Below are positions 1-64,000 of a stretch of DNA of 64,000 nt, piece by piece. The notes below the pieces were generated by a model, which did not search any database, was not told where the DNA came from, and saw only the letters and a list, made by a program, of their open reading frames with translations. How positions within the stretch are numbered: position 1 is the stretch's first letter; every line of letters starts with the position of its first letter. The position numbers were made by a program, and so were the translations under genes. Source of the DNA: a virus; the IMG/VR virus record IMGVR_UViG_3300017917_001274, positions 1-64,000 of that record, one strand, 5' to 3'.

Positions 1-768
1 ACGTTTGCTGGCATACTTGGCCATCATCTCACCAGAAGCAAATATGCTATCCAGATCGTCGTCACTGCGGATAAGAACACAACTGCTAAACTGTTTAGTA
101 GGAGTGCCGAGGCCAGCCAACACAGGTGTAGCAAGAGTAAACAAACCATCTGAAGCCGCGTTGTAGTACTCTTTGATGTAACGCATACGGGCTGCATTAG
201 GTTCTTCTTTATGGAACACAGTCGCGGCTGCAACCATATAACGAATTTGTGGTGTTTCATATATTTCCTTTGTGGCACGATTGCGTACAAGATACTTTTC
301 AATCAGCTGTTCAATGGCTGCATAACTGTACTGCTCGTCTTTCTCATGATCGAGCATTTCGTTCATCTTGTTCCAATCTTCTTCTGAATACCATTCAAGA
401 AGTTCAGGAGTATAAAGACCAACCGAAACATTTTTCTTAACTATGTCATATAAGTGCGGTGGCTCGTATTGACCGTAAACATCTTTACGCAACATTGACA
501 AACGTTGTTTGCCTGCCACATACTGATAGTTGGTATGACCAATGTCTGGATTGTGCTCGATGTCAATAAGATCTACAATGGCTCTTAAAGTAATTTCATC
601 AATTTCTTCTGTAGTGATACCATCATAAAAACTTAACTGTGCTTTGATTTCTATCATTGACTGACTAACGTCTGCAGTTCCCTTACATACCTTAGCCACT
701 TGTGCTTGCCACTTTTCAATCATTAGTGGTTCTTTTTTTCCGTCTCTCTTAATTACTGTAATTGTCAT
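1..768 (-). CDS. nrdA: Ribonucleoside-diphosphate reductase alpha subunit, N-terminal part (cut by window edge)
   Basis: Class Ia ribonucleotide reductase large subunit, which makes dNDPs for phage DNA synthesis with an NrdB partner that lies outside the window. The frame is open from ATG at 768 to base 1 (256 codons) and so is partial. Residues 1-90 look like the ATP-cone (start MTITVIKRDGKKEP). Near the edge is the diagnostic block TPVLAGLGTPTKQFSSCVLI, which contains the first active-site cysteine of the NrdA family. It is the promoter-distal gene of the left minus-strand block, and an AATAAATA late-promoter-like site lies at 805-812. The family call is firm; the missing C-terminal two thirds cannot be judged. 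Confidence 0.93.
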   Translation of the reverse strand, partial: MTITVIKRDGKKEPLMIEKWQAQVAKVCKGTADVSQSMIEIKAQLSFYDGITTEEIDEITLRAIVDLIDIEHNPDIGHTNYQYVAGKQRLSMLRKDVYGQYEPPHLYDIVKKNVSVGLYTPELLEWYSEEDWNKMNEMLDHEKDEQYSYAAIEQLIEKYLVRNRATKEIYETPQIRYMVAAATVFHKEEPNAARMRYIKEYYNAASDGLFTLATPVLAGLGTPTKQFSSCVLIRSDDDLDSIFASGEMMAKYASKR

Positions 769-810
769 TTGTGTCTCGGCTCTGTTGTTCTATTCTTAGA
801 ATGATATTTA

Positions 811-1233
811 TTATAATTTTGTTATTGACCAAATCATGTTGGATTTCAATTCTTTAAGTCTATCAATATCTACTACGTTTTTGTATTCCAAATTAAGTAC
901 ATGTTTTTTATCTACGATTAAGAAATAGCAAGGGTCCTTGCTACCAGACTGCATAGACATATGTATCTCACATTTTGTTTCCATAAACCGCTGCGTTAAT
1001 TTAATAGTATACAGCATGCCCAAGGTAATAGCAAGATCATCCAGGTGGCAATCAATCACCAAATGCCATGGATCGGGCCATTCGGTAGGATTTTTTGGAT
1101 CAAGAAAAGCACTGACAAAAGGAGCTCTACTCCAAAATTCAGCGACGTCTAAAAGTGGTGTATCGCTTGTTTCTAAACTATCTCTGAATTGTTTCCAGGC
1201 TGCCAGTCTTTCTGTGCTGCGTAGATCAAACAC
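811..1233 (-). CDS. Conserved phage protein, unknown function (140 aa)
   Basis: I do not recognise a function. The protein is 140 aa, mildly acidic N-terminally, with a Trp/Pro-rich stretch (FWSRAPFVSAF, EWPDPWHLV) and a C-terminal half alternating hydrophobic and charged residues. It has no signal peptide or membrane segment. It starts at a GTG that overlaps the stop of the upstream tail-spike gene by 8 bases, so it is probably translationally coupled to it. It may be a tail-fibre accessory or chaperone protein, but that rests on position only. Confidence 0.7.
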   Translation of the reverse strand: MFDLRSTERLAAWKQFRDSLETSDTPLLDVAEFWSRAPFVSAFLDPKNPTEWPDPWHLVIDCHLDDLAITLGMLYTIKLTQRFMETKCEIHMSMQSGSKDPCYFLIVDKKHVLNLEYKNVVDIDRLKELKSNMIWSITKL

Positions 1234-2839
1234 CGTAGGTTACGTCAAACGAGATCGAACCTGTGGCTCCTGGTAAAGGATTTTTATAAGACAGCACCAA
1301 GGTTTCGATACCTGAGTCAGCATCGTTGTCTCGTAGTTCAACTGCAAATTCAAAATTTGTCATTAGAGTTCCCCCTTCGGCTGTTAAAAATCTTGGTGAA
1401 TATTGAAAATTATCCGTTATGCTAACATTGGTTATTTCACCGGCTGTATCCAATGCCAACGGATTATCTAATTCTGTACCGGCAATGTCTTGACCGATAG
1501 AAATCCAAAGCTGACCGTGTCTTACATGTGCGCCTAATCTCAAAGAATAGTTTACAATAATATATTTGTTCAATGCGCTAAAAACGGCCAGAGGTGTAAA
1601 ACCGTCGTAGATATAAATTGGTGCGTAAACTCTATCTACAAAATTACTTTTATCGCTGTTATAAACTTCAGTATAAGATGCTGTAAGATTAGAAGTAGTA
1701 ATACCAGCTGCCTGTTGGCGATCACTGATACAATCTACCACAACGTTTCCAATAGTCTCACCGAAATAAATCATTACATCATTAGGCAGTGATGATAGGT
1801 TCGTTGTATTTCCTACTTGTTTAAATTTACATCTTTGAATCAATGTACCTTGACCATTGGTAGATCTAAATGCCTGGTTTGCAATTTCATGAAACTCGCA
1901 ATCATTGATCTGCCAGCGATTGCCTTGAAGAGTTACACCGTCGATATAAATTGCAGTATCGGCCACAAAAAACTTAGTTCCATCAAATTTTACACTGGTG
2001 TCAAATAATGCTGTTTGACTGCATTTAACCGCTATGCCATTAGACTCAAATAAGCAATCTCTAAAAGTTAAGTTATCGACTCTGATACCAGAAACGTTGT
2101 TTTCCCAGAAAACAGCAGCAGGTGATGTTGATAGAGATACTGGATTGCCAAATTGATACTCTCCTTGAAACTTCACACGCTCGATTAACGAATTAGCTAC
2201 ACCAGTAAAAGCAACTTGACCTGTGCTTCTTTGAATTGTAAGATTAGATATTTCAATATTCTGTGGGCGATTACTACTGTCAAAGTTAGCGACTTCTAAA
2301 CCGTTACTGGTTACAAATCTGATATTGTTTGGACCAATATTTAACACAGCACCAAGCTGAGTCTCGCCTTGTAAAATAACTCCGCTGGGAATTGCTAAGT
2401 CACTGGTAAAAAGATATTCACCATTTGGAACTCTTAAAACTTTTTTATAATTTGAATTGGTATTTCTAAACAACTGTGAAAATGCAGTTTCGAAAGCAAG
2501 AACACAATCAGTTGATCCGTCCCCAACTGCGCCAAAGTCTGTAACAGAAACGTATTCATCTAATTTTCCCTGCAAAGGTCTTGGGACACTAAGAGTAATA
2601 GATGTATCGTTTGAACCGAACTGATAACTTTTAGCTAAGTCTAATATATTATCATGTTCAGTAAGAATTTTTGTATTGCCTACATAGGGAGCACCTTCTG
2701 CTACAGATCCGTTGCCTATGAATAGTTCTTGTGAGTCAACAGCCCAAGCAAATTCTGCTGAACTTAATTGTGGAATTCCACTATTTGAATTTTTTTGTCC
2801 TCTGCGGACCTGTATCTTGGAGATTTGCACAACTGCCAC
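1226..2839 (-). CDS. Tail spike/fibre with right-handed beta-helix (pectate-lyase-like fold)
   Basis: Predicted receptor-binding or depolymerase virion protein of 537 aa. Residues 1-65 resemble the short N-terminal tail-attachment domain seen at the start of many phage fibre proteins (VQISKIQVRRGQ, ELFIGNGS). Residues about 90-130 carry the pectate-lyase superfamily entry motif (VTDFGAVGDGSTD). About 250 residues with repeated Asn/hydrophobic rungs follow, typical of a beta-helix (NIEISNLTIQ, GIRVDNLTFRDCLFESNG). The last 120 residues look like a beta-sandwich tip. The start is GTG at 2839, with a late promoter GATAAATA (2866-2873) close upstream. No catalytic residues can be assigned by eye, so enzymatic activity is open. 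Confidence 0.8.
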   Translation of the reverse strand: MAVVQISKIQVRRGQKNSNSGIPQLSSAEFAWAVDSQELFIGNGSVAEGAPYVGNTKILTEHDNILDLAKSYQFGSNDTSITLSVPRPLQGKLDEYVSVTDFGAVGDGSTDCVLAFETAFSQLFRNTNSNYKKVLRVPNGEYLFTSDLAIPSGVILQGETQLGAVLNIGPNNIRFVTSNGLEVANFDSSNRPQNIEISNLTIQRSTGQVAFTGVANSLIERVKFQGEYQFGNPVSLSTSPAAVFWENNVSGIRVDNLTFRDCLFESNGIAVKCSQTALFDTSVKFDGTKFFVADTAIYIDGVTLQGNRWQINDCEFHEIANQAFRSTNGQGTLIQRCKFKQVGNTTNLSSLPNDVMIYFGETIGNVVVDCISDRQQAAGITTSNLTASYTEVYNSDKSNFVDRVYAPIYIYDGFTPLAVFSALNKYIIVNYSLRLGAHVRHGQLWISIGQDIAGTELDNPLALDTAGEITNVSITDNFQYSPRFLTAEGGTLMTNFEFAVELRDNDADSGIETLVLSYKNPLPGATGSISFDVTYGV

Positions 2840-2868
2840 GGTAGTATCCTCTATGCTTTATAGAGTAT

Positions 2869-3570
2869 TTATCTACCCAGCTTGTAGTATTCCTCTACCT
2901 TATTGAGCCACATATCCTGATATTTGTTAAAATCTTCAGGTTTTAGTTCAAACTGTTGATATTCGAAGTTACGACTGCACATAAACACGATTCCTCGGCG
3001 AATGTCTGTGCCGTAAACTTCATTATGTGCTAATATATAAGCCATTAACTGCAATCGATAATCTTCAACCCACTCGTCTTTCTTAGGCTTGTTAGTTTGT
3101 TTATAATCCATTACAGCAGGTTCGTCACTATAAACTCCTACTAAGTCTGTAGTACCGGAGTACAATCCTGGAAAGTAAAGACTTTGTTCCATAGCCCATA
3201 CTTCATTAACACTGCTTAATCCTTGTTCGATGATTACATCAGCCATTTTATTGGCCTGTACATGTACAGGATTATTACCAGGCTGACGCTGTATGCCTGC
3301 AATAAATCTTTCTAAGTTAGCATGCATGGCAGTACCCACACCAGCAGCCTCTGTGGTAATCTGTTTGGCTTTTTCTTCGCCGACTCTTTTCTTCCACTCA
3401 TTTAAATGAGTCATATCCTTCGTTGCAGAAAGGATAGTAGTAACTGAAGGAAGGCTTTCGCCGTCTGGAGTGAGATACACTCTTTTACGAGTAACTGGGT
3501 CGTTTACTTGTGTACAGGCTTTATATTGGAACCGTTCAACAAACGGAGGTGGATTAATTTGTGTAGTCAT
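2869..3570 (-). CDS. PD-(D/E)XK (RecB/Cas4-like) nuclease
   Basis: A 233-aa exonuclease-like protein of the RecB nuclease superfamily, probably used in phage recombination or processing of DNA ends. All superfamily motifs are visible: His83 in GTAMHANLERF, Glu128, Asp142 in SGTTDLVG, the Asp155-x-Lys157 core (VMDYKQTNK) and the QxxxY motif at 174-178 (QLMAY). There are too few clustered cysteines for the iron-sulfur cluster of Cas4/AddB. It is separated from the tail-spike gene only by a late promoter, so the two may be separate transcription units. Confidence 0.88.
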   Translation of the reverse strand: MTTQINPPPFVERFQYKACTQVNDPVTRKRVYLTPDGESLPSVTTILSATKDMTHLNEWKKRVGEEKAKQITTEAAGVGTAMHANLERFIAGIQRQPGNNPVHVQANKMADVIIEQGLSSVNEVWAMEQSLYFPGLYSGTTDLVGVYSDEPAVMDYKQTNKPKKDEWVEDYRLQLMAYILAHNEVYGTDIRRGIVFMCSRNFEYQQFELKPEDFNKYQDMWLNKVEEYYKLGR

Positions 3571-3604
3571 ATAGAGTATATATTACTACCGTTTTAAAAC
3601 GTTG

Positions 3605-3979
3605 TCAAGCCTGAGATTGTAATTGTTTTGGAGCGGCAGAAGCAGCAATTTTATCTACGGCTGCTTGGCTGTCTTGTGGGGTTTGAGTTCCGTCGCCCTT
3701 GGGTTCTTCATCTGGCGCCCCCGGAACATTTAATTCAATACCTTGATCGTTGAAATTCTTTACAAGATTTTGGATGGCTGGACTGCTGTCGTACATAGAT
3801 TTAAATGTTTCATAATCGGCGGCAAATTCAAATCCGTTGTCTCTTGCTATTTTTTCAATGCTGCCCCAATTCATTCTCGCAGGAACTTTCTTAGATGCGG
3901 CACGACCTACAAAGTTTCGTAGTATCATTACGAACTTGTCTAAGCCTGCATCGGTATCTACAAATTCAAAAAATCTCAT
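3605..3979 (-). CDS. Small virion-associated protein with MRFFEF N-terminus
   Basis: 124 aa, function unknown. The N-terminus MRFFEFVDTDAGL belongs to the series of MR-x-x-E-F/I openings scattered over this window that look like capsid-targeting sequences. Residues 20-70 are amphipathic and helical. The last 40 residues are Pro/Gly/Gln/Ala-rich and disordered. It overlaps the next upstream gene by 4 bases (ATGA-type), in a three-gene run with 3976-4227 and 4227-5660. Confidence 0.65.
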   Translation of the reverse strand: MRFFEFVDTDAGLDKFVMILRNFVGRAASKKVPARMNWGSIEKIARDNGFEFAADYETFKSMYDSSPAIQNLVKNFNDQGIELNVPGAPDEEPKGDGTQTPQDSQAAVDKIAASAAPKQLQSQA

Positions 3980-4227
3980 TTTATTGATGCCAGTTCTTTT
4001 TGAAGATCTTGTATTTCTTGTTGTTTCTGTCTGATTTGGTCTTGTATAGCTTTTTTTCTTTGCTGTACCTGTATGACCTGTTGTGCCTGTAACTTAGCAG
4101 CAGCTTGAGGATCTTGTGCTGTCATAGTGCCGGCCGGTGCAGCCATTGGAGCAGCGCCAGGCGCAGGAGGTGTTAGCTCTCTAAGCCTGGTTAACTCTGA
4201 TTCAGATACTATGTTAGATAATTTCAT
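3976..4227 (-). CDS. Small coiled-coil virion-associated protein
   Basis: 83 aa. The N-terminus MKLSNIVSESEL contains an Ile-x-x-Glu pattern like a capsid-targeting or prohead-protease site. An Ala/Pro linker (residues 20-40) follows, then a Gln/Lys-rich heptad coiled coil (residues 45-83, QQRKKAIQDQIRQKQQEIQD). The start codon overlaps the stop of the upstream gene by one base. Role unknown; a scaffold or internal-head peptide is plausible from its composition and neighbours. Confidence 0.6.
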   Translation of the reverse strand: MKLSNIVSESELTRLRELTPPAPGAAPMAAPAGTMTAQDPQAAAKLQAQQVIQVQQRKKAIQDQIRQKQQEIQDLQKELASIK

Positions 4228-5660
4228 TAACCTGCTAACACTTTCAACAAACGATTTTGATATTCGATGCTTTCACGTTGCTCGCGACCTTGATCGCCTA
4301 CACCTGCTGCTGGTTCTGCAGCAGCAAACTCATCACCGATGTCGCCTGCGGGTTCTTCCTGATTCATCGCATCAGGCTCAGCTTCACCGCCAAACTCGTC
4401 AGCGCCAGCTTCTGGTTCTGCACCAAGCATACCTGCCGCTTGCTCTTCACCAGTTAGTGTACGGACACCAGAACTTAGGGCTTCGCGTGTGGCTTTGAGA
4501 TTCTCAAGAGCTTGTTGAATTGCTGGAGCCACAGAGCTAATGAATGTCTTAGCTTGTTCTTGACCCATTTCATCACGGATGCTGTCGCCTAACTGTAGTA
4601 GTGTGTCATTTTCCATACCACTAAGTTCTTCAATCCAGCGGCCTACTCTGTCTACCATTGTCTTGGCTGTAACGATCGCACTGGCCTGTTGGATCTCGCC
4701 TTCTTGTAACTTAGTCATATCTTCTCCTGATTCTATTGACTCATTCTTTTCTTTGTTGTGTTGCTTCCACGCAGTGGCGTAAGCAATACCTTTTTCTTTC
4801 TTAGTTAGTTTGCCGTCACTGGCATAACCTTTCTTGATATGTTTGACCATACGTTCTGCTTTGGCACCTGGAGGTGCGCTTTCTACACCTAACTCACGTT
4901 TACGCTTTTCCATACCTTGCGGTGTAGTTGCAGTTCTTTCTTTGTCTTTTTCAAGATCTTGTGATGTAACTTTCCAATCTTTATCGCCACTGGCTTTACG
5001 TTGATATGCTGGAATATCTACTTTCTTTACAGCATCTTCATATTCGTTACCGTAATCACCGTAGTCTTCATCTGACCCAAACCCTGCCGACGCCATTGCA
5101 TAGTTGTCATCAGTTTCGCCACCTTCGTCTGGATCTCTATCACTGTCACCGTAGTCTGATGTAATATTATCAAGCATACGATCATAAATTTCTTCAAAAT
5201 CGTCATCTGGGTGTAAGCGAGCATCAATTGAAACATCGTCATACATACCTTGCACTACTTTTTCAATCTCTGGACCATACTTGCCCATCTGCGCATCGTA
5301 CAACATATCATAGTCGCCGTCTTGAGCAACTTTGTGTAAAAATTCTTCTACTTCGGTACTGTAACCTTCCTCAACATCAGCTGGACCAGCATCAGCTACA
5401 AATTCTTCACGCTCTGCAATTTCTGCATTGATCGCATCTAACATCCATTGTGCCTGTGTTAACGCTTCGTTTTCTAAGTTTTCATTGAAACCGCTTTGGC
5501 TACGTGCAGTATGAATTTGTGTACGCAATTTATTACGTGCATCTTCTAACTGTTGCAGATCAAAGCTTTCTAAGTTGATCCGTTTGCCAAAAGTTTTTTC
5601 GATAGATTCATTGATCTTACGAGCAGATCTTGTGTTTTTAAATAGGTCTGTTGTTTTCAT
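4227..5660 (-). CDS. Large acidic internal/scaffold-like protein
   Basis: 477 aa, very acidic and low-complexity (Asp/Glu/Gly-rich at 165-215 and 415-455), with helical segments and no membrane parts. Residues 30-85 form a module (NLESFDLQQLEDARNKLRTQ) that I recall from proteins of other large marine and freshwater myoviruses. Residues about 270-305 form a Lys-rich module (MVKHIKKGYASDGKLTKKEK). The N-terminus MKTTDLFKNTRS resembles the tagged set. It is first in a three-gene run, with an AATAAATA late promoter at 5686-5693. By composition it could be a prohead core/scaffold or packaged protein. Confidence 0.6.
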   Translation of the reverse strand: MKTTDLFKNTRSARKINESIEKTFGKRINLESFDLQQLEDARNKLRTQIHTARSQSGFNENLENEALTQAQWMLDAINAEIAEREEFVADAGPADVEEGYSTEVEEFLHKVAQDGDYDMLYDAQMGKYGPEIEKVVQGMYDDVSIDARLHPDDDFEEIYDRMLDNITSDYGDSDRDPDEGGETDDNYAMASAGFGSDEDYGDYGNEYEDAVKKVDIPAYQRKASGDKDWKVTSQDLEKDKERTATTPQGMEKRKRELGVESAPPGAKAERMVKHIKKGYASDGKLTKKEKGIAYATAWKQHNKEKNESIESGEDMTKLQEGEIQQASAIVTAKTMVDRVGRWIEELSGMENDTLLQLGDSIRDEMGQEQAKTFISSVAPAIQQALENLKATREALSSGVRTLTGEEQAAGMLGAEPEAGADEFGGEAEPDAMNQEEPAGDIGDEFAAAEPAAGVGDQGREQRESIEYQNRLLKVLAG

Positions 5661-5692
5661 AATTCCAGGGTCCAGATTGATACTATATTTAT

Positions 5693-6118
5693 TCAGATGC
5701 GAGCTAAACTTTCTGCACGATTTTTAGCAGTTATTGTTTTATCTCTGCTTTCGCAGTATCGTGCCCACAATACATCTGCACGATCATACTCTTGATTACT
5801 TATGGCTTTTTGATACTGCGATCGCAACATTTGGCTGTCTACAAACCAACGACCATAGTCTTGATCAGCTTGATAGATTTGGTCTGTAATCAAAGAAGTT
5901 TTGCGAAACGCCAATAGGTTAGCTATCTTAATGGCCACTACATTTAGATATATTTCTTGATATATTGTTACGTTATTTCTAATGATATCTTTGATAGGAC
6001 CATTGCTGACTATCAAAACGTCGCCAACAAGAATACCCTCTTTGGTCTTAACAGGTATGATATTCTTAGCCAATTCTTGGCTAACTATCTGTTCTAATCT
6101 ACGAGAAATTTGAGTCAT
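5693..6118 (-). CDS. Conserved phage protein, unknown function (141 aa)
   Basis: No recognised family. 141 aa, predicted mostly helical, with a central hydrophobic amphipathic segment (IYQEIYLNVVAIKIANLLAF) and a charged C-terminus. The ATG lies directly after the U-tract of the terminator of the preceding gene (6116-6141). The messenger start therefore lies inside or very near that hairpin and there is no normal Shine-Dalgarno. Confidence 0.6.
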   Translation of the reverse strand: MTQISRRLEQIVSQELAKNIIPVKTKEGILVGDVLIVSNGPIKDIIRNNVTIYQEIYLNVVAIKIANLLAFRKTSLITDQIYQADQDYGRWFVDSQMLRSQYQKAISNQEYDRADVLWARYCESRDKTITAKNRAESLARI

Positions 6119-6141
6119 AAAAAAAGGACCTATGGTCCTTA
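6116..6141 (-). terminator. Rho-independent terminator overlapping next start codon
   Basis: Minus-strand hairpin AAGGACC/GGTCCTT with a 3-nt loop, followed by seven U and then AUG. It terminates the 6160-6477 transcript. The U-tract runs straight into the start codon of the next gene, so read-through RNA would present that start beside a hairpin. Confidence 0.8.
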
Positions 6142-6159
6142 TTTAAGTGCGTATATTTC

Positions 6160-6477
6160 TTAATGAAATATTTTTACGAGGGAATCAAAATGTCCAGATA
6201 CAAAACCCAATACTGCTACTGCACCCATGACCATATAAACCCATTTTTGTTTAAATTGTTGTAATTCGCTGATCTTGGCATCTAATTCTGTATGAGTTGA
6301 TTTAATAGATGCTGCTAATTCTGCATGTTGAGTACAAGATGCATCATACATTTGATCAAGTCGGCGAGTAATGCCTGCACCCAGCTGATTTACATCAACT
6401 TTAACTTCATCTAATTTTTCATCTAAGTTAGCTACCTGTACTTCTACAACGCTAACACGCTCAGCTACTGTTGGCAT
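6160..6477 (-). CDS. Coiled-coil protein with C-terminal membrane anchor
   Basis: 105 aa. Residues 5-75 are a heptad coiled coil (VEVQVANLDEKLDEVKVDVNQL). Residues about 80-97 are one transmembrane helix (WVYMVMGAVAVLGFVSG). The layout resembles the haemolysin XhlA/holin-associated phage proteins, but similarity is by architecture only. It has its own late promoter (GATAAATA, 6559-6566) and its own terminator, so it is a monocistronic unit. Confidence 0.65.
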   Translation of the reverse strand: MPTVAERVSVVEVQVANLDEKLDEVKVDVNQLGAGITRRLDQMYDASCTQHAELAASIKSTHTELDAKISELQQFKQKWVYMVMGAVAVLGFVSGHFDSLVKIFH

Positions 6478-6561
6478 TCAGCCATCTCCTTGGTTAAGTC
6501 AAGTTCCCGCGAGGGACATGTGCCTAATAAGAATGCCTGTTTGTTTGCCTATATAATATAT

Positions 6562-6966
6562 TTATCCGATTTGGTCAATTTGGGTTATCCAAATATTGAC
6601 ATTTTTACCTTTTGTCTGAAAGGCAGCTGGATTAAGATCAACTGTATTATTTAGTTGATCAATTATAGGAACATTATGCAGATCTTCGATAAGAAGCCCT
6701 ACAGCATCGTCGTCTTTTAAAAATACATCTTCGCGTTCTACATCAAACTCCCAAGACCAGTGATTGGCCTTGCCTACTAACGGTAATGGCAAGGATCCGG
6801 AATGGCGTTTTGGATCAACTTCCCAGGTTACGTTAGATCTAAGTCCTATAGCTTGAATTAATGAATTAAAGTTGGCCTGCTGACCTAATTTAACTTTGTC
6901 AGTTTCATTTCTTACAGGATTAGATCTGGTAATGTCCACCAGAGTAACTATTTTGTATCTTGGCAT
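6562..6966 (-). CDS. Conserved phage protein, possibly virion-associated (134 aa)
   Basis: 134 aa, no membrane segment. It has a Trp-rich central part (KANHWSWEFDVEREDVF) and a C-terminal beta-rich end (KNVNIWITQIDQIG). I recall similar proteins in T4-like marine phages without a known function. A CATAAATA late-type element lies between 6966 and the upstream terminator at 6991. Confidence 0.6.
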   Translation of the reverse strand: MPRYKIVTLVDITRSNPVRNETDKVKLGQQANFNSLIQAIGLRSNVTWEVDPKRHSGSLPLPLVGKANHWSWEFDVEREDVFLKDDDAVGLLIEDLHNVPIIDQLNNTVDLNPAAFQTKGKNVNIWITQIDQIG

Positions 6967-6990
6967 AATGTGCTGTTATTTATGGCCAAT

Positions 6991-7016
6991 AAAAAAGGGC
7001 GGAATAAATCCGCCCC
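6991..7016 (-). terminator. Rho-independent terminator
   Basis: Minus strand: GGGCGGA / TCCGCCC stem with a 5-nt loop followed by TTTTTT. It lies directly downstream of the 7037-7420 gene. Confidence 0.9.
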
Positions 7017-7036
7017 TTACTTCCCATCCCTGAGAA

Positions 7037-7420
7037 TTAAACAGCTAAAGCGTAAGTTGCTGTAGTTGTAATAGTGAAGTTAGTTACTGGAGTTGCATTC
7101 AAAGTACCTGTACCTTGCAATAGAACGTTTACAGGATCTGTACCGTCGAAGTCGCTGATACCAACTACTGTGAAAGCGTCTGGACCGTTGGTGTCAGAAC
7201 CGTTACCAGAACCGCCAGCTTGTGTGATAGCCTTTAGAACTGCTACTAATTCTGCTTCAGTCATATCGCTACCGCCATCTTTAACGATGCTAACAGCTAA
7301 CAAACGACCGCTTAGACCTTGTGTGTTAACGATTTGCTCAAAGTTTGCTGTTGCGCGAGCTGCTGTGATTTCTGCACCGGCGTTGTCATACGCTTGTGCT
7401 ACTGTTGATAGATCTGCCAT
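7037..7420 (-). CDS. Small Ala/Thr/Gly-rich protein, probably abundant virion protein
   Basis: 127 aa, rich in Ala, Thr and Gly. An N-terminal helical part (STVAQAYDNAGAEITAARAT) is followed by a beta-rich C-terminus (NFTITTTATYALAV). It has no signal peptide and no Cys. It sits alone between a perfect TATAAATA late promoter (7467-7474) with a strong AAGGAG ribosome-binding site and a strong terminator. That arrangement suggests high late expression, as for a decoration or head-surface protein. The identity is inferred from layout, not homology. Confidence 0.65.
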   Translation of the reverse strand: MADLSTVAQAYDNAGAEITAARATANFEQIVNTQGLSGRLLAVSIVKDGGSDMTEAELVAVLKAITQAGGSGNGSDTNGPDAFTVVGISDFDGTDPVNVLLQGTGTLNATPVTNFTITTTATYALAV

Positions 7421-7466
7421 GATATTTTCTCCTTAATCAATGATCCCGCTCCGGGACCGGCATTAT

Positions 7467-7474
7467 TATTTATA
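7467..7474 (-). promoter_or_regulatory. T4-type late promoter TATAAATA
   Basis: Exact TATAAATA on the minus strand, 47 nt upstream of the 7420 start. Other 7/8 matches on the minus strand sit before late genes at 805-812, 2866-2873, 5686-5693, 6559-6566, 13820-13827 and 23395-23402. Confidence 0.75.
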
Positions 7475-7505
7475 TTTTGGAAGAAAAATCAGGTGTTTTG
7501 AGCTA

Positions 7506-8723
7506 TTAATCGGCTCGATATGGCTGCCAACGATCTCTGGGCACAAGTTTTACGCTGTCTTTGCCCTTGACATATCCTTCTCCGCCGGGCTTGCCACCAG
7601 TGTTGGCAGTGATGTCACCTTCTGCTTGATCAAGCTCTCGTATAACTTCATCCTTGGCTTTCATTAACTCACGCACTAAGAAAAATAAGTTATCTAATGC
7701 TCCTGCGTTGGCTGCAGAAAGCTGTGATATTTTCTGTTGTTTTCCAGCGGATACTTTACTGCTGCCCAGCCATTGGAAAAAGCTGTCAGAGTCTAATTTG
7801 TCCAGTGCTTTGGCTCTGCTCTGTTGATTGACAAATGTATAGATTATAGTCTGTAAGTCGCTGAGACCGGGCTGCGGTGTCAGTAGTTTGTCTATGCTGG
7901 TCACACTTTGATTGGCAACCTTGGTAATGTTTTTTATATTGTCTACATTTACCGCAGGTCTGTGACTTACATACGTCTGCCCAAATATCGCTAACTCTGG
8001 GTTAGCAGCAAATAATTCTGGGCTGGTAAAAGGCTCTCCGCTCTTGTCACCGAAATAACTGTACTGTTGATGAGCAGCCACGGCTACCTTTGCCTTGGCT
8101 ATCTTTCTTCCCACTTCTGAATTGCCTTTGACAGCATAGGTAGTCTGATTAGGAGTAAAAGTTATCCTACCATCTGCACCTTGATAAGGTTTGCCTGGAT
8201 GGAATAGAATATCACCGTAGACATATCCTCTGAAGTCTTTGGGAGTTGCTCGTTCAAATACACCCCACATGTCGGCCATGTCTGAAGCAAACTTCTCACG
8301 CCAGTCCTCACCTTTGCCTCTGCTGAGAATAAACTGTTTGAGATCCTCTGGTGAACTGCTCTTGCCTTCTTCACGACCCCAGTTGTTCTTGCCAACCATA
8401 CGGAAGGTACCGTCATCATCTCTGCCCCAATAGACTGTAGGATTACCATCCCACTTGATGGCAACATCTGATGAATCCTGCGCAAGGTTGTTTAGGATTT
8501 CTATGGCACGCAGAGCACCTTTGGGTTCTGTGAAAACTAAATCTTCTAAGTGATTAAACTCTCTGCCCACTTTCTTAGGAGCAGGTGCTTCTTCGTTTAC
8601 TGATTCGTTTTTCTTACGGCCAGCACAGTGCGCCTTCTGACTAAATCCTTTTGGATTAGAACAGTTGATAGAGCGTTTGTATTTTTGGCTCCACTTCTCA
8701 GTTAGGAATTCCCATGATCTCAT
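7506..8723 (-). CDS. Packaged ligase-like (KxDG) protein with capsid-targeting-like N-terminus
   Basis: 405 aa. It begins MRSWEFLTEKWSQ, a capsid-targeting-like tag. A Cys-containing basic module follows (residues 17-38, INCSNPKGFSQKAHCAGRKK). A large domain follows with IKWDGNPTVYWGRD: Lys90-Trp-Asp92-Gly93 fits the KxDG motif I of the DNA/RNA ligase nucleotidyltransferase superfamily, and GYVYGDILF (166-174) fits motif III. The start was chosen because ATG overlaps the upstream TGA in ATGA, and because an earlier in-frame Met would lose the tag. It follows a pol-beta-like gene. Ligase chemistry is inferred; the full set of later motifs is not clear. Confidence 0.65.
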   Translation of the reverse strand: MRSWEFLTEKWSQKYKRSINCSNPKGFSQKAHCAGRKKNESVNEEAPAPKKVGREFNHLEDLVFTEPKGALRAIEILNNLAQDSSDVAIKWDGNPTVYWGRDDDGTFRMVGKNNWGREEGKSSSPEDLKQFILSRGKGEDWREKFASDMADMWGVFERATPKDFRGYVYGDILFHPGKPYQGADGRITFTPNQTTYAVKGNSEVGRKIAKAKVAVAAHQQYSYFGDKSGEPFTSPELFAANPELAIFGQTYVSHRPAVNVDNIKNITKVANQSVTSIDKLLTPQPGLSDLQTIIYTFVNQQSRAKALDKLDSDSFFQWLGSSKVSAGKQQKISQLSAANAGALDNLFFLVRELMKAKDEVIRELDQAEGDITANTGGKPGGEGYVKGKDSVKLVPRDRWQPYRAD

Positions 8724-9508
8724 TTTACGATATCGATCATTTGACGCATCCAACCAATTGTGCCTGGTTGGTAGCTTTCTATAGTTTCATTCTTAGGTAA
8801 TTCAATTCCTGAACGACCCAATGTTTCTCTGGCTGCAGATACAAGTTCTTCGTAGTTAGGCAGTTTTCTGATATACTTAATAATTGCTTCAACTGAACGA
8901 ATATCTTTTACCGTAGCTGTCTGACCTAATAGCTGTTTAGCAATAGTATTCCAATCGTCGCCGCCTGGAACTGTTTCATCTGTTTCTGGATTCATTAAAC
9001 CAAACTTAGGTGAATACTTCATGCCTCTGGCACGAGCAATAGAACTTAGTAATATGTGACGATGTTCACCTCTGAAAGGGCTGTCTGCGAGACTGCCTAT
9101 CATGCTCATCTGTTGAAACTTAGGATTGGCTGAGAACATGAAATCTGTCTGTGCAAATCCGTTCTCCGGATTACCGTCAATGGGAGTTTTTAAATGTACG
9201 TTATCACCGGATAACTTTACGCTGTCTTTGCCAAATATTGTTCTAAGTTTTTCTGCGAATTCTGTTTTGTTAATTTCATTAGCATCCACTGACAGATCAA
9301 GATCGCCCGAATCTGCCTTGCGTCCGGTGGTTCCTAACCATTTGATGGGCACACCCTCTTCATCTTTGTCAGTGCTGAAATCTACACCTGTTTGCTTTTC
9401 AAGATAGGCGATAGTGGTGGGGATCTCTGCTCGTGTGATTCTGCGAGTTAAAGGTTGCTTATCGGCGCCTTTGAAAACATTGCCGCCTTCAAATAATTCA
9501 TTCGTCAT
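8720..9508 (-). CDS. Pol-beta-type nucleotidyltransferase, probably packaged
   Basis: 262 aa. Residues 55-80 carry GTTGRKADSGDLDLSVD, the G-[GS]...DxD signature of the DNA polymerase beta/nucleotidyltransferase superfamily. Later conserved-looking blocks are FAQTDFMFS (possible third Asp) and FRGEHRHILLSSIARARG. The N-terminus MTNELFEGGNVFK has a Leu-x-Glu site near the start. It overlaps both neighbours by a few bases (9498-9779 upstream, 7506-8723 downstream), so the three are a coupled cassette. The substrate is unknown: DNA gap filling, tRNA or protein nucleotidylation are all possible. Confidence 0.75.
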   Translation of the reverse strand: MTNELFEGGNVFKGADKQPLTRRITRAEIPTTIAYLEKQTGVDFSTDKDEEGVPIKWLGTTGRKADSGDLDLSVDANEINKTEFAEKLRTIFGKDSVKLSGDNVHLKTPIDGNPENGFAQTDFMFSANPKFQQMSMIGSLADSPFRGEHRHILLSSIARARGMKYSPKFGLMNPETDETVPGGDDWNTIAKQLLGQTATVKDIRSVEAIIKYIRKLPNYEELVSAARETLGRSGIELPKNETIESYQPGTIGWMRQMIDIVK

Positions 9509-9779
9509 TTTCGTCTTGATTCTTGGATTGTCGTTTGCTTTCTACTATTTTGCGTATACCACGTGTGAACTTGGCAGTGTCCTGACCACGAATAGCATTG
9601 ATAAATCTACGCTCGAGCTCATCTGCCTGCTCTGGAGTATAGTTTTTATGAATGCTTTCCAATAGGTTAATCGCAGAATTGATAATGTTAGTGGCTCGGC
9701 TTTCAAATAATGCGTCTTTGTTACGCACTTCTGCCAGCTCATTCAATTCCTGCAGTATGGATCTTGTTCTAAGTTTCAT
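9498..9779 (-). CDS. Small helical protein with capsid-targeting-like N-terminus
   Basis: 93 aa, highly charged and helical. The N-terminus MKLRTRSILQELNEL contains an Ile-Leu-x-Glu site. The body (EQADELERRFINAIRGQDTAKF) looks like a compact helical bundle and the C-terminus is a Lys/Gln/Asp/Glu tail. It is first gene of the cassette with the nucleotidyltransferase and ligase-like genes, so it may be their partner. Function unknown. Confidence 0.6.
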   Translation of the reverse strand: MKLRTRSILQELNELAEVRNKDALFESRATNIINSAINLLESIHKNYTPEQADELERRFINAIRGQDTAKFTRGIRKIVESKRQSKNQDENDE

Positions 9780-9884
9780 TAGGTACCCGGTTTGTTTATA
9801 TATTTAACTCAATTTAATCATATTGTAAACTATTCTTAGAATTATGTCAAAAACTCAGTATTTGCCATGATATTTTTCTCTCAG

Positions 9885-9892
9885 TATAAATA
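9885..9892 (+). promoter_or_regulatory. T4-type late promoter TATAAATA
   Basis: Exact TATAAATA inside the palindrome CAGTATAAATACTG. It is 24 nt upstream of the first gene of the 9.9-10.9 kb plus-strand operon. Confidence 0.75.
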
Positions 9893-9915
9893 CTGATACA
9901 CACAAGGAGAGAGTA

Positions 9916-10038
9916 ATGTTTAAGAAAGTTCTATCATACATCTGGGAGTTTTTCTGTGCAGTGGGTCAAGCCAAATACGCTGCAGAATTAGCTCGTAATG
10001 GCAAATGGCGCGAAGCCCAGGAAGTTGCCTTAAAATAA
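9916..10038 (+). CDS. Small conserved phage protein (40 aa)
   Basis: 40 aa: MFKKVLSYIWEFF followed by a short helical, basic tail ending EAQEVALK. It has a strong AAGGAGAGAG ribosome-binding site and the TATAAATA late promoter. It is the first gene of a compact operon, and the next start (10040) follows after one base. I recall near-identical tiny proteins in T4-like aquatic phages, all without function. Confidence 0.65.
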   Translation: MFKKVLSYIWEFFCAVGQAKYAAELARNGKWREAQEVALK

Positions 10039-10039
10039 T

Positions 10040-10249
10040 ATGTTTTTCGAATTCGAAGAGGTCCCCTACAATGTTTGGGGACCTTGGCAAAACCAATGGG
10101 GTTATGTGACTTCTGTTGCTCAGTTCGATCACGACGATATCATGCTAAAGAGCATAACTCCGTATAACAAAAAAATAGTTCAAAGATTCACTAATTGGGA
10201 ATCTTGTCAACGAATGATAGAGCTTATAGAACAGGATAGGAGATTCTAA
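10040..10249 (+). CDS. Small acidic/aromatic phage protein (69 aa)
   Basis: 69 aa, rich in Trp, Phe and Asp (VPYNVWGPWQNQWGYV), soluble. No family recognised. It is the second gene of the late operon, and its stop overlaps the next start (TAATG). Confidence 0.6.
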   Translation: MFFEFEEVPYNVWGPWQNQWGYVTSVAQFDHDDIMLKSITPYNKKIVQRFTNWESCQRMIELIEQDRRF

Positions 10250-10332
10250 TGACACAGACACAATGGTGGCCCGTCACAGACGAAGAGTGGGAATGGTTAA
10301 ACTCGCCCACAAAACAATCAAGAAATCATTGA
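10249..10332 (+). CDS. Tiny Trp-rich peptide (27 aa)
   Basis: 27 codons starting MTQTQWWPVTDEEWEWL. The start overlaps the previous stop as TAATG and is preceded by AGGATAGGAGATT. Four Trp in 27 residues. Supported only by coupling, ribosome-binding site and operon position. Confidence 0.4.
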   Translation: MTQTQWWPVTDEEWEWLNSPTKQSRNH

Positions 10333-10380
10333 TTTTATTTTCTAAGATATATATAATACACTCATACACAGGAGAAGTTG

Positions 10381-10584
10381 ATGTTTACACCAGAACAATT
10401 AATTGACAATGTACAGAATGCCAAAAAGCAGGTAATCAGCACATTCGTAACACAAGAAGAAATTCAAAAAAGTTTACTACAACTCGTAGATGCACAGACA
10501 GCCTATTGCAAGACTTTGGCTCAAAATGCCCTGCTGTTTAGTCAGCTTTTTGTAAAGAATTTTGCTGTCGGTTCAGCAAAATAA
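10381..10584 (+). CDS. Phasin-like small helical protein
   Basis: 67 aa, all helical, starting MFTPEQLIDNVQNAKKQ and resembling the short phasin-type proteins (MFTPEQ opening, amphipathic helix, Phe-rich C-terminus). Phasins coat polyhydroxyalkanoate granules, but many short phasin-like proteins have other roles, so this is only a fold-level call. ATG at 10381 is preferred over the TTG one codon earlier; the AGGAG site fits either. Confidence 0.5.
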   Translation: MFTPEQLIDNVQNAKKQVISTFVTQEEIQKSLLQLVDAQTAYCKTLAQNALLFSQLFVKNFAVGSAK

Positions 10585-10624
10585 AGCAGTAAAATAGACA
10601 CATTCACACACAAGGAGAAATATT

Positions 10625-10912
10625 ATGTCTAAAGATTTTCAATTTCCAGCACCAACAGATATGAAATTACCAGAAGTTAAATTCAACAAGAACGGTTACG
10701 AGATCCGTACAGAAATTCTCGAAATGGCCAAAGATTTAGTTGGTCAAGAGTTCAGCTACAAGTTTCAAGGTTGGGAACTATCTACCAAGCGTGATGACAA
10801 GACTGGTCAGATCGTATCTAAAGTTGATATGCCTGAATTCCCAGGTTTAGATAAAGTTTTAGAAACTGCTGAAAAGATGTATAGTTTTGTAAACAACGGC
10901 AGCAAAAAATAA
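10625..10912 (+). CDS. Conserved phage protein, unknown function (95 aa)
   Basis: 95 aa, starting MSKDFQFPAPTDMKLPEV, with the conserved-looking core NGYEIRTEILEMAKDLVGQ and the C-terminal block LDKVLETAEKMYSFVNN. I recall this pattern in many T4-like cyanophage and pelagiphage proteins without an assigned role. Strong AAGGAG site; last gene of the operon before a bidirectional terminator. Confidence 0.65.
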   Translation: MSKDFQFPAPTDMKLPEVKFNKNGYEIRTEILEMAKDLVGQEFSYKFQGWELSTKRDDKTGQIVSKVDMPEFPGLDKVLETAEKMYSFVNNGSKK

Positions 10913-10945
10913 TATTATCACTGCATAGCAGTTTATAAGAGTAAT

Positions 10946-10972
10946 AAAAAAGCACCCTTCGGGGTGCTTTTT
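10946..10972. terminator. Bidirectional Rho-independent terminator
   Basis: AAAAAAGCACCC-TTCG-GGGTGCTTTTT works on both strands. It ends the 9.9-10.9 kb plus operon and the desaturase operon on the minus strand, whose stop codon is 2 bp away. Confidence 0.92.
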
Positions 10973-10973
10973 C

Positions 10974-11678
10974 TTATGATCTAAGTTTGGCTAATTTCAA
11001 GGCTTGTAGTATTCTTATATACATCCAGCCAATGTCAAACTCCCACCATCGCTGACTGAACTTGGCATTGCTGCCGTCAGCATGATGATTGTTGTGCAGT
11101 TCTTCGCCGCCAATCCAAAAAGCGATTGGCCATAAGTTACGACTGGTATCTTTGGTGTTGGTGTTGCGGTAACCCCACCAATGACTGAGTCCGTTGATAA
11201 CTCCTGCGGCAAAGAACGGAACCCATATCATTTGAATACCCCACACCAACAGCCCCCACGGTCCAAAGAGCAATAAGTCTATGACTAACATAATAAGAAT
11301 ACCCAGGCGACTATGGGTGGAGTAAACGTTGCGCTCGATCCAATCGTTGGGAGTATCTTTGCTCAACGATTCGACCATAGCAGAATCTTTGCTGGCAGAG
11401 TGATATAAAAAGGCACCGCCAAACAGCACACGCCAGATGCCGTAGATCTGTGGGCTGTGAGGATCACCTGCTTGATCACTCTTCTGATGATGTCTGCGAT
11501 GTATGGCCACCCATTGTTTAGTGACCATGCCTGTGGTCAGCCATAACCAGAAGCGCATAAAATGATTCACTGCTGGATGAAACTGCACAGCCTTGTGTGT
11601 TTGTGATCTATGTAGATATAGAGTAACACAGGCTATGGTGATTTGTACCATCACCAAGGTGTATATAAGTTCTAACAT
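10974..11678 (-). CDS. Fatty acid desaturase (acyl-CoA/acyl-lipid delta-9 type)
   Basis: 234-aa membrane di-iron desaturase that introduces a double bond into fatty acyl chains. The three histidine boxes are present: HRSQTH (23-28), HRRHH (60-64) and HNNHH (195-199). Hydrophobic helices lie at about 1-20, 35-55 and 122-165. It is shorter than typical bacterial delta-9 enzymes (about 300+ aa), mainly at the C-terminus, but the catalytic core is intact. Its ATG overlaps the aldolase stop (TAATG), so the two are coupled. Likely role: remodelling host membrane fluidity during infection. Confidence 0.88.
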   Translation of the reverse strand: MLELIYTLVMVQITIACVTLYLHRSQTHKAVQFHPAVNHFMRFWLWLTTGMVTKQWVAIHRRHHQKSDQAGDPHSPQIYGIWRVLFGGAFLYHSASKDSAMVESLSKDTPNDWIERNVYSTHSRLGILIMLVIDLLLFGPWGLLVWGIQMIWVPFFAAGVINGLSHWWGYRNTNTKDTSRNLWPIAFWIGGEELHNNHHADGSNAKFSQRWWEFDIGWMYIRILQALKLAKLRS

Positions 11679-12346
11679 TAGTATTTCCCAGAGGCCAAAA
11701 CAATCTTGCAGATATGTTCTAAACGCTCGATGTGTTCAAAGGCTCGCCATGGACTTGTGTCTATGGCCACGACCCCGTGTCCTTTGATGCCAACTATATC
11801 GTACTTAATCTCGCCTGTTTCATGATTTAAACCCAAGTTTTTGTGGCAAGCGTCTGCTAATTCTTGGCTAATAGGCGGTACATCTGGTACGTTTGACGCT
11901 ACTTTAGTGTAACGGCTAAGTTCTGGAAAACTATCAACTATGGTGCTGAGATCAATGCCCGCATGCATGGCCGCAATACAATAGGTAGGATGCACATGTA
12001 CTACCACACGAACTTCGCCTTTATGTTGTCCTAATTCTTTCTGTAAGCCAAAGTGCAGGGGAATTTCTCCGCTGGGCTTGAGATTAGAGCTGATATCGCT
12101 GTAGGGCAGTTCTTTCCATCCCCAACGATCTGCTAATAGTCCTGTGCCTGTTTCATTCCAACTATGAGGAGGTTTAATCAAGATCTTTTTAAATTGATCT
12201 GGCTGCAGAGTCTGCTTGCGAACACCCGACGGTGTTATATAAAAATGATCACGATCATGATGACGAATACTGACGTTGCCATCACGACTGGTGATCCAGT
12301 TACGCTTGTATGCTTCTACCATTATATCACAAATTGTTTCTAACAT
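11678..12346 (-). CDS. Class II aldolase/adducin family enzyme
   Basis: 222-aa zinc-dependent class II aldolase-type protein (L-fuculose-phosphate aldolase, L-ribulose-5-P epimerase or MtnB-type). Family features: GNVSIR near residue 35, the SSNLKPSGEIPLH block with the catalytic-site Glu, the metal-binding HVHPTYC and a third His in KGHGVVA. The start at 12346 is chosen because GAGAGGATAAAAATG gives a proper ribosome-binding site. The exact substrate cannot be told. It lies between isocitrate lyase and desaturase genes in one minus-strand operon. Confidence 0.85.
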   Translation of the reverse strand: MLETICDIMVEAYKRNWITSRDGNVSIRHHDRDHFYITPSGVRKQTLQPDQFKKILIKPPHSWNETGTGLLADRWGWKELPYSDISSNLKPSGEIPLHFGLQKELGQHKGEVRVVVHVHPTYCIAAMHAGIDLSTIVDSFPELSRYTKVASNVPDVPPISQELADACHKNLGLNHETGEIKYDIVGIKGHGVVAIDTSPWRAFEHIERLEHICKIVLASGKY

Positions 12347-12581
12347 TTTTATCCTCTCTGGCAAGTATGGGATCATTCCATACGTTGCGGTTATGTACTA
12401 CTGATTCTTTTAGTAATCTTAAAGTTTTCTCTTTTGGAGTTTCAGTGAATACGAAATATAATGAATTTATAGGCGGTCTACCTGTGCTTTCATCGTACAA
12501 TGTTTTGTATTCATAATAGGCAGTAAGCCAGATTACCCTTCCGCTGCTCATACGTCGAGGTAACCAGGCAAACTTACGCAT
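12327..12581 (-). CDS. Small phage protein, unknown function (84 aa)
   Basis: 84 aa, basic, aromatic N-terminal half ([19 protein letters not shown]) and a charged C-terminus. No family recognised. The ATG overlaps the isocitrate lyase stop and its end overlaps the aldolase start by 20 bases, so it belongs to the same translationally coupled operon. Confidence 0.6.
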   Translation of the reverse strand: MRKFAWLPRRMSSGRVIWLTAYYEYKTLYDESTGRPPINSLYFVFTETPKEKTLRLLKESVVHNRNVWNDPILAREDKNVRNNL

Positions 12582-13795
12582 TAATGGAACTGATCCGCTT
12601 CTGTTGATGTGGCCAATGCTGTGGTTGATGTTGCGCCAACTGCTGTGGCAATGGCGTCAAAGTAGGGAACACCTGCTTCACGCTGATGCTTGACCGTGGT
12701 AAAGCCTCTGTCCTGTGCGGCAAATTCACGTTGCTGCATATCTGAATAGCCACGCATGCCTGTCTGTTGATAGGCCTCAGCCATTTCAAATGTAGCAAGG
12801 TTATTGCAGTGGAATCCAGCCAGGGTGATGAACTGATAGGCATAGCCCATCTTGCCAATGTCTGCTTGGAAGCTCTCACATTGCTCTGGTGTTAGATACT
12901 TGCGCCAGTTGAAACTTGGTGAGCAGTTATAGGCCAATTGTTGATCGGGATATACTGCGTGGATGGCATCGGCAAACTTTTGAGCCTGCTCTAAATCAGG
13001 TGTAGAAGTTTCAAACCAGAGTAGATCTGCATAGGGAGCATAAGCAAGGCCACGAGCAATACAAGCATCCAATCCATTTTTAAAATGATAAAATCCTTCA
13101 TCGGTTCTTCCCTTGTCATAGTCAATAAACGGTTGATCCACAGGATCGATGTCTGTGGTGATCAATGTGCCCGATTCTGCATCTGTACGAGCAAGGATCA
13201 CGGTGTCAACTTCTGCGACATCTGCTGCCAAACGTGCGGCATTTAAATTACGGATAGCTTGACGAACAGGAATTAAAACCTTGCCACCTAAGTGTCCGCA
13301 TTTCTTTTCTGAGGATAATTGATCTTCAAAGTGTACAGCAGCAGCGCCTGCTTCGATGCAACTCAGTGTCAGTTCATAGGCATTGAGTGCGCCACCAAAT
13401 CCTGCTTCGCAGTCAGCGATGATGGGCAAATAATAATCTGTGTTACCTTCGCCTTCCAGTGTTTGGATCTGATCAGCACGACGCAGAGCATTGTTGATTT
13501 CTCGAACAACTTCTGGTACTGAGTTTACTGGATAAAGTGATTGATCGGGATAAACACGACCTGATGTATTTGCGGCTGCGGCGACCTGCCAACCTGATAG
13601 ATAAATTGCTTTGAGTCCAGCTTTGGCATGTTGTACTGCCTGCTGTCCGTTGTATGCCCCCAGTGTGGGAACATAGGGTTCGTTAGCCAATAATTCACGC
13701 AATTTTGTTGCGCCCTTTTTGGCCAATGTGTATTCAATTTTTAGGCTACCTTGTAGCTTTGCGACGTCTGCCTGTGTGTAATTACGCTTTTTCAT
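12581..13795 (-). CDS. aceA: Isocitrate lyase
   Basis: Glyoxylate-shunt enzyme: isocitrate to glyoxylate plus succinate. 404 aa against about 430 in E. coli, and complete. The catalytic signature is KKCGH at 164-168 with nucleophile Cys166. Also visible are YLSGWQ (65-70), the [12 protein letters not shown] metal/substrate loop (124-135), LLWFETSTP and NCSPSFNW. The C-terminus STEADQF matches the family end. It is preceded by CATAAATA (13820-13827) and GGGAGATTCT, so it looks late-expressed. No malate synthase is in the window. All recognisable catalytic residues are present, so activity is likely. Confidence 0.95.
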
Positions 13796-13853
13796 TTAGA
13801 ATCTCCCTTAAAAGCCAAGTATTTATGGCAGAGCAGCAGGTCTTCTACAGGAC

Positions 13854-13882
13854 TTGACAAAATCATTAACTGAGTATATAAT
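13854..13882 (+). promoter_or_regulatory. Sigma-70-type promoter (leaderless start)
   Basis: TTGACA, 17-bp spacer, TATAAT. The ATG at 13889 begins 6 nt after the -10 box, about where transcription should start, so the message is probably leaderless. Confidence 0.8.
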
Positions 13883-13888
13883 AACAAT

Positions 13889-14473
13889 ATGAGAAAAATC
13901 ATTTTAACAGACGCAGACGGTGTTTTATTAGATTGGGAATTCGCTTTTGGAGTTTGGATGGAGCAACACGGATTCCAAAAACAAGACGAATGGCAGTTCA
14001 AATACGATATTGGCAAACGCTATGGCATCGACAAAGAACAGGCTAAAAAGCTGATCAAAATGTTCAATGAATCGGCGCATATGGGATTCCTTCCTCCCTT
14101 GCGTGATGCCATGTTCTATGTAAAAAGACTACACGAAGAACACGGTTACCAATTCCATTGTATCACATCAATGAGCGCAGATGAAAATGCACAAGAATTA
14201 CGCAAAATGAATCTGCACAAGTTGTTCGGTGAAACTGCTTTCAGCAAATTTATCATTTTGGACACAGGTGCTGACAAAGATGAAGTCTTGGAAAAGTACC
14301 GAGACAAGGGCTACTGGTGGATCGAAGACAAAATCACCAATGCTGTGGCTGGGCATAACGTAGGACTAAAACCCTTGCTGATGGAACACGGTCATAACAT
14401 GGACTACGAACATCCAGAAATTCCACGTGTTAAAAATTGGAAAGAAATCTACGAACTAATCGTTAATGGATAA
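13889..14473 (+). CDS. HAD-superfamily phosphatase (nucleotidase-like)
   Basis: 194 aa. The N-terminal catalytic motif DADGVLLDW (DxDG) is HAD motif I, ITSMSAD fits motif II, and WWIEDKITN near residue 150 fits the acidic motif III/IV. It resembles 5'(3')-deoxyribonucleotidase-like phage HADs. The likely role is nucleotide or polynucleotide dephosphorylation; the substrate is not certain. Early-type promoter directly upstream, divergent from isocitrate lyase. Confidence 0.8.
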   Translation: MRKIILTDADGVLLDWEFAFGVWMEQHGFQKQDEWQFKYDIGKRYGIDKEQAKKLIKMFNESAHMGFLPPLRDAMFYVKRLHEEHGYQFHCITSMSADENAQELRKMNLHKLFGETAFSKFIILDTGADKDEVLEKYRDKGYWWIEDKITNAVAGHNVGLKPLLMEHGHNMDYEHPEIPRVKNWKEIYELIVNG

Positions 14474-14486
14474 CTGCGTACATTAT

Positions 14487-14494
14487 TATAAATA
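14487..14494 (+). promoter_or_regulatory. T4-type late promoter TATAAATA
   Basis: Exact TATAAATA 23 nt upstream of the AdoMetDC-like gene. Followed by an AAGGAG ribosome-binding site. Confidence 0.75.
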
Positions 14495-14516
14495 ACCCTG
14501 TAACAAGGAGAATCTT

Positions 14517-14867
14517 ATGTATTGGGGTTATCATTTAATGTTGGATTGCAGTGGCTGTACTGGTATTGACAGCCGAGACAATATCTATAAGTTTATCAAA
14601 GATTTAGTTCAGCGCATAGACATGACTGCTCACGGTGAGCCCGTTATTGAATATCTATTGCCCGGAGATCCCAAGCAGGGCTACAGCCTCATGCAGTTGA
14701 TAACCACATCTAATATCTGCGGACACTTTATGGAGCTCGACGGTACTGCTTACTTTGATGTGTTCAGTTGCAAACCTTTTGATCTTGCAGTGGCACAGGA
14801 TGTTGTTCGTGAATACTTTGCACCTAAGAAAATGCGAGTAAACTTTATCACCAGACATGCAGATTGA
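14517..14867 (+). CDS. S-adenosylmethionine decarboxylase-like pyruvoyl enzyme
   Basis: 116 aa, the length of the short bacterial SpeD class. Family features are HLMLDCSGC at the N-terminus and the core SLMQLITTSNICGH...AYFDVFSCKPFDLAVAQ. In true SpeD the self-cleavage site is Glu-Ser (ESHIS-H); here it is Thr64-Ser65 (TSNICGH) with His70 and Cys85 kept. The serine that becomes the pyruvoyl group is therefore present but its neighbours differ. SpeD relatives have been shown to act as arginine or ornithine decarboxylases, so the substrate is open. Coupled to the HDOD-like gene by an 11-base overlap. Confidence 0.78.
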   Translation: MYWGYHLMLDCSGCTGIDSRDNIYKFIKDLVQRIDMTAHGEPVIEYLLPGDPKQGYSLMQLITTSNICGHFMELDGTAYFDVFSCKPFDLAVAQDVVREYFAPKKMRVNFITRHAD

Positions 14868-15573
14868 TTTTGTAAAAGTACCTTATACCACAGGTCCTAA
14901 TATGGTTAAAAATACAGGACCTGTTTTTATTTCTACGCCTTCGCAGGAAATTCTAAAACAAAAGCATCTGGAGTTAGCTCGCTTTGACACAGATCTATGG
15001 GCACAGGATCCTAAGCTGAACAAGGTCATAGCTCGAGCTGCCGAACGATGTAATGTGTTCAGCGATGACATCCGTGATCTTGCACTGAGATTAGAAGAAG
15101 ATGTGGCCATAATGCATCAAGGTAGATTGGCTGCTATCTGCTTTTGTTTTCCCAGCGGTTTTATTCCCAGACAACGATTGGGCTTAGAACTATCGGAAAT
15201 ACATCGCCCTGTGGCAGACGGAGAATTGTTGGTCAGAGCCAGCCCGGGCATTGCTCGAGTAATGACCGAACAGGAAAGTTTTCGCCGTTGGGTCTGGACC
15301 GTGACTGCCAATCCCAATCTCAGCAATCATCCCAGTGCCCGAGTAGATACGGTAGCAGAGTCTATGGATGACCTGTATTTTCGCTATGAAACACAGACTA
15401 CTATGAAAGTAGACTCGGAAACCAGCCTATTCTTTGTTCACGTAAATGTTGTGCCCTTGCGTAGTGTTTGGAACACACGGATCTTAGACAGCATAAATTC
15501 CATGTCAGACGCAGTTTTGACCTACAAAAACCTCCATAATATCAAACGATTACTAAATACTTTTGGGGAGTAG
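14857..15573 (+). CDS. Haem-dependent oxidative N-demethylase-like (DUF3445/HDOD family)
   Basis: 238 aa. The core AAICFCFPSGFIPRQRLGLELSEIH-PV and the later RYETQTTMKVDSETSLFFVHV match my memory of the DUF3445/HDOD family, PAS-like haem enzymes that oxidatively demethylate secondary amines. The axial haem ligand cannot be assigned by eye. The gene overlaps the AdoMetDC-like gene upstream, and its last three codons (GGG GAG TAG) form the first conserved strand of the riboswitch before terC. Call is at family level. Confidence 0.7.
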   Translation: MQIDFVKVPYTTGPNMVKNTGPVFISTPSQEILKQKHLELARFDTDLWAQDPKLNKVIARAAERCNVFSDDIRDLALRLEEDVAIMHQGRLAAICFCFPSGFIPRQRLGLELSEIHRPVADGELLVRASPGIARVMTEQESFRRWVWTVTANPNLSNHPSARVDTVAESMDDLYFRYETQTTMKVDSETSLFFVHVNVVPLRSVWNTRILDSINSMSDAVLTYKNLHNIKRLLNTFGE

Positions 15574-15655
15574 CCATCCTACCAAGGATTTCTAAGTCGT
15601 CAATTCGGTAAGCAATTACCCGGTTTAGAAACGAAGCGGCAAGACCATTTTTAGG
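15563..15655 (+). promoter_or_regulatory. yybP-ykoY-type manganese riboswitch (cis to terC)
   Basis: The RNA between the HDOD-like stop and terC has the two hallmark conserved strands of the yybP-ykoY Mn2+ riboswitch: GGGGAGTAGCC at 15565-15575 and GGCAAGACC at 15638-15646. Helices lie between them, and an AGGAG ribosome-binding site follows at 15653. Known members control Mn exporters and TerC/Alx, and the gene downstream is TerC. The aptamer starts inside the upstream coding sequence and uses its stop codon. Confidence 0.82.
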
Positions 15656-15663
15656 AGACTAAG

Positions 15664-16605
15664 ATGGAAATGTTGTTATCGGCGGCTCTACTGCCTTGGA
15701 TTGCGTTCTTCGTAATCGTCATCGCGCTCTTGGCATTCGACTTGGGCGTTCTCAATAAGAAAGATCACGAAATCTCTGTCAAAGAGAGTTTATGGCTTTC
15801 TGCATTCTACATAGCAGTTGCATTGTTATTCGGACTGGGTGTTTGGTGGTATCGTGGTGCAGATGATGCTCTACTTTACTACACAGGCTTTCTCGTAGAG
15901 AAAAGTCTAAGTCTTGATAACGTGTTTGTATTTGCACTAATCTTCTCTTTCTTGGGCATACCAAGGATGTATGAACATCGTGTGTTGGTCTGGGGCATAT
16001 TAATGGCTTTGGTCTTCCGTGCGATATTCATAGGATTCGGTGCGGCTGCTGTTTCAGAATGGCAATGGATATTATGGTTCTTTGGAGCATTTTTAATCTA
16101 TACTGGATTCAAGATGCTGTTTGCCAAAGACGATGATGGTCCGGACTTTGAGAATAATGCGGCATATAAGTGGATGCAAAGTAAAATGAATTTGAGCAAA
16201 GAATACAGAGGTCACGACTTCTGGTTCAAGGAGAACGGTGTAAGATACTTTACTCCGTTGTTTGTTGCTCTGGTACTGATTAACTTTGCAGACATCATAT
16301 TTGCTGTGGATAGCGTACCTGCTATCTTAGCGATTACACAAGATACATTCATAGTCTATACATCCAACATCTTTGCTATCTTAGGTTTGCGAGCTTTGTA
16401 TTTTGCTCTCTCAGCTATGATACATAGATTCCATTATTTGAAATACGCTCTGGCGCTGATATTAGTTCTTATCGGTGTTAAGATCGTGTTAATGATGATT
16501 GGTATTAAACTACCTGCTCTACTAACCTTGGGTCTAACCTTTGGTTTATTAGCAGGCGGTGTAGGATATAGTCTATACAAAACCAAGGAGGTAGAACATG
16601 TATAA
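15664..16605 (+). CDS. terC: TerC/Alx family membrane protein
   Basis: 313 aa with 8-9 transmembrane helices, full length for the family. Family blocks: FFVIVIALLAFDLGVLNKK with conserved Asp, SLSLDNVFVFALIF, and PLFVALVLINFADIIFAVDSVPAILAI. The acidic intramembrane residues in these blocks are thought to bind Mn2+/metal. TerC/Alx proteins move manganese and feed metal to exoenzymes. The yybP-ykoY-like leader supports a Mn role here. The last codons contain the ribosome-binding site of the next tiny gene. Confidence 0.95.
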   Translation: MEMLLSAALLPWIAFFVIVIALLAFDLGVLNKKDHEISVKESLWLSAFYIAVALLFGLGVWWYRGADDALLYYTGFLVEKSLSLDNVFVFALIFSFLGIPRMYEHRVLVWGILMALVFRAIFIGFGAAAVSEWQWILWFFGAFLIYTGFKMLFAKDDDGPDFENNAAYKWMQSKMNLSKEYRGHDFWFKENGVRYFTPLFVALVLINFADIIFAVDSVPAILAITQDTFIVYTSNIFAILGLRALYFALSAMIHRFHYLKYALALILVLIGVKIVLMMIGIKLPALLTLGLTFGLLAGGVGYSLYKTKEVEHV

Positions 16606-16696
16606 GTCGCCATATCATAATATAAAGAAGTCAGACCTCTGGATAAGAGGGATCTTCGTAGCAGTGGCAGTAGCATTAGTTATTGCATACGAATAA
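16598..16696 (+). CDS. Tiny single-TM protein coupled to terC
   Basis: 32 aa: a basic N-terminus (MYKSPYHNIKKSDLW) and one hydrophobic helix (GIFVAVAVALVIAYE). The ribosome-binding site AAGGAGG and ATG lie in the last codons of terC, and the stop is directly followed by the terminator. It may be a small TerC partner; position is the only evidence. Confidence 0.6.
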   Translation: MYKSPYHNIKKSDLWIRGIFVAVAVALVIAYE

Positions 16697-16720
16697 AAAA
16701 GCCCCGAAAGGGGCTTTTTT
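16695..16720. terminator. Bidirectional Rho-independent terminator
   Basis: AAAAAA-GCCCC-GAAA-GGGGC-TTTTTT ends the terC operon (+) and the pstS transcript (-). Confidence 0.93.
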
Positions 16721-16761
16721 ACTGGTTACGAGTTCCAGCTACACTCTATCAGTGTGTACGA

Positions 16762-17772
16762 TTATTTTGCAATCAGTGTCCACTGATCAGTACGAATTCT
16801 ATCTGTAACTGCTTTAGGTAACGGAACATAATCTAAATCTAATGCAGCCTTGCCACCCTTGTCCCAAGCAAATGCAAAGAATTTTAAGACTTCCTGTGTG
16901 GCTTTTGGATTTTTTGGATCACGATACACTAACACAAAACTTGCACCTGTAATGGGCCACGCATCTGCGCCTCGTTGATTTACAAGACTAATTCCCATTC
17001 CTGGAGTTTTGAACCATTCAGCATTGGCAGCTGCCGCGGCAAATGTTTTGTCATCTGGTTGAACGAATTTGCCATCACGATTCTGTAAACTTGCATGAGG
17101 AATATTATTTTTCTTAGCGAAAGCATATTCTACATAACCTATAGATCCTTTGACACGATTAACCACAGCACTGACACCTTCATTGCCTTTGCCGCCCACT
17201 GCTGTTGCGGGGATCCATTTCACAGCAGGACCTTTGCCCATACGCTCAGCCCATGATTTAGACACTTCGTTGAGATAGTCAGTGAAGATAAATGTTGTAC
17301 CAGATCCGTCAGCACGATGTACGATGGTAATTGCTTGATCTGGTAATTGCTTGCCGGGATTCAATTGAGCGATTTTTGGATCATTCCACTTGTTGATAGT
17401 ACCAAGGAATATATCTGCTAACACTATACCAGTGAGCTTTAGTTCACCTGGTTTGAATCCATCTAAGTTAATAATAGGAACTACACCACCTAATATAGTA
17501 GGAAACTGAATTAACCCGCCTGTGGCTAAATCTTCTACTTTCAAAGGAGCATCAGTGGCTCCAAAATCTACTGTGCCGGCACGGATCTGTTTTACTCCGC
17601 CCGAGCTGCCAATTGATTGATAATTTAATTTTACGCCTGTGGCACGTTGATAATCTTCTGCCCATTTAGCATAGATTGGATAAGGGAATGTGGCCCCAGC
17701 GCCAGTAATTTCTTTTGCGTGTACTGTAGCAGCCATAGTGAACGCTGCCAGTAGTGTCAATAATTTTTTCAC
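16762..17772 (-). CDS. pstS: Phosphate ABC transporter substrate-binding protein PstS
   Basis: 336 aa periplasmic phosphate-binding protein that delivers phosphate to the host PstCAB transporter. GTG start at 17772 with AAGGAG site. Signal peptide VKKLLTLLAAFTMAATVHA, cleaved after Ala. Family blocks: ITGAGATFPYPIYAKW, QSIGSSGGVKQI, VDFGATDAPL, HRADGSGTTFIFTDYL and KGSIGYVEYA; the Ser/Asp/Arg phosphate ligands sit in these. A recognised auxiliary metabolic gene in cyanophages. A possible Pho box lies upstream (17834-17851). Confidence 0.96.
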   Translation of the reverse strand: MKKLLTLLAAFTMAATVHAKEITGAGATFPYPIYAKWAEDYQRATGVKLNYQSIGSSGGVKQIRAGTVDFGATDAPLKVEDLATGGLIQFPTILGGVVPIINLDGFKPGELKLTGIVLADIFLGTINKWNDPKIAQLNPGKQLPDQAITIVHRADGSGTTFIFTDYLNEVSKSWAERMGKGPAVKWIPATAVGGKGNEGVSAVVNRVKGSIGYVEYAFAKKNNIPHASLQNRDGKFVQPDDKTFAAAAANAEWFKTPGMGISLVNQRGADAWPITGASFVLVYRDPKNPKATQEVLKFFAFAWDKGGKAALDLDYVPLPKAVTDRIRTDQWTLIAK

Positions 17773-17833
17773 TGTAATCTCCTTTGTAGTCGAGTGAATG
17801 TGCTCTTGCACAAAACTACTTAACCACAAAGAG

Positions 17834-17851
17834 ATTACAAAATGATTACTG
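17834..17851 (-). promoter_or_regulatory. Candidate PhoB box upstream of pstS
   Basis: On the minus strand CAGTAAT-CATT-TTGTAAT: two 7-bp direct repeats with the 4-bp spacing of a Pho box, each 5/7 to CTGTCAT. About 60 nt before the pstS start. Cyanophage pstS genes are known to be under host PhoB control. The match is moderate. Confidence 0.45.
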
Positions 17852-17883
17852 TAATATTAAATTTTTATTACAAAGAAAATGCT

Positions 17884-17974
17884 CACTTAGGATGTCATTC
17901 CGGGGCACGACTCCCATAACATCCTGCCCAGCAGCCGGGCACACACATAGTAACGATAACGTCCTAAGGTAGTG
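17884..17974. ncRNA. Structured intergenic element with 23S-rRNA-like strand
   Basis: A closed structure: CTTAGGATGT (17886-17895) can pair with ACGTCCTAAG (17959-17968). A competing inner pairing is AGGATGT with ACATCCT, and there is a GCCC/GGGC hairpin between. The G-U pair forms only in plus-strand RNA. The segment 17951-17974 is almost identical to the universal 23S helix-69 region (E. coli TAACTATAACGGTCCTAAGG), with one substitution and one deleted G. It lies between the stop of a virion gene and the pstS leader. Strand and function unknown. Confidence 0.4.
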
Positions 17975-17976
17975 TG

Positions 17977-19086
17977 TTAGTTTTGCTTCTCGATAGTATA
18001 ATCTGCTTCTGTACTATCGGGATAGCGTGTGGTTAGTTTGCGAACGATGTCAGCACGGCTTTCACCTTCAATACGTGCTGTGCGACCTGATGAGTTTTGA
18101 GTTACCAAATAAGTTCCTGGTCCGTCATTGGCATCTTGTTCTGCTTCTGGCTCTTCTTGTTCGCCTGAATTATAACTGATAGGAAATTTGTTCTTTAAAT
18201 CTGCTACAGCTTTGGCAGCATCATATCCGCCACTGACGATTTCAGTAGAATTCTTTTTAATCTCTTCACCGTTCTTTTGAATAGCATCTGCGATACGTTT
18301 CATCAATCCTGGAAACAGTTCTGCAAACTTTTCATCTCTGCGCACAGTTTGATTACCATTGTTGATTTGATTAGTTGGCGCATGTATCTGCCACTTGCCA
18401 TTGACATCATCGCCATTCTCTTTGTCGAACACACTGATAATAGGGCCGTCATCGGCATAGCGATTGAACCAAGTTGCTCCTGAACTTGATCCTGTACAGA
18501 ATGAAGCATTGAATCCGTGAGCATTGTTAAAGTTATAACAAGCACCGTAATTATAAGGAATAGTTACAAGGAAACGCTCATCGTCAATTAGAGTAGTTTC
18601 TTTCTTTTCACGCTTGTGTTTTTCAATTACTTCTGCATCTTTGATTTTGTTCAGTTCATCACGATATTGTCTGTCTTGAATGATAGCCTGTATCTGGCGT
18701 AGGTTTTTAAACTTGTTAAAGTCTTGATGTTTTTCCTGTAGCTTGCCACGGACGCTGAGAGCTTTCCATGCACCTAAAGCATCTCCACCTTCACCGTTGA
18801 TATCTTCGTAGTCTGCAACACCGTTGATGTACATGCGAGTTAACCACTCGTCAAACTTGCCATCTTGTGATATGTCGCCAAAGTCTGTGGTTCTCAAACT
18901 ATCGTCAAGCAGTTCACTCCATAGCTTTAGGATATCTTCGTCTGTGGGATTAGGACCCAGTCTTGCCACTTTAGCACGTGGCAGTGTGCCGTCATGCCTC
19001 ATGGCAATGCCCAGCATCTTCATTGTCTTAGGATCTTTGATTTTAGCAGCCACGTTGGCTTCTTGGATTATATGTGTGAGTTTCAT
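17977..19086 (-). CDS. Packaged protein with capsid-targeting-like N-terminus and Trp/Cys phage domain
   Basis: 369 aa. The N-terminus MKLTHIIQEANVAAK has an Ile-x-Glu site followed by Ala, as in T4 internal proteins. Residues 55-130 are helical and acidic. Residues about 180-250 form a domain (ACYNFNNAHGFNASFCTGSS then GPIISVFDKENG and KWQIHAPTNQ) like a phage domain I recall with a G-x-W-C-T-A core and unknown activity. A Lys-rich helix and an acidic linker follow. It ends in a 50-residue mixed domain. It overlaps the upstream gene by 4 bases. Confidence 0.65.
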   Translation of the reverse strand: MKLTHIIQEANVAAKIKDPKTMKMLGIAMRHDGTLPRAKVARLGPNPTDEDILKLWSELLDDSLRTTDFGDISQDGKFDEWLTRMYINGVADYEDINGEGGDALGAWKALSVRGKLQEKHQDFNKFKNLRQIQAIIQDRQYRDELNKIKDAEVIEKHKREKKETTLIDDERFLVTIPYNYGACYNFNNAHGFNASFCTGSSSGATWFNRYADDGPIISVFDKENGDDVNGKWQIHAPTNQINNGNQTVRRDEKFAELFPGLMKRIADAIQKNGEEIKKNSTEIVSGGYDAAKAVADLKNKFPISYNSGEQEEPEAEQDANDGPGTYLVTQNSSGRTARIEGESRADIVRKLTTRYPDSTEADYTIEKQN

Positions 19087-19952
19087 CCTGCAATCAAACT
19101 CCTCTTAAAGAAATTTAGCACGGTGCCTAACTTCTTGGTATCGCCTGCGGAAATATCTTGAAGCAACTGCTTGGGACCTTCTGGGAACTGAGCTGACATA
19201 CCGCCACCGTATCGACTGCGTTCAATGTTGCCTGTCTGCTCTGGATAGTGATGACTGGCAGCCATTAACACTGCGGAGTTAATTGATCTGTTGATAAATT
19301 CTGGAGTGTCTGTACCTCCACCTTCTAATGCTTCAAGACCGTTCTGTAGACTTTCGATGTAGTTTAATTTTTTCTTTGCTTTTTCAAAAGCATCGTTCTT
19401 GATCTGATTGGCCACATGTCCTTTGATGTCAGCTATGGCTGCTGTTATAGCCTTGGTCCACAGAGGCTTAAACTTCTTCATTAGTGTTTCTTGTGTGACT
19501 TCGTTGTCGAGACCTTTCTGACGACCTGCTCGTTCACTTTTCTTAATTCGGACCTTGTCTGTGTTTGAAGCGACAAAAAACTTCTGTAGTTTGCCGATTT
19601 CACCTTTGAGAAAATCGATGACATTACCACCACGACTATCTGACATTGATCGAGTTTCACCGCCAGAGCTGGCTACTGCTTCGTAGGTATCACCTTTGCT
19701 TTTGATAGCACCTGTGCCGTTAGTTCCTTGGATGATAACCCAAGCACCACGATAATTGCCTTTGAGCTCACTCCAAGAAATTTTTTCTACCTGCTTGTAG
19801 CCTAAGTCGTGTGCCAATTGCATGTCTTTGTGTAGTTTTTGAACCACTTCACGGCCACCCGGTGTGTTGGCAATTAAATTCATAGCTGTGGAAGCTTCGT
19901 TGACAAAGCCTTCACAGAGTTCAGCAAAAGTTTTGCAGGCTTGTAAATTCAT
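19083..19952 (-). CDS. Packaged-type virion protein (289 aa)
   Basis: The start MNLQACKTFAELCEGFVNEAST is chosen at 19952 because it directly follows the nuclease stop and carries a Phe-Val-x-Glu tag-like site; upstream extension would run into the nuclease gene. Residues 60-140 are mixed alpha/beta (GYKQVEKISWSELKGNYRGAWVI). Residues 175-235 are basic and helical. Unknown function. Operon with 17977-19086. Confidence 0.6.
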   Translation of the reverse strand: MNLQACKTFAELCEGFVNEASTAMNLIANTPGGREVVQKLHKDMQLAHDLGYKQVEKISWSELKGNYRGAWVIIQGTNGTGAIKSKGDTYEAVASSGGETRSMSDSRGGNVIDFLKGEIGKLQKFFVASNTDKVRIKKSERAGRQKGLDNEVTQETLMKKFKPLWTKAITAAIADIKGHVANQIKNDAFEKAKKKLNYIESLQNGLEALEGGGTDTPEFINRSINSAVLMAASHHYPEQTGNIERSRYGGGMSAQFPEGPKQLLQDISAGDTKKLGTVLNFFKRSLIAG

Positions 19953-19953
19953 G

Positions 19954-20388
19954 TTAATTACACCAGCTCTGTTTGGCTTCGCCGTAGTATTCACGAGCAA
20001 AGCCATTGGCAATTAAACCTTGACGAACGCTCTGTCCGTTGATAATAATGTCGCCTAAAACCCTACCTCCAAACTTATCCCAACCGTACAAAGTGACTTG
20101 AAACCTTTGACCTGTTGACACGAGACGTTTTGTATATTGGCTCGCCATTTCTCCTCTTTGGGCTTCACTTGGACATTGAGCTCTGTGTCCTTTTTCTGGG
20201 GTGTCAACACCGTAGATTCTAACGGCAAGCTCAGGTTTAAGTGGCTGTGGTAAAAAGGGTGCGGCGATAACAATCGTATCGCCGTCGCTCACTCTTAAAA
20301 TTTGTGCATCATAAGTAACACCTTGTGGTGTTTTCTGTGCAAATGCTAATGTGGGTATTGCTAATAATATTAATAATAATTTTTTCAT
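19954..20388 (-). CDS. Secreted thermonuclease (staphylococcal nuclease family)
   Basis: 144 aa. Signal peptide MKKLLLILLAIPTLAFA, then an SNase domain: DAQILRVSDGDTIVI, VRIYGVDTPEKGH (catalytic Arg/Glu region), AQRGEMASQYTKRLV, GWDKFGGRVLGDI and a C-terminal REYYGEAKQSWC. A Ca2+-dependent sugar-nonspecific nuclease exported to the periplasm. It may degrade host, rival-phage or environmental DNA for nucleotides. The stop is one base before the next gene. Confidence 0.9.
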   Translation of the reverse strand: MKKLLLILLAIPTLAFAQKTPQGVTYDAQILRVSDGDTIVIAAPFLPQPLKPELAVRIYGVDTPEKGHRAQCPSEAQRGEMASQYTKRLVSTGQRFQVTLYGWDKFGGRVLGDIIINGQSVRQGLIANGFAREYYGEAKQSWCN

Positions 20389-20389
20389 T

Positions 20390-21025
20390 TTAATTCCATA
20401 TCACCATCTTGAACTGTTCTTTAGGTATGCCAAAGTAATTGCATTTCCAATCACTCTGTGCAAAGAAATCCAAGTGGTGCCATTTGTCTTTGTATTTAAT
20501 CAAATCCTTAGCGGCCTGATCCCAATCTATCTGCAATATTTTGGGTTCGATAAAATCTTTAACTGCGCATATTTCTTCGTAGTCAAAACAATCATATTCC
20601 CAATGCAGTATCTCAAAAGCATTGCCCTCACGATCTACATAATCCATTGAAAAGTCCATGCCCCACTTTGGACGCATAGCGATTATCTTATAGATCAAAG
20701 GCAGCTTTTTAGCCCAATGTTCTAACTGAGCTAACGCTTCGCCTGAGTAGGCCTTGCGTTCAAACAATAGGCTGTGATTTAATACAGGTCCTTCGATCAT
20801 AGGGTCCTGAACAAACCACTCAGTTTTAATAGCTGTTCTATGCTGTCTATGATGTCTAATTTCTTGATCATTGCTGTGTGCAAAGTGCTGTTCCAATACA
20901 GTAAGGTCGTAGCCATTTTGATCAAAGAGATCTAAGTCTTCGGCCAACGGTATGAACACTATTTTGTCCATGGGCTTCGACCAATAACCGTTAGGATTAA
21001 ATTGATTCTTGGTCAGAGAGATCAT
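20390..21025 (-). CDS. Conserved phage protein, unknown function (211 aa)
   Basis: 211 aa, soluble, very rich in Trp, Asp, His and Lys (FSMDYVDREGNAFEILHWEYD). ATG at 21025 overlaps the upstream TGA (ATGA), which decides the start. I recall similar proteins in other large myoviruses but no function. No catalytic motif recognised. Confidence 0.65.
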   Translation of the reverse strand: MISLTKNQFNPNGYWSKPMDKIVFIPLAEDLDLFDQNGYDLTVLEQHFAHSNDQEIRHHRQHRTAIKTEWFVQDPMIEGPVLNHSLLFERKAYSGEALAQLEHWAKKLPLIYKIIAMRPKWGMDFSMDYVDREGNAFEILHWEYDCFDYEEICAVKDFIEPKILQIDWDQAAKDLIKYKDKWHHLDFFAQSDWKCNYFGIPKEQFKMVIWN

Positions 21026-21426
21026 TTTACAATAGGACCGCCTGTGATCCAAAGTTCGCAGCTACGCGAGCCGGCGCATTTGAAATGCAATAGATTACAA
21101 TAACCAAGGTCAGCGGCTTCACGAGTCTTTTCTGCTTCATAGGCTTCTGCGCCCATGCCATCGTGAATACACTTATACATTTCATCTGTGATGTTAAAAG
21201 CTGCGCAGTTGGCACACTGCATGGTCTTGGCAGTTTTTTCATCTATGCCCCATTGTTTAGCTGCATCCTTCCAATATGAGCCAGGCTCGTCAGGATTGGC
21301 AGGACCGTAGTGATGTTTGTCTATGGCTGTCTGTCTGTTTTTGACATTGACTTCTAAGTCGTGTGTGGCGATAGGACAGCCTTTATTGGCTGCTTCCACA
21401 ATGTTAATGTATTTTCTGTATGTCAT
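21022..21426 (-). CDS. Cys-rich conserved phage protein
   Basis: 134 aa. Conserved-looking blocks are CPIATHDLEVNVKNRQTAI and the cysteine set C-x2-C (QCANCAAFN), C (YKCIHDG), C (GYCNLLHFKC) and C (SRSC), possibly a metal or Fe-S site. The N-terminus MTYRKYINIVEAANKG matches the tagged series (Ile-Val-Glu then Ala-Ala). I recall this family as common in marine myoviruses without a function. Overlaps both neighbours by ATGA-type junctions. Confidence 0.65.
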   Translation of the reverse strand: MTYRKYINIVEAANKGCPIATHDLEVNVKNRQTAIDKHHYGPANPDEPGSYWKDAAKQWGIDEKTAKTMQCANCAAFNITDEMYKCIHDGMGAEAYEAEKTREAADLGYCNLLHFKCAGSRSCELWITGGPIVK

Positions 21427-22235
21427 AGATATGTATTACTGATCAAGTAACCCTCAATCTGTCCACCGACAGCACTGTTGTTCTGTACACTTGCCTGCCA
21501 CTGTATATCAGTCTTTTCAGGATAAGGGCGAGGAACCACTTTGGTTGATGAATAGTTATCTAAAATAGGGAAGGTTAACACAATGTTAATCAATCCGTCT
21601 GAGCTCTGTGTCCACGAACGATAGGCTGCAGGTTGAGTAGAGTTCACATACCAGTTGCTCTGTGTTAGATAAAATGTATAACCGGCTGGTACAGTATAGA
21701 CTGTCATCTGGCTGCGGCCCGCACTATTGTTTGCTGTAGTTCCAATGTAGGCCAACGTAATAGTTTTATCACTGCTGCCTGCGTGTATCAGTCCCACATT
21801 GTTAGGGGCACGAGTAAGGCTAATAGAGTTTATTCTCAAAAACTGTTTAGTAGTTAGAACACCAGTAGTTCCGTTAGTCAGCACTACCGTTTCAGTTTGC
21901 TGAACATAGTTGGCATCTAAGCCGTTTATTAAAACACTAACATTAGTGTCTGACGCTGACGCACTCCAAACACGAACCACCTGTGCTGAAGGAAAATACA
22001 CATAGGCACCATCTTCCCATGCCGGTAAGAATCCTGTACCTGTCGATAGTCTATAACCTGAAATACTTAGACCTGTTACACCCGGAACGCGACCTTGTGC
22101 CACTGCAAGATTAAATTCTTGTGTTCTTAAAGATGGTTCACCACCTGCATTGTACTCCATAGCCAAATGTAAATCGGCGAGATTAGGTTCCCAAGGATGA
22201 ACATAGTTAGTGCTGTTAGGATTTAGGATTGGCAA
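21423..22235 (-). CDS. Virion structural protein, beta-rich (270 aa)
   Basis: 270 aa with almost only beta-type sequence: many Thr/Ser/Val/Asn, no Cys, few charges. The N-terminus MPILNPNSTNYVHPWEPNLA is followed by LHLAMEYNAGGEPSLRT. Tail, neck or head-fibre component is the likely role from composition and neighbouring virion genes. No specific family recognised. Confidence 0.6.
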   Translation of the reverse strand: MPILNPNSTNYVHPWEPNLADLHLAMEYNAGGEPSLRTQEFNLAVAQGRVPGVTGLSISGYRLSTGTGFLPAWEDGAYVYFPSAQVVRVWSASASDTNVSVLINGLDANYVQQTETVVLTNGTTGVLTTKQFLRINSISLTRAPNNVGLIHAGSSDKTITLAYIGTTANNSAGRSQMTVYTVPAGYTFYLTQSNWYVNSTQPAAYRSWTQSSDGLINIVLTFPILDNYSSTKVVPRPYPEKTDIQWQASVQNNSAVGGQIEGYLISNTYL

Positions 22236-22238
22236 AAC

Positions 22239-22661
22239 TTAGCTCCAAGGCCTACCGTCTACAAGGCCGCCTACATTAGGATTATCAGTTACTGAATTAC
22301 CTGTATACTTTGTAGGTAAATCTGTAAGTGTATATGTATCTCTTGCATTGCCGTCTGCTGTACGAGCAGCTTTGGCAATTTCTAATTTCTGTATCTGTCG
22401 ATCTTCTTTTGTGCCTACTTGATTAGGGGTACATAATATTGTATCTCCGTCTACTATTCCTATACCTGTAAGTGTACTTGAACTGTCCCCATAGGTAGTA
22501 TCATTAATTGTGGGATTGTTTAGTACACTGACTTTATAATAATCAACAGGCAATCCTTCATCTGCGGCAATAGCAGCGATCAGTTGATCGATAGTAATAG
22601 TCAGTGCAACTGTTACTGAATCTTTGACTCCGCCGAGTCCCCAATAGTTTATTGTGGCCAT
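22239..22661 (-). CDS. Virion-associated protein (140 aa)
   Basis: 140 aa. The first 85 residues are a beta-rich ubiquitin-like segment (VALTITIDQLIAAIAADEGLP, VSVLNNPTINDTTYG). The C-terminal 50 residues are polar and disordered. Overlaps the start region of 22661-22945. Role inferred from context only. Confidence 0.55.
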   Translation of the reverse strand: MATINYWGLGGVKDSVTVALTITIDQLIAAIAADEGLPVDYYKVSVLNNPTINDTTYGDSSSTLTGIGIVDGDTILCTPNQVGTKEDRQIQKLEIAKAARTADGNARDTYTLTDLPTKYTGNSVTDNPNVGGLVDGRPWS

Positions 22662-22945
22662 TAGTTATCTCCATAGATTCTGGTAGTGGTTCCACGGATG
22701 TCTGCAGGATCTTTTGTGCCCTGCCATTGATCTGAGCCTGCATCCACAGTCACAGCGTTGACATCTGCATATTGTTCGTTTGGAGTAGTACTATATTGTT
22801 TGTCTGTGGTCAAGCCTGCAATTTGTTTGAATCGTTTGATGTCGCGCTCATCATAGCCCATCTTTTCAACAGGCTGTTCTGGCTGTTCATTTTCAATGCT
22901 GTCGATAGCATCCAACACCTGTCTAATAATTTCTGCTACTCTCAT
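22661..22945 (-). CDS. Small packaged-type phage protein (94 aa)
   Basis: Starts [15 protein letters not shown] at 22945, chosen because ATG overlaps the Dps-like stop (ATGA) and gives the MR-x-x-E-I tag. The body FKQIAGLTT...TPNEQYADVNAVTVDAGSD and the end DIRGTTTRIYGDN match a short protein I recall from many aquatic phages. Function unknown. Confidence 0.6.
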   Translation of the reverse strand: MRVAEIIRQVLDAIDSIENEQPEQPVEKMGYDERDIKRFKQIAGLTTDKQYSTTPNEQYADVNAVTVDAGSDQWQGTKDPADIRGTTTRIYGDN

Positions 22946-23376
22946 TTTAAAGTTGACCTTAACATCCAAGAATGTTTTCTATGTGCATCTTGACGTCCTG
23001 CTAAGAAATCTGATAGACCATGCTCACCTGCTGCTTCTGAAGCATCGAAAGCTGTTTTTAAGATTATGGCCATTTTATCGGAATCTTCTAAGAGATTCTT
23101 AACCATTTCTTCTGGAGATGGTACACCGTTCTCGTCGTCTATCCTGCTCAGCATATTGAATCTGTCAAAGCTACCTGGAGTGTAGGCGTCTAATTTACGA
23201 ATGTTTTCTGCAAAGTCATCAATGCTACCGTACACCTCTTCATAGATATTACCAAATAATTCGTGAAACTGCTGAAACAAAGGTCCTTCCACATTCCAAT
23301 GATAGTTATGTGCTTTGAGATAAAAACTATATTCGCTGGCAAAAGCGATACGCATCAGTTTAACTAATCTTTCCAT
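22942..23376 (-). CDS. Dps/ferritin-like protein
   Basis: 144 aa four-helix-bundle ferritin-like protein. The Dps signature [24 protein letters not shown] (His23, His26) is followed by [18 protein letters not shown], with the acidic residues of the ferroxidase site. Dps proteins bind DNA and mineralise iron, protecting DNA from peroxide. As a late gene (GATAAATA 23395-23402) next to virion genes it could protect or store iron, or be packaged. About 20 aa shorter than bacterial Dps. Confidence 0.82.
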
Positions 23377-23417
23377 TCCAAATCTCCGATCATATATTTA
23401 TCGTGTTAAATATTATT

Positions 23418-24629
23418 ATGATAAACAAAGAACCTTTCAAACAGCTGATCAAAGACCTCAAAAGCAACGGAAAATACAGGGTTTTTAACGATATTATCCG
23501 TGAGCGAGGAGATTTCCCCAAAGCCATATGGTACGGACCTTACAATATTAAAACTATCGTAAATTGGTGTTCCAATGACTATTTGGGCATGGGTCAGCAT
23601 AAAGTTGTGCTTGATGCCATGCATACTGCATTAGATCAAACAGGGTCGGGATCTGGCGGAACACGCAATATCGGTGGTACCAGCCATTATCACGTAGCAC
23701 TTGAGCATGAGTTAGCCATGTTACACAACAAGAGCAGAGCTCTGCTGTTTAGTTCTGCTTATGTAGCAAACGAATGGACTCTGATTGGTTTATCTAAGAT
23801 CATACCTAACATACATTTTGTATCTGATGAAAACAATCATAACAGTTTGATCATAGGAATACAACACAGTCGAGCAGCCAAGACTGTGTTTAGACACAAC
23901 GATCTGCAGCACCTTGAAGACATACTGTGTTCAGTAAAATTAGCTGGTCAAACTCCTTGTATAGTATTCGAATCAGTTTACTCTATGGATGGTGATGTAG
24001 GAGATATCAAGGGCATCTGTGATCTTGCAGACAAATATGGTGCAATAACATACATCGACGAAGTACATGCAGTTGGGCTATACGGCACTCACGGGGGTGG
24101 GAAAGTTGAAGAGCTGGGACTTGAAAGTCGTATTGACATAGTCAATGGTACCTTAGGCAAGGCCTACGGGGTTCAAGGTGGTTACATAGCCGCAGATGCA
24201 GATGTTGTTGACGCTATTCGTTCTGTGGCAGCAGGATTTATTTTTACAACTTCTATGAGTCCTGTGGCCTGTGCTGGCGCATTGGCCGCAGTCAAATATT
24301 TGAAGGATCATAACGAGCTGAGAGAAAAGCATCAAGAACGAGCTCGTAAGTTAAAACACAGATTAAACAACAACGGTATACAGGTCATGGAATGTTCCAC
24401 AACTCATATTGTTCCTGTGTTAATTGGTGATGCTAAGAAGTGTAAGGCAGTGTCAGATACTCTATTGAATGAGCATTCAATCTATGTACAACCTATTAAC
24501 TTTCCTACAGTAGCAGTGGGCACGGAGCGGTTACGTTTTGCACCTACTCCGTTCCACGATGACGGAATGATTGAGGATCTTATTTCTGCACTGAAGCAGA
24601 CTTTTGAGTGTCACCAGGTGCAAGTCTAA
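23418..24629 (+). CDS. hemA: 5-aminolevulinate synthase
   Basis: 403-aa PLP enzyme: glycine plus succinyl-CoA to 5-aminolevulinate, first step of haem synthesis by the Shemin route. ALAS-specific sequence throughout: [68 protein letters not shown], the PLP lysine Lys248 in [19 protein letters not shown] and the end [24 protein letters not shown] at 23418 is preferred over the GTG 15 nt earlier; TTAAATATTATTATG gives a late-type element but no Shine-Dalgarno. Complete and apparently functional. The 3' end overlaps the convergent cupin gene by 50 bp. Confidence 0.94.
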
Positions 24630-24966
24630 ACCGATCTTCAACATAGTCGCCTGTGCCGACTTCAAAGATAATACTGCCCGCAACCAGTGCTTCAATTTGA
24701 TGAGGGCCCAACGGACCAAAGTCTGCTGTTTTGCCTTCGTCTAAGATAGCTTCTTTCATTTCGCCAGTGGCTACATCGATGTAGGTTACTTTAAACTTTC
24801 CGGCATTAACGAACCAACTCTTAGATTTTTCTTTGTGGAAAACCAAAGATGTTTTAGCACCAGCACGTTCAAATACAAGCAGTTTGCCTGAATAATTTTC
24901 GTTGTTGGCAAATACTAATTCAAATCCCCAACCTTTGTCTACTTTGCCTAATGTCTGTAAGTTCAT
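24580..24966 (-). CDS. Cupin-domain protein (mannose-6-phosphate isomerase-like)
   Basis: 128-aa single-domain cupin. The block [23 protein letters not shown] corresponds to cupin motif 1 and [23 protein letters not shown] to motif 2, as in the cupin half of type II mannose-6-phosphate isomerases. Binding of a sugar phosphate or metal is likely; substrate unknown. It follows clpP with a 4-base overlap and ends inside the ALAS 3' end. Confidence 0.78.
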
Positions 24967-25553
24967 GGTCTTTGCTCAATGATTTTATCAATGAGTCCGT
25001 ATTCAAGTGCTTCTTCTGCTGACATAAACTTATCACGGTCCATATCACGTTCAAATTCTTCGTAGGTCTTACCTTTGGTATTGTGTTTGACATACAGTTC
25101 AGTCAAACGCTTTTTAATATGCATGATCTCTTTGTAGGAGATTTCAATATCGGATGCCATACCTCTTGCACCGCCGGATGGTTGATGTATCATGTGACGA
25201 GCATTGGGCAACATATATCGCTTACCTGCCGCTCCTGCGTTAGCAAGGAACGATCCCATAGAACAGGCTTGACCCATTACGTATGTGGCCACATCGGGTT
25301 TGATAAACTGCATGGTATCATAGATAGCCAACCCTGCAGTGACTACTCCGCCGGGACTGTTGATGAACAGTGAAATGTCTTTGTCTGGGTTTTCAGATTC
25401 GAGGAACAACAACTGTGCCACAATAAGATTGGCCATATGATCTTCCACTGGGCCATTCAGCATGATGATTCTTTCTTTGAGCAGTCTACTATAGATATCA
25501 AAGGCACGTTCTCCTTTCGATGTTGATTCAACTACCATTGGTACTAATGTCAT
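24963..25553 (-). CDS. clpP: ATP-dependent Clp protease proteolytic subunit
   Basis: 196 aa, full length. Catalytic triad Ser98 ([11 protein letters not shown]), His123 ([11 protein letters not shown]) and Asp172 ([11 protein letters not shown]). Other ClpP blocks: [25 protein letters not shown] and [10 protein letters not shown]. It would assemble as a tetradecamer and need a host ClpX/ClpA partner, none being in the window. In phages it is used for prohead processing or host proteome control; here the neighbours are metabolic rather than capsid genes. Confidence 0.95.
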
Positions 25554-25600
25554 ATCGCATCCTTGTTTGTTAATACTTTATTATTTTATACAAAAATCAA

Positions 25601-25629
25601 TTGATTTGCAAGATATCTGAGTATATAAT
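25601..25629 (+). promoter_or_regulatory. Sigma-70-type promoter before HNH gene
   Basis: TTGATT, 17 bp, TATAAT. A TTAAATATT late-like element follows at 25632. Confidence 0.65.
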
Positions 25630-25658
25630 TGTTAAATATTTGAAACTGAGTACTTCCA

Positions 25659-26171
25659 ATGTCAACTCTACTATTAAATGCAGACATGCAACCTATCAGC
25701 TTACTGCCATTATCCACTGTGGATTGGCAAGAAGCCATACGATATATTGTTCTCGACAAGGTCAAAGTGATTGAGTGGCATGAAGATTGGATAGTAAGAT
25801 CCGCTCGTTGGCAGACTCGTGTGCCTGCAGTCATGATGCTCAAAGAGTATCAACGTCCAAAAACCACAATGCGATTGAGCAAACGTAATGTATTCTTGCG
25901 TGACGAATACATTTGCCAATACTGTGGTTGCGAAGTCAACGATCAGTCAGCCACTTTGGATCATATCTTACCGCAGAGCAAGGGTGGCAAGACCACTTGG
26001 GAAAACTCAACAACTGCCTGTAAGCCCTGCAACTACAAGAAGGCTGCTCACGTGGGCAAGTATAAACCAAAACAGCCACCTTACAAGCCACACTTTTGGG
26101 ATTTGGCCGACAAGCGTAAACGCAAAGGCTACCATTTGGCACACCCAAGTTGGGCTATATACCTCGGTTGA
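25659..26171 (+). CDS. HNH endonuclease
   Basis: 170 aa. C-terminal HNH domain with two zinc knuckles: CQYCGCEVNDQSATLDHILPQSKGG (CxxC then the DH of the HNH), WENSTTACKPCNYKK (the N and second CxxC). The N-terminal 80 residues (LLNADMQPISLLPLSTVDWQEAI) match the family of free-standing HNH proteins in phages and bacteria. Could be a homing nuclease, nickase or packaging HNH; no intron is seen nearby. Ends about 45 bp before the MjaI-like gene. Confidence 0.9.
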   Translation: MSTLLLNADMQPISLLPLSTVDWQEAIRYIVLDKVKVIEWHEDWIVRSARWQTRVPAVMMLKEYQRPKTTMRLSKRNVFLRDEYICQYCGCEVNDQSATLDHILPQSKGGKTTWENSTTACKPCNYKKAAHVGKYKPKQPPYKPHFWDLADKRKRKGYHLAHPSWAIYLG

Positions 26172-26196
26172 CAGAATAACTAACTGATACTACAAT
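26168..26196 (+). promoter_or_regulatory. Sigma-70-type promoter before MjaI-like gene
   Basis: TTGACA overlapping the HNH stop codon, 17 bp, TACAAT. Confidence 0.75.
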
Positions 26197-26219
26197 TATA
26201 GTATTATGTTAGGATGGAT

Positions 26220-26843
26220 ATGCTGAAATTAACTCAAAGACATTTTGAATCTGTGACCAAACGCAATCGTTGCGACTTTCCGCTTTATTCAAAACCTATT
26301 TTGAATATTGCCACACAGAACAGTAAGGCCACACAGGTCAGGTTGGTAGGCTCTATGAAGGATCAGTGGACTGAATTCATGAGCACCGGCGGACGTTCTG
26401 TGGACGATTGGGAACGATGGTATATGGGGAACGGCGGTGCTGAAAAGATTCGCAAAGCCACAGACAAACTATTCGAAATGCTGAACAAGATGCCTTTGGA
26501 TCATAAAGTATTCACCCGAGAGTTGGCTGAACTGTATATTTTGGATCTTGTGATCAACAAAACCCATTATGGCATGAGCGGAGAATATCATTCAGTACTG
26601 GCAGCCGCTAACCATTTCAACATGTCTTACAGATTCAGCACACCAGAAGAAGAATCACAGGGCATAGATGCATGGCTTGGTGATCGCCCAGTACAGATTA
26701 AACCTCACGATTCTGTGAAAATGCATCATGTGTATAATCATGCAGATATATCCAAAACTTTGGTCATAACCTACGAAGCCAAAAAAGACTGCTGTTATAT
26801 ACACAATCCAGAATTCTTACAGCTTGACAAGCAGACAGTTTGA
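26220..26843 (+). CDS. MjaI-like type II restriction endonuclease
   Basis: 207 aa. The opening LNIATQNSKATQVRLVGSMKDQWTEF-W-WY and the later YRFSTPEEESQGIDAWLGDRPVQIKP agree with my memory of the MjaI restriction endonuclease family. The D-x-n-Q-I-K arrangement (GIDAWLGDRPVQIK) is a likely PD-(D/E)XK-type catalytic site. MjaI itself cuts at CTAG. No methyltransferase is adjacent; the neighbours are HNH nuclease and DNA ligase. ATG 26220 is preferred over 26214 because of the AGGATGG site. Own early-type promoter. Possible role: destroying host DNA while phage DNA lacks the site. Confidence 0.75.
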   Translation: MLKLTQRHFESVTKRNRCDFPLYSKPILNIATQNSKATQVRLVGSMKDQWTEFMSTGGRSVDDWERWYMGNGGAEKIRKATDKLFEMLNKMPLDHKVFTRELAELYILDLVINKTHYGMSGEYHSVLAAANHFNMSYRFSTPEEESQGIDAWLGDRPVQIKPHDSVKMHHVYNHADISKTLVITYEAKKDCCYIHNPEFLQLDKQTV

Positions 26844-26852
26844 TGCTATAAT
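26824..26852 (+). promoter_or_regulatory. Sigma-70-type promoter before DNA ligase
   Basis: TTGACA, 17 bp, TATAAT with the extended -10 TGC. It lies in the last codons of the MjaI-like gene. Confidence 0.8.
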
Positions 26853-26882
26853 AGTTGTATAGTAACAATTTAGGAGCAGACT

Positions 26883-28208
26883 GTGCGTACACAACCAGAA
26901 GTAATCATTCAACGTCTTGAAGCGGACAATTCACGATTGGCCAAAGAAGCCATTTTGGCAGATGCTATGAACGAAGGACTTGATGAGTTCTTTGAAGGTG
27001 TTCGTATGGCCTTGGACAAACTTTATACATTTGGTTTGAAACAGATTCCTATCAAGGAGACGGACGATGGTCAAGGACTGTCTTGGACTAATTTTAAAGA
27101 ACTTGCTGATAGTCTTTATCGTCGCAGGCTTACTGGAAATAGTGCTCGTGATGCTGTGAAGTTGGCCATGGATGTGGCAACCAAAACTCAGTGGAACGAC
27201 TTTTATCGCCGAATCCTAATCAAAGATCTACGCTGTGGAGTTTCAGAAAAAACAGTGAACTCTGTGGCCAAGAAACAGAAAAAAGCTCATTATTCTGTGC
27301 CTGTGTTTGAATGTATGTTGGCACACGACGGAGCCAATCACGAGTCTAAGATACAAGGCAAGAAACTGGTCGAGCCCAAGCTGGACGGTGTTCGTGCTAT
27401 CACTGTGTTGGACTTCGAAAGTCGTTCTGTGACCATGTACACTCGCAACGGCAAGGTCCTGGACAACTTTGGACACATCACCAAGTATCTTGAAGACAAC
27501 ATTGACAACTTCAGCAGATCCTACATCTTGGACGGCGAAGTAATCAGCAACTCATTCCAGGATCTAATGAAGCAGGTACATCGCAAGGATGACGTACAGG
27601 CTCAGGATGCCAAGCTGATGCTGTTTGACATCGTGCCTTTGGTAGAGTTCAAAGCAGGACTGTCGACCATGGGCCAGAAGCGCAGGTCAGCGTTCCTTAA
27701 AGAGTTTGCCAATACTTTCGCAGACTCGGGCTGTATTGAAATCATTCCACAAAAGGAGTTTGATCTTGATGTGTTCACAGACGAGATCGAGTTCAAGGAC
27801 TATAACAAAGCCATGGTCGAAGCAGGCTATGAAGGCATCATGATCAAGGACCCCAATGGCAAGTGGGAAGGTAAACGAAGCACTGCTTGGTTAAAACAAA
27901 AGCCCTTTATCGAAGTCAGCCTTGCAGTGACCGCGGTAGAAGAAGGCACAGGTCGTAACAAAGATCGATTAGGTGCCATTGTATGTGAGGGCATAGATGA
28001 TGGTAAAAGAATTGTGGTCAACGTGGGTTCAGGCTTTACAGACGAACAGAGACGAGAATTCTGGGAAGCTCGAGATACGCTCATTGATCAGATCGTGGAA
28101 GTCCGTGCAGATGCAGCGACTCGGAGCCAAGATAGTGAAGACACATGGTCGCTACGTTTCCCTCGATTTCTCCGATTCCGCGGCTTTACGAAAGGTGAGA
28201 AAATCTAA
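26883..28208 (+). CDS. ATP-dependent DNA ligase (T4 gp30 type)
   Basis: 441 aa. Catalytic lysine Lys166 in motif I VEPKLDGVR, motif III YILDGEVIS, motif IV YEGIMIKDP, motif V AWLKQKPF, and an OB-fold C-terminus with RFPRFLRFRG. Seals nicks during phage replication and repair. GTG start with TTAGGAG site. Shorter than T4 gp30 (487 aa), mainly N-terminally. First gene of a run with 28210-28449 and the small genes behind. Confidence 0.95.
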   Translation: MRTQPEVIIQRLEADNSRLAKEAILADAMNEGLDEFFEGVRMALDKLYTFGLKQIPIKETDDGQGLSWTNFKELADSLYRRRLTGNSARDAVKLAMDVATKTQWNDFYRRILIKDLRCGVSEKTVNSVAKKQKKAHYSVPVFECMLAHDGANHESKIQGKKLVEPKLDGVRAITVLDFESRSVTMYTRNGKVLDNFGHITKYLEDNIDNFSRSYILDGEVISNSFQDLMKQVHRKDDVQAQDAKLMLFDIVPLVEFKAGLSTMGQKRRSAFLKEFANTFADSGCIEIIPQKEFDLDVFTDEIEFKDYNKAMVEAGYEGIMIKDPNGKWEGKRSTAWLKQKPFIEVSLAVTAVEEGTGRNKDRLGAIVCEGIDDGKRIVVNVGSGFTDEQRREFWEARDTLIDQIVEVRADAATRSQDSEDTWSLRFPRFLRFRGFTKGEKI

Positions 28209-28209
28209 A

Positions 28210-28449
28210 ATGCAAAGACCCGCAATCAAAGATGCAGTCTACGGCGGTCTCATGGAGATCATGCGTAATCGACAGTACTACTATCACAGTGGCATAGGCT
28301 CAAACTACAGCCATTTCACTGATGAGGGTCGTGAAGCTGTACAGGAGTTTATCAACGTAATGGCAGGTAAGATGCTGGAAGCAGAACATCATGAACTTGA
28401 TGAACGTGCCAAACAACAGGTAATCAACTGCTTAAAACAAACGGACTAA
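28210..28449 (+). CDS. Conserved small phage protein (79 aa)
   Basis: 79 aa, starting MQRPAIKDAVYGGLMEIMRN, with aromatic NRQYYYHSGIGSNYSHFTDEG and a helical C-terminus. ATG starts one base after the ligase stop, so it is co-translated. No function known to me. Confidence 0.6.
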   Translation: MQRPAIKDAVYGGLMEIMRNRQYYYHSGIGSNYSHFTDEGREAVQEFINVMAGKMLEAEHHELDERAKQQVINCLKQTD

Positions 28450-28451
28450 GG

Positions 28452-28643
28452 ATGAATCAAGAACTATTACTACAGTTAAAACAACGTGCTGGCATAGACT
28501 ACAATCCCGATCAGGAAGGTCTTGATCTATTTGCTGAACTGATCATACAGGAATGTGTGGAAGTAGCAGACTGCCGCAGTTCATTCAAACACAATTCGGG
28601 CGCAAAAATTCTCAAACATTTCGGAATAGGAGTCACACAATGA
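28452..28643 (+). CDS. Conserved small phage protein (63 aa)
   Basis: 63 aa with LFAELIIQECVEVADCRSS and the end ILKHFGIGV, a pattern common in short T4-like phage proteins of unknown role. AAGGATG site overlapping the previous stop region. Confidence 0.6.
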   Translation: MNQELLLQLKQRAGIDYNPDQEGLDLFAELIIQECVEVADCRSSFKHNSGAKILKHFGIGVTQ

Positions 28644-28795
28644 TCACAGAACGAGCAGCATGGTACAGCATGATAGCCATTATATTTGCACTGTTGGCCA
28701 TGGGAACTTATAAGTTAGTGTCAGACAGTCAATGCAAGCAGACAGCAGTAAGCCAGAACTACCCAGCAGAAGCTATTAAGAAAATCTGTCGGTAA
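28640..28795 (+). CDS. Small single-TM protein (51 aa)
   Basis: 51 aa; residues 9-28 (YSMIAIIFALLAMGTYKLV) form one membrane helix, and the C-terminal 20 residues hold two Cys and would be periplasmic. Its ATG overlaps the previous stop (ATGA). End of the ligase operon. Confidence 0.55.
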   Translation: MITERAAWYSMIAIIFALLAMGTYKLVSDSQCKQTAVSQNYPAEAIKKICR

Positions 28796-29362
28796 TTACA
28801 GCCAGCTGTCTACAGCCTGATGTGAACTCAGGGTGGTAGCTGACCCCCAGAGATTTTCCACAGGCTGCTCAAACAGCCATTCAGGCCCAAGATTGCGAGC
28901 CACCAACCACGAATGGTCTTTGCGCCAGGGTGGCAGCCCTTCCAGCTCACGATTCAATTGATCAGCGTTCCATGAGCAGTAGCCGCACATGATACGAAAG
29001 TACTTGGGAAAGTCCTGTTGGGCCAACAGCTTGAACATTTCAATATTAGAAGTCATAGACCAGTCTTGATCTATGTTCACAGTACAGTCATCAAGATGCC
29101 AATCTGCTGAGTGCAACATCCATATAGTAGATGAGCTCACAGGCCCACCCCAATACAAGGGAAAGTTCACTTCACAGTCCAAGTCTACATCCACTTTGGC
29201 CATTAGATCCTGTAGGGTATAGTCCAGCTCGTGATTTACGCACAAGGCAAATGAGCCCTGATCGTGATGATGAGTCAACATCAGTACACGTTCTTTGAAT
29301 CTGGAATCCGGAATGCCCGGAGGTGCTATGAGTAGGTCAGTGGCTTGGGCTACTGTAGTCAT
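28796..29362 (-). CDS. AlgH/YqgE (UPF0301) family protein
   Basis: 188 aa. Family blocks: LLIAPPGIPDSRFKERVLMLTHHHDQGSFALCVN (bacterial: L-x-A-x-P-x-M-x-D-x-x-F), PLYWGGPVSS, and FRIMCGYCSWNADQLNRELE, matching the YqgE core of G-Y-x-G-W-x-x-x-Q-L-E. Biochemical role unknown even in bacteria. The start at 29362 is fixed by ATGA overlap with the upstream gene. Unusual for a phage. Confidence 0.85.
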   Translation of the reverse strand: MTTVAQATDLLIAPPGIPDSRFKERVLMLTHHHDQGSFALCVNHELDYTLQDLMAKVDVDLDCEVNFPLYWGGPVSSSTIWMLHSADWHLDDCTVNIDQDWSMTSNIEMFKLLAQQDFPKYFRIMCGYCSWNADQLNRELEGLPPWRKDHSWLVARNLGPEWLFEQPVENLWGSATTLSSHQAVDSWL

Positions 29363-29844
29363 GACCAATCAGGTAAAGGTCCGCCGTATTTTTTGCCCTT
29401 GATCTTCTTGCCGCGGACTCGGATTCGCTCAGATCCAACCTTGTGACTTTTACCACCGTCTCTGCTGCGATAACCCTGGCTCTTGCAGGAAGCCAACTGT
29501 GAAGCACCCAGAGCTGAGTCTGGCTTGCCACTTTGACAAAGGCTGCGTGAAGCAGGCTCTTCAGTGACTTCTGAGTCTTGGCTAACACCGTACATGATCT
29601 CGTCATTCAAGGGAAAGTCAAGATCCACAAAACGTTCTGGTAAGTCTGCTGTGTCTATGATATATTCTAATTCTTCATCTGTGGGATGCTGCTTCATCAG
29701 CACTTTGGCAGCTTCATCGTGTGCATCTGCTCTGCTCCAAATGTCAATGTCATAGTGCTCTTTGTACAGAGCAGCCACAGCGTCCATGACTTTGTGATAG
29801 TCACAGGTAAAGATATTTTCAGTAAGGATTTCTTGAATTCTCAT
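29359..29844 (-). CDS. Packaged-type modular protein with capsid-targeting-like tag
   Basis: 161 aa in three parts. The tag is MRIQEILTENIF (Leu-x-Glu). A short domain follows, YHKVMDAVAALYKEHYDIDI plus DEEL-rich segments. A C-terminal Cys/basic module follows, SLCQSGKPDSALGASQLASC then KSQGYRSRDGGKSHKVG, ending KKIKGKKYGGPLPDWS. The C-terminal module is one I recall fused to other tagged proteins of large phages. Coupled to the AlgH-like gene. Confidence 0.65.
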   Translation of the reverse strand: MRIQEILTENIFTCDYHKVMDAVAALYKEHYDIDIWSRADAHDEAAKVLMKQHPTDEELEYIIDTADLPERFVDLDFPLNDEIMYGVSQDSEVTEEPASRSLCQSGKPDSALGASQLASCKSQGYRSRDGGKSHKVGSERIRVRGKKIKGKKYGGPLPDWS

Positions 29845-29852
29845 ACTTTTAT

Positions 29853-30083
29853 TTAACTGAGTTTGGCCACAACTACGATGGCTGTGAATAAGGCTGTACG
29901 TGCTTCCAGTTCTGCTGCTTCGTTACAGACATCGTCGAAACGAGCAAGATCCTGCATGAGCTCTTGATATTCTGAATCAGAGATCTGCCCTGCTTGATGT
30001 TGCTCTGTGATCTGTAGTGCTATTTGAGCACGTTCAGCTATGTGGCCCTGACCCTGTGCTAATTGATATAGTTCGCCTAACAT
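29853..30083 (-). CDS. Small helical phage protein (76 aa)
   Basis: 76 aa, two helices rich in Gln/Ala/Glu (MLGELYQLAQGQGHIAERAQ), with a C-terminal AVVVVAKLS-like tail. One base from the preceding lipoprotein gene. No family recognised. Confidence 0.55.
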   Translation of the reverse strand: MLGELYQLAQGQGHIAERAQIALQITEQHQAGQISDSEYQELMQDLARFDDVCNEAAELEARTALFTAIVVVAKLS

Positions 30084-30476
30084 TTAAAATCTCCCTAACA
30101 CAGCTTCAGCGGCTTTCTGTGATTGACTGCGCAAGATACGCTGTTTGATCTCACAGTAGCTCTTGGTGGCCTGCCCTGCTTGATATCTCTTGTACATGTC
30201 CTCTACAGTTTCACGTATGGGATGTACTGTTCGAATAACGTCTTGTTGACGAACACCCTTGCTCTCACTATATAGTTCAAACCATAGTAGATCATCACGT
30301 AACTTTGAAACTTGGGCTTTGATGTCATCTCCCCCACAGTCCAATCGCTCCACATGAAAGCGAACATCCACGATCTTTTTACTTTGATTGTCGTCCCAGA
30401 ACGAAGGCACTATGGTGGCTATGGTACTGCAACCAGATAACACAACTACGCTGACAGCAATGATTAATTTACGCAT
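30084..30476 (-). CDS. Lipoprotein (130 aa)
   Basis: Signal peptide with lipobox MRKLIIAVSVVVLSGCS (Cys16 would be acylated), then a soluble helical domain. An outer-membrane spanin subunit or superinfection-exclusion lipoprotein is possible, but there is no i-spanin gene next to it. Late-type TTAAATA just upstream. Confidence 0.65.
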   Translation of the reverse strand: MRKLIIAVSVVVLSGCSTIATIVPSFWDDNQSKKIVDVRFHVERLDCGGDDIKAQVSKLRDDLLWFELYSESKGVRQQDVIRTVHPIRETVEDMYKRYQAGQATKSYCEIKQRILRSQSQKAAEAVLGRF

Positions 30477-30616
30477 ACAGTATTTAAGTTACGAGATCAA
30501 AAACATGGGCAAATAGGTGTTGTCCAAAATAGGCCAGGGCAATGTCTGTAGCCGCGAAGCGGCAGCGGTCGCGCAAAAAATTTGCAGGCTTTTTTAGACC
30601 AATAAATACCCTTATA

Positions 30617-30907
30617 ATGCGTTCAATCTTCGCTATCCTTATACTCACTATCCCCCTTGCAGCGATCTCTCAATCTGCAGATACAGTGCGTAAACCTGTG
30701 CATTGTTTCCCCTTAAGTATAGTAGTGGACATGTTGAGCAAGGACTTCGGGGAATCAGTCTCATTCCAGAGTCGTAATACTCTGACTGGTGCTGACATTG
30801 CTGTAGCAGAAAACCCTGACACTGGCTCTTGGACTATAATAGAATACGATAAAGAAACCGCTTGTATACTGGCCACTGGACGTAGATCACCCAGTAAACA
30901 GCTATAA
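30617..30907 (+). CDS. Secreted small protein (96 aa)
   Basis: Signal peptide MRSIFAILILTIPLAAISQS, then about 75 residues with one Cys pair (HCFPLSIVVDMLS, ETACILATG), so a periplasmic protein. ATG at 30617 is preferred: the upstream in-frame extension is coded by an inverted-repeat-rich stretch and would bury the signal peptide. AATAAATA lies about 15 nt upstream; no Shine-Dalgarno. Confidence 0.6.
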   Translation: MRSIFAILILTIPLAAISQSADTVRKPVHCFPLSIVVDMLSKDFGESVSFQSRNTLTGADIAVAENPDTGSWTIIEYDKETACILATGRRSPSKQL

Positions 30908-30909
30908 GT

Positions 30910-31086
30910 CTATAACATTTGTAATAGTGTATACTGGCTCTCAGAACAGTCTACCATGACTATGTAACGATCATCTGTGCCCGGCAGATCATTTTCTAAT
31001 ATGTGTATGAGTCTAACTGCTCGGGTACGATCGTTGTATGACCAAAAGCGATCCAGCTGTTCTATAGTATAATATAGAGTGTACAT
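30910..31086 (-). CDS. Possible small protein (58 aa)
   Basis: 58 aa starting MYTLYYTIEQLDRFW and rich in Arg/Asp. The start was chosen because the upstream extension is low-quality and overlaps the 31177 gene. No good ribosome-binding site. The weakest gene of this region. Confidence 0.35.
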   Translation of the reverse strand: MYTLYYTIEQLDRFWSYNDRTRAVRLIHILENDLPGTDDRYIVMVDCSESQYTLLQML

Positions 31087-31176
31087 AGAGTTATTTACTG
31101 CGAGCGTATGATTATAAGGGTCTAAAGACCCGAGAGAACTATATATGTATATGCGTGATGCTATTATCTTACTGTT

Positions 31177-31485
31177 ATGGACATTGTTACAACTGTCAAA
31201 GCCTGTGTTGATCATATTGGGAATTACACTATGCATAAGACTGTTTACTTCTTGACACACAAAGACACTGGCCTAAGACTGCGCTACTATAAGAGCCTTG
31301 CAGGAGCAAGGATAGCCCAGCGTTCGCGTAATGCTCACTTGGGCTTTGTAGAAAGAATCGAACGAGTAGAACAGTTTACGAACTGGGAAGTAGAGTTATG
31401 CCGTTTGAGCGATGGAAGCATAGTAGAAGCTACATATGTGATAGTAGAAGATACTATAGATATTAACGAAGACTTACTGAGCTAA
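31177..31485 (+). CDS. Small early-region protein (102 aa)
   Basis: 102 aa, basic in the middle (GLRLRYYKSLAGARIAQRSRN) and acidic at the end. A TATTAT -10-like box ends 9 nt before the ATG, suggesting a leaderless or near-leaderless start; a later Met at 31231 is the alternative. Opens the plus-strand early region. Function unknown. Confidence 0.5.
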   Translation: MDIVTTVKACVDHIGNYTMHKTVYFLTHKDTGLRLRYYKSLAGARIAQRSRNAHLGFVERIERVEQFTNWEVELCRLSDGSIVEATYVIVEDTIDINEDLLS

Positions 31486-31513
31486 GAAGCTTATACTATA
31501 TAGAGGCCGTGTG

Positions 31514-31627
31514 ATGATTGATGAGGAAGTGCTGAGACAGATGCGTAGGGAAGCTTTTAAAGCTGCGGCACAGATTAGTGTGGCGATCATAGTTATGGCT
31601 TTTGTAGTAAAAAGTGTGATTTACTGA
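31514..31627 (+). CDS. Tiny single-TM protein (37 aa)
   Basis: 37 aa: a charged N-terminus (MIDEEVLRQMRREAFKAA) and one hydrophobic helix (ISVAIIVMAFVVKSVIY). Start ATG, or GTG one codon earlier. Supported by amphipathic composition only. Confidence 0.4.
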   Translation: MIDEEVLRQMRREAFKAAAQISVAIIVMAFVVKSVIY

Positions 31628-31876
31628 GCTTTGTGATAAAGCATGATTGCGTATAGGCCCCGCTGCGTAGGTTGTGCGTATGCGTTATGTGTAGAATTGT
31701 GTGAAATTGTGTGAAAAAGTGTGAATTTTTATTAAGCCTCATAATCCACCGTTCAAACTATTCTCAAACTATAAGATCTACCCTATCTACCTTGCTCAAA
31801 CGGTCCAGATTCTACCATTCTTCACCGTTCTTCCACCGCAAAAACGGTTCTTCTACGGTGGCCCCGCTGTGTGATC
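31628..31876. other. Non-coding stretch with short repeats
   Basis: No convincing gene. It holds tandem GTGTGAA repeats (31687-31722) and several ACCGTT/AACGGT inverted repeats (31750-31860), including CCACCG...CGGTGG. The 10-mer GGCCCCGCTG occurs here at 31656 and 31860, and again at 32108. May contain operators and the terminator of the 31877 minus gene. Confidence 0.4.
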
Positions 31877-32071
31877 TTACGCTAATTCAAGGTATTCTGA
31901 ATGTTCTAACAGTAGACGAGTAGCGATCTTACTATCAGGAACTTCTATCACATACTGTATATGTGAATGCCCGCATATGGTCACACGTTTACGATACATG
32001 GCCAACTTGTGCCACTGGGCAAATTCCCACACACGTTCTACACGTGATGACTTTACTCTATATGTTAACAC
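31877..32071 (-). CDS. Small basic phage protein (64 aa)
   Basis: 64 aa, GTG start, basic (MLTYRVKSSRVERVWEFA) with CGHSHIQYVIEVPDSKIATRLLL. It stands alone on the minus strand inside the plus-strand early region, with both a perfect TATAAATA late promoter (32097-32104) and the early-region ribosome-binding motif AGGAGCGAC. Confidence 0.55.
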   Translation of the reverse strand: MLTYRVKSSRVERVWEFAQWHKLAMYRKRVTICGHSHIQYVIEVPDSKIATRLLLEHSEYLELA

Positions 32072-32096
32072 CGTCGCTCCTCAGTGTATTAACTTG

Positions 32097-32104
32097 TATT
32101 TATA
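32097..32104 (-). promoter_or_regulatory. T4-type late promoter TATAAATA
   Basis: Exact TATAAATA on the minus strand, 26 nt before the GTG at 32071. Confidence 0.7.
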
Positions 32105-32124
32105 GTAGGCCCCGCTGCTGATGG

Positions 32125-32153
32125 TTGACGAATTAGGGATTTGATCGTATAAT
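32125..32153 (+). promoter_or_regulatory. Early promoter (leaderless start)
   Basis: TTGACG, 17 bp, TATAAT; ATG at 32160 lies 6 nt after the -10 box. Confidence 0.8.
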
Positions 32154-32159
32154 AGTACA

Positions 32160-32459
32160 ATGTTATATGTAGATGGACACGGAGATGTGCAGGAAATGAC
32201 CCTACCAGATGAACGCTATCGTGCAGTAAGAATGGCCGCAGAACTACTGTTAGATCTCTGTGATGCCAAACGGACCCCCAGGATTCCCCGAGAGATTCGC
32301 CAACGTGCTCAAGCGGCTCTGAGACATTATCCTTCAAAATTGGACATGGATCGTGCTGCTGAGGCCTGTCCTGAAGTGTTCGTGGAACGTTATGAAGAGC
32401 TGTTCAAATTCATCAAGCATGGCGTTGCGCTGCGTGGGGAGGATGATCATGGACGATAA
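32160..32459 (+). CDS. BPSL0761-family protein
   Basis: 99 aa. LPDERYRAVRMAAELLLDLCDAKRTPRIPREIRQRAQAALRHYPS matches the BPSL0761 family I recall from Burkholderia, Xanthomonas and their phages (T-x-P-D-E-R-x-R-A then RARxLLRHYP). Helical, basic, role unknown. Predicted leaderless message. Confidence 0.7.
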   Translation: MLYVDGHGDVQEMTLPDERYRAVRMAAELLLDLCDAKRTPRIPREIRQRAQAALRHYPSKLDMDRAAEACPEVFVERYEELFKFIKHGVALRGEDDHGR

Positions 32460-32565
32460 AGGATCAATTTGGGCACGTACCACAACGTTGCAGCAATGTG
32501 GGATCTTCGCATTAATAATCATAGGTGCCTTCGTGCTGTTAACGTGGGCCACAAAGGGGTTATAG
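32449..32565 (+). CDS. Tiny single-TM protein (38 aa)
   Basis: 38 aa, MDDKGSIWARTTTLQQ then the helix CGIFALIIIGAFVLLTWA. GGGGAGG sits 6 nt before the chosen ATG (32449). Overlaps the BPSL0761-like gene by 11 bases. Confidence 0.5.
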   Translation: MDDKGSIWARTTTLQQCGIFALIIIGAFVLLTWATKGL

Positions 32566-32584
32566 CAGCAGCACAGCAGCACAA

Positions 32585-32661
32585 GGGCCGTTAGCTCAGA
32601 CGGTTAGAGCAGTGGACTCATAATCCATTGGTCGTTGGTTCGAATCCAACACGGCCCACCA
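32585..32661 (+). tRNA. tRNA with CAU anticodon (Met or lysidine-modified Ile)
   Basis: 77 nt cloverleaf. Acceptor stem GGGCCGT/ACGGCCC; D-arm with GCTCAGACGGTTAGAGC; anticodon loop CTCATAA (CAT); variable TTGGTCG; T-loop GGTTCGAATCC; encoded CCA end. The variable region and T-arm resemble bacterial tRNA-Ile2 (which needs TilS to read AUA) as much as elongator Met. Confidence 0.95.
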
Positions 32662-32797
32662 AACTCACAGCAGCAGAGCAGCTCCGGGAACAGCTCCGAG
32701 GGTTAGTCAGTGCTAACTAACATGGGCCCGGCGACGAGTGCCGCGACTGGGGCCAAAATGTTGCCAAAATGCCACACCAAAATACGAGACAAATTGG

Positions 32798-32826
32798 TTG
32801 ACATTTTGGCTGTTCGGTGTTATACT
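32798..32826 (+). promoter_or_regulatory. Early promoter
   Basis: TTGACA, 17 bp (with conserved TTTTGG and GGTG), TATACT; the ATG at 32836 lies 9 nt downstream. Confidence 0.82.
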
Positions 32827-32835
32827 ATGGATACT

Positions 32836-33156
32836 ATGAGAGCGAAACGAAACGACCGAAACCATATCATATACACTATAGTGGGCCCTGAAGGCTCTTA
32901 CATTGGTGTCACAGCCAAAACAGAAAGCACTGTTCTAAAGAGCGTTCGTGCTCGTATAGCCAAACATTACTATAGGGCGCAGACCGAAACTAAGACGTGG
33001 GCCCTATGTGAACTGCTACGTGCCTACAAGAGCAAAGATGACATAGATGTTCGTGTGGTCGAGATCGTTCGCGGCAAAGAGGCAGCTCATAAGCGCGAGC
33101 GTGAATTAATCCGTATGGAGAAACCGTTTTATAACACAGACAAGAGAGGAGTGTAG
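32836..33156 (+). CDS. GIY-YIG-domain nuclease
   Basis: 106 aa single-domain protein: HIIYTIVGPEGSYIGVT gives the two GIY-YIG strands (I-Y-T and S-Y-I-G), followed by SVRARIAKHYYR with the catalytic-type Arg, and KRERELIRMEKPFYN with the Glu and Asn of the family end. Free-standing, so possibly a homing or host-DNA-degrading nuclease. ATG 32836 is chosen since the earlier one overlaps the -10 box. Confidence 0.78.
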   Translation: MRAKRNDRNHIIYTIVGPEGSYIGVTAKTESTVLKSVRARIAKHYYRAQTETKTWALCELLRAYKSKDDIDVRVVEIVRGKEAAHKRERELIRMEKPFYNTDKRGV

Positions 33157-33157
33157 T

Positions 33158-33352
33158 ATGGGTACACCGTTATATATGGACATGGCTGATGCCTGCACCT
33201 TGGTCAAAGAGTATGCTGATACGCACACTGGGGGTGATGTCCTGGCTGGGCTTATGGACATGCAGGCCTGCTGGGATGATCTTGACAAAGCAGACAGAGT
33301 AGCGTATACTATGTTTATGAAGGCAGGGCGTGAGATGTTTGCGCCCTTGTAG
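33158..33352 (+). CDS. Small early protein (64 aa)
   Basis: 64 aa, acidic and helical (MDMADACTLVKEYADTHTGG). It starts 1 nt after the GIY-YIG stop, so co-translated. Its 3' half contains the promoter for the next gene. Confidence 0.55.
   Translation: MGTPLYMDMADACTLVKEYADTHTGGDVLAGLMDMQACWDDLDKADRVAYTMFMKAGREMFAPL
33283..33310 (+). promoter_or_regulatory. Early promoter inside coding sequence
   Basis: TTGACA, 16 bp, TATACT within gene 33158-33352; serves 33411. Confidence 0.65.
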
Positions 33353-33410
33353 CAACGTGGCGGGGGCCAACGAGAGAGCCCCCACTAATTTACTAACATA
33401 GGAGCGAACT

Positions 33411-33770
33411 ATGCAACGTCATTGGGATACCCTGCTTGAGCGCGAGCAAGAGGGCTTTAAGGTAATCATAGACAAGACCTGGGAAGACGTACACCCCGGG
33501 GACTGCTTTGATGACACAGCCTACGACATCAAAGACATCTGTGAGCAGATCGACCGTGGTAATCTGGATTGGTTTGTACTACGTGCCAGGGTGCTCGCAG
33601 AGGGGGTAGAGTTGGGCAATGCCTGCTGCGGGGGCATGCTCTACGAAGATGCACGTGAAGCCCTCAGTGACATAGGTGAGGACCTTGTGCTGGACGCTAT
33701 GGTGGAGGCCAAAGATCGGTTGACACACTTGGCAAAATCGTTTACAATGTTAGCTATTAAATCATCCTAA
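33411..33770 (+). CDS. Conserved early protein (119 aa)
   Basis: 119 aa, acidic: EREQEGFKVIIDKTWEDVHPGDCFDDTAYDI, then GNLDWFVLRARVLAEGVELG, and a CC pair. I recall similar phage early proteins of unknown function. AGGAGCGAAC ribosome-binding site; its 3' end contains the promoter of the next gene. Confidence 0.65.
   Translation: MQRHWDTLLEREQEGFKVIIDKTWEDVHPGDCFDDTAYDIKDICEQIDRGNLDWFVLRARVLAEGVELGNACCGGMLYEDAREALSDIGEDLVLDAMVEAKDRLTHLAKSFTMLAIKSS
33720..33748 (+). promoter_or_regulatory. Early promoter inside coding end
   Basis: TTGACA, 17 bp, TACAAT in the last codons of 33411-33770. Confidence 0.75.
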
Positions 33771-33780
33771 GGAGCGAACT

Positions 33781-34209
33781 ATGGGCACAAGATCAAGAGT
33801 AGCGGTAATGCATGGGGACGTATGCAAGAGTGTATACTGTCACTATGATGGCTATTTAGAGTACACAGGCGAGAACCTGTACAAGAACTACGATTCCGTA
33901 GCAGCAAATGCCCTGATAGCACGTGGGGACAACAGTGGTGTCAAAGAGACCCTGGACGAAATGAACTTCTATGCTGATCGCGGGGGTTACGATGGGCAGG
34001 TCGTGGAGTGGCAAGTGGCACACTCATTTGAAGAGTTCCTTGATCAAGTCCACGGCTGCGGTGCTGAGTATTACTACGTGCTGCAGAATGGGGTATGGTA
34101 CTGTGGCGCTGTCTACGATACTGCTGTGCTCAAGAAAGAAACGCTGGTACCCCTGGGTGATGCCCTTGCTGCGCTCACAGTGGATAACCTGGTAGCAGAG
34201 GAAGAATAA
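33781..34209 (+). CDS. Conserved phage protein, MGTRSRVAV family
   Basis: 142 aa. MGTRSRVAVMHGDVCKSVYCHYDGYLEYTG is typical of a widespread phage early family of unknown function (small beta domain, then a helical middle). Acidic C-terminus. AGGAGCGAAC site. A GGGTTATT hairpin follows the stop. Confidence 0.72.
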   Translation: MGTRSRVAVMHGDVCKSVYCHYDGYLEYTGENLYKNYDSVAANALIARGDNSGVKETLDEMNFYADRGGYDGQVVEWQVAHSFEEFLDQVHGCGAEYYYVLQNGVWYCGAVYDTAVLKKETLVPLGDALAALTVDNLVAEEE

Positions 34210-34240
34210 CCCAGACTTGTATAGGGTTATTAATTAGGGG

Positions 34241-34269
34241 TTGACAAGACCCTCAAAAGAGTGCATAAT
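34241..34269 (+). promoter_or_regulatory. Early promoter
   Basis: TTGACA, 17 bp, CATAAT. Upstream of the AAA+ gene. Confidence 0.78.
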
Positions 34270-34301
34270 AGAGGTATTGTAATTAATTAGGAGCGAAAAG
34301 A

Positions 34302-35372
34302 ATGCCAGCAATTGTAGAAATTAGAGAGGGTACATATCGTATCCGCGGACAAGAAACTTCCATGCAGGGCTATCGTTTTGAGCTCGTAGAAGGTTTTAAA
34401 ACAGGTGCCCAGGGTGGCTATGTTACAGTTGCAGGGGCATCAGTTCAACCCCCTAACACAGGTATCCCAGAAAGGGCTATTCGTATCAAATGCGCTTCCA
34501 CAGAGAGTTACATGATTGTCACAGGTGAAGCACCAGCAATGCCCGCAGGCGACAAGAGCTTGGAGCAGATCAAAGTCAGTGACGCTGTAGTAGCACACGA
34601 AACTGATGAAGCAATTGTAGAGCGTCTACGCAATCGTTTCGAAGTGCTCAAGGACATGACCAAAGCTGTTAAAGGGGGTACTGTTCGTGCTATGATTGTC
34701 ACGGGCCCTCCGGGTGTGGGCAAGAGCTTTGGTGTTGAAGAAGTTCTCAGCAAGGACGATCTGTTTGATAAAATTGGACAGCGCAAGCCCAAGTATGAGA
34801 TCGTCAAGGGTGCCATGTCAGCTATTGGACTGTATACCAAGCTGTATCAGTACAGTGAGAAGGGCAATGTCATTGTGTTCGATGACTGTGACTCTGTGCT
34901 GTTGGACGACTTGAGCTTGAACATCCTTAAGGCAGCACTGGACTCATCTAAGAAGCGTACTATTTCTTGGAACACTGACAGTCGTATACTACGCAATGAG
35001 GGTGTTCCTGACAGGTTTGAATTCAAAGCGGGTGCCATTTTTATTACTAATATTAAATTTGAGAATGTACGCTCTAAGAAGTTGCAGGACCATTTGAGTG
35101 CCTTAGAGAGTCGTTGTCACTATATTGACTTGCAAATGGACACAGATCGCGAGAAAGTACTACGCATCAAGCAGATCGTACAGGACGGTATGTTGGATGC
35201 ATACGAGTTCGAAGACGTTCAGCGTGATGAAGTTGTGGACTTTATCATTGAGAACCGTGCTAAGATGCGTGAGTTGAGTCTGCGTACTGTGCTCAAAGTT
35301 GCAGATTTGCGTAAGAGCTTCGCAACTAACTGGAAGAGCATGGCAGAAGTCACTGTTATGAAGAGGGTTTAA
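34302..35372 (+). CDS. AAA+ ATPase with N-terminal beta domain
   Basis: 356 aa. Walker A GPPGVGKS (135-142), Walker B VIVFDDCD (190-197), sensor 1-like IFITN near 250, and an Arg-rich block before the C-terminal helical lid. Residues 1-90 form a separate small beta-rich domain (TYRIRGQETSMQGYRFELVEG). The clade resembles phage ATPases that remodel protein or DNA complexes; the partner is unknown. AGGAGCGAAA site. Confidence 0.85.
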   Translation: MPAIVEIREGTYRIRGQETSMQGYRFELVEGFKTGAQGGYVTVAGASVQPPNTGIPERAIRIKCASTESYMIVTGEAPAMPAGDKSLEQIKVSDAVVAHETDEAIVERLRNRFEVLKDMTKAVKGGTVRAMIVTGPPGVGKSFGVEEVLSKDDLFDKIGQRKPKYEIVKGAMSAIGLYTKLYQYSEKGNVIVFDDCDSVLLDDLSLNILKAALDSSKKRTISWNTDSRILRNEGVPDRFEFKAGAIFITNIKFENVRSKKLQDHLSALESRCHYIDLQMDTDREKVLRIKQIVQDGMLDAYEFEDVQRDEVVDFIIENRAKMRELSLRTVLKVADLRKSFATNWKSMAEVTVMKRV

Positions 35373-35373
35373 T

Positions 35374-35613
35374 ATGGGAGCATGTACATATTTGGGCAAG
35401 GACTTTGACCCCCGCACGTGGGATTACTTTAACAAACCCACACCCTACTGCGGGTGCCAAACTCTGGAGGGCAAGAATTATTGTGCTGACCACTACTATG
35501 TGGTATATAAAAAGGGCACTGCCTACGCTGGCAAGAAGGCTGAAAAGGCCATCGAGGCAGAGATCGCAGAGCTGAAACGACAGCAAGAGCTGGAGGAGGA
35601 TGTAAATGTTTAA
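35374..35613 (+). CDS. Small Cys-rich early protein (79 aa)
   Basis: 79 aa. The cysteine/histidine set TPYCGCQTLEGKNYCADHYYVVY may bind zinc (C-x-C...C-x2-H), then a Lys/Glu helix (AEKAIEAEIAELKRQQELEED). The tail faintly resembles the GcrA cell-cycle-regulator C-terminus (YCxxH). One base after the AAA+ stop. Confidence 0.6.
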   Translation: MGACTYLGKDFDPRTWDYFNKPTPYCGCQTLEGKNYCADHYYVVYKKGTAYAGKKAEKAIEAEIAELKRQQELEEDVNV

Positions 35614-35809
35614 GAGCACACTGTTCTTTATATTTGTAGTGGCGTTGGTAACTGTTTTGGTAGTAGCTGGGCCTGTATTGGTAATTTGGGCTTGGAACAC
35701 ACTGTTTGGATCGCTGTTCGCAATACCCTACACGATCTGGACGTGGTTGGCAGTACTGATCTTAGGAGTGTTTATCCGTAGTGACGTAAGGATTGCCAAA
35801 AAGAGTTGA
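35606..35809 (+). CDS. Two-TM small membrane protein (67 aa)
   Basis: 67 aa with two hydrophobic helices (TLFFIFVVALVTVLVVAGPV and PYTIWTWLAVLILGVFI) and a basic end. A family I recall from many phages (VLVIWAWNTLFGS). Overlaps the previous gene by 8 bases. Function unknown. Confidence 0.6.
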   Translation: MFKSTLFFIFVVALVTVLVVAGPVLVIWAWNTLFGSLFAIPYTIWTWLAVLILGVFIRSDVRIAKKS

Positions 35810-35915
35810 TATTGGTAATCTTTAAGTTGACTGTAGATCAGAACGGTAGTAAACTTGTAACACGCTGAAGAAAAGGTAATCAGCTTTTTAACTTAACTAA
35901 TGAAGGAACACACAC

Positions 35916-36188
35916 ATGAAACACTTTAACAAAAACACTAAGACTTTTAAGGTATTCAACGCATTGTATAACGGTGCTACTTTAACTGCTGCCGAAGCTA
36001 AGAAGCGTTTTGGCGTAGGTAACTTGGCTGCTGAAGCAAGCCGCATCCGTGCAAATGGTTACGCTGTTTACGCCAACAGCCGTGTTGCAGGTAATGGTGT
36101 TAAGGTAACTGAATATGTATTGGGCAAGCCAAGCCGTAAGATTGTTGCCCTTGGTTACAAAGCCGCTCAGATGGGTATCACCCTCTAA
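35916..36188 (+). CDS. Small winged-helix-like basic protein (90 aa)
   Basis: 90 aa, pI basic: TFKVFNALYNGATLTAAEAKKRFGVGNLAAEASRIRANGYAVYANSR reads as a winged helix-turn-helix (helix, helix, recognition helix, wing). A DNA-binding regulator or small nucleoid protein is likely. Its ribosome-binding site is GAAGGAAC, not the GGAGCGAA used by its neighbours, and its 3'UTR carries the anti-GGAGCGAAT element and a terminator. A -35-like TTGACT with weak -10 TAAACT lies at 35827-35855. Confidence 0.68.
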   Translation: MKHFNKNTKTFKVFNALYNGATLTAAEAKKRFGVGNLAAEASRIRANGYAVYANSRVAGNGVKVTEYVLGKPSRKIVALGYKAAQMGITL

Positions 36189-36200
36189 GACGCAGAGTTC

Positions 36201-36239
36201 AAATTCCAATCCGATTCGCTCCCGGGGCGGGGTTTGGGG
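36201..36239 (+). promoter_or_regulatory. 3'UTR anti-ribosome-binding-site element, copy 1
   Basis: CCGATTCGCTCCCGG at 36211-36225. CCG/CGG can pair, with extension by CCAATCC/GGGTTTGG, so ATTCGCTCC (36214-36222) sits in the loop. The loop is the reverse complement of GGAGCGAAT, the shared early ribosome-binding motif. A terminator follows at once. Confidence 0.6.
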
Positions 36240-36266
36240 AAGGGTCCAGAAGGGCCCTTTCTTTTT
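36240..36266 (+). terminator. Rho-independent terminator
   Basis: AAGGGTCC-AGAA-GGGCCCTT (one G-U pair) then TCTTTTT. Confidence 0.85.
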
Positions 36267-36360
36267 GGCCTTACTGTGGCAAAAATACAACACCCCCGGC
36301 ACTCCTCCCCTGGCAAAGATTTACTGCACAAACTTAGGCTCATTGTGCGTCATTGTGGGG

Positions 36361-36389
36361 TTGACATTTTGGGCAAATGATCGTATAAT
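36361..36389 (+). promoter_or_regulatory. Early promoter
   Basis: TTGACA, 17 bp beginning TTTTGGGCAAA, TATAAT. Confidence 0.85.
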
Positions 36390-36413
36390 AAGTATATTAT
36401 GAAGGAGCGAACA

Positions 36414-37046
36414 ATGAACTTCACTGCAGATCAAGTATGGGGCCTTGCTGTTGCTGCTGATCGTATCAACGGTGGATACCTCAAAGAAGATCAATACGAC
36501 TTCCACGTGGATCAAAAGAACCCTGTGAAGAGGGCCAACAAGATCATGATCAAGACCTGGCTGCGTGAAGGCACACTGGCTGTGGCCACAGAAGCAGACA
36601 TTGCTGCTGGCCGTGAATACAGGGATCATTTCAAAACATATACATTCAAAGCCATTGCGGGTCAGCTCAACGACTTTCAGCAGACTGCTATGAAGATCGC
36701 TGCCAAAGACTCGTTCACGGGCCGCGATATGTATGACTTTGCTGTTATCGGATGCCTACCCGATGTTGCCCGTAGAGATCGTGCCAACACAGAGCTCAAG
36801 AGAGAGATCTATGCTTCAGAACCCCTGGGCGGCAACGTGGGTGACGTAGTGCAAGGTGAGATCACTGTGGTCCAGTGCCGTTACAATCCTAACTACGACA
36901 AGTTCCGGGTCTCTGCTCGTATGGGCGATTCCTTCCTGGACTTTTGGATTGGATCTAAGCTGGAGGGCACCCCTACTATACGTGGCAAGATCAAAGCCCG
37001 TAGACCGGACGGTGTTACCCAGCTGAACTTTGTAAAAATCAAATAA
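36414..37046 (+). CDS. Early protein, unknown function (210 aa)
   Basis: 210 aa, soluble. A helical N-terminal half (MNFTADQVWGLAVAADRING) and a beta-rich C-terminal third (GDVVQGEITVVQCRYNPNYDKFRVSAR...KIKARRPDGVTQLNFVKIK) that looks like an OB-type fold, so nucleic-acid binding is possible. AAGGAGCGAAC site decides the ATG at 36414. Confidence 0.62.
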   Translation: MNFTADQVWGLAVAADRINGGYLKEDQYDFHVDQKNPVKRANKIMIKTWLREGTLAVATEADIAAGREYRDHFKTYTFKAIAGQLNDFQQTAMKIAAKDSFTGRDMYDFAVIGCLPDVARRDRANTELKREIYASEPLGGNVGDVVQGEITVVQCRYNPNYDKFRVSARMGDSFLDFWIGSKLEGTPTIRGKIKARRPDGVTQLNFVKIK

Positions 37047-37054
37047 CCCTTCGG

Positions 37055-37083
37055 TTGACAAGGTCTTTGTTTGATGCTATAAT
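37055..37083 (+). promoter_or_regulatory. Early promoter
   Basis: TTGACA, 17 bp, TATAAT with TGC extended -10. Confidence 0.85.
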
Positions 37084-37133
37084 ACTAATACTGAGAGAAG
37101 TAATGTTTGAAGTAAATCTAAAGCGAGGTCTAT

Positions 37134-38219
37134 ATGAGTAAAACCACTGATGTATCCGTCCGTCAAGTTGGCCCTAAGTCAGCCAAGAAATCCATCCGTA
37201 AGGCGCTGAGTGTTCGCCGTCCTACTTTCCTTTGGGGCCCTCCAGGAATTGGTAAATCCGATGTGGTCAAGCAGATTGGCGAAGAACTCAAGCGTGAAGT
37301 AATTGACGTTCGCTTGGCCCTGTGGGAACCCACAGACATCAAAGGTATTCCTTATTACAACTCGGACAAGGGTGCCATGGTTTGGGCTCCTCCTGCAGAA
37401 TTGCCCACAGACCCAGAGTCCACTGCTATTATCTTCCTTGATGAGTTGAACTCTGCTCCTCCGGCTGTTCAGGCAGCGGCCTATCAGTTGATCCTGAATC
37501 GCCGTGTTGGTACCTATGAATTGCCCAAAGGCGTTGATGTAGTGGCCGCGGGTAACCGTGAAGGCGATCGTGGTGTTACCTATCGTATGCCAGCGCCATT
37601 GGCCAACCGTTTCGTTCACTTGGAAATGAAAGTGGACTTTGATGACTTCCAGGACTGGGCTACCCTTAACAAGGTGCATCCTGAGGTTGTAGGTTATGTA
37701 GGCTTTGCCAAGCAAGACTTGTATGACTTTGATCCTAAGTCAGCATCCAAGGCTTTCGCAACTCCTCGCTCATGGGTGTTCGTATCCGATCTACTGTCAG
37801 ATGATGATGTAGACACTGATACTCTACACAACTTGATCGCGGGTGCCGTTGGTGATGGCCTTGCACAGAAGTTCATGGCTCACCGTAAGATCGCAGGTCG
37901 TTTGCCCAAGGCAGATGACATCCTTGATGGTAAAGTCAAAGACTTGCAGATCAAAGAAGTGTCAGCGATGTATTCCTTGACCGTTAGCCTCTGCTATGAG
38001 CTCAAAGATCGTGCAGAGAAGAAGGCAGCCAAGTGGGATGATATGGCGGATCGTTTCTTCCGTTATATGATGGATAACTTCCCAACTGAGCTCGTGGTCA
38101 TGGGTGCCAAGACAGCCCTTACCAACTATGACTTGCCCTTGGACGCAACTAAGATGAAGTCCTTTGACGAGTTCCATAAGAAGTATGGTAAGTATGTGCT
38201 TTCAGCGATGGAGAACTAA
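37134..38219 (+). CDS. MoxR-type AAA+ ATPase
   Basis: 361 aa. Walker A GPPGIGKS (35-42), Walker B IIFLDELNSAP (99-109), sensor 1 VVAAGN (GNREGDRG), and the PAPLANRFVHLEM Arg-finger region typical of MoxR. MoxR ATPases work with VWA proteins to remodel or metalate targets. The next gene is exactly such a VWA protein, so the two form a module. Its site is AAGCGAGG, not GGAGCGAA. Confidence 0.92.
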   Translation: MSKTTDVSVRQVGPKSAKKSIRKALSVRRPTFLWGPPGIGKSDVVKQIGEELKREVIDVRLALWEPTDIKGIPYYNSDKGAMVWAPPAELPTDPESTAIIFLDELNSAPPAVQAAAYQLILNRRVGTYELPKGVDVVAAGNREGDRGVTYRMPAPLANRFVHLEMKVDFDDFQDWATLNKVHPEVVGYVGFAKQDLYDFDPKSASKAFATPRSWVFVSDLLSDDDVDTDTLHNLIAGAVGDGLAQKFMAHRKIAGRLPKADDILDGKVKDLQIKEVSAMYSLTVSLCYELKDRAEKKAAKWDDMADRFFRYMMDNFPTELVVMGAKTALTNYDLPLDATKMKSFDEFHKKYGKYVLSAMEN

Positions 38220-38235
38220 GACCTCGTTCATCGCA

Positions 38236-38263
38236 GGGTGTGGGCTTCTCAGGGCTCACACCC
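38236..38263 (+). terminator. Terminator-like hairpin
   Basis: GGGTGTGGGC / GCTCACACCC stem with a weak T-rich tail (CTTTATT), between the MoxR and VWA genes. Confidence 0.55.
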
Positions 38264-38278
38264 ACCTTTATTGGGCGG

Positions 38279-38307
38279 TTGACAACTGAGAATTTTGGTG
38301 CTATAAT
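38279..38307 (+). promoter_or_regulatory. Early promoter
   Basis: TTGACA, 17 bp, TATAAT with TGC extended -10. Confidence 0.85.
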
Positions 38308-38333
38308 ATATACATATATTAGGAGAGCGAACA

Positions 38334-39542
38334 ATGCAAGATCCAATCGTAGAGAAACTGACAACTGCCCGAGTTGGCCTTCTGCTCAAAGCACCTTTCT
38401 TTGGTAATATGGCAACTCGTATGCGTCTCATTGACGCTTCAGACTGGTGCCCAACCGCGGCAACCAACGGTCGTGACTTTATGTATAACAAAGAGTTCGT
38501 GACCAAACTATCTGTTAAGAAGTTAGAGTTCCTCTTTGCACACGAAATCTGTCACGCTATCTTTGATCACTTTGGCCGTGTAGGTAGCCGTGATCGTATG
38601 CTGTCTAATATCGCTCAGGACTATGCTGTCAATCAGATCCTTGTCGATGAGCGTATTGGCGAGAAGATCACTGAAGTTCAGATCTGCTATGACAGCAAAT
38701 ATCGTGGTAAGGCTTGGGAAGAGATCTATGACGAGCTCTACGAAAAAGCAGAGAAGGTGTCTATGCCTGAATTGCTCAAAGAGTTAGGTGACTTGCTTGA
38801 CGAGCATATCAAAGAAGAAGAGGGTGCCGGCAGTGAGGGCGACAAGACCAAAGACGGTAAGAGTAAGCCCAGCCTTAGCAAAGAAGAAGCACAGAAGATC
38901 AAGGACGAGATCAAGCAGGCTATGATCCAGAGTGCCGCGGCCGCAGGTGCAGGTAAGGTACCCGCAGGTATCCAACGCATGATCAAGAACTTAACTGAGC
39001 CTAAGATGGATTGGCGTCAGTTGGTTCGCCAAGAGATCCAGAGCATTGTTCGCAATGACTATTCCTTTACTCGCCCTAACCGTAAGAGTATGCACAGTGG
39101 TGCTATCCTTCCGGGCATGAAAGAAGCAACTACCATTGACGTGGCTATCGCTATCGATATGTCAGGTAGTATCGGTGAAGCAGACGCAACTGTATTCCTT
39201 TCAGAGATCAAAGGTATTATGGATCAATACGAGGACTTTAAGATCAACTTGTGGTGCTTTGATACAGAGATCTACAATCATCAGGCTATCACACATGATA
39301 ACAGTGACGATCTATTAAACTATGAGCCTATGGGCGGTGGTGGCACAGACTTTGAAGTGAACTTTACTTTCATGGAAGAGAATGGCATTATGCCCAAGAA
39401 GTTCATTATGTTCACAGACGGCTATCCTTGTGGTAGTTGGGGTCCTGAGGACTATTGCGATACGATCTTTATTGTCAAAGGCAATACATCCGCAGAAGCG
39501 CCGTTTGGTCAGACAGTGATCTACGAAAAGGAAACGGCCTAA
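38334..39542 (+). CDS. VWA-domain metallopeptidase-like protein (DUF2201 type)
   Basis: 402 aa. The N-terminal domain holds the zinc-protease-type motif HEICH (70-74), with VGSRDRMLSNIAQDYAVNQIL behind. An acidic/Lys linker spans about 155-200. The C-terminal VWA domain has MIDAS DMSGS (275-279), GGGGTDFEV and FTDGYP. This is the usual partner of MoxR ATPases; the pair is adjacent and each gene has its own promoter. Function in phage unknown. Confidence 0.9.
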   Translation: MQDPIVEKLTTARVGLLLKAPFFGNMATRMRLIDASDWCPTAATNGRDFMYNKEFVTKLSVKKLEFLFAHEICHAIFDHFGRVGSRDRMLSNIAQDYAVNQILVDERIGEKITEVQICYDSKYRGKAWEEIYDELYEKAEKVSMPELLKELGDLLDEHIKEEEGAGSEGDKTKDGKSKPSLSKEEAQKIKDEIKQAMIQSAAAAGAGKVPAGIQRMIKNLTEPKMDWRQLVRQEIQSIVRNDYSFTRPNRKSMHSGAILPGMKEATTIDVAIAIDMSGSIGEADATVFLSEIKGIMDQYEDFKINLWCFDTEIYNHQAITHDNSDDLLNYEPMGGGGTDFEVNFTFMEENGIMPKKFIMFTDGYPCGSWGPEDYCDTIFIVKGNTSAEAPFGQTVIYEKETA

Positions 39543-39613
39543 GAGTGCCGGCGGGTGTGGCATTTTTGCCACAGACCCCGCTGCTACACGTATACATGTG
39601 TATAGGTAGATGG

Positions 39614-39642
39614 TTGACATTTAGACAAATTGGTGCTATACT
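39614..39642 (+). promoter_or_regulatory. Early promoter
   Basis: TTGACA, 17 bp, TATACT with TGC extended -10. A GTGTGGCA/TGCCACA hairpin (39555-39573) precedes it. Confidence 0.83.
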
Positions 39643-39673
39643 ATAGGTATAGTAAGTAGAAAGGAGCGGTAAG

Positions 39674-39820
39674 ATGGAACTGTTAATTGCATTCGTAGCA
39701 GGACTGTTAGTAATGGATTTCCTTTGGGCTTGGCGTATGGGCATTCCCCAAGCTCTGTGGTATAAGTTCAAGCATCGCAATGACCCAAAACCTAACTATT
39801 CAGAATGGAGTGAAGACTAA
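39674..39820 (+). CDS. Small single-TM protein (48 aa)
   Basis: 48 aa: helix MELLIAFVAGLLVMDFLWAW, then a basic-to-acidic tail. GGAGCGG site. It shares 17 identical bases, ATTGCATTCGTAGCAGG, with the next gene (39835), so the two membrane helices look duplicated. Confidence 0.6.
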   Translation: MELLIAFVAGLLVMDFLWAWRMGIPQALWYKFKHRNDPKPNYSEWSED

Positions 39821-39948
39821 TGATTAAGATCATTATTGCATTCGTAGCAGGGATGTTTGTGGCAACTGTAGGCATCTCTGGGGTGGCTAACGCAGTAGAC
39901 AAGGCCGTTGGTAAAACTCAAGAGGTTATGAAGGAAACTGTTAAATGA
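39820..39948 (+). CDS. Small single-TM protein (42 aa)
   Basis: 42 aa: helix MIKIIIAFVAGMFVATVGIS and a charged tail. Start overlaps the previous stop (TAATG). N-terminal half duplicated from or to 39674-39820. Confidence 0.55.
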   Translation: MIKIIIAFVAGMFVATVGISGVANAVDKAVGKTQEVMKETVK

Positions 39949-40088
39949 GCTACTTTAAATTATACGAAGATCCTATGTATGATGAAGACGGTCAGCTTGT
40001 TGACGAGGACTCTGATGAAGGTGATTGGGAAGATGATATTCCTGTACACACAGACGAACTCAGCCCTTACATCACGGTGAATTCATGA
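39945..40088 (+). CDS. Very acidic small protein (47 aa)
   Basis: 47 aa, 17 Asp/Glu (MSYFKLYEDPMYDEDGQLVD then EDSDEGDWEDD). ATGA overlap at both ends. Strong acidity would suit DNA mimicry, an idea without direct support. Confidence 0.5.
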   Translation: MSYFKLYEDPMYDEDGQLVDEDSDEGDWEDDIPVHTDELSPYITVNS

Positions 40089-40378
40089 GCAGACTTGAAT
40101 ACTATTCACGCCCATGGGTCGCGTTTGATGCAGAGAACAAAGAGCACAGACGTTATTACGCAGAGTTCCTGAAGTTCAACACCTGGGGTCGTTGTCCAGT
40201 GCGTTTCATAGTCACAGACGAACACGCAGACAACCTGCCCACGATGATCCGCAACAAACTCTGCGAATACTACGTGGCACAGGAGTTCAAGGGCGAGAAG
40301 CTGGAAAAGAGAGGCCCTAAGCATCGTAAGGTTATTGGGTTGACAAATGGCGGGCACGGTGTTATAATAGAATCATAG
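40085..40378 (+). CDS. Conserved early protein (97 aa)
   Basis: 97 aa, aromatic: RPWVAFDAENKEHRRYYAEFL, GRCPVRFIV, MIRNKLCEYYVAQEF. I recall relatives in other phages, with no function. Last codons contain the promoter of the next gene. Confidence 0.6.
   Translation: MSRLEYYSRPWVAFDAENKEHRRYYAEFLKFNTWGRCPVRFIVTDEHADNLPTMIRNKLCEYYVAQEFKGEKLEKRGPKHRKVIGLTNGGHGVIIES
40340..40368 (+). promoter_or_regulatory. Early promoter inside coding end
   Basis: TTGACA, 17 bp, TATAAT in the 3' end of 40085-40378. Confidence 0.82.
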
Positions 40379-40398
40379 TAACTGATAAGGAGCGAACC

Positions 40399-40746
40399 AT
40401 GTCAAATTTCGAAACGATCAAAGTCCAGATGGCCCACGTCAAAGCCATGGACGCAGCACAGAAGGCCGCTCAGGCATTCGCAGACAAACACTTCGGCGGC
40501 CGAGACGGGGGTGCCTGTGGCTTTGCTTGGGTCACGGTCAATGAAGTCCGCAGCAACTCTAAGATGGGCAAGGCCCTTGCAGAAGTGGGATTCCGTCCAG
40601 GTTATCCACGTGGTCTGCAACTGTGGAATCGCTGGTGGAACGGTCAATCCGTAGATGCTGCTGAGCATGGGGCAACTGCCTATGCGATGGTCATGAAGGA
40701 AGAGTTGGGTCTCGAAACTATCTATTCGGGATCACGGTTAGATTAA
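40399..40746 (+). CDS. Conserved early protein (115 aa)
   Basis: 115 aa. AFADKHFGGRDGGACGFAWVTV and GLQLWNRWWNGQSVDAAEHGA are strongly patterned blocks I recall from other phages. Mixed alpha/beta, no function assigned. AAGGAGCGAAC site; ends at a strong terminator. Confidence 0.65.
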   Translation: MSNFETIKVQMAHVKAMDAAQKAAQAFADKHFGGRDGGACGFAWVTVNEVRSNSKMGKALAEVGFRPGYPRGLQLWNRWWNGQSVDAAEHGATAYAMVMKEELGLETIYSGSRLD

Positions 40747-40761
40747 GGCGATGCTTGTTTT

Positions 40762-40790
40762 GACCCTACGATTTGTAGGGTCTTTTTTTT
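40762..40790 (+). terminator. Rho-independent terminator
   Basis: GACCCTAC/GTAGGGTC stem, TTTTTTTT. Only 2 bp before the next -35 box. Confidence 0.92.
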
Positions 40791-40792
40791 GG

Positions 40793-40821
40793 TTGACAGA
40801 TTGGTAAAAGTATGTTATTAT
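40793..40821 (+). promoter_or_regulatory. Early promoter
   Basis: TTGACA, 17 bp, TATTAT. Confidence 0.78.
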
Positions 40822-40847
40822 ATACACATACTAAGAAGGAGCGAAAA

Positions 40848-41114
40848 ATGATAGATCAATTATACCAACAGACTGAAAAAGAAGCAACCGTGGCAGCCCT
40901 AAAGGGTCCTCAGTTTGTGCGTAACCGCCATGGTTCATTGTATGATCGTGGCAGTGCCGATTCATACTACCGCCGTCCTCCACAGCCACACTACGGTGGT
41001 GTAGGTGGTGACTCAGGTGATCGTGTCCATGTGCAGGACGCAGAGTCAGTAAAGGAATACATGGCTGGCTATAACTATAACGAAGCCACTGGCTGTTTCA
41101 AGGACTACGATTAA
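40848..41114 (+). CDS. Small Tyr/Gly-rich early protein (88 aa)
   Basis: 88 aa, starting MIDQLYQQTEKEATVAALKG. A disordered Tyr/Pro/Gly/Arg centre (SYYRRPPQPHYGGVGGDSGD) and an acidic end. AAGGAGCGAAA decides the start. Function unknown. Confidence 0.58.
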   Translation: MIDQLYQQTEKEATVAALKGPQFVRNRHGSLYDRGSADSYYRRPPQPHYGGVGGDSGDRVHVQDAESVKEYMAGYNYNEATGCFKDYD

Positions 41115-41446
41115 TGGAAGCAGTGCGTGAGGTCACTGATTGGGACACACCCAATCATACCTACTTGCTGGACGGCACAACTCTGATTGCCTATATCAAG
41201 CAGGGCGACACAGAGCCTTTCTACTTTAAGAAAGGTATCAAGAACTTTGATAAGCGTGGCCGTAAGTTTGTGCCAGCCGATGCGAGCCTCTTTGATTCCC
41301 ACGTGAATACAGTTGAGAATGCACTGCAGATGATCCAGGGATCCAAGGGTGCCGTTTATTATGTAGATCCTGTAGAGAAGACCTGCACTTGCCCTGGTTA
41401 CACATTCAGGGGCAAATGTAAGCACACGGAGGGATTATATGCCTAA
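41114..41446 (+). CDS. SWIM zinc-finger protein (110 aa)
   Basis: 110 aa. The C-terminal SWIM-type finger CTCPGYTFRGKCKH (C-x-C-x8-C-x-H) is preceded by VENALQMIQGSKGAVYYVDP. SWIM fingers bind DNA or proteins. The remaining N-terminal part is beta-rich. Start overlaps the previous stop. Confidence 0.78.
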   Translation: MEAVREVTDWDTPNHTYLLDGTTLIAYIKQGDTEPFYFKKGIKNFDKRGRKFVPADASLFDSHVNTVENALQMIQGSKGAVYYVDPVEKTCTCPGYTFRGKCKHTEGLYA

Positions 41447-41675
41447 GTATGTGTTTGAAGTCTATCGCAGAAGTATAGTCTGTGAAACCTACTTCATAGA
41501 GGCTGATTCTGAAGAGGAAGCACTGGAGATGGCCAACGATGGGGACACACCCGATCCGCAGATAGACTTCCTCGATTGGTATGACGATACCTACACTGTA
41601 GAGGGTAAAGAGTGCATTGACCCTTTGTATAAGATGGTTAAAGGCTACAAATCGGTTGACAAATTGGATGTTTGA
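41439..41675 (+). CDS. Small early protein (78 aa)
   Basis: 78 aa, MPKYVFEVYRRSIVCETYF then EADSEEEALEMANDG: a beta-hairpin and acidic helix of the type seen in many short phage proteins (DpnD/PcfM-like layout). Its last codons contain the promoter of the next gene. Confidence 0.6.
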   Translation: MPKYVFEVYRRSIVCETYFIEADSEEEALEMANDGDTPDPQIDFLDWYDDTYTVEGKECIDPLYKMVKGYKSVDKLDV

Positions 41676-41684
41676 CTGTATAAT
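41656..41684 (+). promoter_or_regulatory. Early promoter inside coding end
   Basis: TTGACA, 17 bp, TATAAT. Confidence 0.83.
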
Positions 41685-41710
41685 ATACACATAACTTAGA
41701 GGAGCGACTT

Positions 41711-42298
41711 ATGCCAAATTGGTGTTCAAACTTTGTAGCAATCACAGGTCCCAAGGCTCGCATTGCTGAGCTCAAGGATGCTTATGATCGTGGTGAGTTC
41801 TGTGAGTCTGTTATCCCAGTTCCCCAACCACTCAAAGACGCTGTTGCTGATGGAAGCGTCGATGAAGAGCTCGTCAAAGAGTTTGGCTACGCTAACTGGT
41901 ATGACTTTTGTGTGAACCGTTGGGGAACCAAATGGGATTTTGGTGGTGACGGTGGCGCAGACTTAGATGACAACGGTGAGTGCCTAACAATATCATTTGA
42001 CTCAGCGTGGGCTCCTCCTGTGGGCGTCTATGAAGAGTTAGATCTTGAAGGACTCAAGATCGAAGCCTGCTACTATGAACCAGGGTGCGGATTCTGCGGT
42101 ATGTATACCTCTGAGTCAGGCGATGACTGCTATGATATTTCAAACATGTCAGCAGATCAAGTAGCAAACATGATTCCACAGGAGTTAGATGACTGCATGG
42201 GCATCACAGAAACTATGCGTGAATACGAAGAGCCAGAAGAGTTATCAGAATGGCTCAAGGATGGTATTGAGGCTCGTAAAGAGCAGGGAGTGGCCTAA
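41711..42298 (+). CDS. Api92-like protein (DUF1281 type)
   Basis: 195 aa. MPNWCSNFVAITGPKARIAELKD is the characteristic opening of the Api92/DUF1281 family of phage and plasmid proteins, with a ferredoxin-like fold. The later WGTKWDFGGDGG and SFDSAWAPPVGVYEEL blocks also fit. Function unknown. GAGGAGCGACT site. Confidence 0.8.
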   Translation: MPNWCSNFVAITGPKARIAELKDAYDRGEFCESVIPVPQPLKDAVADGSVDEELVKEFGYANWYDFCVNRWGTKWDFGGDGGADLDDNGECLTISFDSAWAPPVGVYEELDLEGLKIEACYYEPGCGFCGMYTSESGDDCYDISNMSADQVANMIPQELDDCMGITETMREYEEPEELSEWLKDGIEARKEQGVA

Positions 42299-42591
42299 TG
42301 GCCTTCTTAGCCAAGCTCAATCGCAACTACAAGGGCTATGGACACTTCACGCACCGCGTGGAGTTCTATGGCTACGGTGACGCAAACAGGAAGCATGTGC
42401 AACAGCAGTGGATTAAGCTACGCAACTATCTGTGGAACCGTTTTGGACCCAGTGCCGAACAAGAGCTTGCTCGTCCGGACAACTTTGACGGAGTTCAGCC
42501 AAAATGGGCCTGGGACGGCGAAAAGAGCAGTATATACTTGCGTGATGAAGCATTGGTAGAGTTCCTATTACAGCAGGAGAAGTATGTATGA
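42298..42591 (+). CDS. Early protein (97 aa)
   Basis: 97 aa, aromatic and basic N-terminally (LNRNYKGYGHFTHRVEFYGYG), then WIKLRNYLWNRFGPSAEQEL. Start overlaps the previous stop by 1 base. No family recognised. Confidence 0.58.
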   Translation: MAFLAKLNRNYKGYGHFTHRVEFYGYGDANRKHVQQQWIKLRNYLWNRFGPSAEQELARPDNFDGVQPKWAWDGEKSSIYLRDEALVEFLLQQEKYV

Positions 42592-42767
42592 GAGAATACA
42601 AATACATGTTCACTGTGATCTGCAAGGGTGCAGGTCGAGCGGACGAGGGCCGAGTCGAAACCATGATCGATTTGGCCATGCAGGATCTGGTCTATGATGA
42701 CGAGTTTATCGCAGCATTAGACGAGAAGGAGGCTGTAACCATTCAGGTGTCTCGTTTGGGCATCTAA
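42588..42767 (+). CDS. Small early protein (59 aa)
   Basis: 59 aa: MREYKYMFTVICKGAGRADE then an acidic helix and VTIQVSRLGI. ATGA-type overlap with the previous gene. Confidence 0.55.
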   Translation: MREYKYMFTVICKGAGRADEGRVETMIDLAMQDLVYDDEFIAALDEKEAVTIQVSRLGI

Positions 42768-42771
42768 ATGG

Positions 42772-42800
42772 TTGCAGTTTTGAGCAATCGAGTGTATAAT
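42772..42800 (+). promoter_or_regulatory. Early promoter
   Basis: TTGCAG, 17 bp, TATAAT. Weaker -35 than its siblings. Confidence 0.65.
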
Positions 42801-42849
42801 TAATACTCGAGCAGTAACAACGTTAACACACACAGAAAGAGGTAACAAA

Positions 42850-43149
42850 ATGGCAACAAACAAAAAGTTCGCAGTAGCAGGTGTAAGTACTTTAAACGGT
42901 AAGACCAAGATCCGTTTCGCTAACGACGTTATGCGTATCAAGATCCTGGCCAAGAACGGACACACGGGTGTAGAACTGATTGATTTACCCCATGAGATGA
43001 CCAAAGCTGAAATCGCGCAGCATCTCGTTGAAATTGGATTTGGCAAGGGCAACTCCGCTATCGAAGCTGCCATTGCGTACACTATCAAGAAGAATCCGGC
43101 TGGGAAGCCCGAGAAAACAGCAGCCGTCAAGGCCGCAGTCGCAGCTTAA
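42850..43149 (+). CDS. Conserved basic early protein (99 aa)
   Basis: 99 aa, basic, starting MATNKKFAVAGVSTLNGKTK; RFANDVMRIKILAKNGHTGVELIDLPHEMTKAEI, and a Lys/Ala-rich tail (KAAVAA). I recall homologues across many phages. The shape fits a small DNA-binding protein. Its ribosome-binding site AAAGAGGTAACAAA lacks the GGAGCGAA motif. Its stop codon lies inside the stem of the anti-ribosome-binding-site hairpin. Confidence 0.68.
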   Translation: MATNKKFAVAGVSTLNGKTKIRFANDVMRIKILAKNGHTGVELIDLPHEMTKAEIAQHLVEIGFGKGNSAIEAAIAYTIKKNPAGKPEKTAAVKAAVAA

Positions 43150-43174
43150 CCGATTCGCTCCCGGTTCTAAGCTG
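43142..43174 (+). promoter_or_regulatory. 3'UTR anti-ribosome-binding-site hairpin, copy 2
   Basis: CAGCTTA-ACCG pairs with CGGT-(TC bulge)-TAAGCTG, an 11-bp stem that presents exactly ATTCGCTCC (43153-43161) in a 9-nt loop. The loop is fully complementary to GGAGCGAAT. The core CCGATTCGCTCCCGG (43150-43164) is identical to 36211-36225. A strong terminator follows 10 nt later. Confidence 0.7.
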
Positions 43175-43182
43175 TAGTTTGG

Positions 43183-43215
43183 GGGGTGTTGTGTAAAAAC
43201 AACACCTCTTTTTTT
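43183..43215 (+). terminator. Rho-independent terminator
   Basis: GGTGTTGT/ACAACACC stem, 6-nt loop, then TCTTTTTTT. Confidence 0.92.
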
Positions 43216-43217
43216 GG

Positions 43218-43246
43218 TTGACATTTTGGACAAACGGTGCTATACT
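43218..43246 (+). promoter_or_regulatory. Early promoter
   Basis: TTGACA, 17 bp beginning TTTTGGACAAA, TATACT with TGC extended -10. Confidence 0.85.
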
Positions 43247-43273
43247 GTTTGTAATTAAACAATAGGAGTGAAC

Positions 43274-43441
43274 ATGCTAACTAACAAACCTTTAACAGCT
43301 ACAGAAGCAACTGAGATGATTGCACAATTGGACGCTATTGCGGACAGACTATTTGCAGCTGGTTACAACACGTTAGGCAACAACACACAGGAAATTGTGT
43401 ATTGTATGGAAGCTAATTTAGCAGAGCAACTGGAAGGTTGA
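43274..43441 (+). CDS. Small early protein (55 aa)
   Basis: 55 aa helical: MLTNKPLTATEATEMIAQLD, then DRLFAAGYNTLG. AGGAGTGAAC site (variant of the shared motif). Stop codon overlaps the next -35 box. Confidence 0.58.
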   Translation: MLTNKPLTATEATEMIAQLDAIADRLFAAGYNTLGNNTQEIVYCMEANLAEQLEG

Positions 43442-43466
43442 CTTTTGGCGTGTTTGGCAGTATAAT
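43438..43466 (+). promoter_or_regulatory. Early promoter overlapping a stop codon
   Basis: TTGACT, 17 bp, TATAAT. Confidence 0.8.
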
Positions 43467-43497
43467 ATACACATATAGTTAAACAAAGGAGCGAGCA

Positions 43498-43767
43498 ATG
43501 ACCTATACCACAACTATCAATCTCAACCGTTTCGTAGAGCAACACAACTCTTGGGAAGCCCTGTTCAAACAGCCTCCACTACGCATTGGACGTGATAACC
43601 AAAAGATCGCCAATGCCATTGATTCAGCACTGAGCCCAGAGAACCTAACCTGCGACGGTGAATTATCCAGCAGTGCGGTGCGCCAACGCTGGGATCACCT
43701 AACAGCGGCAGCCAGGGAGTTACAGCAGTTGGATCCCACAGTGACCTTTTACGAATACGCAGAGTAA
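43498..43767 (+). CDS. Small early protein (89 aa)
   Basis: 89 aa, soluble, helical: NRFVEQHNSWEALFKQPPLR, DNQKIANAIDSAL. AAGGAGCGAGC site. No family recognised. Confidence 0.58.
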   Translation: MTYTTTINLNRFVEQHNSWEALFKQPPLRIGRDNQKIANAIDSALSPENLTCDGELSSSAVRQRWDHLTAAARELQQLDPTVTFYEYAE

Positions 43768-43775
43768 ATATCTAT

Positions 43776-44150
43776 ATGGAAACAATAATTCTCACTGTGG
43801 CAGCGTTTGTGTTAGGCTGGATCCTGAGTGCCTTCGTGACCACGGTCCGACAGGCACAGGCCTTTAAGCAGATCCTCAATGATCTGGGCGTAACCACTGA
43901 GCAACTGCTCAAACTCCGGGATCGCATTGATCAAGAGGACGAACCCCAGGATCTGCCACGTGAAACCGTAGTAGAAGTCACCCTGGAACAGCACAATGAT
44001 GTAATCTATGCGTATCGTAAGAGTGACAGCCAGTTCTTGGGCCAGGGCACAGATCGCGAAGCTCTGATCCAGCATCTAAACCACACATTTGCTCGTGGTG
44101 CTCGCATAATCATCCGTGAACAGGACGGCGCAGACTTGGTAAAACCTTAG
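43776..44150 (+). CDS. Membrane-anchored coiled-coil early protein (124 aa)
   Basis: 124 aa: an N-terminal membrane helix (METIILTVAAFVLGWILSAF), a helical segment (QILNDLGVTTEQLLKLRDRI) and a C-terminal alpha/beta part (VVEVTLEQHNDVIYAYRK). The soluble part faces the cytoplasm if the N-terminus is periplasmic. Function unknown. Confidence 0.58.
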   Translation: METIILTVAAFVLGWILSAFVTTVRQAQAFKQILNDLGVTTEQLLKLRDRIDQEDEPQDLPRETVVEVTLEQHNDVIYAYRKSDSQFLGQGTDREALIQHLNHTFARGARIIIREQDGADLVKP

Positions 44151-44172
44151 CAGCAGTAGGGTTATTTGCTAC

Positions 44173-44201
44173 TTGACAAATTGGGCTCCCTGTGTTATAC
44201 T
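44173..44201 (+). promoter_or_regulatory. Early promoter
   Basis: TTGACA, 17 bp, TATACT. Confidence 0.82.
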
Positions 44202-44228
44202 GTTTTTAAGTTAACAAAAGGAGCGAAT

Positions 44229-44363
44229 ATGCAAAGTTATAAAGTAACATTTACAGTGTATGTAGAAGCAGAAGATGCGGAGCAAGCACAGGAGCAAGCC
44301 GTAGAGTTTGCCTCCGAAGAAGATTTAACATTTATCGCTGATATTAACACAGAGATTGTGTAA
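44229..44363 (+). CDS. Small acidic early protein (44 aa)
   Basis: 44 aa: MQSYKVTFTVYVEAEDAEQA, then an acidic helix and TFIADINTEIV. One beta-alpha-beta unit. Its GGAGCGAATATG is the only full 9-nt match to the anti-element loop. Confidence 0.58.
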   Translation: MQSYKVTFTVYVEAEDAEQAQEQAVEFASEEDLTFIADINTEIV

Positions 44364-44367
44364 TGTC

Positions 44368-44399
44368 AATAGCCCTACAACACGTAGGGCTATTATTTT
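44368..44399 (+). terminator. Rho-independent terminator
   Basis: AATAGCCCTAC/GTAGGGCTATT 11-bp stem, then ATTTT. The next -35 box is 2 bp away. Confidence 0.88.
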
Positions 44400-44401
44400 G
44401 G

Positions 44402-44430
44402 TTGACATTTTGGACAAGTTATGTTACAAT
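44402..44430 (+). promoter_or_regulatory. Early promoter (leaderless start)
   Basis: TTGACA, 17 bp beginning TTTTGGACAAG, TACAAT; ATG at 44437 is 6 nt after the -10 box. Confidence 0.8.
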
Positions 44431-44436
44431 ATGAAC

Positions 44437-44658
44437 ATGAACTTAGCAAACATAGCCAAACATTTAGCATTGATCAGTACCCTCGCTGGAGCAGGTGCAA
44501 CAGCATTAGCTTGGGATCCCCTGAACATAGTATTACTGAACGTAGGATCAGTATTATATCTATACTGGAGTTACACAGTTAGAGACTGGAACCTCGTAGC
44601 AGTGAATTCAGGCTTATTGACAATCTACGCAATTGGTGCTATAATTAGATTATCATAA
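44437..44658 (+). CDS. Two- or three-TM small membrane protein (73 aa)
   Basis: 73 aa starting MNLANIAKHLALISTLAGAG, mostly hydrophobic (LNIVLLNVGSVLYLYWSYTV, AVNSGLLTIYAIGAIIRLS). ATG 44437 is preferred to 44431, which overlaps the expected transcription start. No ribosome-binding site. Confidence 0.58.
   Translation: MNLANIAKHLALISTLAGAGATALAWDPLNIVLLNVGSVLYLYWSYTVRDWNLVAVNSGLLTIYAIGAIIRLS
44617..44645 (+). promoter_or_regulatory. Early promoter inside coding end
   Basis: TTGACA, 17 bp, TATAAT with TGC extended -10, in the 3' end of 44437-44658. Confidence 0.8.
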
Positions 44659-44674
44659 AGAAGGAGCGAAACAA

Positions 44675-44845
44675 ATGACTATACAGAGACTTGGAGCAGC
44701 ATACATCATCGGCGGCCTACTACTCACAATGGGTGCAGTGGGCGGCATGGAAACTCAACCTGAAGCTTCATTGCTGGCACAGTGCCTGGCAGCAGTGAGC
44801 GGACTTATACTAATGTACACAGGCACAAGACTAATTAAGGAATAA
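44675..44845 (+). CDS. Two-TM small membrane protein (56 aa)
   Basis: 56 aa: RLGAAYIIGGLLLTMGAVGG and LAQCLAAVSGLILMYTGTRL are two helices. AAGGAGCGAAAC site. Starts a coupled run of four small genes. Confidence 0.55.
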   Translation: MTIQRLGAAYIIGGLLLTMGAVGGMETQPEASLLAQCLAAVSGLILMYTGTRLIKE

Positions 44846-44846
44846 T

Positions 44847-45071
44847 ATGACATTGAAACAGAGAGCGTTATTGGATGTGGCCAAGATGTTTGGCCTTGGA
44901 GCAGGAGTAGGAGTTGCGGTAGCACTCAGCGGCATCTACATTGGACAGATCCCTACTATGATTGTAGTGGGCTTGATCAGTATAGGATACCTGTGCAAGG
45001 TCTGCTATGACATGCGAGTAAGCCAGCTACAGTTTGAAGCTGATCGTGTTGAACGAGCATTGAAGAAATGA
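44847..45071 (+). CDS. Two-TM small membrane protein (74 aa)
   Basis: 74 aa: LGAGVGVAVALSGIYIGQI and MIVVGLISIGYLCKVCYDM helices, then a basic/acidic helix. One base after the previous stop. Confidence 0.55.
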   Translation: MTLKQRALLDVAKMFGLGAGVGVAVALSGIYIGQIPTMIVVGLISIGYLCKVCYDMRVSQLQFEADRVERALKK

Positions 45072-45301
45072 TAACCATCACAGGGCTCACGCCCAAACAG
45101 AAGGCCCTGATCAGTGTGATGTGGGACTTGGACACCATGGACCGTGTGCGAGCATTCATCAGCACACTGCCCAGGAGGGATCAAGTAGATGCACAAGGGC
45201 TGCTTGAGATAGCCATATGGGAATCAATAGAACAACAGGAAGGATTGGAACAGTATGAACAGACTGCTAAAGATCTTATTAGTCACTGTAGCCGTAAGTA
45301 G
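45068..45301 (+). CDS. Small helical protein (77 aa)
   Basis: 77 aa, soluble: ITGLTPKQKALISVMWDLDT, VRAFISTLPRRDQVDAQGLL. ATGA overlap with the upstream gene; overlaps the lipoprotein gene by 47 bases. No family recognised. Confidence 0.55.
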   Translation: MITITGLTPKQKALISVMWDLDTMDRVRAFISTLPRRDQVDAQGLLEIAIWESIEQQEGLEQYEQTAKDLISHCSRK

Positions 45302-45497
45302 TACTGTATTAACTACGGGCTGTGCGCAGATACACGCAGAGTTAAAGCGTGATCGCAGAGATGCGCCCTGGGACCCAAAGCCGGGACAACAGTTGTTCTC
45401 ACAGATACCAGCCTGGGATGGTGCTGCCAATAGAGTCTGTGGGGGACACTTGACTGAAGAAGAGAGGCGGGCCACTGGGAAGAGCCCGAGGTGTTGA
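45255..45497 (+). CDS. Lipoprotein (80 aa)
   Basis: Signal peptide with lipobox MNRLLKILLVTVAVSSTVLTTGC (acylated Cys23), then a Pro/Trp-rich mature part (RRDAPWDPKPGQQLFSQIPA) with Cys near the end. Superinfection exclusion, adsorption block or o-spanin are all possible. Last gene of the early region. Confidence 0.65.
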   Translation: MNRLLKILLVTVAVSSTVLTTGCAQIHAELKRDRRDAPWDPKPGQQLFSQIPAWDGAANRVCGGHLTEEERRATGKSPRC

Positions 45498-45526
45498 GGG
45501 GTGACCGGTATAGTATGTTAGTGTAC

Positions 45527-45549
45527 ACTAACGTTTTTTAGCGTGGTAG
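45527..45549 (+). terminator. Palindromic Rho-independent terminator
   Basis: Perfect palindrome GTTAGTGTACACTAAC, G, then TTTTTT. Closes the early region. Confidence 0.8.
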
Positions 45550-45649
45550 TGGTCTAAAATCACCACCCAGAAAAGATAAGTACTCCACCCAAATTTTTTG
45601 CGCGGCTATTTTTTTACCCTGCAGGACCCTTTTGGGCTATATACACATT

Positions 45650-45862
45650 ATGGAATTACTGACTTTAATCATGGTAGCATTGTTGGGCTATCAAGTTACC
45701 ATGCCCGCAGTGGACAATGGCAGATACACTTTTAACATAGATCCCCGGGACAGTTCTGTGATCGTAATGAACACACAAACGGGCCAGATGTTTCGCTGCA
45801 CACAGGACTTTAAATGTTCCAACGGTCTTGATCTACACAATGCCATTGAACCAAAGAAATAA
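45650..45862 (+). CDS. Small secreted or membrane protein (70 aa)
   Basis: 70 aa: signal-like MELLTLIMVALLGYQV, then a beta-rich mature part with two Cys (FRCTQDFKCSNG). TATATA-like box 6-10 nt before the ATG; no Shine-Dalgarno. Confidence 0.55.
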   Translation: MELLTLIMVALLGYQVTMPAVDNGRYTFNIDPRDSSVIVMNTQTGQMFRCTQDFKCSNGLDLHNAIEPKK

Positions 45863-45865
45863 GCT

Positions 45866-46063
45866 ATGAAACTGTTCATCCTACAATTGCTCACTGCTGT
45901 AACTGCCACAGGATTTATCACGCTCACAGTCACTCACATGCACTATGATCCCTTCCACTTTGAGCTGTTATTATGGTTACAGCATTGGATCACAGCCATT
46001 CCCATAGCACTGATAACTGTTAGATATATTGCTCCATGGTATAAAAAGGTGTTTAAACTGTGA
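45866..46063 (+). CDS. DUF2798-like two-TM protein (65 aa)
   Basis: 65 aa: two membrane helices (MKLFILQLLTAVTATGFITL and WLQHWITAIPIALITVRY) ending in PWYKKVFKL. The pattern matches the DUF2798 family of small bacterial membrane proteins. Coupled to the DUF2061-like gene behind. Confidence 0.6.
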   Translation: MKLFILQLLTAVTATGFITLTVTHMHYDPFHFELLLWLQHWITAIPIALITVRYIAPWYKKVFKL

Positions 46064-46308
46064 TCTACGAAACTCGTACACGCAGTCTTGTCAAAACAGT
46101 CATATATCGCATATGGGTCTTGATCACCACGTACTGTATGTTATTGATCACTGGACAGAGTCTTAGTCAAGCTCTTGTGCCCACTATAATCATAAACTGT
46201 ATATGGATGACTTCATTCTACTTGTACGATCGCTTATGGGCTCGTATCACATGGGGTAGAGTCAGTACTAACCATACTAAGGAAAGTCATAGTACTAAAA
46301 AGCCATAA
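46060..46308 (+). CDS. DUF2061-like membrane protein (82 aa)
   Basis: 82 aa: RTRSLVKTVIYRIWVLITTY then LVPTIIINCIWMTSFYLYDRLWARITWGR, which matches the DUF2061 pattern (S-x-V-K-T-x-x-x-R, YxYDRLW). Two helices, unknown role. ATGA-type overlap with 45866-46063; a bacterial pair captured together is possible. Confidence 0.68.
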   Translation: MIYETRTRSLVKTVIYRIWVLITTYCMLLITGQSLSQALVPTIIINCIWMTSFYLYDRLWARITWGRVSTNHTKESHSTKKP

Positions 46309-46348
46309 ATCGTCATATAATCAGTGTAAGTACACCGTAAATAATTAT

Positions 46349-46417
46349 ATGAATACAGCAGAGTTTTTTGCAGGCGTGCTCATGATTGCATTGGGATTGA
46401 TACATGTATTCATGTGA
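46349..46417 (+). CDS. Tiny hydrophobic peptide (22 aa)
   Basis: 22 aa: MNTAEFFAGVLMIALGLIHV, one membrane helix. GTAAATAATTAT precedes the ATG. Supported only by composition. Confidence 0.3.
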   Translation: MNTAEFFAGVLMIALGLIHVFM

Positions 46418-46420
46418 TCA

Positions 46421-46669
46421 GTGCTGATAGTTTACCTCGAGCCTCTGCAACTACCACAACAACAGTTGTTGACCCATTGGTCACACTCTGTACACTATTG
46501 GCCCAGATCGTGGTCACATACTGATGCTTACAATGCAGCCATACCCATAGATTGGTGGTTGCTGTTCAAGAACGCACAGTTGGCTGATCTATGGTTATTA
46601 AAGTATCCAGAACAATCACGTATCATAAGAACACTGTTTGACACAGATGATCCGCAGATAGAACGATAA
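46421..46669 (+). CDS. Small Trp/Leu-rich protein (82 aa)
   Basis: 82 aa: MLIVYLEPLQLPQQQLLTHW, then a Trp-rich centre and acidic end. GTG at 46424-46426 is a possible start; no clear ribosome-binding site. Unknown. Confidence 0.45.
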   Translation: MLIVYLEPLQLPQQQLLTHWSHSVHYWPRSWSHTDAYNAAIPIDWWLLFKNAQLADLWLLKYPEQSRIIRTLFDTDDPQIER

Positions 46670-46715
46670 ACACACGGTAGATTGGAGATCGCCGGGGACA
46701 CAGAAATCGCTACCT

Positions 46716-46795
46716 TTTTTGCGCTGCTTCGCAGCTTACTTCGTAATTTTTGCGCTGACGCTTCGCGCTCTAAAATTGCGCTGCGGCTTCGCCTT
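46716..46795 (+). repeat. Three REP-like hairpin repeats
   Basis: Three consecutive units of about 27 nt with the core TTTGCGCTG-n-CTTCGC, each able to fold (GCTGC-TTC-GCAGC, GCG..CGC, GCGGC-TTC-GCC). A related inverted copy lies at 30541-30590 and TTTTTTGCGCGGC at 45595-45607. Confidence 0.6.
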
Positions 46796-46811
46796 AGTTC
46801 TTAAATACACC

Positions 46812-47417
46812 ATGAGCAAGATCACACCCTTATTCAGTATGCCCATGTACACTGAGATCCTGGATTTATCTCAATGTCCGGATCACTGTAGTGTAGAGTT
46901 CAATCAATTTTATGATCTCAGCCAAAGCACGGACAATCACATCTTAGACACTGAGCCGTGGCAGCCTTTGCGAACACAGATAGATCAGTGTTTGAGGGAA
47001 CTGTTCCACAGCTATCTGAGTGCTGTTGAGGGAGTGGAATTGATCATAACACAGAGCTGGATCAATCGCTATGAGCAGGGGCAGAGCCAGCCCAGACACT
47101 TTCACTCAAACAGTGTGTTTTCTGGTGTGATCATGCTGTGTGATCATCCTTCAGATCTTGAGTTTTATTCTCCACATCGCAGCAATCATCGCTGGGACAT
47201 ACGAGAACTAAACATTTGGAACAGCCACAGTTGGCGCATGCCCTGTGAACGAGGACTGCTGATCATCACTCCTTCTGTGTTGGATCATCAGACACAGATC
47301 AATCAATCTGGGCAGGATCGTTGGAGCATGGCCTTTGACACTGAGATACAAGGTGACACACAGTGGGTACGGCAAGTTTCAGAAACACTGGGCAATCTCT
47401 CCAGATTCCGTTCGTGA
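46812..47417 (+). CDS. 2OG-Fe(II) oxygenase-like protein
   Basis: 201 aa. The block SWINRYEQGQSQPRHFHSNSVFSGVIMLCDHP (His-x-His of the metal site, then SGV) and the end RGLLIITPSVLDHQTQINQ-S-DRWSMAFD (distal His and Arg) match the 2OG-FeII_Oxy_5 group common in T4-like phages. The substrate may be a protein or nucleic acid. TTAAATACACC precedes the ATG. Confidence 0.8.
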   Translation: MSKITPLFSMPMYTEILDLSQCPDHCSVEFNQFYDLSQSTDNHILDTEPWQPLRTQIDQCLRELFHSYLSAVEGVELIITQSWINRYEQGQSQPRHFHSNSVFSGVIMLCDHPSDLEFYSPHRSNHRWDIRELNIWNSHSWRMPCERGLLIITPSVLDHQTQINQSGQDRWSMAFDTEIQGDTQWVRQVSETLGNLSRFRS

Positions 47418-47443
47418 TCATAAACTGATCAGTTAAATATCTC

Positions 47444-47695
47444 ATGCTAAAAAATATCATTGATTTTGTATTCCCACCGGGTCGCACAGATTGGGAAACA
47501 TTAACAGAAGGCCTGTATGCCAACGAATACACTGATCCCCAAGTTCGTGATCAGATTGCTCAAAGTTACTCAGCTCGTTGGAGTCAGCCACTGCCCACAC
47601 CGGCCACAGCACCATGGCTGTTTGATCCGCTGACACCACCCCAGGGATGGCGCTATGATCCCTACTATGAAATTTGGATAAAATTCAAGGACTGA
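47444..47695 (+). CDS. Small phage protein (83 aa)
   Basis: 83 aa: a short N-terminal helix (MLKNIIDFVFPPGRTDWETL), then Pro/Trp-rich (PATAPWLFDPLTPPQGWRYD). No family recognised. TTAAATATC late-like box before the ATG. Confidence 0.55.
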   Translation: MLKNIIDFVFPPGRTDWETLTEGLYANEYTDPQVRDQIAQSYSARWSQPLPTPATAPWLFDPLTPPQGWRYDPYYEIWIKFKD

Positions 47696-47696
47696 T

Positions 47697-48866
47697 ATGA
47701 TCACTACTATGTTTATTATCGCTGCCATGGTCATGATACCATGGATCGTATGGCGACTGCTGCGACTGGAGTCGTGGATGCCTTTGCCTATGTTCCAGAT
47801 ATTCTGCGGCATATTGATCGGGCCGTCGGCTCTGGGAGCTTATCATCCTGAGATCTTTAGTACCCTGTTCACACCCGGTGTCAGAGCCAGTTTGGACACC
47901 ATACAGACCATGGCCATTATCATATTTGCGTTCATGGCAGGTCTTGAGTTAAAACCCCGAGAAGTGTTGGCACAGGAAGGACAGGGCATATGGCTCAAGG
48001 CCTTCCAAGTCATAGTTTTGCCCATAGGCCTGGCTGCAGCCTGTTTTGCCATATTTTTCGATTCGGGCATATGGCACGATCCTTCAGCAGGACTAATGCA
48101 GTTTGCTTGGGCCATGGGTGTGGCCACATGTATCACTGCTCTGCCCATGTTGGTTGTGGCTTCCAAGAGCATAGGCATCTACGGCACAGATCTTTATCGT
48201 AGACTGTTGGCCTTGGTCACATTTGATGATCTTATACTTTGGTTGACCATAGGCTTGATCATTGCCTTTGGCAAGACCATGATGTTGGCTTCTGTGTTCT
48301 TTGCAGCCACAGCTTTGGTCTATTGGTTATATCCCAGATTGATGAACTGGCTGGGCGAAAGCTCATGGCCCACACTCACTGTGGCTCTGGTCTTTACTTG
48401 GGCAGCATTCAGCCATTGGGCAGGCCTACACTGGCTATTAGGTGGTTTCCTTGCTGGCATGATCATACCACGAGAAACCACTAAATGGTTGGGCGGTATG
48501 GCTGAACATCAAATGTATTGGTTAATGCCTGTGTTCTTTATCTGGACTGGCTTGAAAGTACAGTGGACCAGCCCGTTAGAAATAATTCTTGGTGCTGCTG
48601 TGGGCATGTATATGATCGCAGTTGTGACAAAGTTTGTGGGAGTTTGGTTGGCCTATCGCAGCGAGGGTATCCGCAGGGTCATGTTCAAAACTGCTCTGCT
48701 ACAGAACAAAGGGCTGATGGAGATCTTCTTGGCCACAGTCTTGCTCAAAGCACAGATCATCACAGGCGACATGTTTGCCGCAGTGGTCATAATGAGTCTA
48801 ATTTCCACAGGTTCAGCAGTGCCCTTGGCTCGTTTAGTAGATGATAAAACTGCAAAATCTGCATAA
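47697..48866 (+). CDS. CPA2-type cation:proton antiporter
   Basis: 389 aa with about 11-12 membrane helices. Signatures: FAFMAGLELKPREVL, the transport-site aspartate pair in LLALVTFDDLILWLTIG, HWLLGGFLAGMIIP and the long C-terminal helical half. Matches Na+/H+ or K+/H+ antiporters of the KefB/NapA type without the C-terminal TrkA domain. Full-length transport core, so a functional pump is likely. Very unusual for a phage. Starts 1 nt after the previous stop. Confidence 0.9.
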   Translation: MITTMFIIAAMVMIPWIVWRLLRLESWMPLPMFQIFCGILIGPSALGAYHPEIFSTLFTPGVRASLDTIQTMAIIIFAFMAGLELKPREVLAQEGQGIWLKAFQVIVLPIGLAAACFAIFFDSGIWHDPSAGLMQFAWAMGVATCITALPMLVVASKSIGIYGTDLYRRLLALVTFDDLILWLTIGLIIAFGKTMMLASVFFAATALVYWLYPRLMNWLGESSWPTLTVALVFTWAAFSHWAGLHWLLGGFLAGMIIPRETTKWLGGMAEHQMYWLMPVFFIWTGLKVQWTSPLEIILGAAVGMYMIAVVTKFVGVWLAYRSEGIRRVMFKTALLQNKGLMEIFLATVLLKAQIITGDMFAAVVIMSLISTGSAVPLARLVDDKTAKSA

Positions 48867-48869
48867 ATA
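48862..48869 (+). promoter_or_regulatory. Late promoter-like CATAAATA
   Basis: CATAAATA at the antiporter stop codon, 5 nt before the ATG at 48875; a 7/8 match to the late consensus. Confidence 0.5.
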
Positions 48870-48874
48870 TCATT

Positions 48875-49093
48875 ATGGATAATAACATGTACTTGTTGCC
48901 CATGGCTCGTAATGTAGTCACTGGGCAAACTGTGAAAAATCAAGATCTCACTGGTGCAAGGTATACTCAACAGCAGTATGCCTTGGCCGAAGAGCAGGCT
49001 CGTGTTCTTGCTGAAAAAATGTCTACGAGAACTGGTGTGCCCTGGGTAGGATTTGTCAAACCCTACGTACCTTCAATTCGAAACGAACAGTAA
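48875..49093 (+). CDS. Small phage protein (72 aa)
   Basis: 72 aa: NMYLLPMARNVVTGQTVKNQ, then a helical part (QQYALAEEQARVLAEKMSTR) and VGFVKPYVPS. No family recognised; the ATG at 48887 is an alternative start. Confidence 0.55.
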   Translation: MDNNMYLLPMARNVVTGQTVKNQDLTGARYTQQQYALAEEQARVLAEKMSTRTGVPWVGFVKPYVPSIRNEQ

Positions 49094-49531
49094 TTATCTG
49101 TAAAGATAGTTCACTGTGTCTGAATTTTCTCTGTAGGTTTCAGCACCGTTTTTATGATGGAATCTGCGAGCCATTTCTGTTTTTGGACTCAGCGTGACAT
49201 AGACATCCACTTCTGGATGTTCTTTTTTGATCTGCGCTTGAGCCTGCTCGATTAGAGTACGACCTGCACCTGCAGCATATGACCAAATGGTATAAAACAC
49301 AGCAGTATTGGTATGCACTGCACGATCAGCCAATTCATCAACAGCAGCTGGAATATGATCCAAAAACTTCACGCAGGTCACTGCCAGAGGTTGATCATTT
49401 TCATCTTTGAGCACGAAAATCTCACTGTTTTCGTTGACTCGTTGCTCTGCAGGAATTTCTGGACGAACTGGATCGTCTTTGATTAGATTTAGTAAGTTGT
49501 CTGATAGATCGCGGATTATATGTAACATCAT
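49094..49531 (-). CDS. GNAT-like acetyltransferase (145 aa)
   Basis: 145 aa with the GNAT outline: beta strands EIFVLKDENDQPLAVTCVKF, the acetyl-CoA helix SYAAGAGRTLIEQAQAQI, and C-terminal VYVTLSPKTEMARRFHHKNG (which normally aligns the substrate). Substrate unknown. Convergent with the plus-strand genes. Confidence 0.68.
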   Translation of the reverse strand: MMLHIIRDLSDNLLNLIKDDPVRPEIPAEQRVNENSEIFVLKDENDQPLAVTCVKFLDHIPAAVDELADRAVHTNTAVFYTIWSYAAGAGRTLIEQAQAQIKKEHPEVDVYVTLSPKTEMARRFHHKNGAETYRENSDTVNYLYR

Positions 49532-49605
49532 CGTGCCCCTGTTGATGGATTATATGCGTATTTATTATTCACGGCAAAAAACCGCATTTTTGGTGCCCTG
49601 TGGCC

Positions 49606-49634
49606 TTGTCCGATTAAATATTTTACTGTATAAT
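49606..49634 (+). promoter_or_regulatory. Sigma-70-type promoter before BI-1 gene
   Basis: TTGTCC, 17 bp, TATAAT; AAGGAG site and ATG at 49667. Confidence 0.65.
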
Positions 49635-49666
49635 AAAATTATACGCAACCACAAGGAGTTCAAAAT

Positions 49667-50341
49667 ATGTTTGCTTCAACCACTGTTCGTTCTGCATCAG
49701 AAATTAATTCAGCTATGGGACGAGTCTATGGTCACATGGCACTGGCTGTGTTAGTCAGTATGTTTGCCAGTATGCTGGTGGCCAGTTCACCTGCTCTAAT
49801 GGCAGTGATGTTTGGCACCGGTTTAAAATGGGTCATAATGTTTGCACCATTGGTGGCAGTTTTAGGCATGAGTTTGGCCTTTGATAAAATGAGCAAGAGC
49901 ACACTACAGATTCTTCTGTATGCATTTGCAGTCCTAATGGGCGTGAGTTTTGCCACAATCTTTGTGGTCTATCAGATAGGCAGCATTGTGTCGGCTTTTA
50001 TGGGCGGTGCTATTTTATTTGGCACACTGAGTTTCTGGGGTTACTTTACCAAGAAAGATCTTACTTCATGGGGCACGTTCCTGTTAGTAGGTTTGATCGC
50101 TGTGGTACTGGCATCCATCGTTAATATCTTTATTGGTAGTTCAGCATTGGCCATGACTGTGAGTGCTGTGGCTATTCTTGTGTTCTTGGGTTTGACTGCC
50201 TATGACACACAGCGAATCAGAGAGTTAGTCAGCTATGAAAACGATGGTAAAGCAGAAATCATGGGCGCACTAAGCCTGTATCTAAACTTTATCAATATCT
50301 TTATCAGCTTGTTACAATTATTCGGCAATAGAAACGAATAA
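49667..50341 (+). CDS. Bax inhibitor-1/YccA family membrane protein
   Basis: 224 aa, seven membrane helices. YGHMALAVLVSMFASML, GVSFATIFVVYQIGSIV, FGTLSFWGYFTKKDLTSWGTFL, LTAYDTQRIRELVSYEN and the end YLNFINIFISLLQLFGNR are the family hallmarks. Bacterial YccA binds and restrains the FtsH protease; others conduct Ca2+. In a phage it may protect membrane proteins from FtsH. Complete. Confidence 0.92.
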   Translation: MFASTTVRSASEINSAMGRVYGHMALAVLVSMFASMLVASSPALMAVMFGTGLKWVIMFAPLVAVLGMSLAFDKMSKSTLQILLYAFAVLMGVSFATIFVVYQIGSIVSAFMGGAILFGTLSFWGYFTKKDLTSWGTFLLVGLIAVVLASIVNIFIGSSALAMTVSAVAILVFLGLTAYDTQRIRELVSYENDGKAEIMGALSLYLNFINIFISLLQLFGNRNE

Positions 50342-50928
50342 TGGTAGATACTGAATACTATCTGCGACATTGGCTCGCACCAGACTACGTTAAAGGTACT
50401 GAAAACAATTTTCATCTTGTTGATCAGTACCTTAAAACACCACCTAAAAGAATCTTAGATATTGGCTGCGGTTACGCCAATGTGTCAAGCCTGTTTCAAC
50501 AAAAGTACGGATGTGAACTGTACTTGTTAGACGGTGATTTTGCTGACAATAATCCAGAAGCCGCAAGGAAGGCCAAATACGGTCCAGTAGAAGACTTTTT
50601 GTTTTATTCTCCAGTGAGTAAGCTCAAAGAACAATGGGATCGTCAAGGTATGACTTATACTTTTGTAGATGCCAACAACATCCATATTGATCCTGATGTG
50701 AAATTCGATGTTGTCTACAGTTGGATCAGCTGCGGATTTCATTATCCAGTGGCCACATATAAAGATCTAATTCTTAGACACACCACTGAAGATTCAGTGA
50801 TCATAATGGACTTTAGAAGAAAGTTAGTTGGTCACGAACAATCGCTGGCTGGCTTTGAAGTTGTACATCGTCTTGAAGGTGATGACACTTCGAAGAAAAA
50901 CAAACTACATATCAGATTCCCACGTTAA
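50341..50928 (+). CDS. Class I SAM-dependent methyltransferase (195 aa)
   Basis: 195 aa. SAM-binding motif I RILDIGCGYANVSSLF, then LYLLDGDF, FDVVYSWISCGFHYP and SVIIMDFRRK. Small Methyltransf_11/23 type. ATG overlaps the BI-1 stop, so coupled. Target unknown. Confidence 0.82.
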   Translation: MVDTEYYLRHWLAPDYVKGTENNFHLVDQYLKTPPKRILDIGCGYANVSSLFQQKYGCELYLLDGDFADNNPEAARKAKYGPVEDFLFYSPVSKLKEQWDRQGMTYTFVDANNIHIDPDVKFDVVYSWISCGFHYPVATYKDLILRHTTEDSVIIMDFRRKLVGHEQSLAGFEVVHRLEGDDTSKKNKLHIRFPR

Positions 50929-51638
50929 TCTAATATGTTGTTCTGTTGCTCAAGGCTGAGCTGTTGATCTTCCAGTTCTCGAATTTTATCTGTGATTTGA
51001 TCAATTAAACCAAGATTGCGAAGAATCTTAAACACAAGATTTTCCACGGACCATTCACCGGCACGTTCTAATCCTGCTTTTCGCATCTTGGTAATTTTTT
51101 CTTTGACTACTCTAAGTTTGGCAAGATCTTTACTTAGTAGAGCAGTTTCTATATCATGTAGCACAGCATCTTTTTTGGCTTCGATGGCTGCATCGTCAAG
51201 TTTAGGTTTGACTTTCTTTGGAGCTACTAACCATTTGTCTTTCATCAAACTGAAAACACCTGTGCTGTGATGAGGTTCGTCTTCACCTTGCACATAACAT
51301 TCTACAGGCAGACCCTTGATAGTGATGTTATGTTGCTCACCCCAAAGAGCTTTTTTGGCATTGAATAATTCTCGTTGTTCGTCTGTGGGCGTTCCAGGAA
51401 TAATCAAATGTAGATCAAGATCGCTGTACTCTGTCCAAGTATAATTAGCGTTCGATCCTGTAATGGTGTAATCTATAACGTCAAGATCGATACCTATAAA
51501 TTCTTCAAAAGCTCGAGCAATATCTTCCAGCTTGGCTGCCACTTCTATGTCTAATTTGTCGCCGTCCCATATCTTGGGATTTAATCTACGATTAACTGTG
51601 ACTATATCTGAGCGTTCATCGATTTGACGTAATCGCAT
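50925..51638 (-). CDS. Nucleotidyltransferase-fold protein with tag-like N-terminus
   Basis: 237 aa, starting MRLRQIDERSDIVTVNRRLN. Central signature VIDYTITGSNANYTWTEYSDLDLHLI is G-S...DxD of the pol-beta/MNT superfamily, followed by ITIKGLPVECYVQ. The C-terminal 90 residues are charged and helical. Paired with the tagged protein 51640-52017. Could modify tRNA, protein or DNA ends. A second such fold beside 8720-9508. Confidence 0.75.
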   Translation of the reverse strand: MRLRQIDERSDIVTVNRRLNPKIWDGDKLDIEVAAKLEDIARAFEEFIGIDLDVIDYTITGSNANYTWTEYSDLDLHLIIPGTPTDEQRELFNAKKALWGEQHNITIKGLPVECYVQGEDEPHHSTGVFSLMKDKWLVAPKKVKPKLDDAAIEAKKDAVLHDIETALLSKDLAKLRVVKEKITKMRKAGLERAGEWSVENLVFKILRNLGLIDQITDKIRELEDQQLSLEQQNNILD

Positions 51639-51639
51639 T

Positions 51640-52017
51640 TCAAACTCCGAAACGATTTTTCTTAGGCTTGGACACTGGACTTTGATTATTAACTGTGTCT
51701 AACTCGTGGCTTTCTAAATCGCCGCGATTTAAATCTTTGTAATCAGCACCCACTGTTTTATAAGCTAATTTAAGCATTTCTGCTTCTTCTTGAGTATAAG
51801 GATGTGTGCTTTTACTTTTGCCTATCCAACTTTTAGCAGCCATATCGGGTGGAGTTTTTCCGTCGGTACCGGCCACAGCCATACCCAATCTATAGGCTAC
51901 ATAATCACTGTTCCAGCGTTCTGAATCTCCGTAGACGTGCAGACCTTTGGTACTTTGGTCTTGTCTTTTGCTGATTTTCTTCTGAGTTACTTCAGTGATA
52001 AATTCTTTTGCTCGCAT
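51640..52017 (-). CDS. Tagged virion-type protein with YGDSERWNSDYVAYRLGMAV module
   Basis: 125 aa. The N-terminus MRAKEFITEVTQKK is the best T4-like capsid-targeting sequence in the window (EFITE then V). The remaining 100 residues are one module (YGDSERWNSDYVAYRLGMAV, SWIGKSKSTHPYTQEEAEML, DYKDLNRGDLESHELD) that I recall fused to several tagged proteins of large phages. Basic C-terminal tail. Confidence 0.7.
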   Translation of the reverse strand: MRAKEFITEVTQKKISKRQDQSTKGLHVYGDSERWNSDYVAYRLGMAVAGTDGKTPPDMAAKSWIGKSKSTHPYTQEEAEMLKLAYKTVGADYKDLNRGDLESHELDTVNNQSPVSKPKKNRFGV

Positions 52018-52020
52018 CCA

Positions 52021-52272
52021 TTATTTAGCCCACATTAGGGCGTACTGAGTAGCTAATTTATCTGTGTAAATTTCAGCAACAACGTAGGTATAAGGGTCGT
52101 TGATTTTTTGTTCTACAACTAACTGACACTGAGCAGGATCCTGATTTTTAAGCCATTGTATATGATCAACACCTGCTTGGCGATGTACACTGGGCCAATC
52201 TATGTCTATATTTTCTGAAAATCCTGATTCGGGACTAAAATATTTTGCTAATTTAAAACGGTGCGTCTTCAT
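52021..52272 (-). CDS. Small phage protein (83 aa)
   Basis: 83 aa: FKLAKYFSPESGFSENIDID, then a beta-rich part and TQYALMWAK end. Overlaps the helicase 3' end by 20 bases. No family recognised. Confidence 0.55.
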   Translation of the reverse strand: MKTHRFKLAKYFSPESGFSENIDIDWPSVHRQAGVDHIQWLKNQDPAQCQLVVEQKINDPYTYVVAEIYTDKLATQYALMWAK

Positions 52273-53674
52273 CTGTGTTCATGTTGCTGAGAATTTCACG
52301 CAGTTTTGTGCTCTGCACAGTTCCACGTACCTTGCCTACGGGTTCGCCGTCTGCAGGATCTTCTCTTTGTATTTCAGTTTTACGTTTAATATTTTCGATT
52401 AGGCTGCTGGCTCCTCTGCCAACTGCGCCGTTGCCTTCCTGTTCATCTTCTGGTAGATCTGTAATTTTAAGACTTTCGAGATTAAACTCAAGATCTACCT
52501 TTTGTCCTACACCGCTTGACGAACGAGTCTTCATCAACTGAATTTGATAACGACCACGTTCACGCATAGCTCTTGAAGTAAAGATACCGAACACGTTATC
52601 AGCAGTTTGAATCTTACTAAGTCCGCCCGAAATGTGACTATGATCAAACTCTACTTCTTCTACAGCACCACGATTCAACTGTGCCGCAGTGACCAGCACA
52701 CAGTTCTTTTCTACTGCAAGATTGCGTAATTCTTCAGATACATATTTGTCTTTGATAAACAAATCTGCCGGGCTAATTTTACGGCTTACAGGCATTAATA
52801 AATCCAGATAGTCAACTAAAAGTATGTCTACTTTTCGATCTGTTTTAATTTCATATTCTTTCAAGTATGCACGTAGATCATTGGCAGTCTTACCGCTGGG
52901 CATATATTTGACTTGATATGCACCCGATTTCTTACCAATGATCTTGACCTTCATTTCAACGTCATCAAGATCTTTAAAAATTTCCTTGGTTGGAATTCCT
53001 GTAAGCATGGCATCAATACGCATTGATACAAGTTCTTCTGAAAGTTCTAATGTTAGATAAACTACATTTAAACCTTGTAATGCCCAGTTCACACCTAAGT
53101 TTGCCAAGAATAAAGATTTACCTGCACCCGAACCTCCAGCAAAAATATTCAGTTCGCCTCTGTTCATTCCACCAAATAGTTTCTTATCAAGAGTCGGCCA
53201 ACCTGTACTAATCTGACCATTCTTGTCTTTGATCTTCATTAATCGACTTCTGGGATCTTCAAAGTAATCTGTACCCATGTCTTTGGCAAGACCAATTTGT
53301 ACTGCTTCTTTGACCATGACTTCTACCGCACCATAGTCATGCTTTTCTAATAAGTCTGCTGAATTGATAATTGCACGTTCTAATGCTTTGTGACGAGTAA
53401 AGTTTTCAAACTCGTCCATAAGCCAATCCATGTGCCCTGCCTTGATATCCTCGGGACGTGCAAGATCGATTCTACACGATGCATTGACCATTTCGTAGTC
53501 TGGCAGTACAGAATATTCTTTAGCGTAAGCATTGATAAACTCTGCCGCATCTTGTAATTTTCGATCAAATAATGTGTGATCAAAAATACCTTGACAACGC
53601 ACAAACACTTCAGCGTCTGCTAACATCAATTCAAGATATAATTTTTGTACTTCGTATCCGTAATCTTTAATCAT
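52253..53674 (-). CDS. Replicative DNA helicase (DnaB/T4 gp41 type)
   Basis: 473 aa. N-terminal helical domain (primase binding), then a RecA-like domain: Walker A GGSGAGKS (180-187), VVYLTLELSEELVSMRIDA, Walker B region VDILLVDYLDLLMP, and QLNRG with RGRYQIQLMKTRSS. Unwinds the lagging-strand template as a hexamer. The primase gene lies 1.8 kb away in the same block. Confidence 0.95.
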   Translation of the reverse strand: MIKDYGYEVQKLYLELMLADAEVFVRCQGIFDHTLFDRKLQDAAEFINAYAKEYSVLPDYEMVNASCRIDLARPEDIKAGHMDWLMDEFENFTRHKALERAIINSADLLEKHDYGAVEVMVKEAVQIGLAKDMGTDYFEDPRSRLMKIKDKNGQISTGWPTLDKKLFGGMNRGELNIFAGGSGAGKSLFLANLGVNWALQGLNVVYLTLELSEELVSMRIDAMLTGIPTKEIFKDLDDVEMKVKIIGKKSGAYQVKYMPSGKTANDLRAYLKEYEIKTDRKVDILLVDYLDLLMPVSRKISPADLFIKDKYVSEELRNLAVEKNCVLVTAAQLNRGAVEEVEFDHSHISGGLSKIQTADNVFGIFTSRAMRERGRYQIQLMKTRSSSGVGQKVDLEFNLESLKITDLPEDEQEGNGAVGRGASSLIENIKRKTEIQREDPADGEPVGKVRGTVQSTKLREILSNMNTDEDAPF

Positions 53675-53691
53675 AGTTAATATTATACATT

Positions 53692-55161
53692 CTAATTAAA
53701 CACAGGTAAACCGTATTTTTTACTCCAACGTTCAGCGTCCCGGTGATCGTTAATCATAGGCTCGCCTTTGATGTTCAAACTGGTATTCAACAACATAGGA
53801 CAACCTGTACGCTCATACCAAATTTCTAACAATTTTCTAAATTCTGGGTTATCTGATTTACTGACCGTTTGCACACGGCTGGTACCGTCATAGTGTACTA
53901 CGGCTGGAAAAGACTCAGATTTTGTACAAACCGCAATTTGTTGCATGTAAGGTGTTGATTTTGTTGGCATTTTAAAGTACTGATCTGCGAATTCTTCTAA
54001 AATAGCCGGAGCAAAGGGTCTGAATAGTTCTCTTTGCTTAATGTCATTAATTAGAGCCTTTATTTCGGGATCTCTGGGATCTGCTAACAAACTTCTGTTG
54101 CCTAACGCTCTGGGCCCGAATTCAGCTCGACCTCTTGCTATGCCGCAGAATTTATTTTTTATAAGATAATCTACAATAGTTTCATTGCTGGTTTGGTATC
54201 CCATATCGTAGCCCAAATACGGACCTTGCCAATCTATATGAGTTTTGTTATGAGCCAGAACAGCACCAATAGCACTGCCATTATCGCCGGGGGCAGGCAT
54301 AATCCAAACATTATCAAAGTATTTGTAAGCTATAGGATTTGCAGAACAGTTTAATGCACATCCTCCCATAAGAACAAGATTTCTACTACTGCTTCTTTGT
54401 ACAGCCATTTGTAAAATGCGTTCAAATACTGTTTCATAGATTTTTTGAGTAGCAGCAGCAATATCAAATAAATCCTGTTGAGAATTTAAATCCGGTCTCC
54501 AATCTTTACAGCCTCTATGTAAATTCTTTTTAAGTCTGTAAGGATGTCCGTAATCGTCATTGGGTAGCTCTATAAAATCGTTGAATATATCTTTGAACAA
54601 TCTATTTGGATTACCTAATGCTGCCATGCCCATAAGAATATATTCTTCTTCATTAGGCTTTAGATTGCAACGCTGAGTCATTGCAGAGTAAAATAATCCT
54701 AAACTTTGAGGATATTCTAAATCGTTGTATTTTGTTAAAGTATTGCCCTGAGCTTCCCATTGTGTAAAGCACTCAAATTCACCTATAGCATCAATAACTA
54801 ACACACAGGCATTATCAAATTTGCTGGTATAATAACCAGCAGCCGCATGACTTTTATGATGACTGGTTGTTTTAATTGGAGCTTCTATTCCGTATTTTTT
54901 TAGATATCGTTTTATGTTATTATCTTGAAATCCTTGCCCTGCGGTCAATTGTCTCAAAGTCTTTAACCAAGGACGTTCGTACCAAATAACCTTATCTGGT
55001 TTACCGTATTGTAAAGCATACTTAATTAGTTCCGTGTTTAAATCTGGATCGTTTTTAACTTTACTAAATCGTTCGCTGTCACTGGCAAACATTAATTTGT
55101 CGTTGTCAAATACTGCTAATGCAGCATTATGACTGTTTGCTGATATTCCCCATGTGATCAT
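53692..55161 (-). CDS. NodU/CmcH-type O-carbamoyltransferase
   Basis: 489 aa. N-terminal Kae1-like domain: GISANSHNAALAVFDN, SHHKSHAAAGYYTS (metal-binding His), VLVIDAIGEFE, LMGGCALNCSANPIA and GDNGSAIGA. C-terminal YrdC-like half: GRAEFGPRALGNRSLLADPRD, NTSLNIKGEPM. Transfers carbamoyl from carbamoyl-phosphate to a hydroxyl via carbamoyl-AMP. In phages the targets are thought to include modified bases and sugars. Full length for the short class. Confidence 0.92.
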   Translation of the reverse strand: MITWGISANSHNAALAVFDNDKLMFASDSERFSKVKNDPDLNTELIKYALQYGKPDKVIWYERPWLKTLRQLTAGQGFQDNNIKRYLKKYGIEAPIKTTSHHKSHAAAGYYTSKFDNACVLVIDAIGEFECFTQWEAQGNTLTKYNDLEYPQSLGLFYSAMTQRCNLKPNEEEYILMGMAALGNPNRLFKDIFNDFIELPNDDYGHPYRLKKNLHRGCKDWRPDLNSQQDLFDIAAATQKIYETVFERILQMAVQRSSSRNLVLMGGCALNCSANPIAYKYFDNVWIMPAPGDNGSAIGAVLAHNKTHIDWQGPYLGYDMGYQTSNETIVDYLIKNKFCGIARGRAEFGPRALGNRSLLADPRDPEIKALINDIKQRELFRPFAPAILEEFADQYFKMPTKSTPYMQQIAVCTKSESFPAVVHYDGTSRVQTVSKSDNPEFRKLLEIWYERTGCPMLLNTSLNIKGEPMINDHRDAERWSKKYGLPVFN

Positions 55162-55343
55162 TTCGATTGTCTTAGTCCTGTACCTTGTATATATTTTGTA
55201 TAATAATTTACTTTTTGAGGATTCTCTCCAAACTGAGCATCGTGTCTTGCATTAGCTTCCCGAACCATTTGTTCAAATTGTGCTTTCTTTTCTTTTTGTT
55301 TTTGTTTTTTCAGAGACCGATGGCCTGGATTAGTTCTTCCCAT
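55158..55343 (-). CDS. Small basic phage protein (61 aa)
   Basis: 61 aa, Lys/Gln-rich (RSLKKQKQKEKKAQFEQMVR), then KVNYYTKYIQGTGLRQSK. Start ATG at 55343; ATGA overlap with the carbamoyltransferase. No family recognised. Confidence 0.55.
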   Translation of the reverse strand: MGRTNPGHRSLKKQKQKEKKAQFEQMVREANARHDAQFGENPQKVNYYTKYIQGTGLRQSK

Positions 55344-55353
55344 TATCTTTCCT

Positions 55354-55470
55354 TTATTTGTATATGAACGGATCTCGGTTCTTGAGTTCTTTTATCTTGT
55401 TTTTAAGACGACGATACTCTTTGTATTTTTTAAAGGGTATCAAAAGAAAATTATAGAATTTCTTTATCAT
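55354..55470 (-). CDS. Tiny basic membrane-proximal protein (38 aa)
   Basis: 38 aa: MIKKFYNFLLIPFKKYKEYR, then a Lys/Arg helix and RDPFIYK. Overlaps the primase end by 20 bases. I recall the pattern FxxFLxIPFxxxK-xx-K...DPFIYK next to the primase gene in T4-like cyanophages, which supports it as a real gene. Confidence 0.6.
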   Translation of the reverse strand: MIKKFYNFLLIPFKKYKEYRRLKNKIKELKNRDPFIYK

Positions 55471-56479
55471 ATTCTAACCTTTCTAACTTATGTTCCATTT
55501 GTTTTTTCGCCATATTAACTTTTATGGCTCCTTTTTGTGCTGTCTTAATTGCATCAACAATTACAAATAATTTACCATATCTTTGCACTGCTTCGGCAAC
55601 ATCTTTTACATCGTCTTCCCAATTAGGCATAGCCACAGACCAATTTAGTTCTGCGCATCGATCAAATAATGCCAGTCCTGCTCGATCTTGGTCTGGTATT
55701 ACTATAACTTCACTGCCAAGACTATTAATTATTCTACTTTGTTGATCGGCAATTTCATTAGTGAGTAAAGCCATTCCGCCTATAGCTAATGCGTCAAATG
55801 GACCTTCACACACAAACACATATCGCTGATCCTCTTGCTGTGCATCAACGTTGAATACAAAATGCGGATGTTGATCTGATAGGTATTTAGGTTTGCCGTC
55901 TGTTACTTTTCTTGCAGTATTACCTACAATTCTGTGCTGATATCGAAAAGGAATGATTACTCTTGAATCGTATCCAGATACCGGACTCCAATAGAAATTA
56001 TTACTCAGCGGATCGCAATTTCTATTCAGTAGATATTCTACAACTTGGGATATCTTAGATTCTATATCAGCATCTTGAACAGACAACCATTCGCTGATCG
56101 GAAGAGCACCTTCTGGAAGAGGTTTGTCAGTGAACTCAACTTTGTGTTGACTTGGTTGCGGTATATATTCGGGACTTTCTGTTTTTAGGGATTCGAAAAC
56201 TAATTCTTTAATGTCGTCCTCGCCGGCACCTAACCACCTCGATAGACTTTTCATCTTTTCACCGAACGGCGAACCTGGCTGCCATCCTGTGGTAAACTTA
56301 CAGTTAAAGCAATTGTAAATTATACCGTCGCCGTCAAACCGGATGCCTCCACGTTTACGAGTATCTGGACTATGTCCGCGATGCTGGCAACAAGGACAGT
56401 TAAATGATGTCCAACCACTCGGGCTCTTTTTAGCACGTGGCGGAATCAGTGTTCGAAATTTGTCTACGACTAAAGTCAT
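55451..56479 (-). CDS. DNA primase (T4 gp61 type)
   Basis: 342 aa. N-terminal zinc ribbon: CPCCQHRGHSPD (28-39) and NCFNCKFTTGW (56-66). TOPRIM domain: VFVCEGPFDALAIGG with the catalytic Glu, then VIPDQDRAGLALFD with the Asp-x-Asp. Makes RNA primers for the gp41-like helicase. C-terminal tail is basic. Confidence 0.93.
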   Translation of the reverse strand: MTLVVDKFRTLIPPRAKKSPSGWTSFNCPCCQHRGHSPDTRKRGGIRFDGDGIIYNCFNCKFTTGWQPGSPFGEKMKSLSRWLGAGEDDIKELVFESLKTESPEYIPQPSQHKVEFTDKPLPEGALPISEWLSVQDADIESKISQVVEYLLNRNCDPLSNNFYWSPVSGYDSRVIIPFRYQHRIVGNTARKVTDGKPKYLSDQHPHFVFNVDAQQEDQRYVFVCEGPFDALAIGGMALLTNEIADQQSRIINSLGSEVIVIPDQDRAGLALFDRCAELNWSVAMPNWEDDVKDVAEAVQRYGKLFVIVDAIKTAQKGAIKVNMAKKQMEHKLERLEYDKEIL

Positions 56480-56491
56480 AGCACAAGTTTA

Positions 56492-57565
56492 CTATCTATA
56501 TAATATTTTGTCAATACTATTTGTTACGATATTGGTATCATCCAAAACAAAAGTTCTTACACCGTTATAGGATAATCCAGTCCAAGAAATACCAGTAATG
56601 GTGCCTTGCCCATCTACAGAGGTAACAGTAATGGTAAGATCGTTGGTAGTAAGTTCACCACCCAATTTATTACCGGGAATTACAATAGTATTTCCTATGT
56701 TATAGCCTTTGCCGCCTTCGTTAATACTGACATTATATGTCAATAACATTCCCTGCGCTACTGTAAATTTAGCTGTTCTGCTGGATAGAGTCGGCACATG
56801 TTTGACTCTAAACCAATTCCATTTTCCTGTGATGTTCTTATATTTTTCAGTGGTTAAATCTATAGTTGTGATGTCTACCCAATTGTGAGGTGTGGCGCCC
56901 TGTTCGTCGATACTGCCTTGAATAGTTACTGTGCCAAGGTAGTTTGAAGAATAAAATTGAAAGGTGTGTAAGTTACCTGCACTGTTTATTGTTGGCTTGG
57001 CATCGATAATACTACTGATATAGAATTTAGGATTTTCGCTGCCAAGTGCAAATGGGTTTGTATATTCAAATTTGTTAACTACGATACTTGGTTCAACGTC
57101 TCCTAATACATCTCCAAGAACTTCGATAGTGCCGATGGTATCGTATTGGCTGTCCATGTATAACGGTATACGTGAAGTAACTTTATAATCTGTAGAATCT
57201 ACAGTTTCTCTAACTTCTTTTAAAATACTATATTCGTAGAATCCTGGATCTATATCTAAAAGATCGTATTCTGTTAGAACAACAGTTACCTTTCCAGTGA
57301 CAAGATCCATTGCAGAAAAATCTTTCTGTAATACTAAATCTTTAGTGTCTCTACGTAAAAGATTAAATACCAAAGTAGACCCAGTTATGTTACTGGCCTT
57401 TTGATCTGAATTACGTACCTGAACATCAATGCGATTATCGACACTGCGATATATTTTTAAATTTCGATTATACACTCTACGATACCTCTCCGAAGTCCAA
57501 GAGTCCGAGGGATTTGTAAATACATCTAACTTATTTGAGTATAAATAAACAGGATTAAATTGCAT
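56492..57565 (-). CDS. Virion structural protein, beta-rich (357 aa)
   Basis: 357 aa, all beta-type. Residues 45-115 (DVQVRNSDQKASNITGSTLVFNLL) resemble the BppU-type N-terminal baseplate domain. The rest holds Gly/Asn-rich repeats (GGKGYNIGNTIVIPGNK). Baseplate or tail-fibre attachment is the likely role. Its start is 30 nt before a divergent gene. Confidence 0.65.
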   Translation of the reverse strand: MQFNPVYLYSNKLDVFTNPSDSWTSERYRRVYNRNLKIYRSVDNRIDVQVRNSDQKASNITGSTLVFNLLRRDTKDLVLQKDFSAMDLVTGKVTVVLTEYDLLDIDPGFYEYSILKEVRETVDSTDYKVTSRIPLYMDSQYDTIGTIEVLGDVLGDVEPSIVVNKFEYTNPFALGSENPKFYISSIIDAKPTINSAGNLHTFQFYSSNYLGTVTIQGSIDEQGATPHNWVDITTIDLTTEKYKNITGKWNWFRVKHVPTLSSRTAKFTVAQGMLLTYNVSINEGGKGYNIGNTIVIPGNKLGGELTTNDLTITVTSVDGQGTITGISWTGLSYNGVRTFVLDDTNIVTNSIDKILYR

Positions 57566-57596
57566 ACATTAACGGACCTTTAGCAATATTTATCGA

Positions 57597-57968
57597 ATGA
57601 GAATAACAACAAACCTACAAGAAAACTTTCCGTTTATAAGCGTTATAACCCATGTTAATCAAGAATACGTGGGTATAATTATTAACCAAGATGCTCAAGT
57701 AACCAGCTTGTATGACTATTCTGCTATACGTACAGAAGAAGAAAAACAACGATTTTTAGAACTTGGCGAAGCTTGGTGGTGGGAATCTAATAGACAAATT
57801 CCTATTAATATTTTCTTATCCAGAGAAATTATTGAATTTAGATATGTAATTAGAAATTTTAGTACCAAGGATGTCAAAGTAGTACTTGGGCCTTGCACCA
57901 GTTTAAATGATATTATAGTTAAACGCATCAAGCGTAAATCTATTACTTTAGTTAGAAAACCTTCTTAA
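57597..57968 (+). CDS. Conserved phage protein (123 aa)
   Basis: 123 aa: FPFISVITHVNQEYVGIIIN, WWWESNRQIPINIFL, FSTKDVKVVLGPCTSLNDII. I recall this as a common short protein of T4-like aquatic phages with no known role. Single plus-strand gene inside the minus-strand replication block, overlapping the DnaE-like gene by 4 bases. Confidence 0.65.
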   Translation: MRITTNLQENFPFISVITHVNQEYVGIIINQDAQVTSLYDYSAIRTEEEKQRFLELGEAWWWESNRQIPINIFLSREIIEFRYVIRNFSTKDVKVVLGPCTSLNDIIVKRIKRKSITLVRKPS

Positions 57969-58543
57969 TTATATCCGTAACTGATCTGTTCACAGATTAA
58001 ATTCATTTGAACCACCACTGCTACTGCATAAGCAGTTGCATGACTCTTTTTAAAGAAGTAATCAGCATTATCTGGCTTGGTCCAAACTTCGTTCATTATG
58101 GTGTTCCAGTCTTTGTCCACGAGATGTCTTTTCGCCGGACGAATCATTGCCAACACTGCTGCCAACTGTTCTATACTTGTTGGCTTGGTTTTTCTTAGAA
58201 TATCACCGTGTCCGTTCACATGAAACAACAAACTGTTAAAATCATCTTGTTCTAACAAGTCCCATAGCGGTTCTCGATTCATTAATTCTATAAGATGATC
58301 TTCATTTTTTACACCATTATATAGACCAACATTAAGAAAATCAATTTTAAAATACCCTCGATCTTCTGCTACGTCATAAGGTACTGCACAAACTCCTTCG
58401 ACAGCATTCATTGGCACTGAATGAAAATAAACCCCAGTGTTATGTTTTACTAATTTATTATCGTCAATTCGACTGGCCTTGATATGCTTGAACAAAGTCA
58501 AGGCTTGATCTCTGTTAACAAAGTCTATGTCAATGTCCGGCAT
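57965..58543 (-). CDS. Miniature DNA polymerase III alpha (DnaE)-like protein
   Basis: 192 aa. It begins directly with MPDIDIDFVNRDQ, the DnaE catalytic motif (two Asp). It continues with GYFKIDFLNVGL (third catalytic Asp, KxDFL), then SIEQLAAVLAMIRPA and SHATAYAVAVVVQM, which match DnaE palm and finger blocks (FNKSHAAAYA). Full DnaE is about 1160 aa. The PHP, most finger and OB domains are absent and the palm insertion is cut to about 75 residues. Whether it polymerises DNA is unknown. Confidence 0.72.
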   Translation of the reverse strand: MPDIDIDFVNRDQALTLFKHIKASRIDDNKLVKHNTGVYFHSVPMNAVEGVCAVPYDVAEDRGYFKIDFLNVGLYNGVKNEDHLIELMNREPLWDLLEQDDFNSLLFHVNGHGDILRKTKPTSIEQLAAVLAMIRPAKRHLVDKDWNTIMNEVWTKPDNADYFFKKSHATAYAVAVVVQMNLICEQISYGYN

Positions 58544-58722
58544 GTTTCAACCTTTTTCCAATGTGAGGGACCTGCTGCAGGATCACTATGTCCAATATAT
58601 CTTTCTCCAGTTTGCATATCTATAAGCATATACTTTTCTGGGCACTTTGTATAGACCTCTAAGGTGATTGCTTTGTCCAATTCTGGAACGTCGTTGCCAT
58701 CTAATAGTGTTCTGGTTTTCAT
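58525..58722 (-). CDS. Small phage protein (65 aa)
   Basis: 65 aa: ITLEVYTKCPEKYMLIDMQT then GERYIGHSDPAAGPSHWKKV, a small beta fold. Overlaps the DnaE-like start. Unknown role. Confidence 0.55.
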   Translation of the reverse strand: MKTRTLLDGNDVPELDKAITLEVYTKCPEKYMLIDMQTGERYIGHSDPAAGPSHWKKVETCRTLT

Positions 58723-58949
58723 TGTAGTCTTGTAGTTTCGTATAATAATAACGGTAATGTATTTGCTAAAAAGTCTGCGTACTCCTCGGCATCTTCTGCA
58801 TCTTCAAAACCAGTAAATTTTACATAGACTGCAGGCTCGTCGTCTGTAGTATGCATGACTTCGATATCAAGATCATCTCTGGAAATAAATTCTTCGTTTT
58901 CTTTTAATTCTTCTATTTGAATTTCCGGTTCTGGTTTTTTCTTTGGCAT
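58719..58949 (-). CDS. Acidic small phage protein (76 aa)
   Basis: 76 aa, highly acidic: EPEIQIEELKENEEFISRDD, FTGFEDAEDAEEYADFLANT. ATGA overlap with neighbours. Unknown. Confidence 0.6.
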   Translation of the reverse strand: MPKKKPEPEIQIEELKENEEFISRDDLDIEVMHTTDDEPAVYVKFTGFEDAEDAEEYADFLANTLPLLLYETTRLQ

Positions 58950-59632
58950 TATAATATCTTCGCCTCCTTTACAATATCTTTAACTAATTCTACATCAGCT
59001 GGCAAAGATTTGAATCTACGCATCCAAAATTGAGGATCGATTATTTCGCCAATTATTTCTAATTGCTCGTCATTCATTCGTTGTAGCATTTCTTTGCCCG
59101 ACTTGGTATTTAATACCAACCAAGGGCTAACCAATCCTTCTTTAATATCGTGTGTGGCTCTGTTTAAATTTACATACTGAAAATAATGTTCCCATGCCGC
59201 AGTATTTTTATCAGCCCAATCCATCATAGTTTTAATACTTCGCTGTATTGCTCCGTCGGCGGGTTCTATTTTAATTAGTTCGCTAATATAGGTGTCATAT
59301 AACTCATCTCGGCACCAGTGATCAAGTTTAACTCCGCTTTTAATTACAAAATCTATAAATCTTTCTGGATATATCGGAGCGGTGTTAATCATAAAACTAC
59401 CAAACTTTACAAAGGCAGTATAGTAAGGACTTGAAGCAAAGTCGTCGAATGATTTCTGCGATTTACCTTTTTGTGTAATTTCGTAAAATCTTTGATAGGT
59501 CAATAAGCCCGCTTGAACATGCTTTTCATCTTTGCTAAGATGCCTACGTTTTTGTTCACAGACATGCACAGCCAAGGTTTTTTCTTTGGCAAAGAGTTTA
59601 CTGCAATACTCGCATTTATAGTTTAATTCCAT
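58949..59632 (-). CDS. Zinc-finger phage protein (227 aa)
   Basis: 227 aa. N-terminal C2HC finger: MELNYKCEYCSKLFAKEKTL then VHVCEQKRRHLSK. The remainder is helical (LLTYQRFYEITQKGKSQKSF, DWADKNTAAWEHYFQYVNL). ATG 59632 is chosen since it places the finger at the N-terminus, as in related T4-like proteins I recall near gp61. Function unknown. Confidence 0.65.
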   Translation of the reverse strand: MELNYKCEYCSKLFAKEKTLAVHVCEQKRRHLSKDEKHVQAGLLTYQRFYEITQKGKSQKSFDDFASSPYYTAFVKFGSFMINTAPIYPERFIDFVIKSGVKLDHWCRDELYDTYISELIKIEPADGAIQRSIKTMMDWADKNTAAWEHYFQYVNLNRATHDIKEGLVSPWLVLNTKSGKEMLQRMNDEQLEIIGEIIDPQFWMRRFKSLPADVELVKDIVKEAKIL

Positions 59633-60095
59633 TGACTTGTTTTTTGTCCCAACCGAGCTCTTCGCAATATTTTTTGATTTCTTTTTCTGTGACAATAGCT
59701 GCAAGTGTTTCAACGTCGGCTCTCTTCATGTTAGGAAATAGGTCTGCTAAAAATTCTTCTTTTTTGTTCTTTTCTTTCTTTAGTGGTAACCACTCATGAA
59801 AGTGTGATTTCTTACTTTCGTGACTGCATAGACATAATGTCTGCCATACTAATTTTGGATGTTTCTGTATGTCTGCCCAGTTCTTATTATAGTATTCATT
59901 TACAGTAAGAACATAGTGTTCTTGCAATTCTCTATTACTGGTTTTGACATTACTAATATATCGATTCAATGTCCAGAAATCGCCCTTGATTTCTTTTCTA
60001 CCTTCTTCTGTGGCGGCATCCCAAAGCTCTTTGATACCCATATCAACTGCGGGTATCATGTCTTTGAATAGGTCTACGTGTTTATTCTGTCCCAT
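59616..60095 (-). CDS. Conserved T4-like replication-region protein (159 aa)
   Basis: 159 aa: VDLFKDMIPAVDMGIKELWD, FWTLNRYISNVKTSNRELQEHYVLTVNEYYNK, KHPKLVWQTLCLCS. This block pattern is common in the replication region of T4-like aquatic phages. Function not known to me. Overlaps both neighbours by about 15 bases. Confidence 0.65.
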   Translation of the reverse strand: MGQNKHVDLFKDMIPAVDMGIKELWDAATEEGRKEIKGDFWTLNRYISNVKTSNRELQEHYVLTVNEYYNKNWADIQKHPKLVWQTLCLCSHESKKSHFHEWLPLKKEKNKKEEFLADLFPNMKRADVETLAAIVTEKEIKKYCEELGWDKKQVNGIKL

Positions 60096-60366
60096 CTTTT
60101 TTACTCAGTTCGTATACTATTTTAACACGATTAATGGCATCTTGCAAGACTTGATTAGATTTAGCTTCGATTAAAATTTTGTGCCAATATTGATTTTCTT
60201 TGATACTGTCTAATGAAGCACCGCGGACTCTGGCTGGATTATCGTCCAATTCCCAATCGTAACCAATTTCGAATCGTTCATTGGCAGGAGCACCCATTTC
60301 TCTGGCATAAATCGTGCCTCCTTGCCTTTCGTATATGTAGGTAGCACCAGGTTTAAGTTGTCCCAT
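60082..60366 (-). CDS. Conserved small phage protein (94 aa)
   Basis: 94 aa: GATYIYERQGGTIYAREMGA, RFEIGYDWELDDNP, then a helical end (AINRVKIVYELSKKDG). I recall the YIYERxGGTIYAREFGA pattern from many aquatic T4-like phages; function unknown. Confidence 0.62.
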   Translation of the reverse strand: MGQLKPGATYIYERQGGTIYAREMGAPANERFEIGYDWELDDNPARVRGASLDSIKENQYWHKILIEAKSNQVLQDAINRVKIVYELSKKDGTE

Positions 60367-60367
60367 T

Positions 60368-61192
60368 TTATACCTTTAATAAATCTTCTATTGAGTATAA
60401 TTTTTGCATAAATTTAGACGGTTTGTCAAGAACGCTTCGTTCAAGATCGCCTTCTCTTCTTGGTTTGTCAAGTACTTGAAAATCACAGTTGTTGACAGTT
60501 TTATAAAGATCAATCATCTTTTTCACAGTGGTCCCGACGCCATGCCCTAATCCTTCTATTTGGTTTGTCGAATAGTCTATCGCTTTTATAACACTGTAAC
60601 AAATTTCGTTTACATGTGTATAATCTCTAATTGCTGTACCGTCTTCGGTATTGTAATCGGTACCGTAAAGATTGAAGTGTCCAACGTTCTGTGCGTTAAT
60701 CAAATTCCAAAGTAAACCATTTTGATTAGTAGGACTTATGCCATCCGATCCTGTAACATTATAAAATCTAAAAATAGTATAAGGTATATTATTTTCATAA
60801 CAAAATTGTTTAACTATATCTTCGGCACCTCGCTTGCTAATTCCGTATGGGTTATTCATAGGTCCTGCAGACCCAGTTGATGCATGAATAAGACGTTTAG
60901 TCTTTATGTTTTTTAAAACATTTAGTGTTCCGATTGTATTTGTTTCATAGTAAAGAGACGGATTTTTAACACTTCTAATTACAGAAACTTCTGCTGCTAA
61001 ATGTATTACACAATCATAAATTTCGTTTACATTAAATTCTTTTTCTCTTATGTCTTGATAAAATTGTTTATCAAGTTCTATTTGACATTTTTTCTTGTCT
61101 AAGCCATGTAATTCATATTGTTTGTTTGACAACAAAATTTTAGAAAGGTGTGATCCTATATAACCTGAATTTCCTGTAATTAAGATTTTCAT
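60368..61192 (-). CDS. NAD-dependent sugar epimerase/dehydratase (UDP-glucose 4-epimerase-like)
   Basis: 274 aa SDR-type. Rossmann GxxGxxG ITGNSGYIGSHLSKIL, HLAAEVSV, and the catalytic Tyr-x3-Lys YGISKRG. FRFYNVTG and NFHxYGTDYNTEDGT match UDP-glucose 4-epimerase (GalE). Makes a nucleotide sugar. Part of the sugar cassette 60.4-64 kb; ATGA overlap with the next gene. Confidence 0.88.
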   Translation of the reverse strand: MKILITGNSGYIGSHLSKILLSNKQYELHGLDKKKCQIELDKQFYQDIREKEFNVNEIYDCVIHLAAEVSVIRSVKNPSLYYETNTIGTLNVLKNIKTKRLIHASTGSAGPMNNPYGISKRGAEDIVKQFCYENNIPYTIFRFYNVTGSDGISPTNQNGLLWNLINAQNVGHFNLYGTDYNTEDGTAIRDYTHVNEICYSVIKAIDYSTNQIEGLGHGVGTTVKKMIDLYKTVNNCDFQVLDKPRREGDLERSVLDKPSKFMQKLYSIEDLLKV

Positions 61193-61869
61193 AATAATCC
61201 TGGGTTGCCTGTTAGAGATAATTCGCCAATTCTATTATGATAAGCGGGATGTAGGCGAACAATAGTAGGTACTGTTACTGCTAAATCTACAATAGCATCA
61301 CCTAACTGATTGTCTGCAGGTACAAACCCGTTAACTGATATCCAATGAAGCAGTTTTGCTGCTGCGTGAGGCTTAATGATATACCCGTAGGCTCCCCTCA
61401 TGTAATTACCAGTTCCGTTTTTATCAACAAACTTTGCTTGAGCATTATGATACTTTTCTACTTGGATTTCTTGATGCTCTTGTTCTAATATTAAATCATT
61501 ATAAGATTTAGAAAAAGGATCTAAGTTGTCTAATTTTAACACATCTGAAAACTGATTTAAAATGTTATCAGGTAACGGTTTAATAAAGTATCCGTCATGT
61601 TCTAAAATACAGAATGGAAGATTTTTCTTAGCACATTGCTGCCACAGATAATAATGACTTAAAAAACATCCGTATACTCCTGCACGACCTTTCTTAAATT
61701 TATATCTGGGAATAATTTTTAATTGTTCAAGATGCTTAGAATATTCTAATCCGTTTATAGCATCAAAATAGTCTACCTCTATACCGAATTTTTTAGCCTG
61801 CTCTACACACTCGTCAGCATGTTTTTCTGAAATGTGATTTCCTTTTAATCTTATTATTTTAAATTTCAT
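61189..61869 (-). CDS. Glycosyltransferase family 25-like (226 aa)
   Basis: 226 aa. MKFKIIRLKGNHISEKHADE then YDAINGL-like, GVYGCFLSHYYLWQQCAKKNLPFCILEHDGYFI with an E-x-D of the GT25 (LPS glycosyltransferase) family, and AYGYIIKPHAAAKLL. Transfers a sugar, probably to lipopolysaccharide or a virion glycan. ATG 61869 is chosen because the upstream extension runs into the methyltransferase. Confidence 0.75.
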   Translation of the reverse strand: MKFKIIRLKGNHISEKHADECVEQAKKFGIEVDYFDAINGLEYSKHLEQLKIIPRYKFKKGRAGVYGCFLSHYYLWQQCAKKNLPFCILEHDGYFIKPLPDNILNQFSDVLKLDNLDPFSKSYNDLILEQEHQEIQVEKYHNAQAKFVDKNGTGNYMRGAYGYIIKPHAAAKLLHWISVNGFVPADNQLGDAIVDLAVTVPTIVRLHPAYHNRIGELSLTGNPGLL

Positions 61870-62449
61870 TGTATTTGACAAACGGTAATTTATGTAAATT
61901 ATTACAATACCATTCCCAACTATTTTCGTGACGGATGTCAATAGGCACTTGAGGGGTCTTGGTAATAACTCCGCAACCACAATCCATAGCTATTAATTTA
62001 AATGTTATATCAGATCTGCCCATCAAATCAAAAGCTAATCTCCAAACATCACCTAACCAATATCGAGTATTGGGCGATTTTATAGGCAACGGCATACTTG
62101 TTTCGTCTTCATGCACTGGTAACATGTCGTGAATTAAAATGATACCGTTTGGGTTTAAACGAGAAATGGCGTTGTTAACATCACGTGTAACCTGTTCGTA
62201 ATGATGTAATCCGTCAATAAAAATAACGTCAAAAGTATCTTGATAATTTTCAAAATACTGATCACTGGTCATTCTTAACGAGCCGCCTCTTACAGGATCA
62301 ACTCCGACCTTTTTTTGACAATTTATGTGTCTAAAAATTTGATCTTTGTCGCAGCCGATTTCTAAATAGCTTTTAGCATTAACTTTATTAAGGGATTTTA
62401 AAATTAATTCTAATCTATTAAAACTTTCAAAATTTATATTTGCTTTCAT
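61859..62449 (-). CDS. Class I methyltransferase (Methyltransf_24-type)
   Basis: 196 aa. SYLEIGCDKDQIFRHI (motif I), DVIFIDGLHHYEQVTRDV and LNPNGIILIHDMLP are the Methyltransf_24 pattern of sugar or rhamnosyl O-methyltransferases. Sits between the glycosyltransferase and an epimerase, so a sugar is the likely substrate. Confidence 0.8.
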   Translation of the reverse strand: MKANINFESFNRLELILKSLNKVNAKSYLEIGCDKDQIFRHINCQKKVGVDPVRGGSLRMTSDQYFENYQDTFDVIFIDGLHHYEQVTRDVNNAISRLNPNGIILIHDMLPVHEDETSMPLPIKSPNTRYWLGDVWRLAFDLMGRSDITFKLIAMDCGCGVITKTPQVPIDIRHENSWEWYCNNLHKLPFVKYNEI

Positions 62450-63450
62450 TAAATTAATCTATCCTTCCAAGTAGCAGGAGTTTTTTCGTTCACAATTTCT
62501 AATTTGTATCTATAATTAAAAGGATGAGGTCCTCTTTCTTTAATATATTTTACTGTCTCTTCAATACTCTGTTCTAACGTGGCTTTAGTTTCATAACCGA
62601 GCAATTTACGAGCTTTATCGGCCGAACAACTTGCATGTTTAACTTCTCTTGGACGATCTGGCATATGAATCGGATTACCTGCAAATTCGCAGGCGCTCAT
62701 TACCTTTTGCGCCATTTCCTTAACTGTAACTGTTCCTTCGTCTGGACCAATATTGATTGTTTCATAAACAATGTTAGGATCTAATGCTAATTTTTCTAAG
62801 CATTGAATACAATCTCCCACATAACTAAAACATCTGGTTTGTAGACCGTCGCCGTAGATGATAGGAGCCTTTCCTTGTAATACACGATTAATCATAATGC
62901 TCATAACGTTTCTAAAAGGATCATCATAGCATTGTCTTGGCCCTACAATATTATGTGGTATCGCAATATTCCATTCTAACCCGTGAGTTTCGCTTAACAT
63001 TTTTAGAATATTTTCAGCGGCAACTTTAGCCACAGCATATGGATCTTCTGGCATAGGAGTCATATCTTCGGTATATGGAACTTGTTGATTTCCATATCTT
63101 GCCATACTTGAACAAAATACAAAACGTTTAACTTTATTCTGAATGGCAGCTGATATAGTGCTTACGCTTGCCTCGAAAATATTTTTTGTAATAAAACTTG
63201 GACTGAAGACGCTCAATCCTTCGTGAGCTGTAGCTGCGGCATGTATCACGATGTCAGACCCCGCCATTGCTGCAGATAATTTTTCGTTGTCGCAACAATC
63301 AATTTCAAAAAACTGAACTCCTGACGGAACATTATCTCGATAACCACCTATAAGATTATCATTCCCAGACACTTTATGTCCGAGTTCTATCATCCTGTCA
63401 GCCAAGTGACTACCTAAAAATCCTGCAACTCCTGTAATAAAAATTTTCAT
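62449..63450 (-). CDS. NAD-dependent epimerase/dehydratase (UDP-glucuronate epimerase- or decarboxylase-like)
   Basis: 333 aa SDR. GVAGFLGSHLADRMIEL, VIHAAATAHEGLS, YAVAKVAAENIL (YxxxK), and the C-terminal RPREVKHASCSADKARKLLGYE. Matches the extended SDR group acting on UDP- or GDP-sugars. With the dehydrogenase to its right it may convert UDP-glucuronate. Start ATG 63450. Confidence 0.88.
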   Translation of the reverse strand: MKIFITGVAGFLGSHLADRMIELGHKVSGNDNLIGGYRDNVPSGVQFFEIDCCDNEKLSAAMAGSDIVIHAAATAHEGLSVFSPSFITKNIFEASVSTISAAIQNKVKRFVFCSSMARYGNQQVPYTEDMTPMPEDPYAVAKVAAENILKMLSETHGLEWNIAIPHNIVGPRQCYDDPFRNVMSIMINRVLQGKAPIIYGDGLQTRCFSYVGDCIQCLEKLALDPNIVYETINIGPDEGTVTVKEMAQKVMSACEFAGNPIHMPDRPREVKHASCSADKARKLLGYETKATLEQSIEETVKYIKERGPHPFNYRYKLEIVNEKTPATWKDRLI

Positions 63451-63451
63451 T

Positions 63452-64000
63452 TTAATTCCTTATTTTATTATTAATATCGATAGCTTTGTCTAATAAGGCA
63501 AAAGGTTTTTCTAATTTTGATGCCATATAGGATAATGCTTTAGTGTCTTTAGGAAAACAAGCCCCACCGAAACCATATTTACCGTCGGGTCCGGGAACAT
63601 CAAAATGACTTGTTCCCAATCTCGGATCAAATTTAATTCCTTTAACAACATTAGCATAATCAGCATTTATCGAAGTACACAAATCTTTTATTTGATTCAT
63701 AAAAATAACTTTAGTGGCCAAAAAACTATTAATCGTATATTTTATCATAGAGGCTTCTTCAATAGTACAAAACAGTTTTTTGTTTAATTTTGTTTGCCCC
63801 TTTTCTATAATTAAAAAGGCCTTTTCGCAGTAATCGATTTTTCCACCGATTATTGAAAATTCTCCCAACACATAATCTTCTTTTGCAGTTGCAGCTACTA
63901 AGAATTCAGGAGCATGAACTAAATTAGAATATTTTCTTTGTAGTGCGGCATATACCGTTGCTGGACACGTAACTTTAGAAATAATTACACCTTTGTAATC
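63452..64000 (-). CDS. UDP-glucose/GDP-mannose dehydrogenase, C-terminal part (cut by window edge)
   Basis: Open from the window edge; 183 codons visible. SPEFL-like block HAPEFLVAATAKEDYVLGEFS, TKVIFMNQIKDLCTSINADY and the catalytic Cys in GFGGACFPKDTKALS define the family. It oxidises UDP-glucose to UDP-glucuronate in two NAD steps. The N-terminal Rossmann domain lies outside the window. Confidence 0.92.
   Translation of the reverse strand, partial: DYKGVIISKVTCPATVYAALQRKYSNLVHAPEFLVAATAKEDYVLGEFSIIGGKIDYCEKAFLIIEKGQTKLNKKLFCTIEEASMIKYTINSFLATKVIFMNQIKDLCTSINADYANVVKGIKFDPRLGTSHFDVPGPDGKYGFGGACFPKDTKALSYMASKLEKPFALLDKAIDINNKIRN

Follow-up and report, generated by a model that had tools for sequence, protein, structure and literature searches.

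The question raised by this locus is why the 3′ end of a small phage gene should fold into a hairpin whose loop is the complement of the ribosome-binding site (RBS) of a whole set of other genes of the same phage. The DNA analyzed here, hereafter called the window, is a stretch of 64,000 nucleotides from a virus record of 68,127 bases, and its features bearing on the question are collected in table 1. According to the preliminary description, a hairpin with an 11-bp stem and a 9-nt loop complementary to the RBS overlies the stop of gene 42850 and is directly followed by a terminator. Folding of positions 43130-43210 agrees with this except for the stem, which has 12 bp with a 2-nt bulge: the loop, ATTCGCTCC, occupies the 9 nt of 43153-43161 and is unpaired, the z-score is -3.6, equaled by none of 200 shuffled sequences, and the terminator hairpin proper spans 43181-43210 and precedes a T run. 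Since the stem of this hairpin (copy 2) extends into the coding sequence, the same bases encode both protein and RNA. A further hairpin (copy 1) presents ATTCGCTCC at 36214-36222 and shares with copy 2 an identical 15-nt core, CCGATTCGCTCCCGG; its z-score is by itself unremarkable (-0.6).

Like 3′UTR-derived small RNAs, copy 2 lies at the 3′ end of an mRNA and is followed by an intrinsic terminator. No sigma70 consensus promoter was found in a scan immediately upstream of it, and a test of G-U pairs together with folding of each strand gave no strand difference for the hairpin. Only tRNA scored above the Rfam cut-off in positions 30000-50000 of the window, where the hairpins match no family; in the relatives, tRNA and one glutamine riboswitch were the only matches at the gathering cut-off, the latter being an aptamer in a glnA leader on a phage contig (L273:16717-16764). 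Another conserved motif, CCGGCACTC (36295-36306), is located past the terminator of copy 1, ahead of the promoter that follows, and recurs 3′ of this terminator in many relatives (L003-L063). (Of note, the window also holds host-like metabolic genes, namely an aminotransferase at 23403-24629, a sodium/hydrogen exchanger at 47697-48866, a carbamoyltransferase at 53692-55161 and a sugar epimerase at 62449-63450).

Table 1. Hairpins, terminators, carrier genes and candidate target sites in the window
Feature	Coordinates	Strand	Evidence or remark
Anti-RBS hairpin copy 1	36200..36236	+	fold
Intrinsic terminator directly 3′ of copy 1	36237..36269	+	fold, sequence
Anti-RBS hairpin copy 2	43141..43175	+	fold; overlaps stop codon of 42850 gene
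Intrinsic terminator directly 3′ of copy 2	43181..43216	+	12-pair stem, T run
Carrier gene of copy 1, winged-helix protein (Pfam HTH_39, phrog_4973)	35916..36188	+	own RBS AAGGAACAC
Carrier gene of copy 2, 99 aa	42850..43149	+	own RBS AGAGGTAA
Candidate target RBS GGAGCGA, gene 33411	33401..33407	+	duplex -13.1 kcal/mol
Candidate target RBS GGAGCGA, gene 33781	33771..33777	+	22 nt after sigma70 -10
Candidate target RBS GGAGCGA, gene 34302 (AAA ATPase, phrog_1250)	34290..34296	+	motif, promoter, duplex
Candidate target RBS GGAGCGA, gene 36414	36404..36410	+	14 nt after -10
Candidate target RBS GGAGCGA, gene 40399	40389..40395	+	motif, promoter, duplex
Candidate target RBS GGAGCGA, gene 40848	40838..40844	+	motif, promoter, duplex
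Candidate target RBS GGAGCGA, gene 41711	41701..41707	+	motif, promoter, duplex
Candidate target RBS GGAGCGA, gene 43498	43488..43494	+	motif, promoter, duplex
Candidate target RBS GGAGCGA, ATG 44229	44220..44226	+	whole loop matched, 9 nt
Candidate target RBS GGAGCGA, gene 44675	44663..44669	+	motif, promoter, duplex
Variant candidate target GGAGAGCGAACA, gene 38334	38322..38333	+	-10.6 kcal/mol
Variant candidate target GGAGCGGTAAG, gene 39674	39663..39673	+	variant as first described
Variant candidate target GGAGTGAAC, gene 43274	43265..43273	+	one G-U, -11.2 kcal/mol

The loop ATTCGCTCC is complementary to the RBS GGAGCGAA of 10 genes that we take to be early because of their promoters and their position; most of these sites lie close to the start of a transcript. 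The window contains 14 copies of GGAGCGA where 3.5 would be expected, and none of 100 shuffled sequences reached this number. Ten of these copies lie 2-7 nt upstream of an ATG on the plus strand, all within 33.4-44.7 kb, and nine of the ten follow a promoter of the form TTGAC(A/T)-17-(near-)TATAAT by 14-22 nt, which places them near the transcript 5′ end; no promoter of this type precedes the site at 33401. The exact motif before ten plus-strand early genes and its variants before 38334, 39674 and 43274 are thus as first described, whereas the claimed site before the minus-strand gene 32071 does contain GGAGCGA but only 2 nt from the GTG, and is doubtful as an RBS. When the energy of the loop-RBS duplex was calculated for 113 gene starts, the sites listed above came out first and the early region provided 11 of the 12 best; with its unpaired loop and this duplex ranking, the hairpin offers an accessible seed complementary to the target RBSs. 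We also considered a kissing interaction of the loop with an RBS hairpin (CATA-GGAGCGAAC-TATG), which was rejected because some targets fold in this way and most do not.

Hairpins of this kind are found in a large group of aquatic phages known only from uncultured material. When viral contigs were scanned for the exact pattern, 63 further loci emerged, nearly all of which have the same core between stop codon and terminator, and hairpins with the TCGCTCC core are found at 9.2 per 100 kb in RBS-bearing phages, compared with 0-0.3 for control 7-mers; together, these results exclude chance. A search with the carrier protein, which is unbiased for the loop, returned 42 loci, mostly with the loop [AG][TC]TCGCTCC on very different stems. 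The loop core TCGCTCC is therefore kept in the relatives while the stems vary with compensation, and the covariation that had been proposed as a check is indeed present. Among 52 distinct relatives of copy 2, double changes affect all four inner pairs, and the covariation of the inner helix amounts to 0.190 as against 0.126 ± 0.017 after shuffling (0 of 500). The outer arms of copy 2 pair with their own partner at -12.7 kcal/mol and with swapped partners at -9.1 ± 0.37 kcal/mol, an advantage of 3.6 kcal/mol or about ten standard deviations; for the 65 distinct sequences of copy 1, the corresponding values are -10.5 and -7.7 ± 0.27 kcal/mol. One relative (L078) has a changed loop in copy 2 and a normal copy 1.

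The same loop is also displayed in other settings. L155 has two tandem hairpins with a single loop sequence on the stems CCTAGG..CCTAGG and CCG..CGG. L259 and L260, which have 12-13 GGAGCGA RBSs, lack a hairpin 3′ of their homologue of the 99-aa gene and carry the loop in a terminator-like hairpin 3′ of an AAA-ATPase gene, and L265-L267 together with about 18 more phages have one or two hairpins with unrelated stems 3′ of the ATPase gene, the terminator hairpin often being one of them. The part common to all these structures is TCGCTCC and no stem, which favors base pairing over recognition of the hairpin by a protein. In L123, L132, L146, L154 and L163, the site 3′ of the winged-helix gene that is taken by the anti-RBS hairpin in other phages is occupied by a short palindrome (GGTTAGGCCTAACC in most) before the terminator. 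Elsewhere in the window (37134-39542), a MoxR-type AAA ATPase lies beside a DUF2201 metallopeptidase/VWA protein, an arrangement shared with PAC2 and other large phages of Pseudomonas.

Loop and RBS motif also occur together. In whole records, at least three copies of GGAGCGA-N2-7-ATG are present only where hairpins are found, the truncated record G023 excepted, and records without hairpin have 0-2 copies; G024 and G030, in which the winged-helix locus has no hairpin, show tandem hairpins elsewhere and 14-18 GGAGCGA sites. The positions following GGAG are C, G, A and A in 83%, 80%, 59% and 57% of 613 leaders of hairpin phages, whereas in 34 leaders of hairpin-negative relatives the first three are C, G and A in 53%, 24% and 18%. 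Pairing with 16S rRNA accounts for GGAG but not for CGA. The ATPase homologues of PAC2, IME13 and Vibrio phage D508 are without hairpins and without a common RBS motif.

The strongest evidence comes from a lineage in which both halves have changed. When RBS motifs were counted, with none chosen beforehand, in relatives regarded as negative, a winged-helix relative stood out (L280, a record of 357,559 bases) with the RBS AGGGCA at 13 early leaders, often twice per leader, and with three tandem TGCCCT hairpins, the last of which is the terminator, directly 3′ of an ATPase gene homologous to gene 34302 of the window. A scan with this ATPase revealed a second lineage with the RBS GAGGGC(A), in which the ATPase 3′UTR contains one to five GCCCTC cores, most of them in hairpins. 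We hereafter call the pair of loop TCGCTCC and site GGAGCGA code A, and that of loop GCCCTC and site GAGGGC code B; GCCCTC is present in the ATPase 3′UTR of all code-B representatives. Loci of RBS class A have loop A in 128 of 144 cases and loop B in none, and loci of class B have loop B in 27 of 45 cases and loop A in two, which are clade-A phages with borderline counts; near-identical contigs inflate these figures, so that the independent evidence consists of one joint switch, at least two joint losses and the stem-independent recurrence of the loop. Upstream of the orthologous ATPase gene, GGAGCGA is found in 35 of 43 code-A cases and [AG]AGGGC in 31 of 37 code-B cases. In the ATPase tree, L265-L267, which have code A and their hairpins after the ATPase gene, are the sister of code B, and RBS motif and hairpins have both been lost in L257 within A and in L342/L348/L352/L355 within B. 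One of the points at which the idea had been said to be open to failure was the fate of the loop in relatives with an altered RBS motif, and there the loop switches too.

Seed and target thus change together between codes A and B. An exception is L328, which retains GCCCTC hairpins while most of its RBSs read GAGGAGCA and could pair with the loops only via a bulge. Many early promoters of this phage (1717-12640) have one inverted repeat (ACACTAGCGC..GCGCTAGTGT) across -35 and -10, which looks like an operator. The early leaders of L325 (3258-8533) have in common a long 5′UTR that is conserved and structured (GTGAGCGAACAGCTC...), and GAGGGC RBSs are nearly absent there. L433 and L436 show ATTCGCTC in hairpins but lack an RBS motif to match, and in the more distant L424, L427, L428 and L431 the hairpin loops 3′ of the ATPase gene hold the plain anti-Shine-Dalgarno sequences CTCC and CCTCC. 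The pair GGAGCA/TTGCTCC, a candidate third code, is seen in two records only (L386 and L416/L465), and most relatives with GGAGCA RBSs have no recognized matching TTGCTCC hairpin. Common to phages with this RBS is a conserved element, GCTCC-(G/A)AAGTCC-..-GTAGTGTCCC (L455:14405, L461:11061, L465:13132), which is RNA-like and may be a further anti-RBS RNA.

The preservation of the loop on changing stems, its co-occurrence with the RBS, the joint switch and the joint losses strongly support base pairing between loop and RBS, and support the view that the two are complementary partners selected jointly. We consider it likely that terminator-linked anti-RBS loops repress early mRNAs as a group, with codes A and B as two versions, and the hairpins are thus probably a group switch turning early translation off. 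At the 3′ ends of early transcripts, the loops present a sequence complementary to the phage's own extended Shine-Dalgarno motif; as these transcripts build up, their 3′ ends, either as a processed small RNA or within the mRNA, would become available for pairing with the RBS of early mRNAs, whose 5′ leaders are short, ribosome loading would be blocked and early translation would drop as a group. In this scheme, we infer from the DNA the pairing in trans, the repression, the early-to-late timing and the release of a short RNA; repression would follow from the covering of Shine-Dalgarno bases by the loop, and release is made plausible by the terminator-linked 3′ position. A sponge of the CsrA type was rejected, since the loops display the complement of GGA and not GGA itself.

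The carriers were originally proposed to escape this control. Both carriers of the window do have other RBSs, and GGAGCGA is absent from all 34 distinct sequences upstream of winged-helix genes and from the RBSs of the genes listed for the 42850 family; such carriers would presumably go on being made. The proposal does not extend to hairpin-bearing AAA-ATPase genes, which usually have the target RBS themselves (4 of 5 in code A, 31 of 37 in code B), a situation that would amount to feedback. The 99-aa product of gene 42850 has no Pfam or PHROG match, nor was any DNA or protein match found among annotated phage relatives. A search of genome contigs with the carrier family recovered only two MAG contigs, both without the system.

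Alternatively, pairing could take place within or between full mRNAs, with no free small RNA, and serve autoregulation, stabilization or mRNA clustering. The ATPase carriers bear the motif in their own RBS, and the hairpins of the window close promoter-gene runs led by a gene with a target RBS (34290 to 36236, with gene 34302 at its head and copy 1 at its end, and 41701 to 43175). However, most targets belong to other units with promoters, and some with terminators, of their own, and the tandem repetition of loops suggests several partners, which renders this explanation unlikely. Somewhat less credible still is that the hairpins mainly silence mRNAs of the host or of a related, superinfecting phage with the same RBS code: any mRNA bearing the RBS would be struck and the differing codes of related lineages could be immunity groups, but the phage's own early genes are dense in a site that, if merely harmful, would be avoided. 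We think it very improbable that a DNA-binding protein reads the duplex GGAGCGAA/TTCGCTCC in leaders and operon ends, with the RNA loop being incidental. Complementary sequences do form one double-stranded site, and those in the leaders lie about 14-22 nt downstream of the -10 hexamer; yet the site holds the spacing of an RBS to the ATG, its 3′UTR copies sit in loops on covarying stems and even in terminator loops, and its orientation tracks the strand of the early genes in both places. Finally, early genes have promoters and leaders in the form of repeated cassettes, but that such cassettes and common terminator sequences coexist without functional link is scarcely believable in view of the joint switch, the joint losses, the 0 of 144 A-to-B mismatches and the background level of control cores.

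The group repression of early mRNAs proposed here can be compared with known systems. In Staphylococcus aureus, small RNAs of the RNAIII/RsaE type have unpaired, C-rich loops of the UCCC type through which they pair with several mRNAs at the Shine-Dalgarno sequence. These RNAs use the general Shine-Dalgarno sequence, whereas pairing in our phages would reach the lineage-specific CGA or GC beyond the complement of 16S rRNA. Bacterial small RNAs derived from 3′UTRs likewise have an mRNA 3′ end, hairpins, an intrinsic terminator and a short anti-RBS seed, but here one putative seed would face about a dozen self-encoded targets with one RBS, there are several copies, tandem loops and loops in terminator hairpins, and the code differs by lineage. 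In T4, RegB cuts within GGAG Shine-Dalgarno motifs of early RBSs and the translational repressor RegA covers the start region of early mRNAs (PMC3014915). Many early mRNAs are there switched off as a group at translation start, as would be the case here, but by proteins, whereas here an RNA loop, matching an extended RBS that differs between lineages, would confer the specificity. No protein of the RegA family was found in 19 records, but the control of this search was silent as well, so that the result says little. Among phage small RNAs, VpdS, PreS, 24B_1, c4 and IsrK include several that pair near translation start, and the examples in passages of a 2025 review act on host genes, on Hfq or on one or two phage genes; these passages describe no phage-wide early RBS regulon (PMC12197685). 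Anti-RBS RNA as such is already known, and what is new, as judged from open-access literature, is the shared lineage-specific code, its repeated display and the joint divergence of its two halves.

A wider generalization, to which we would give even chances, is that of a phage-wide translational code in which the early regulon is identified by an extended Shine-Dalgarno sequence peculiar to the lineage and is shut off by anti-code loops at the ends of transcripts; the codes would diverge by lineage, possibly with GGAGCA/TTGCTCC as a third, and may set superinfection compatibility groups. If group repression by these loops is true, an RNA code would stand in for proteins that, like RegA and RegB of T4, repress early translation, and both halves of the code would be legible from sequence alone, allowing early regulons to be found in uncultured phages. 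It would also be a compact natural design in which one RNA silences many genes, with a seed and about a dozen targets whose rules of change in concert could be traced over lineages.
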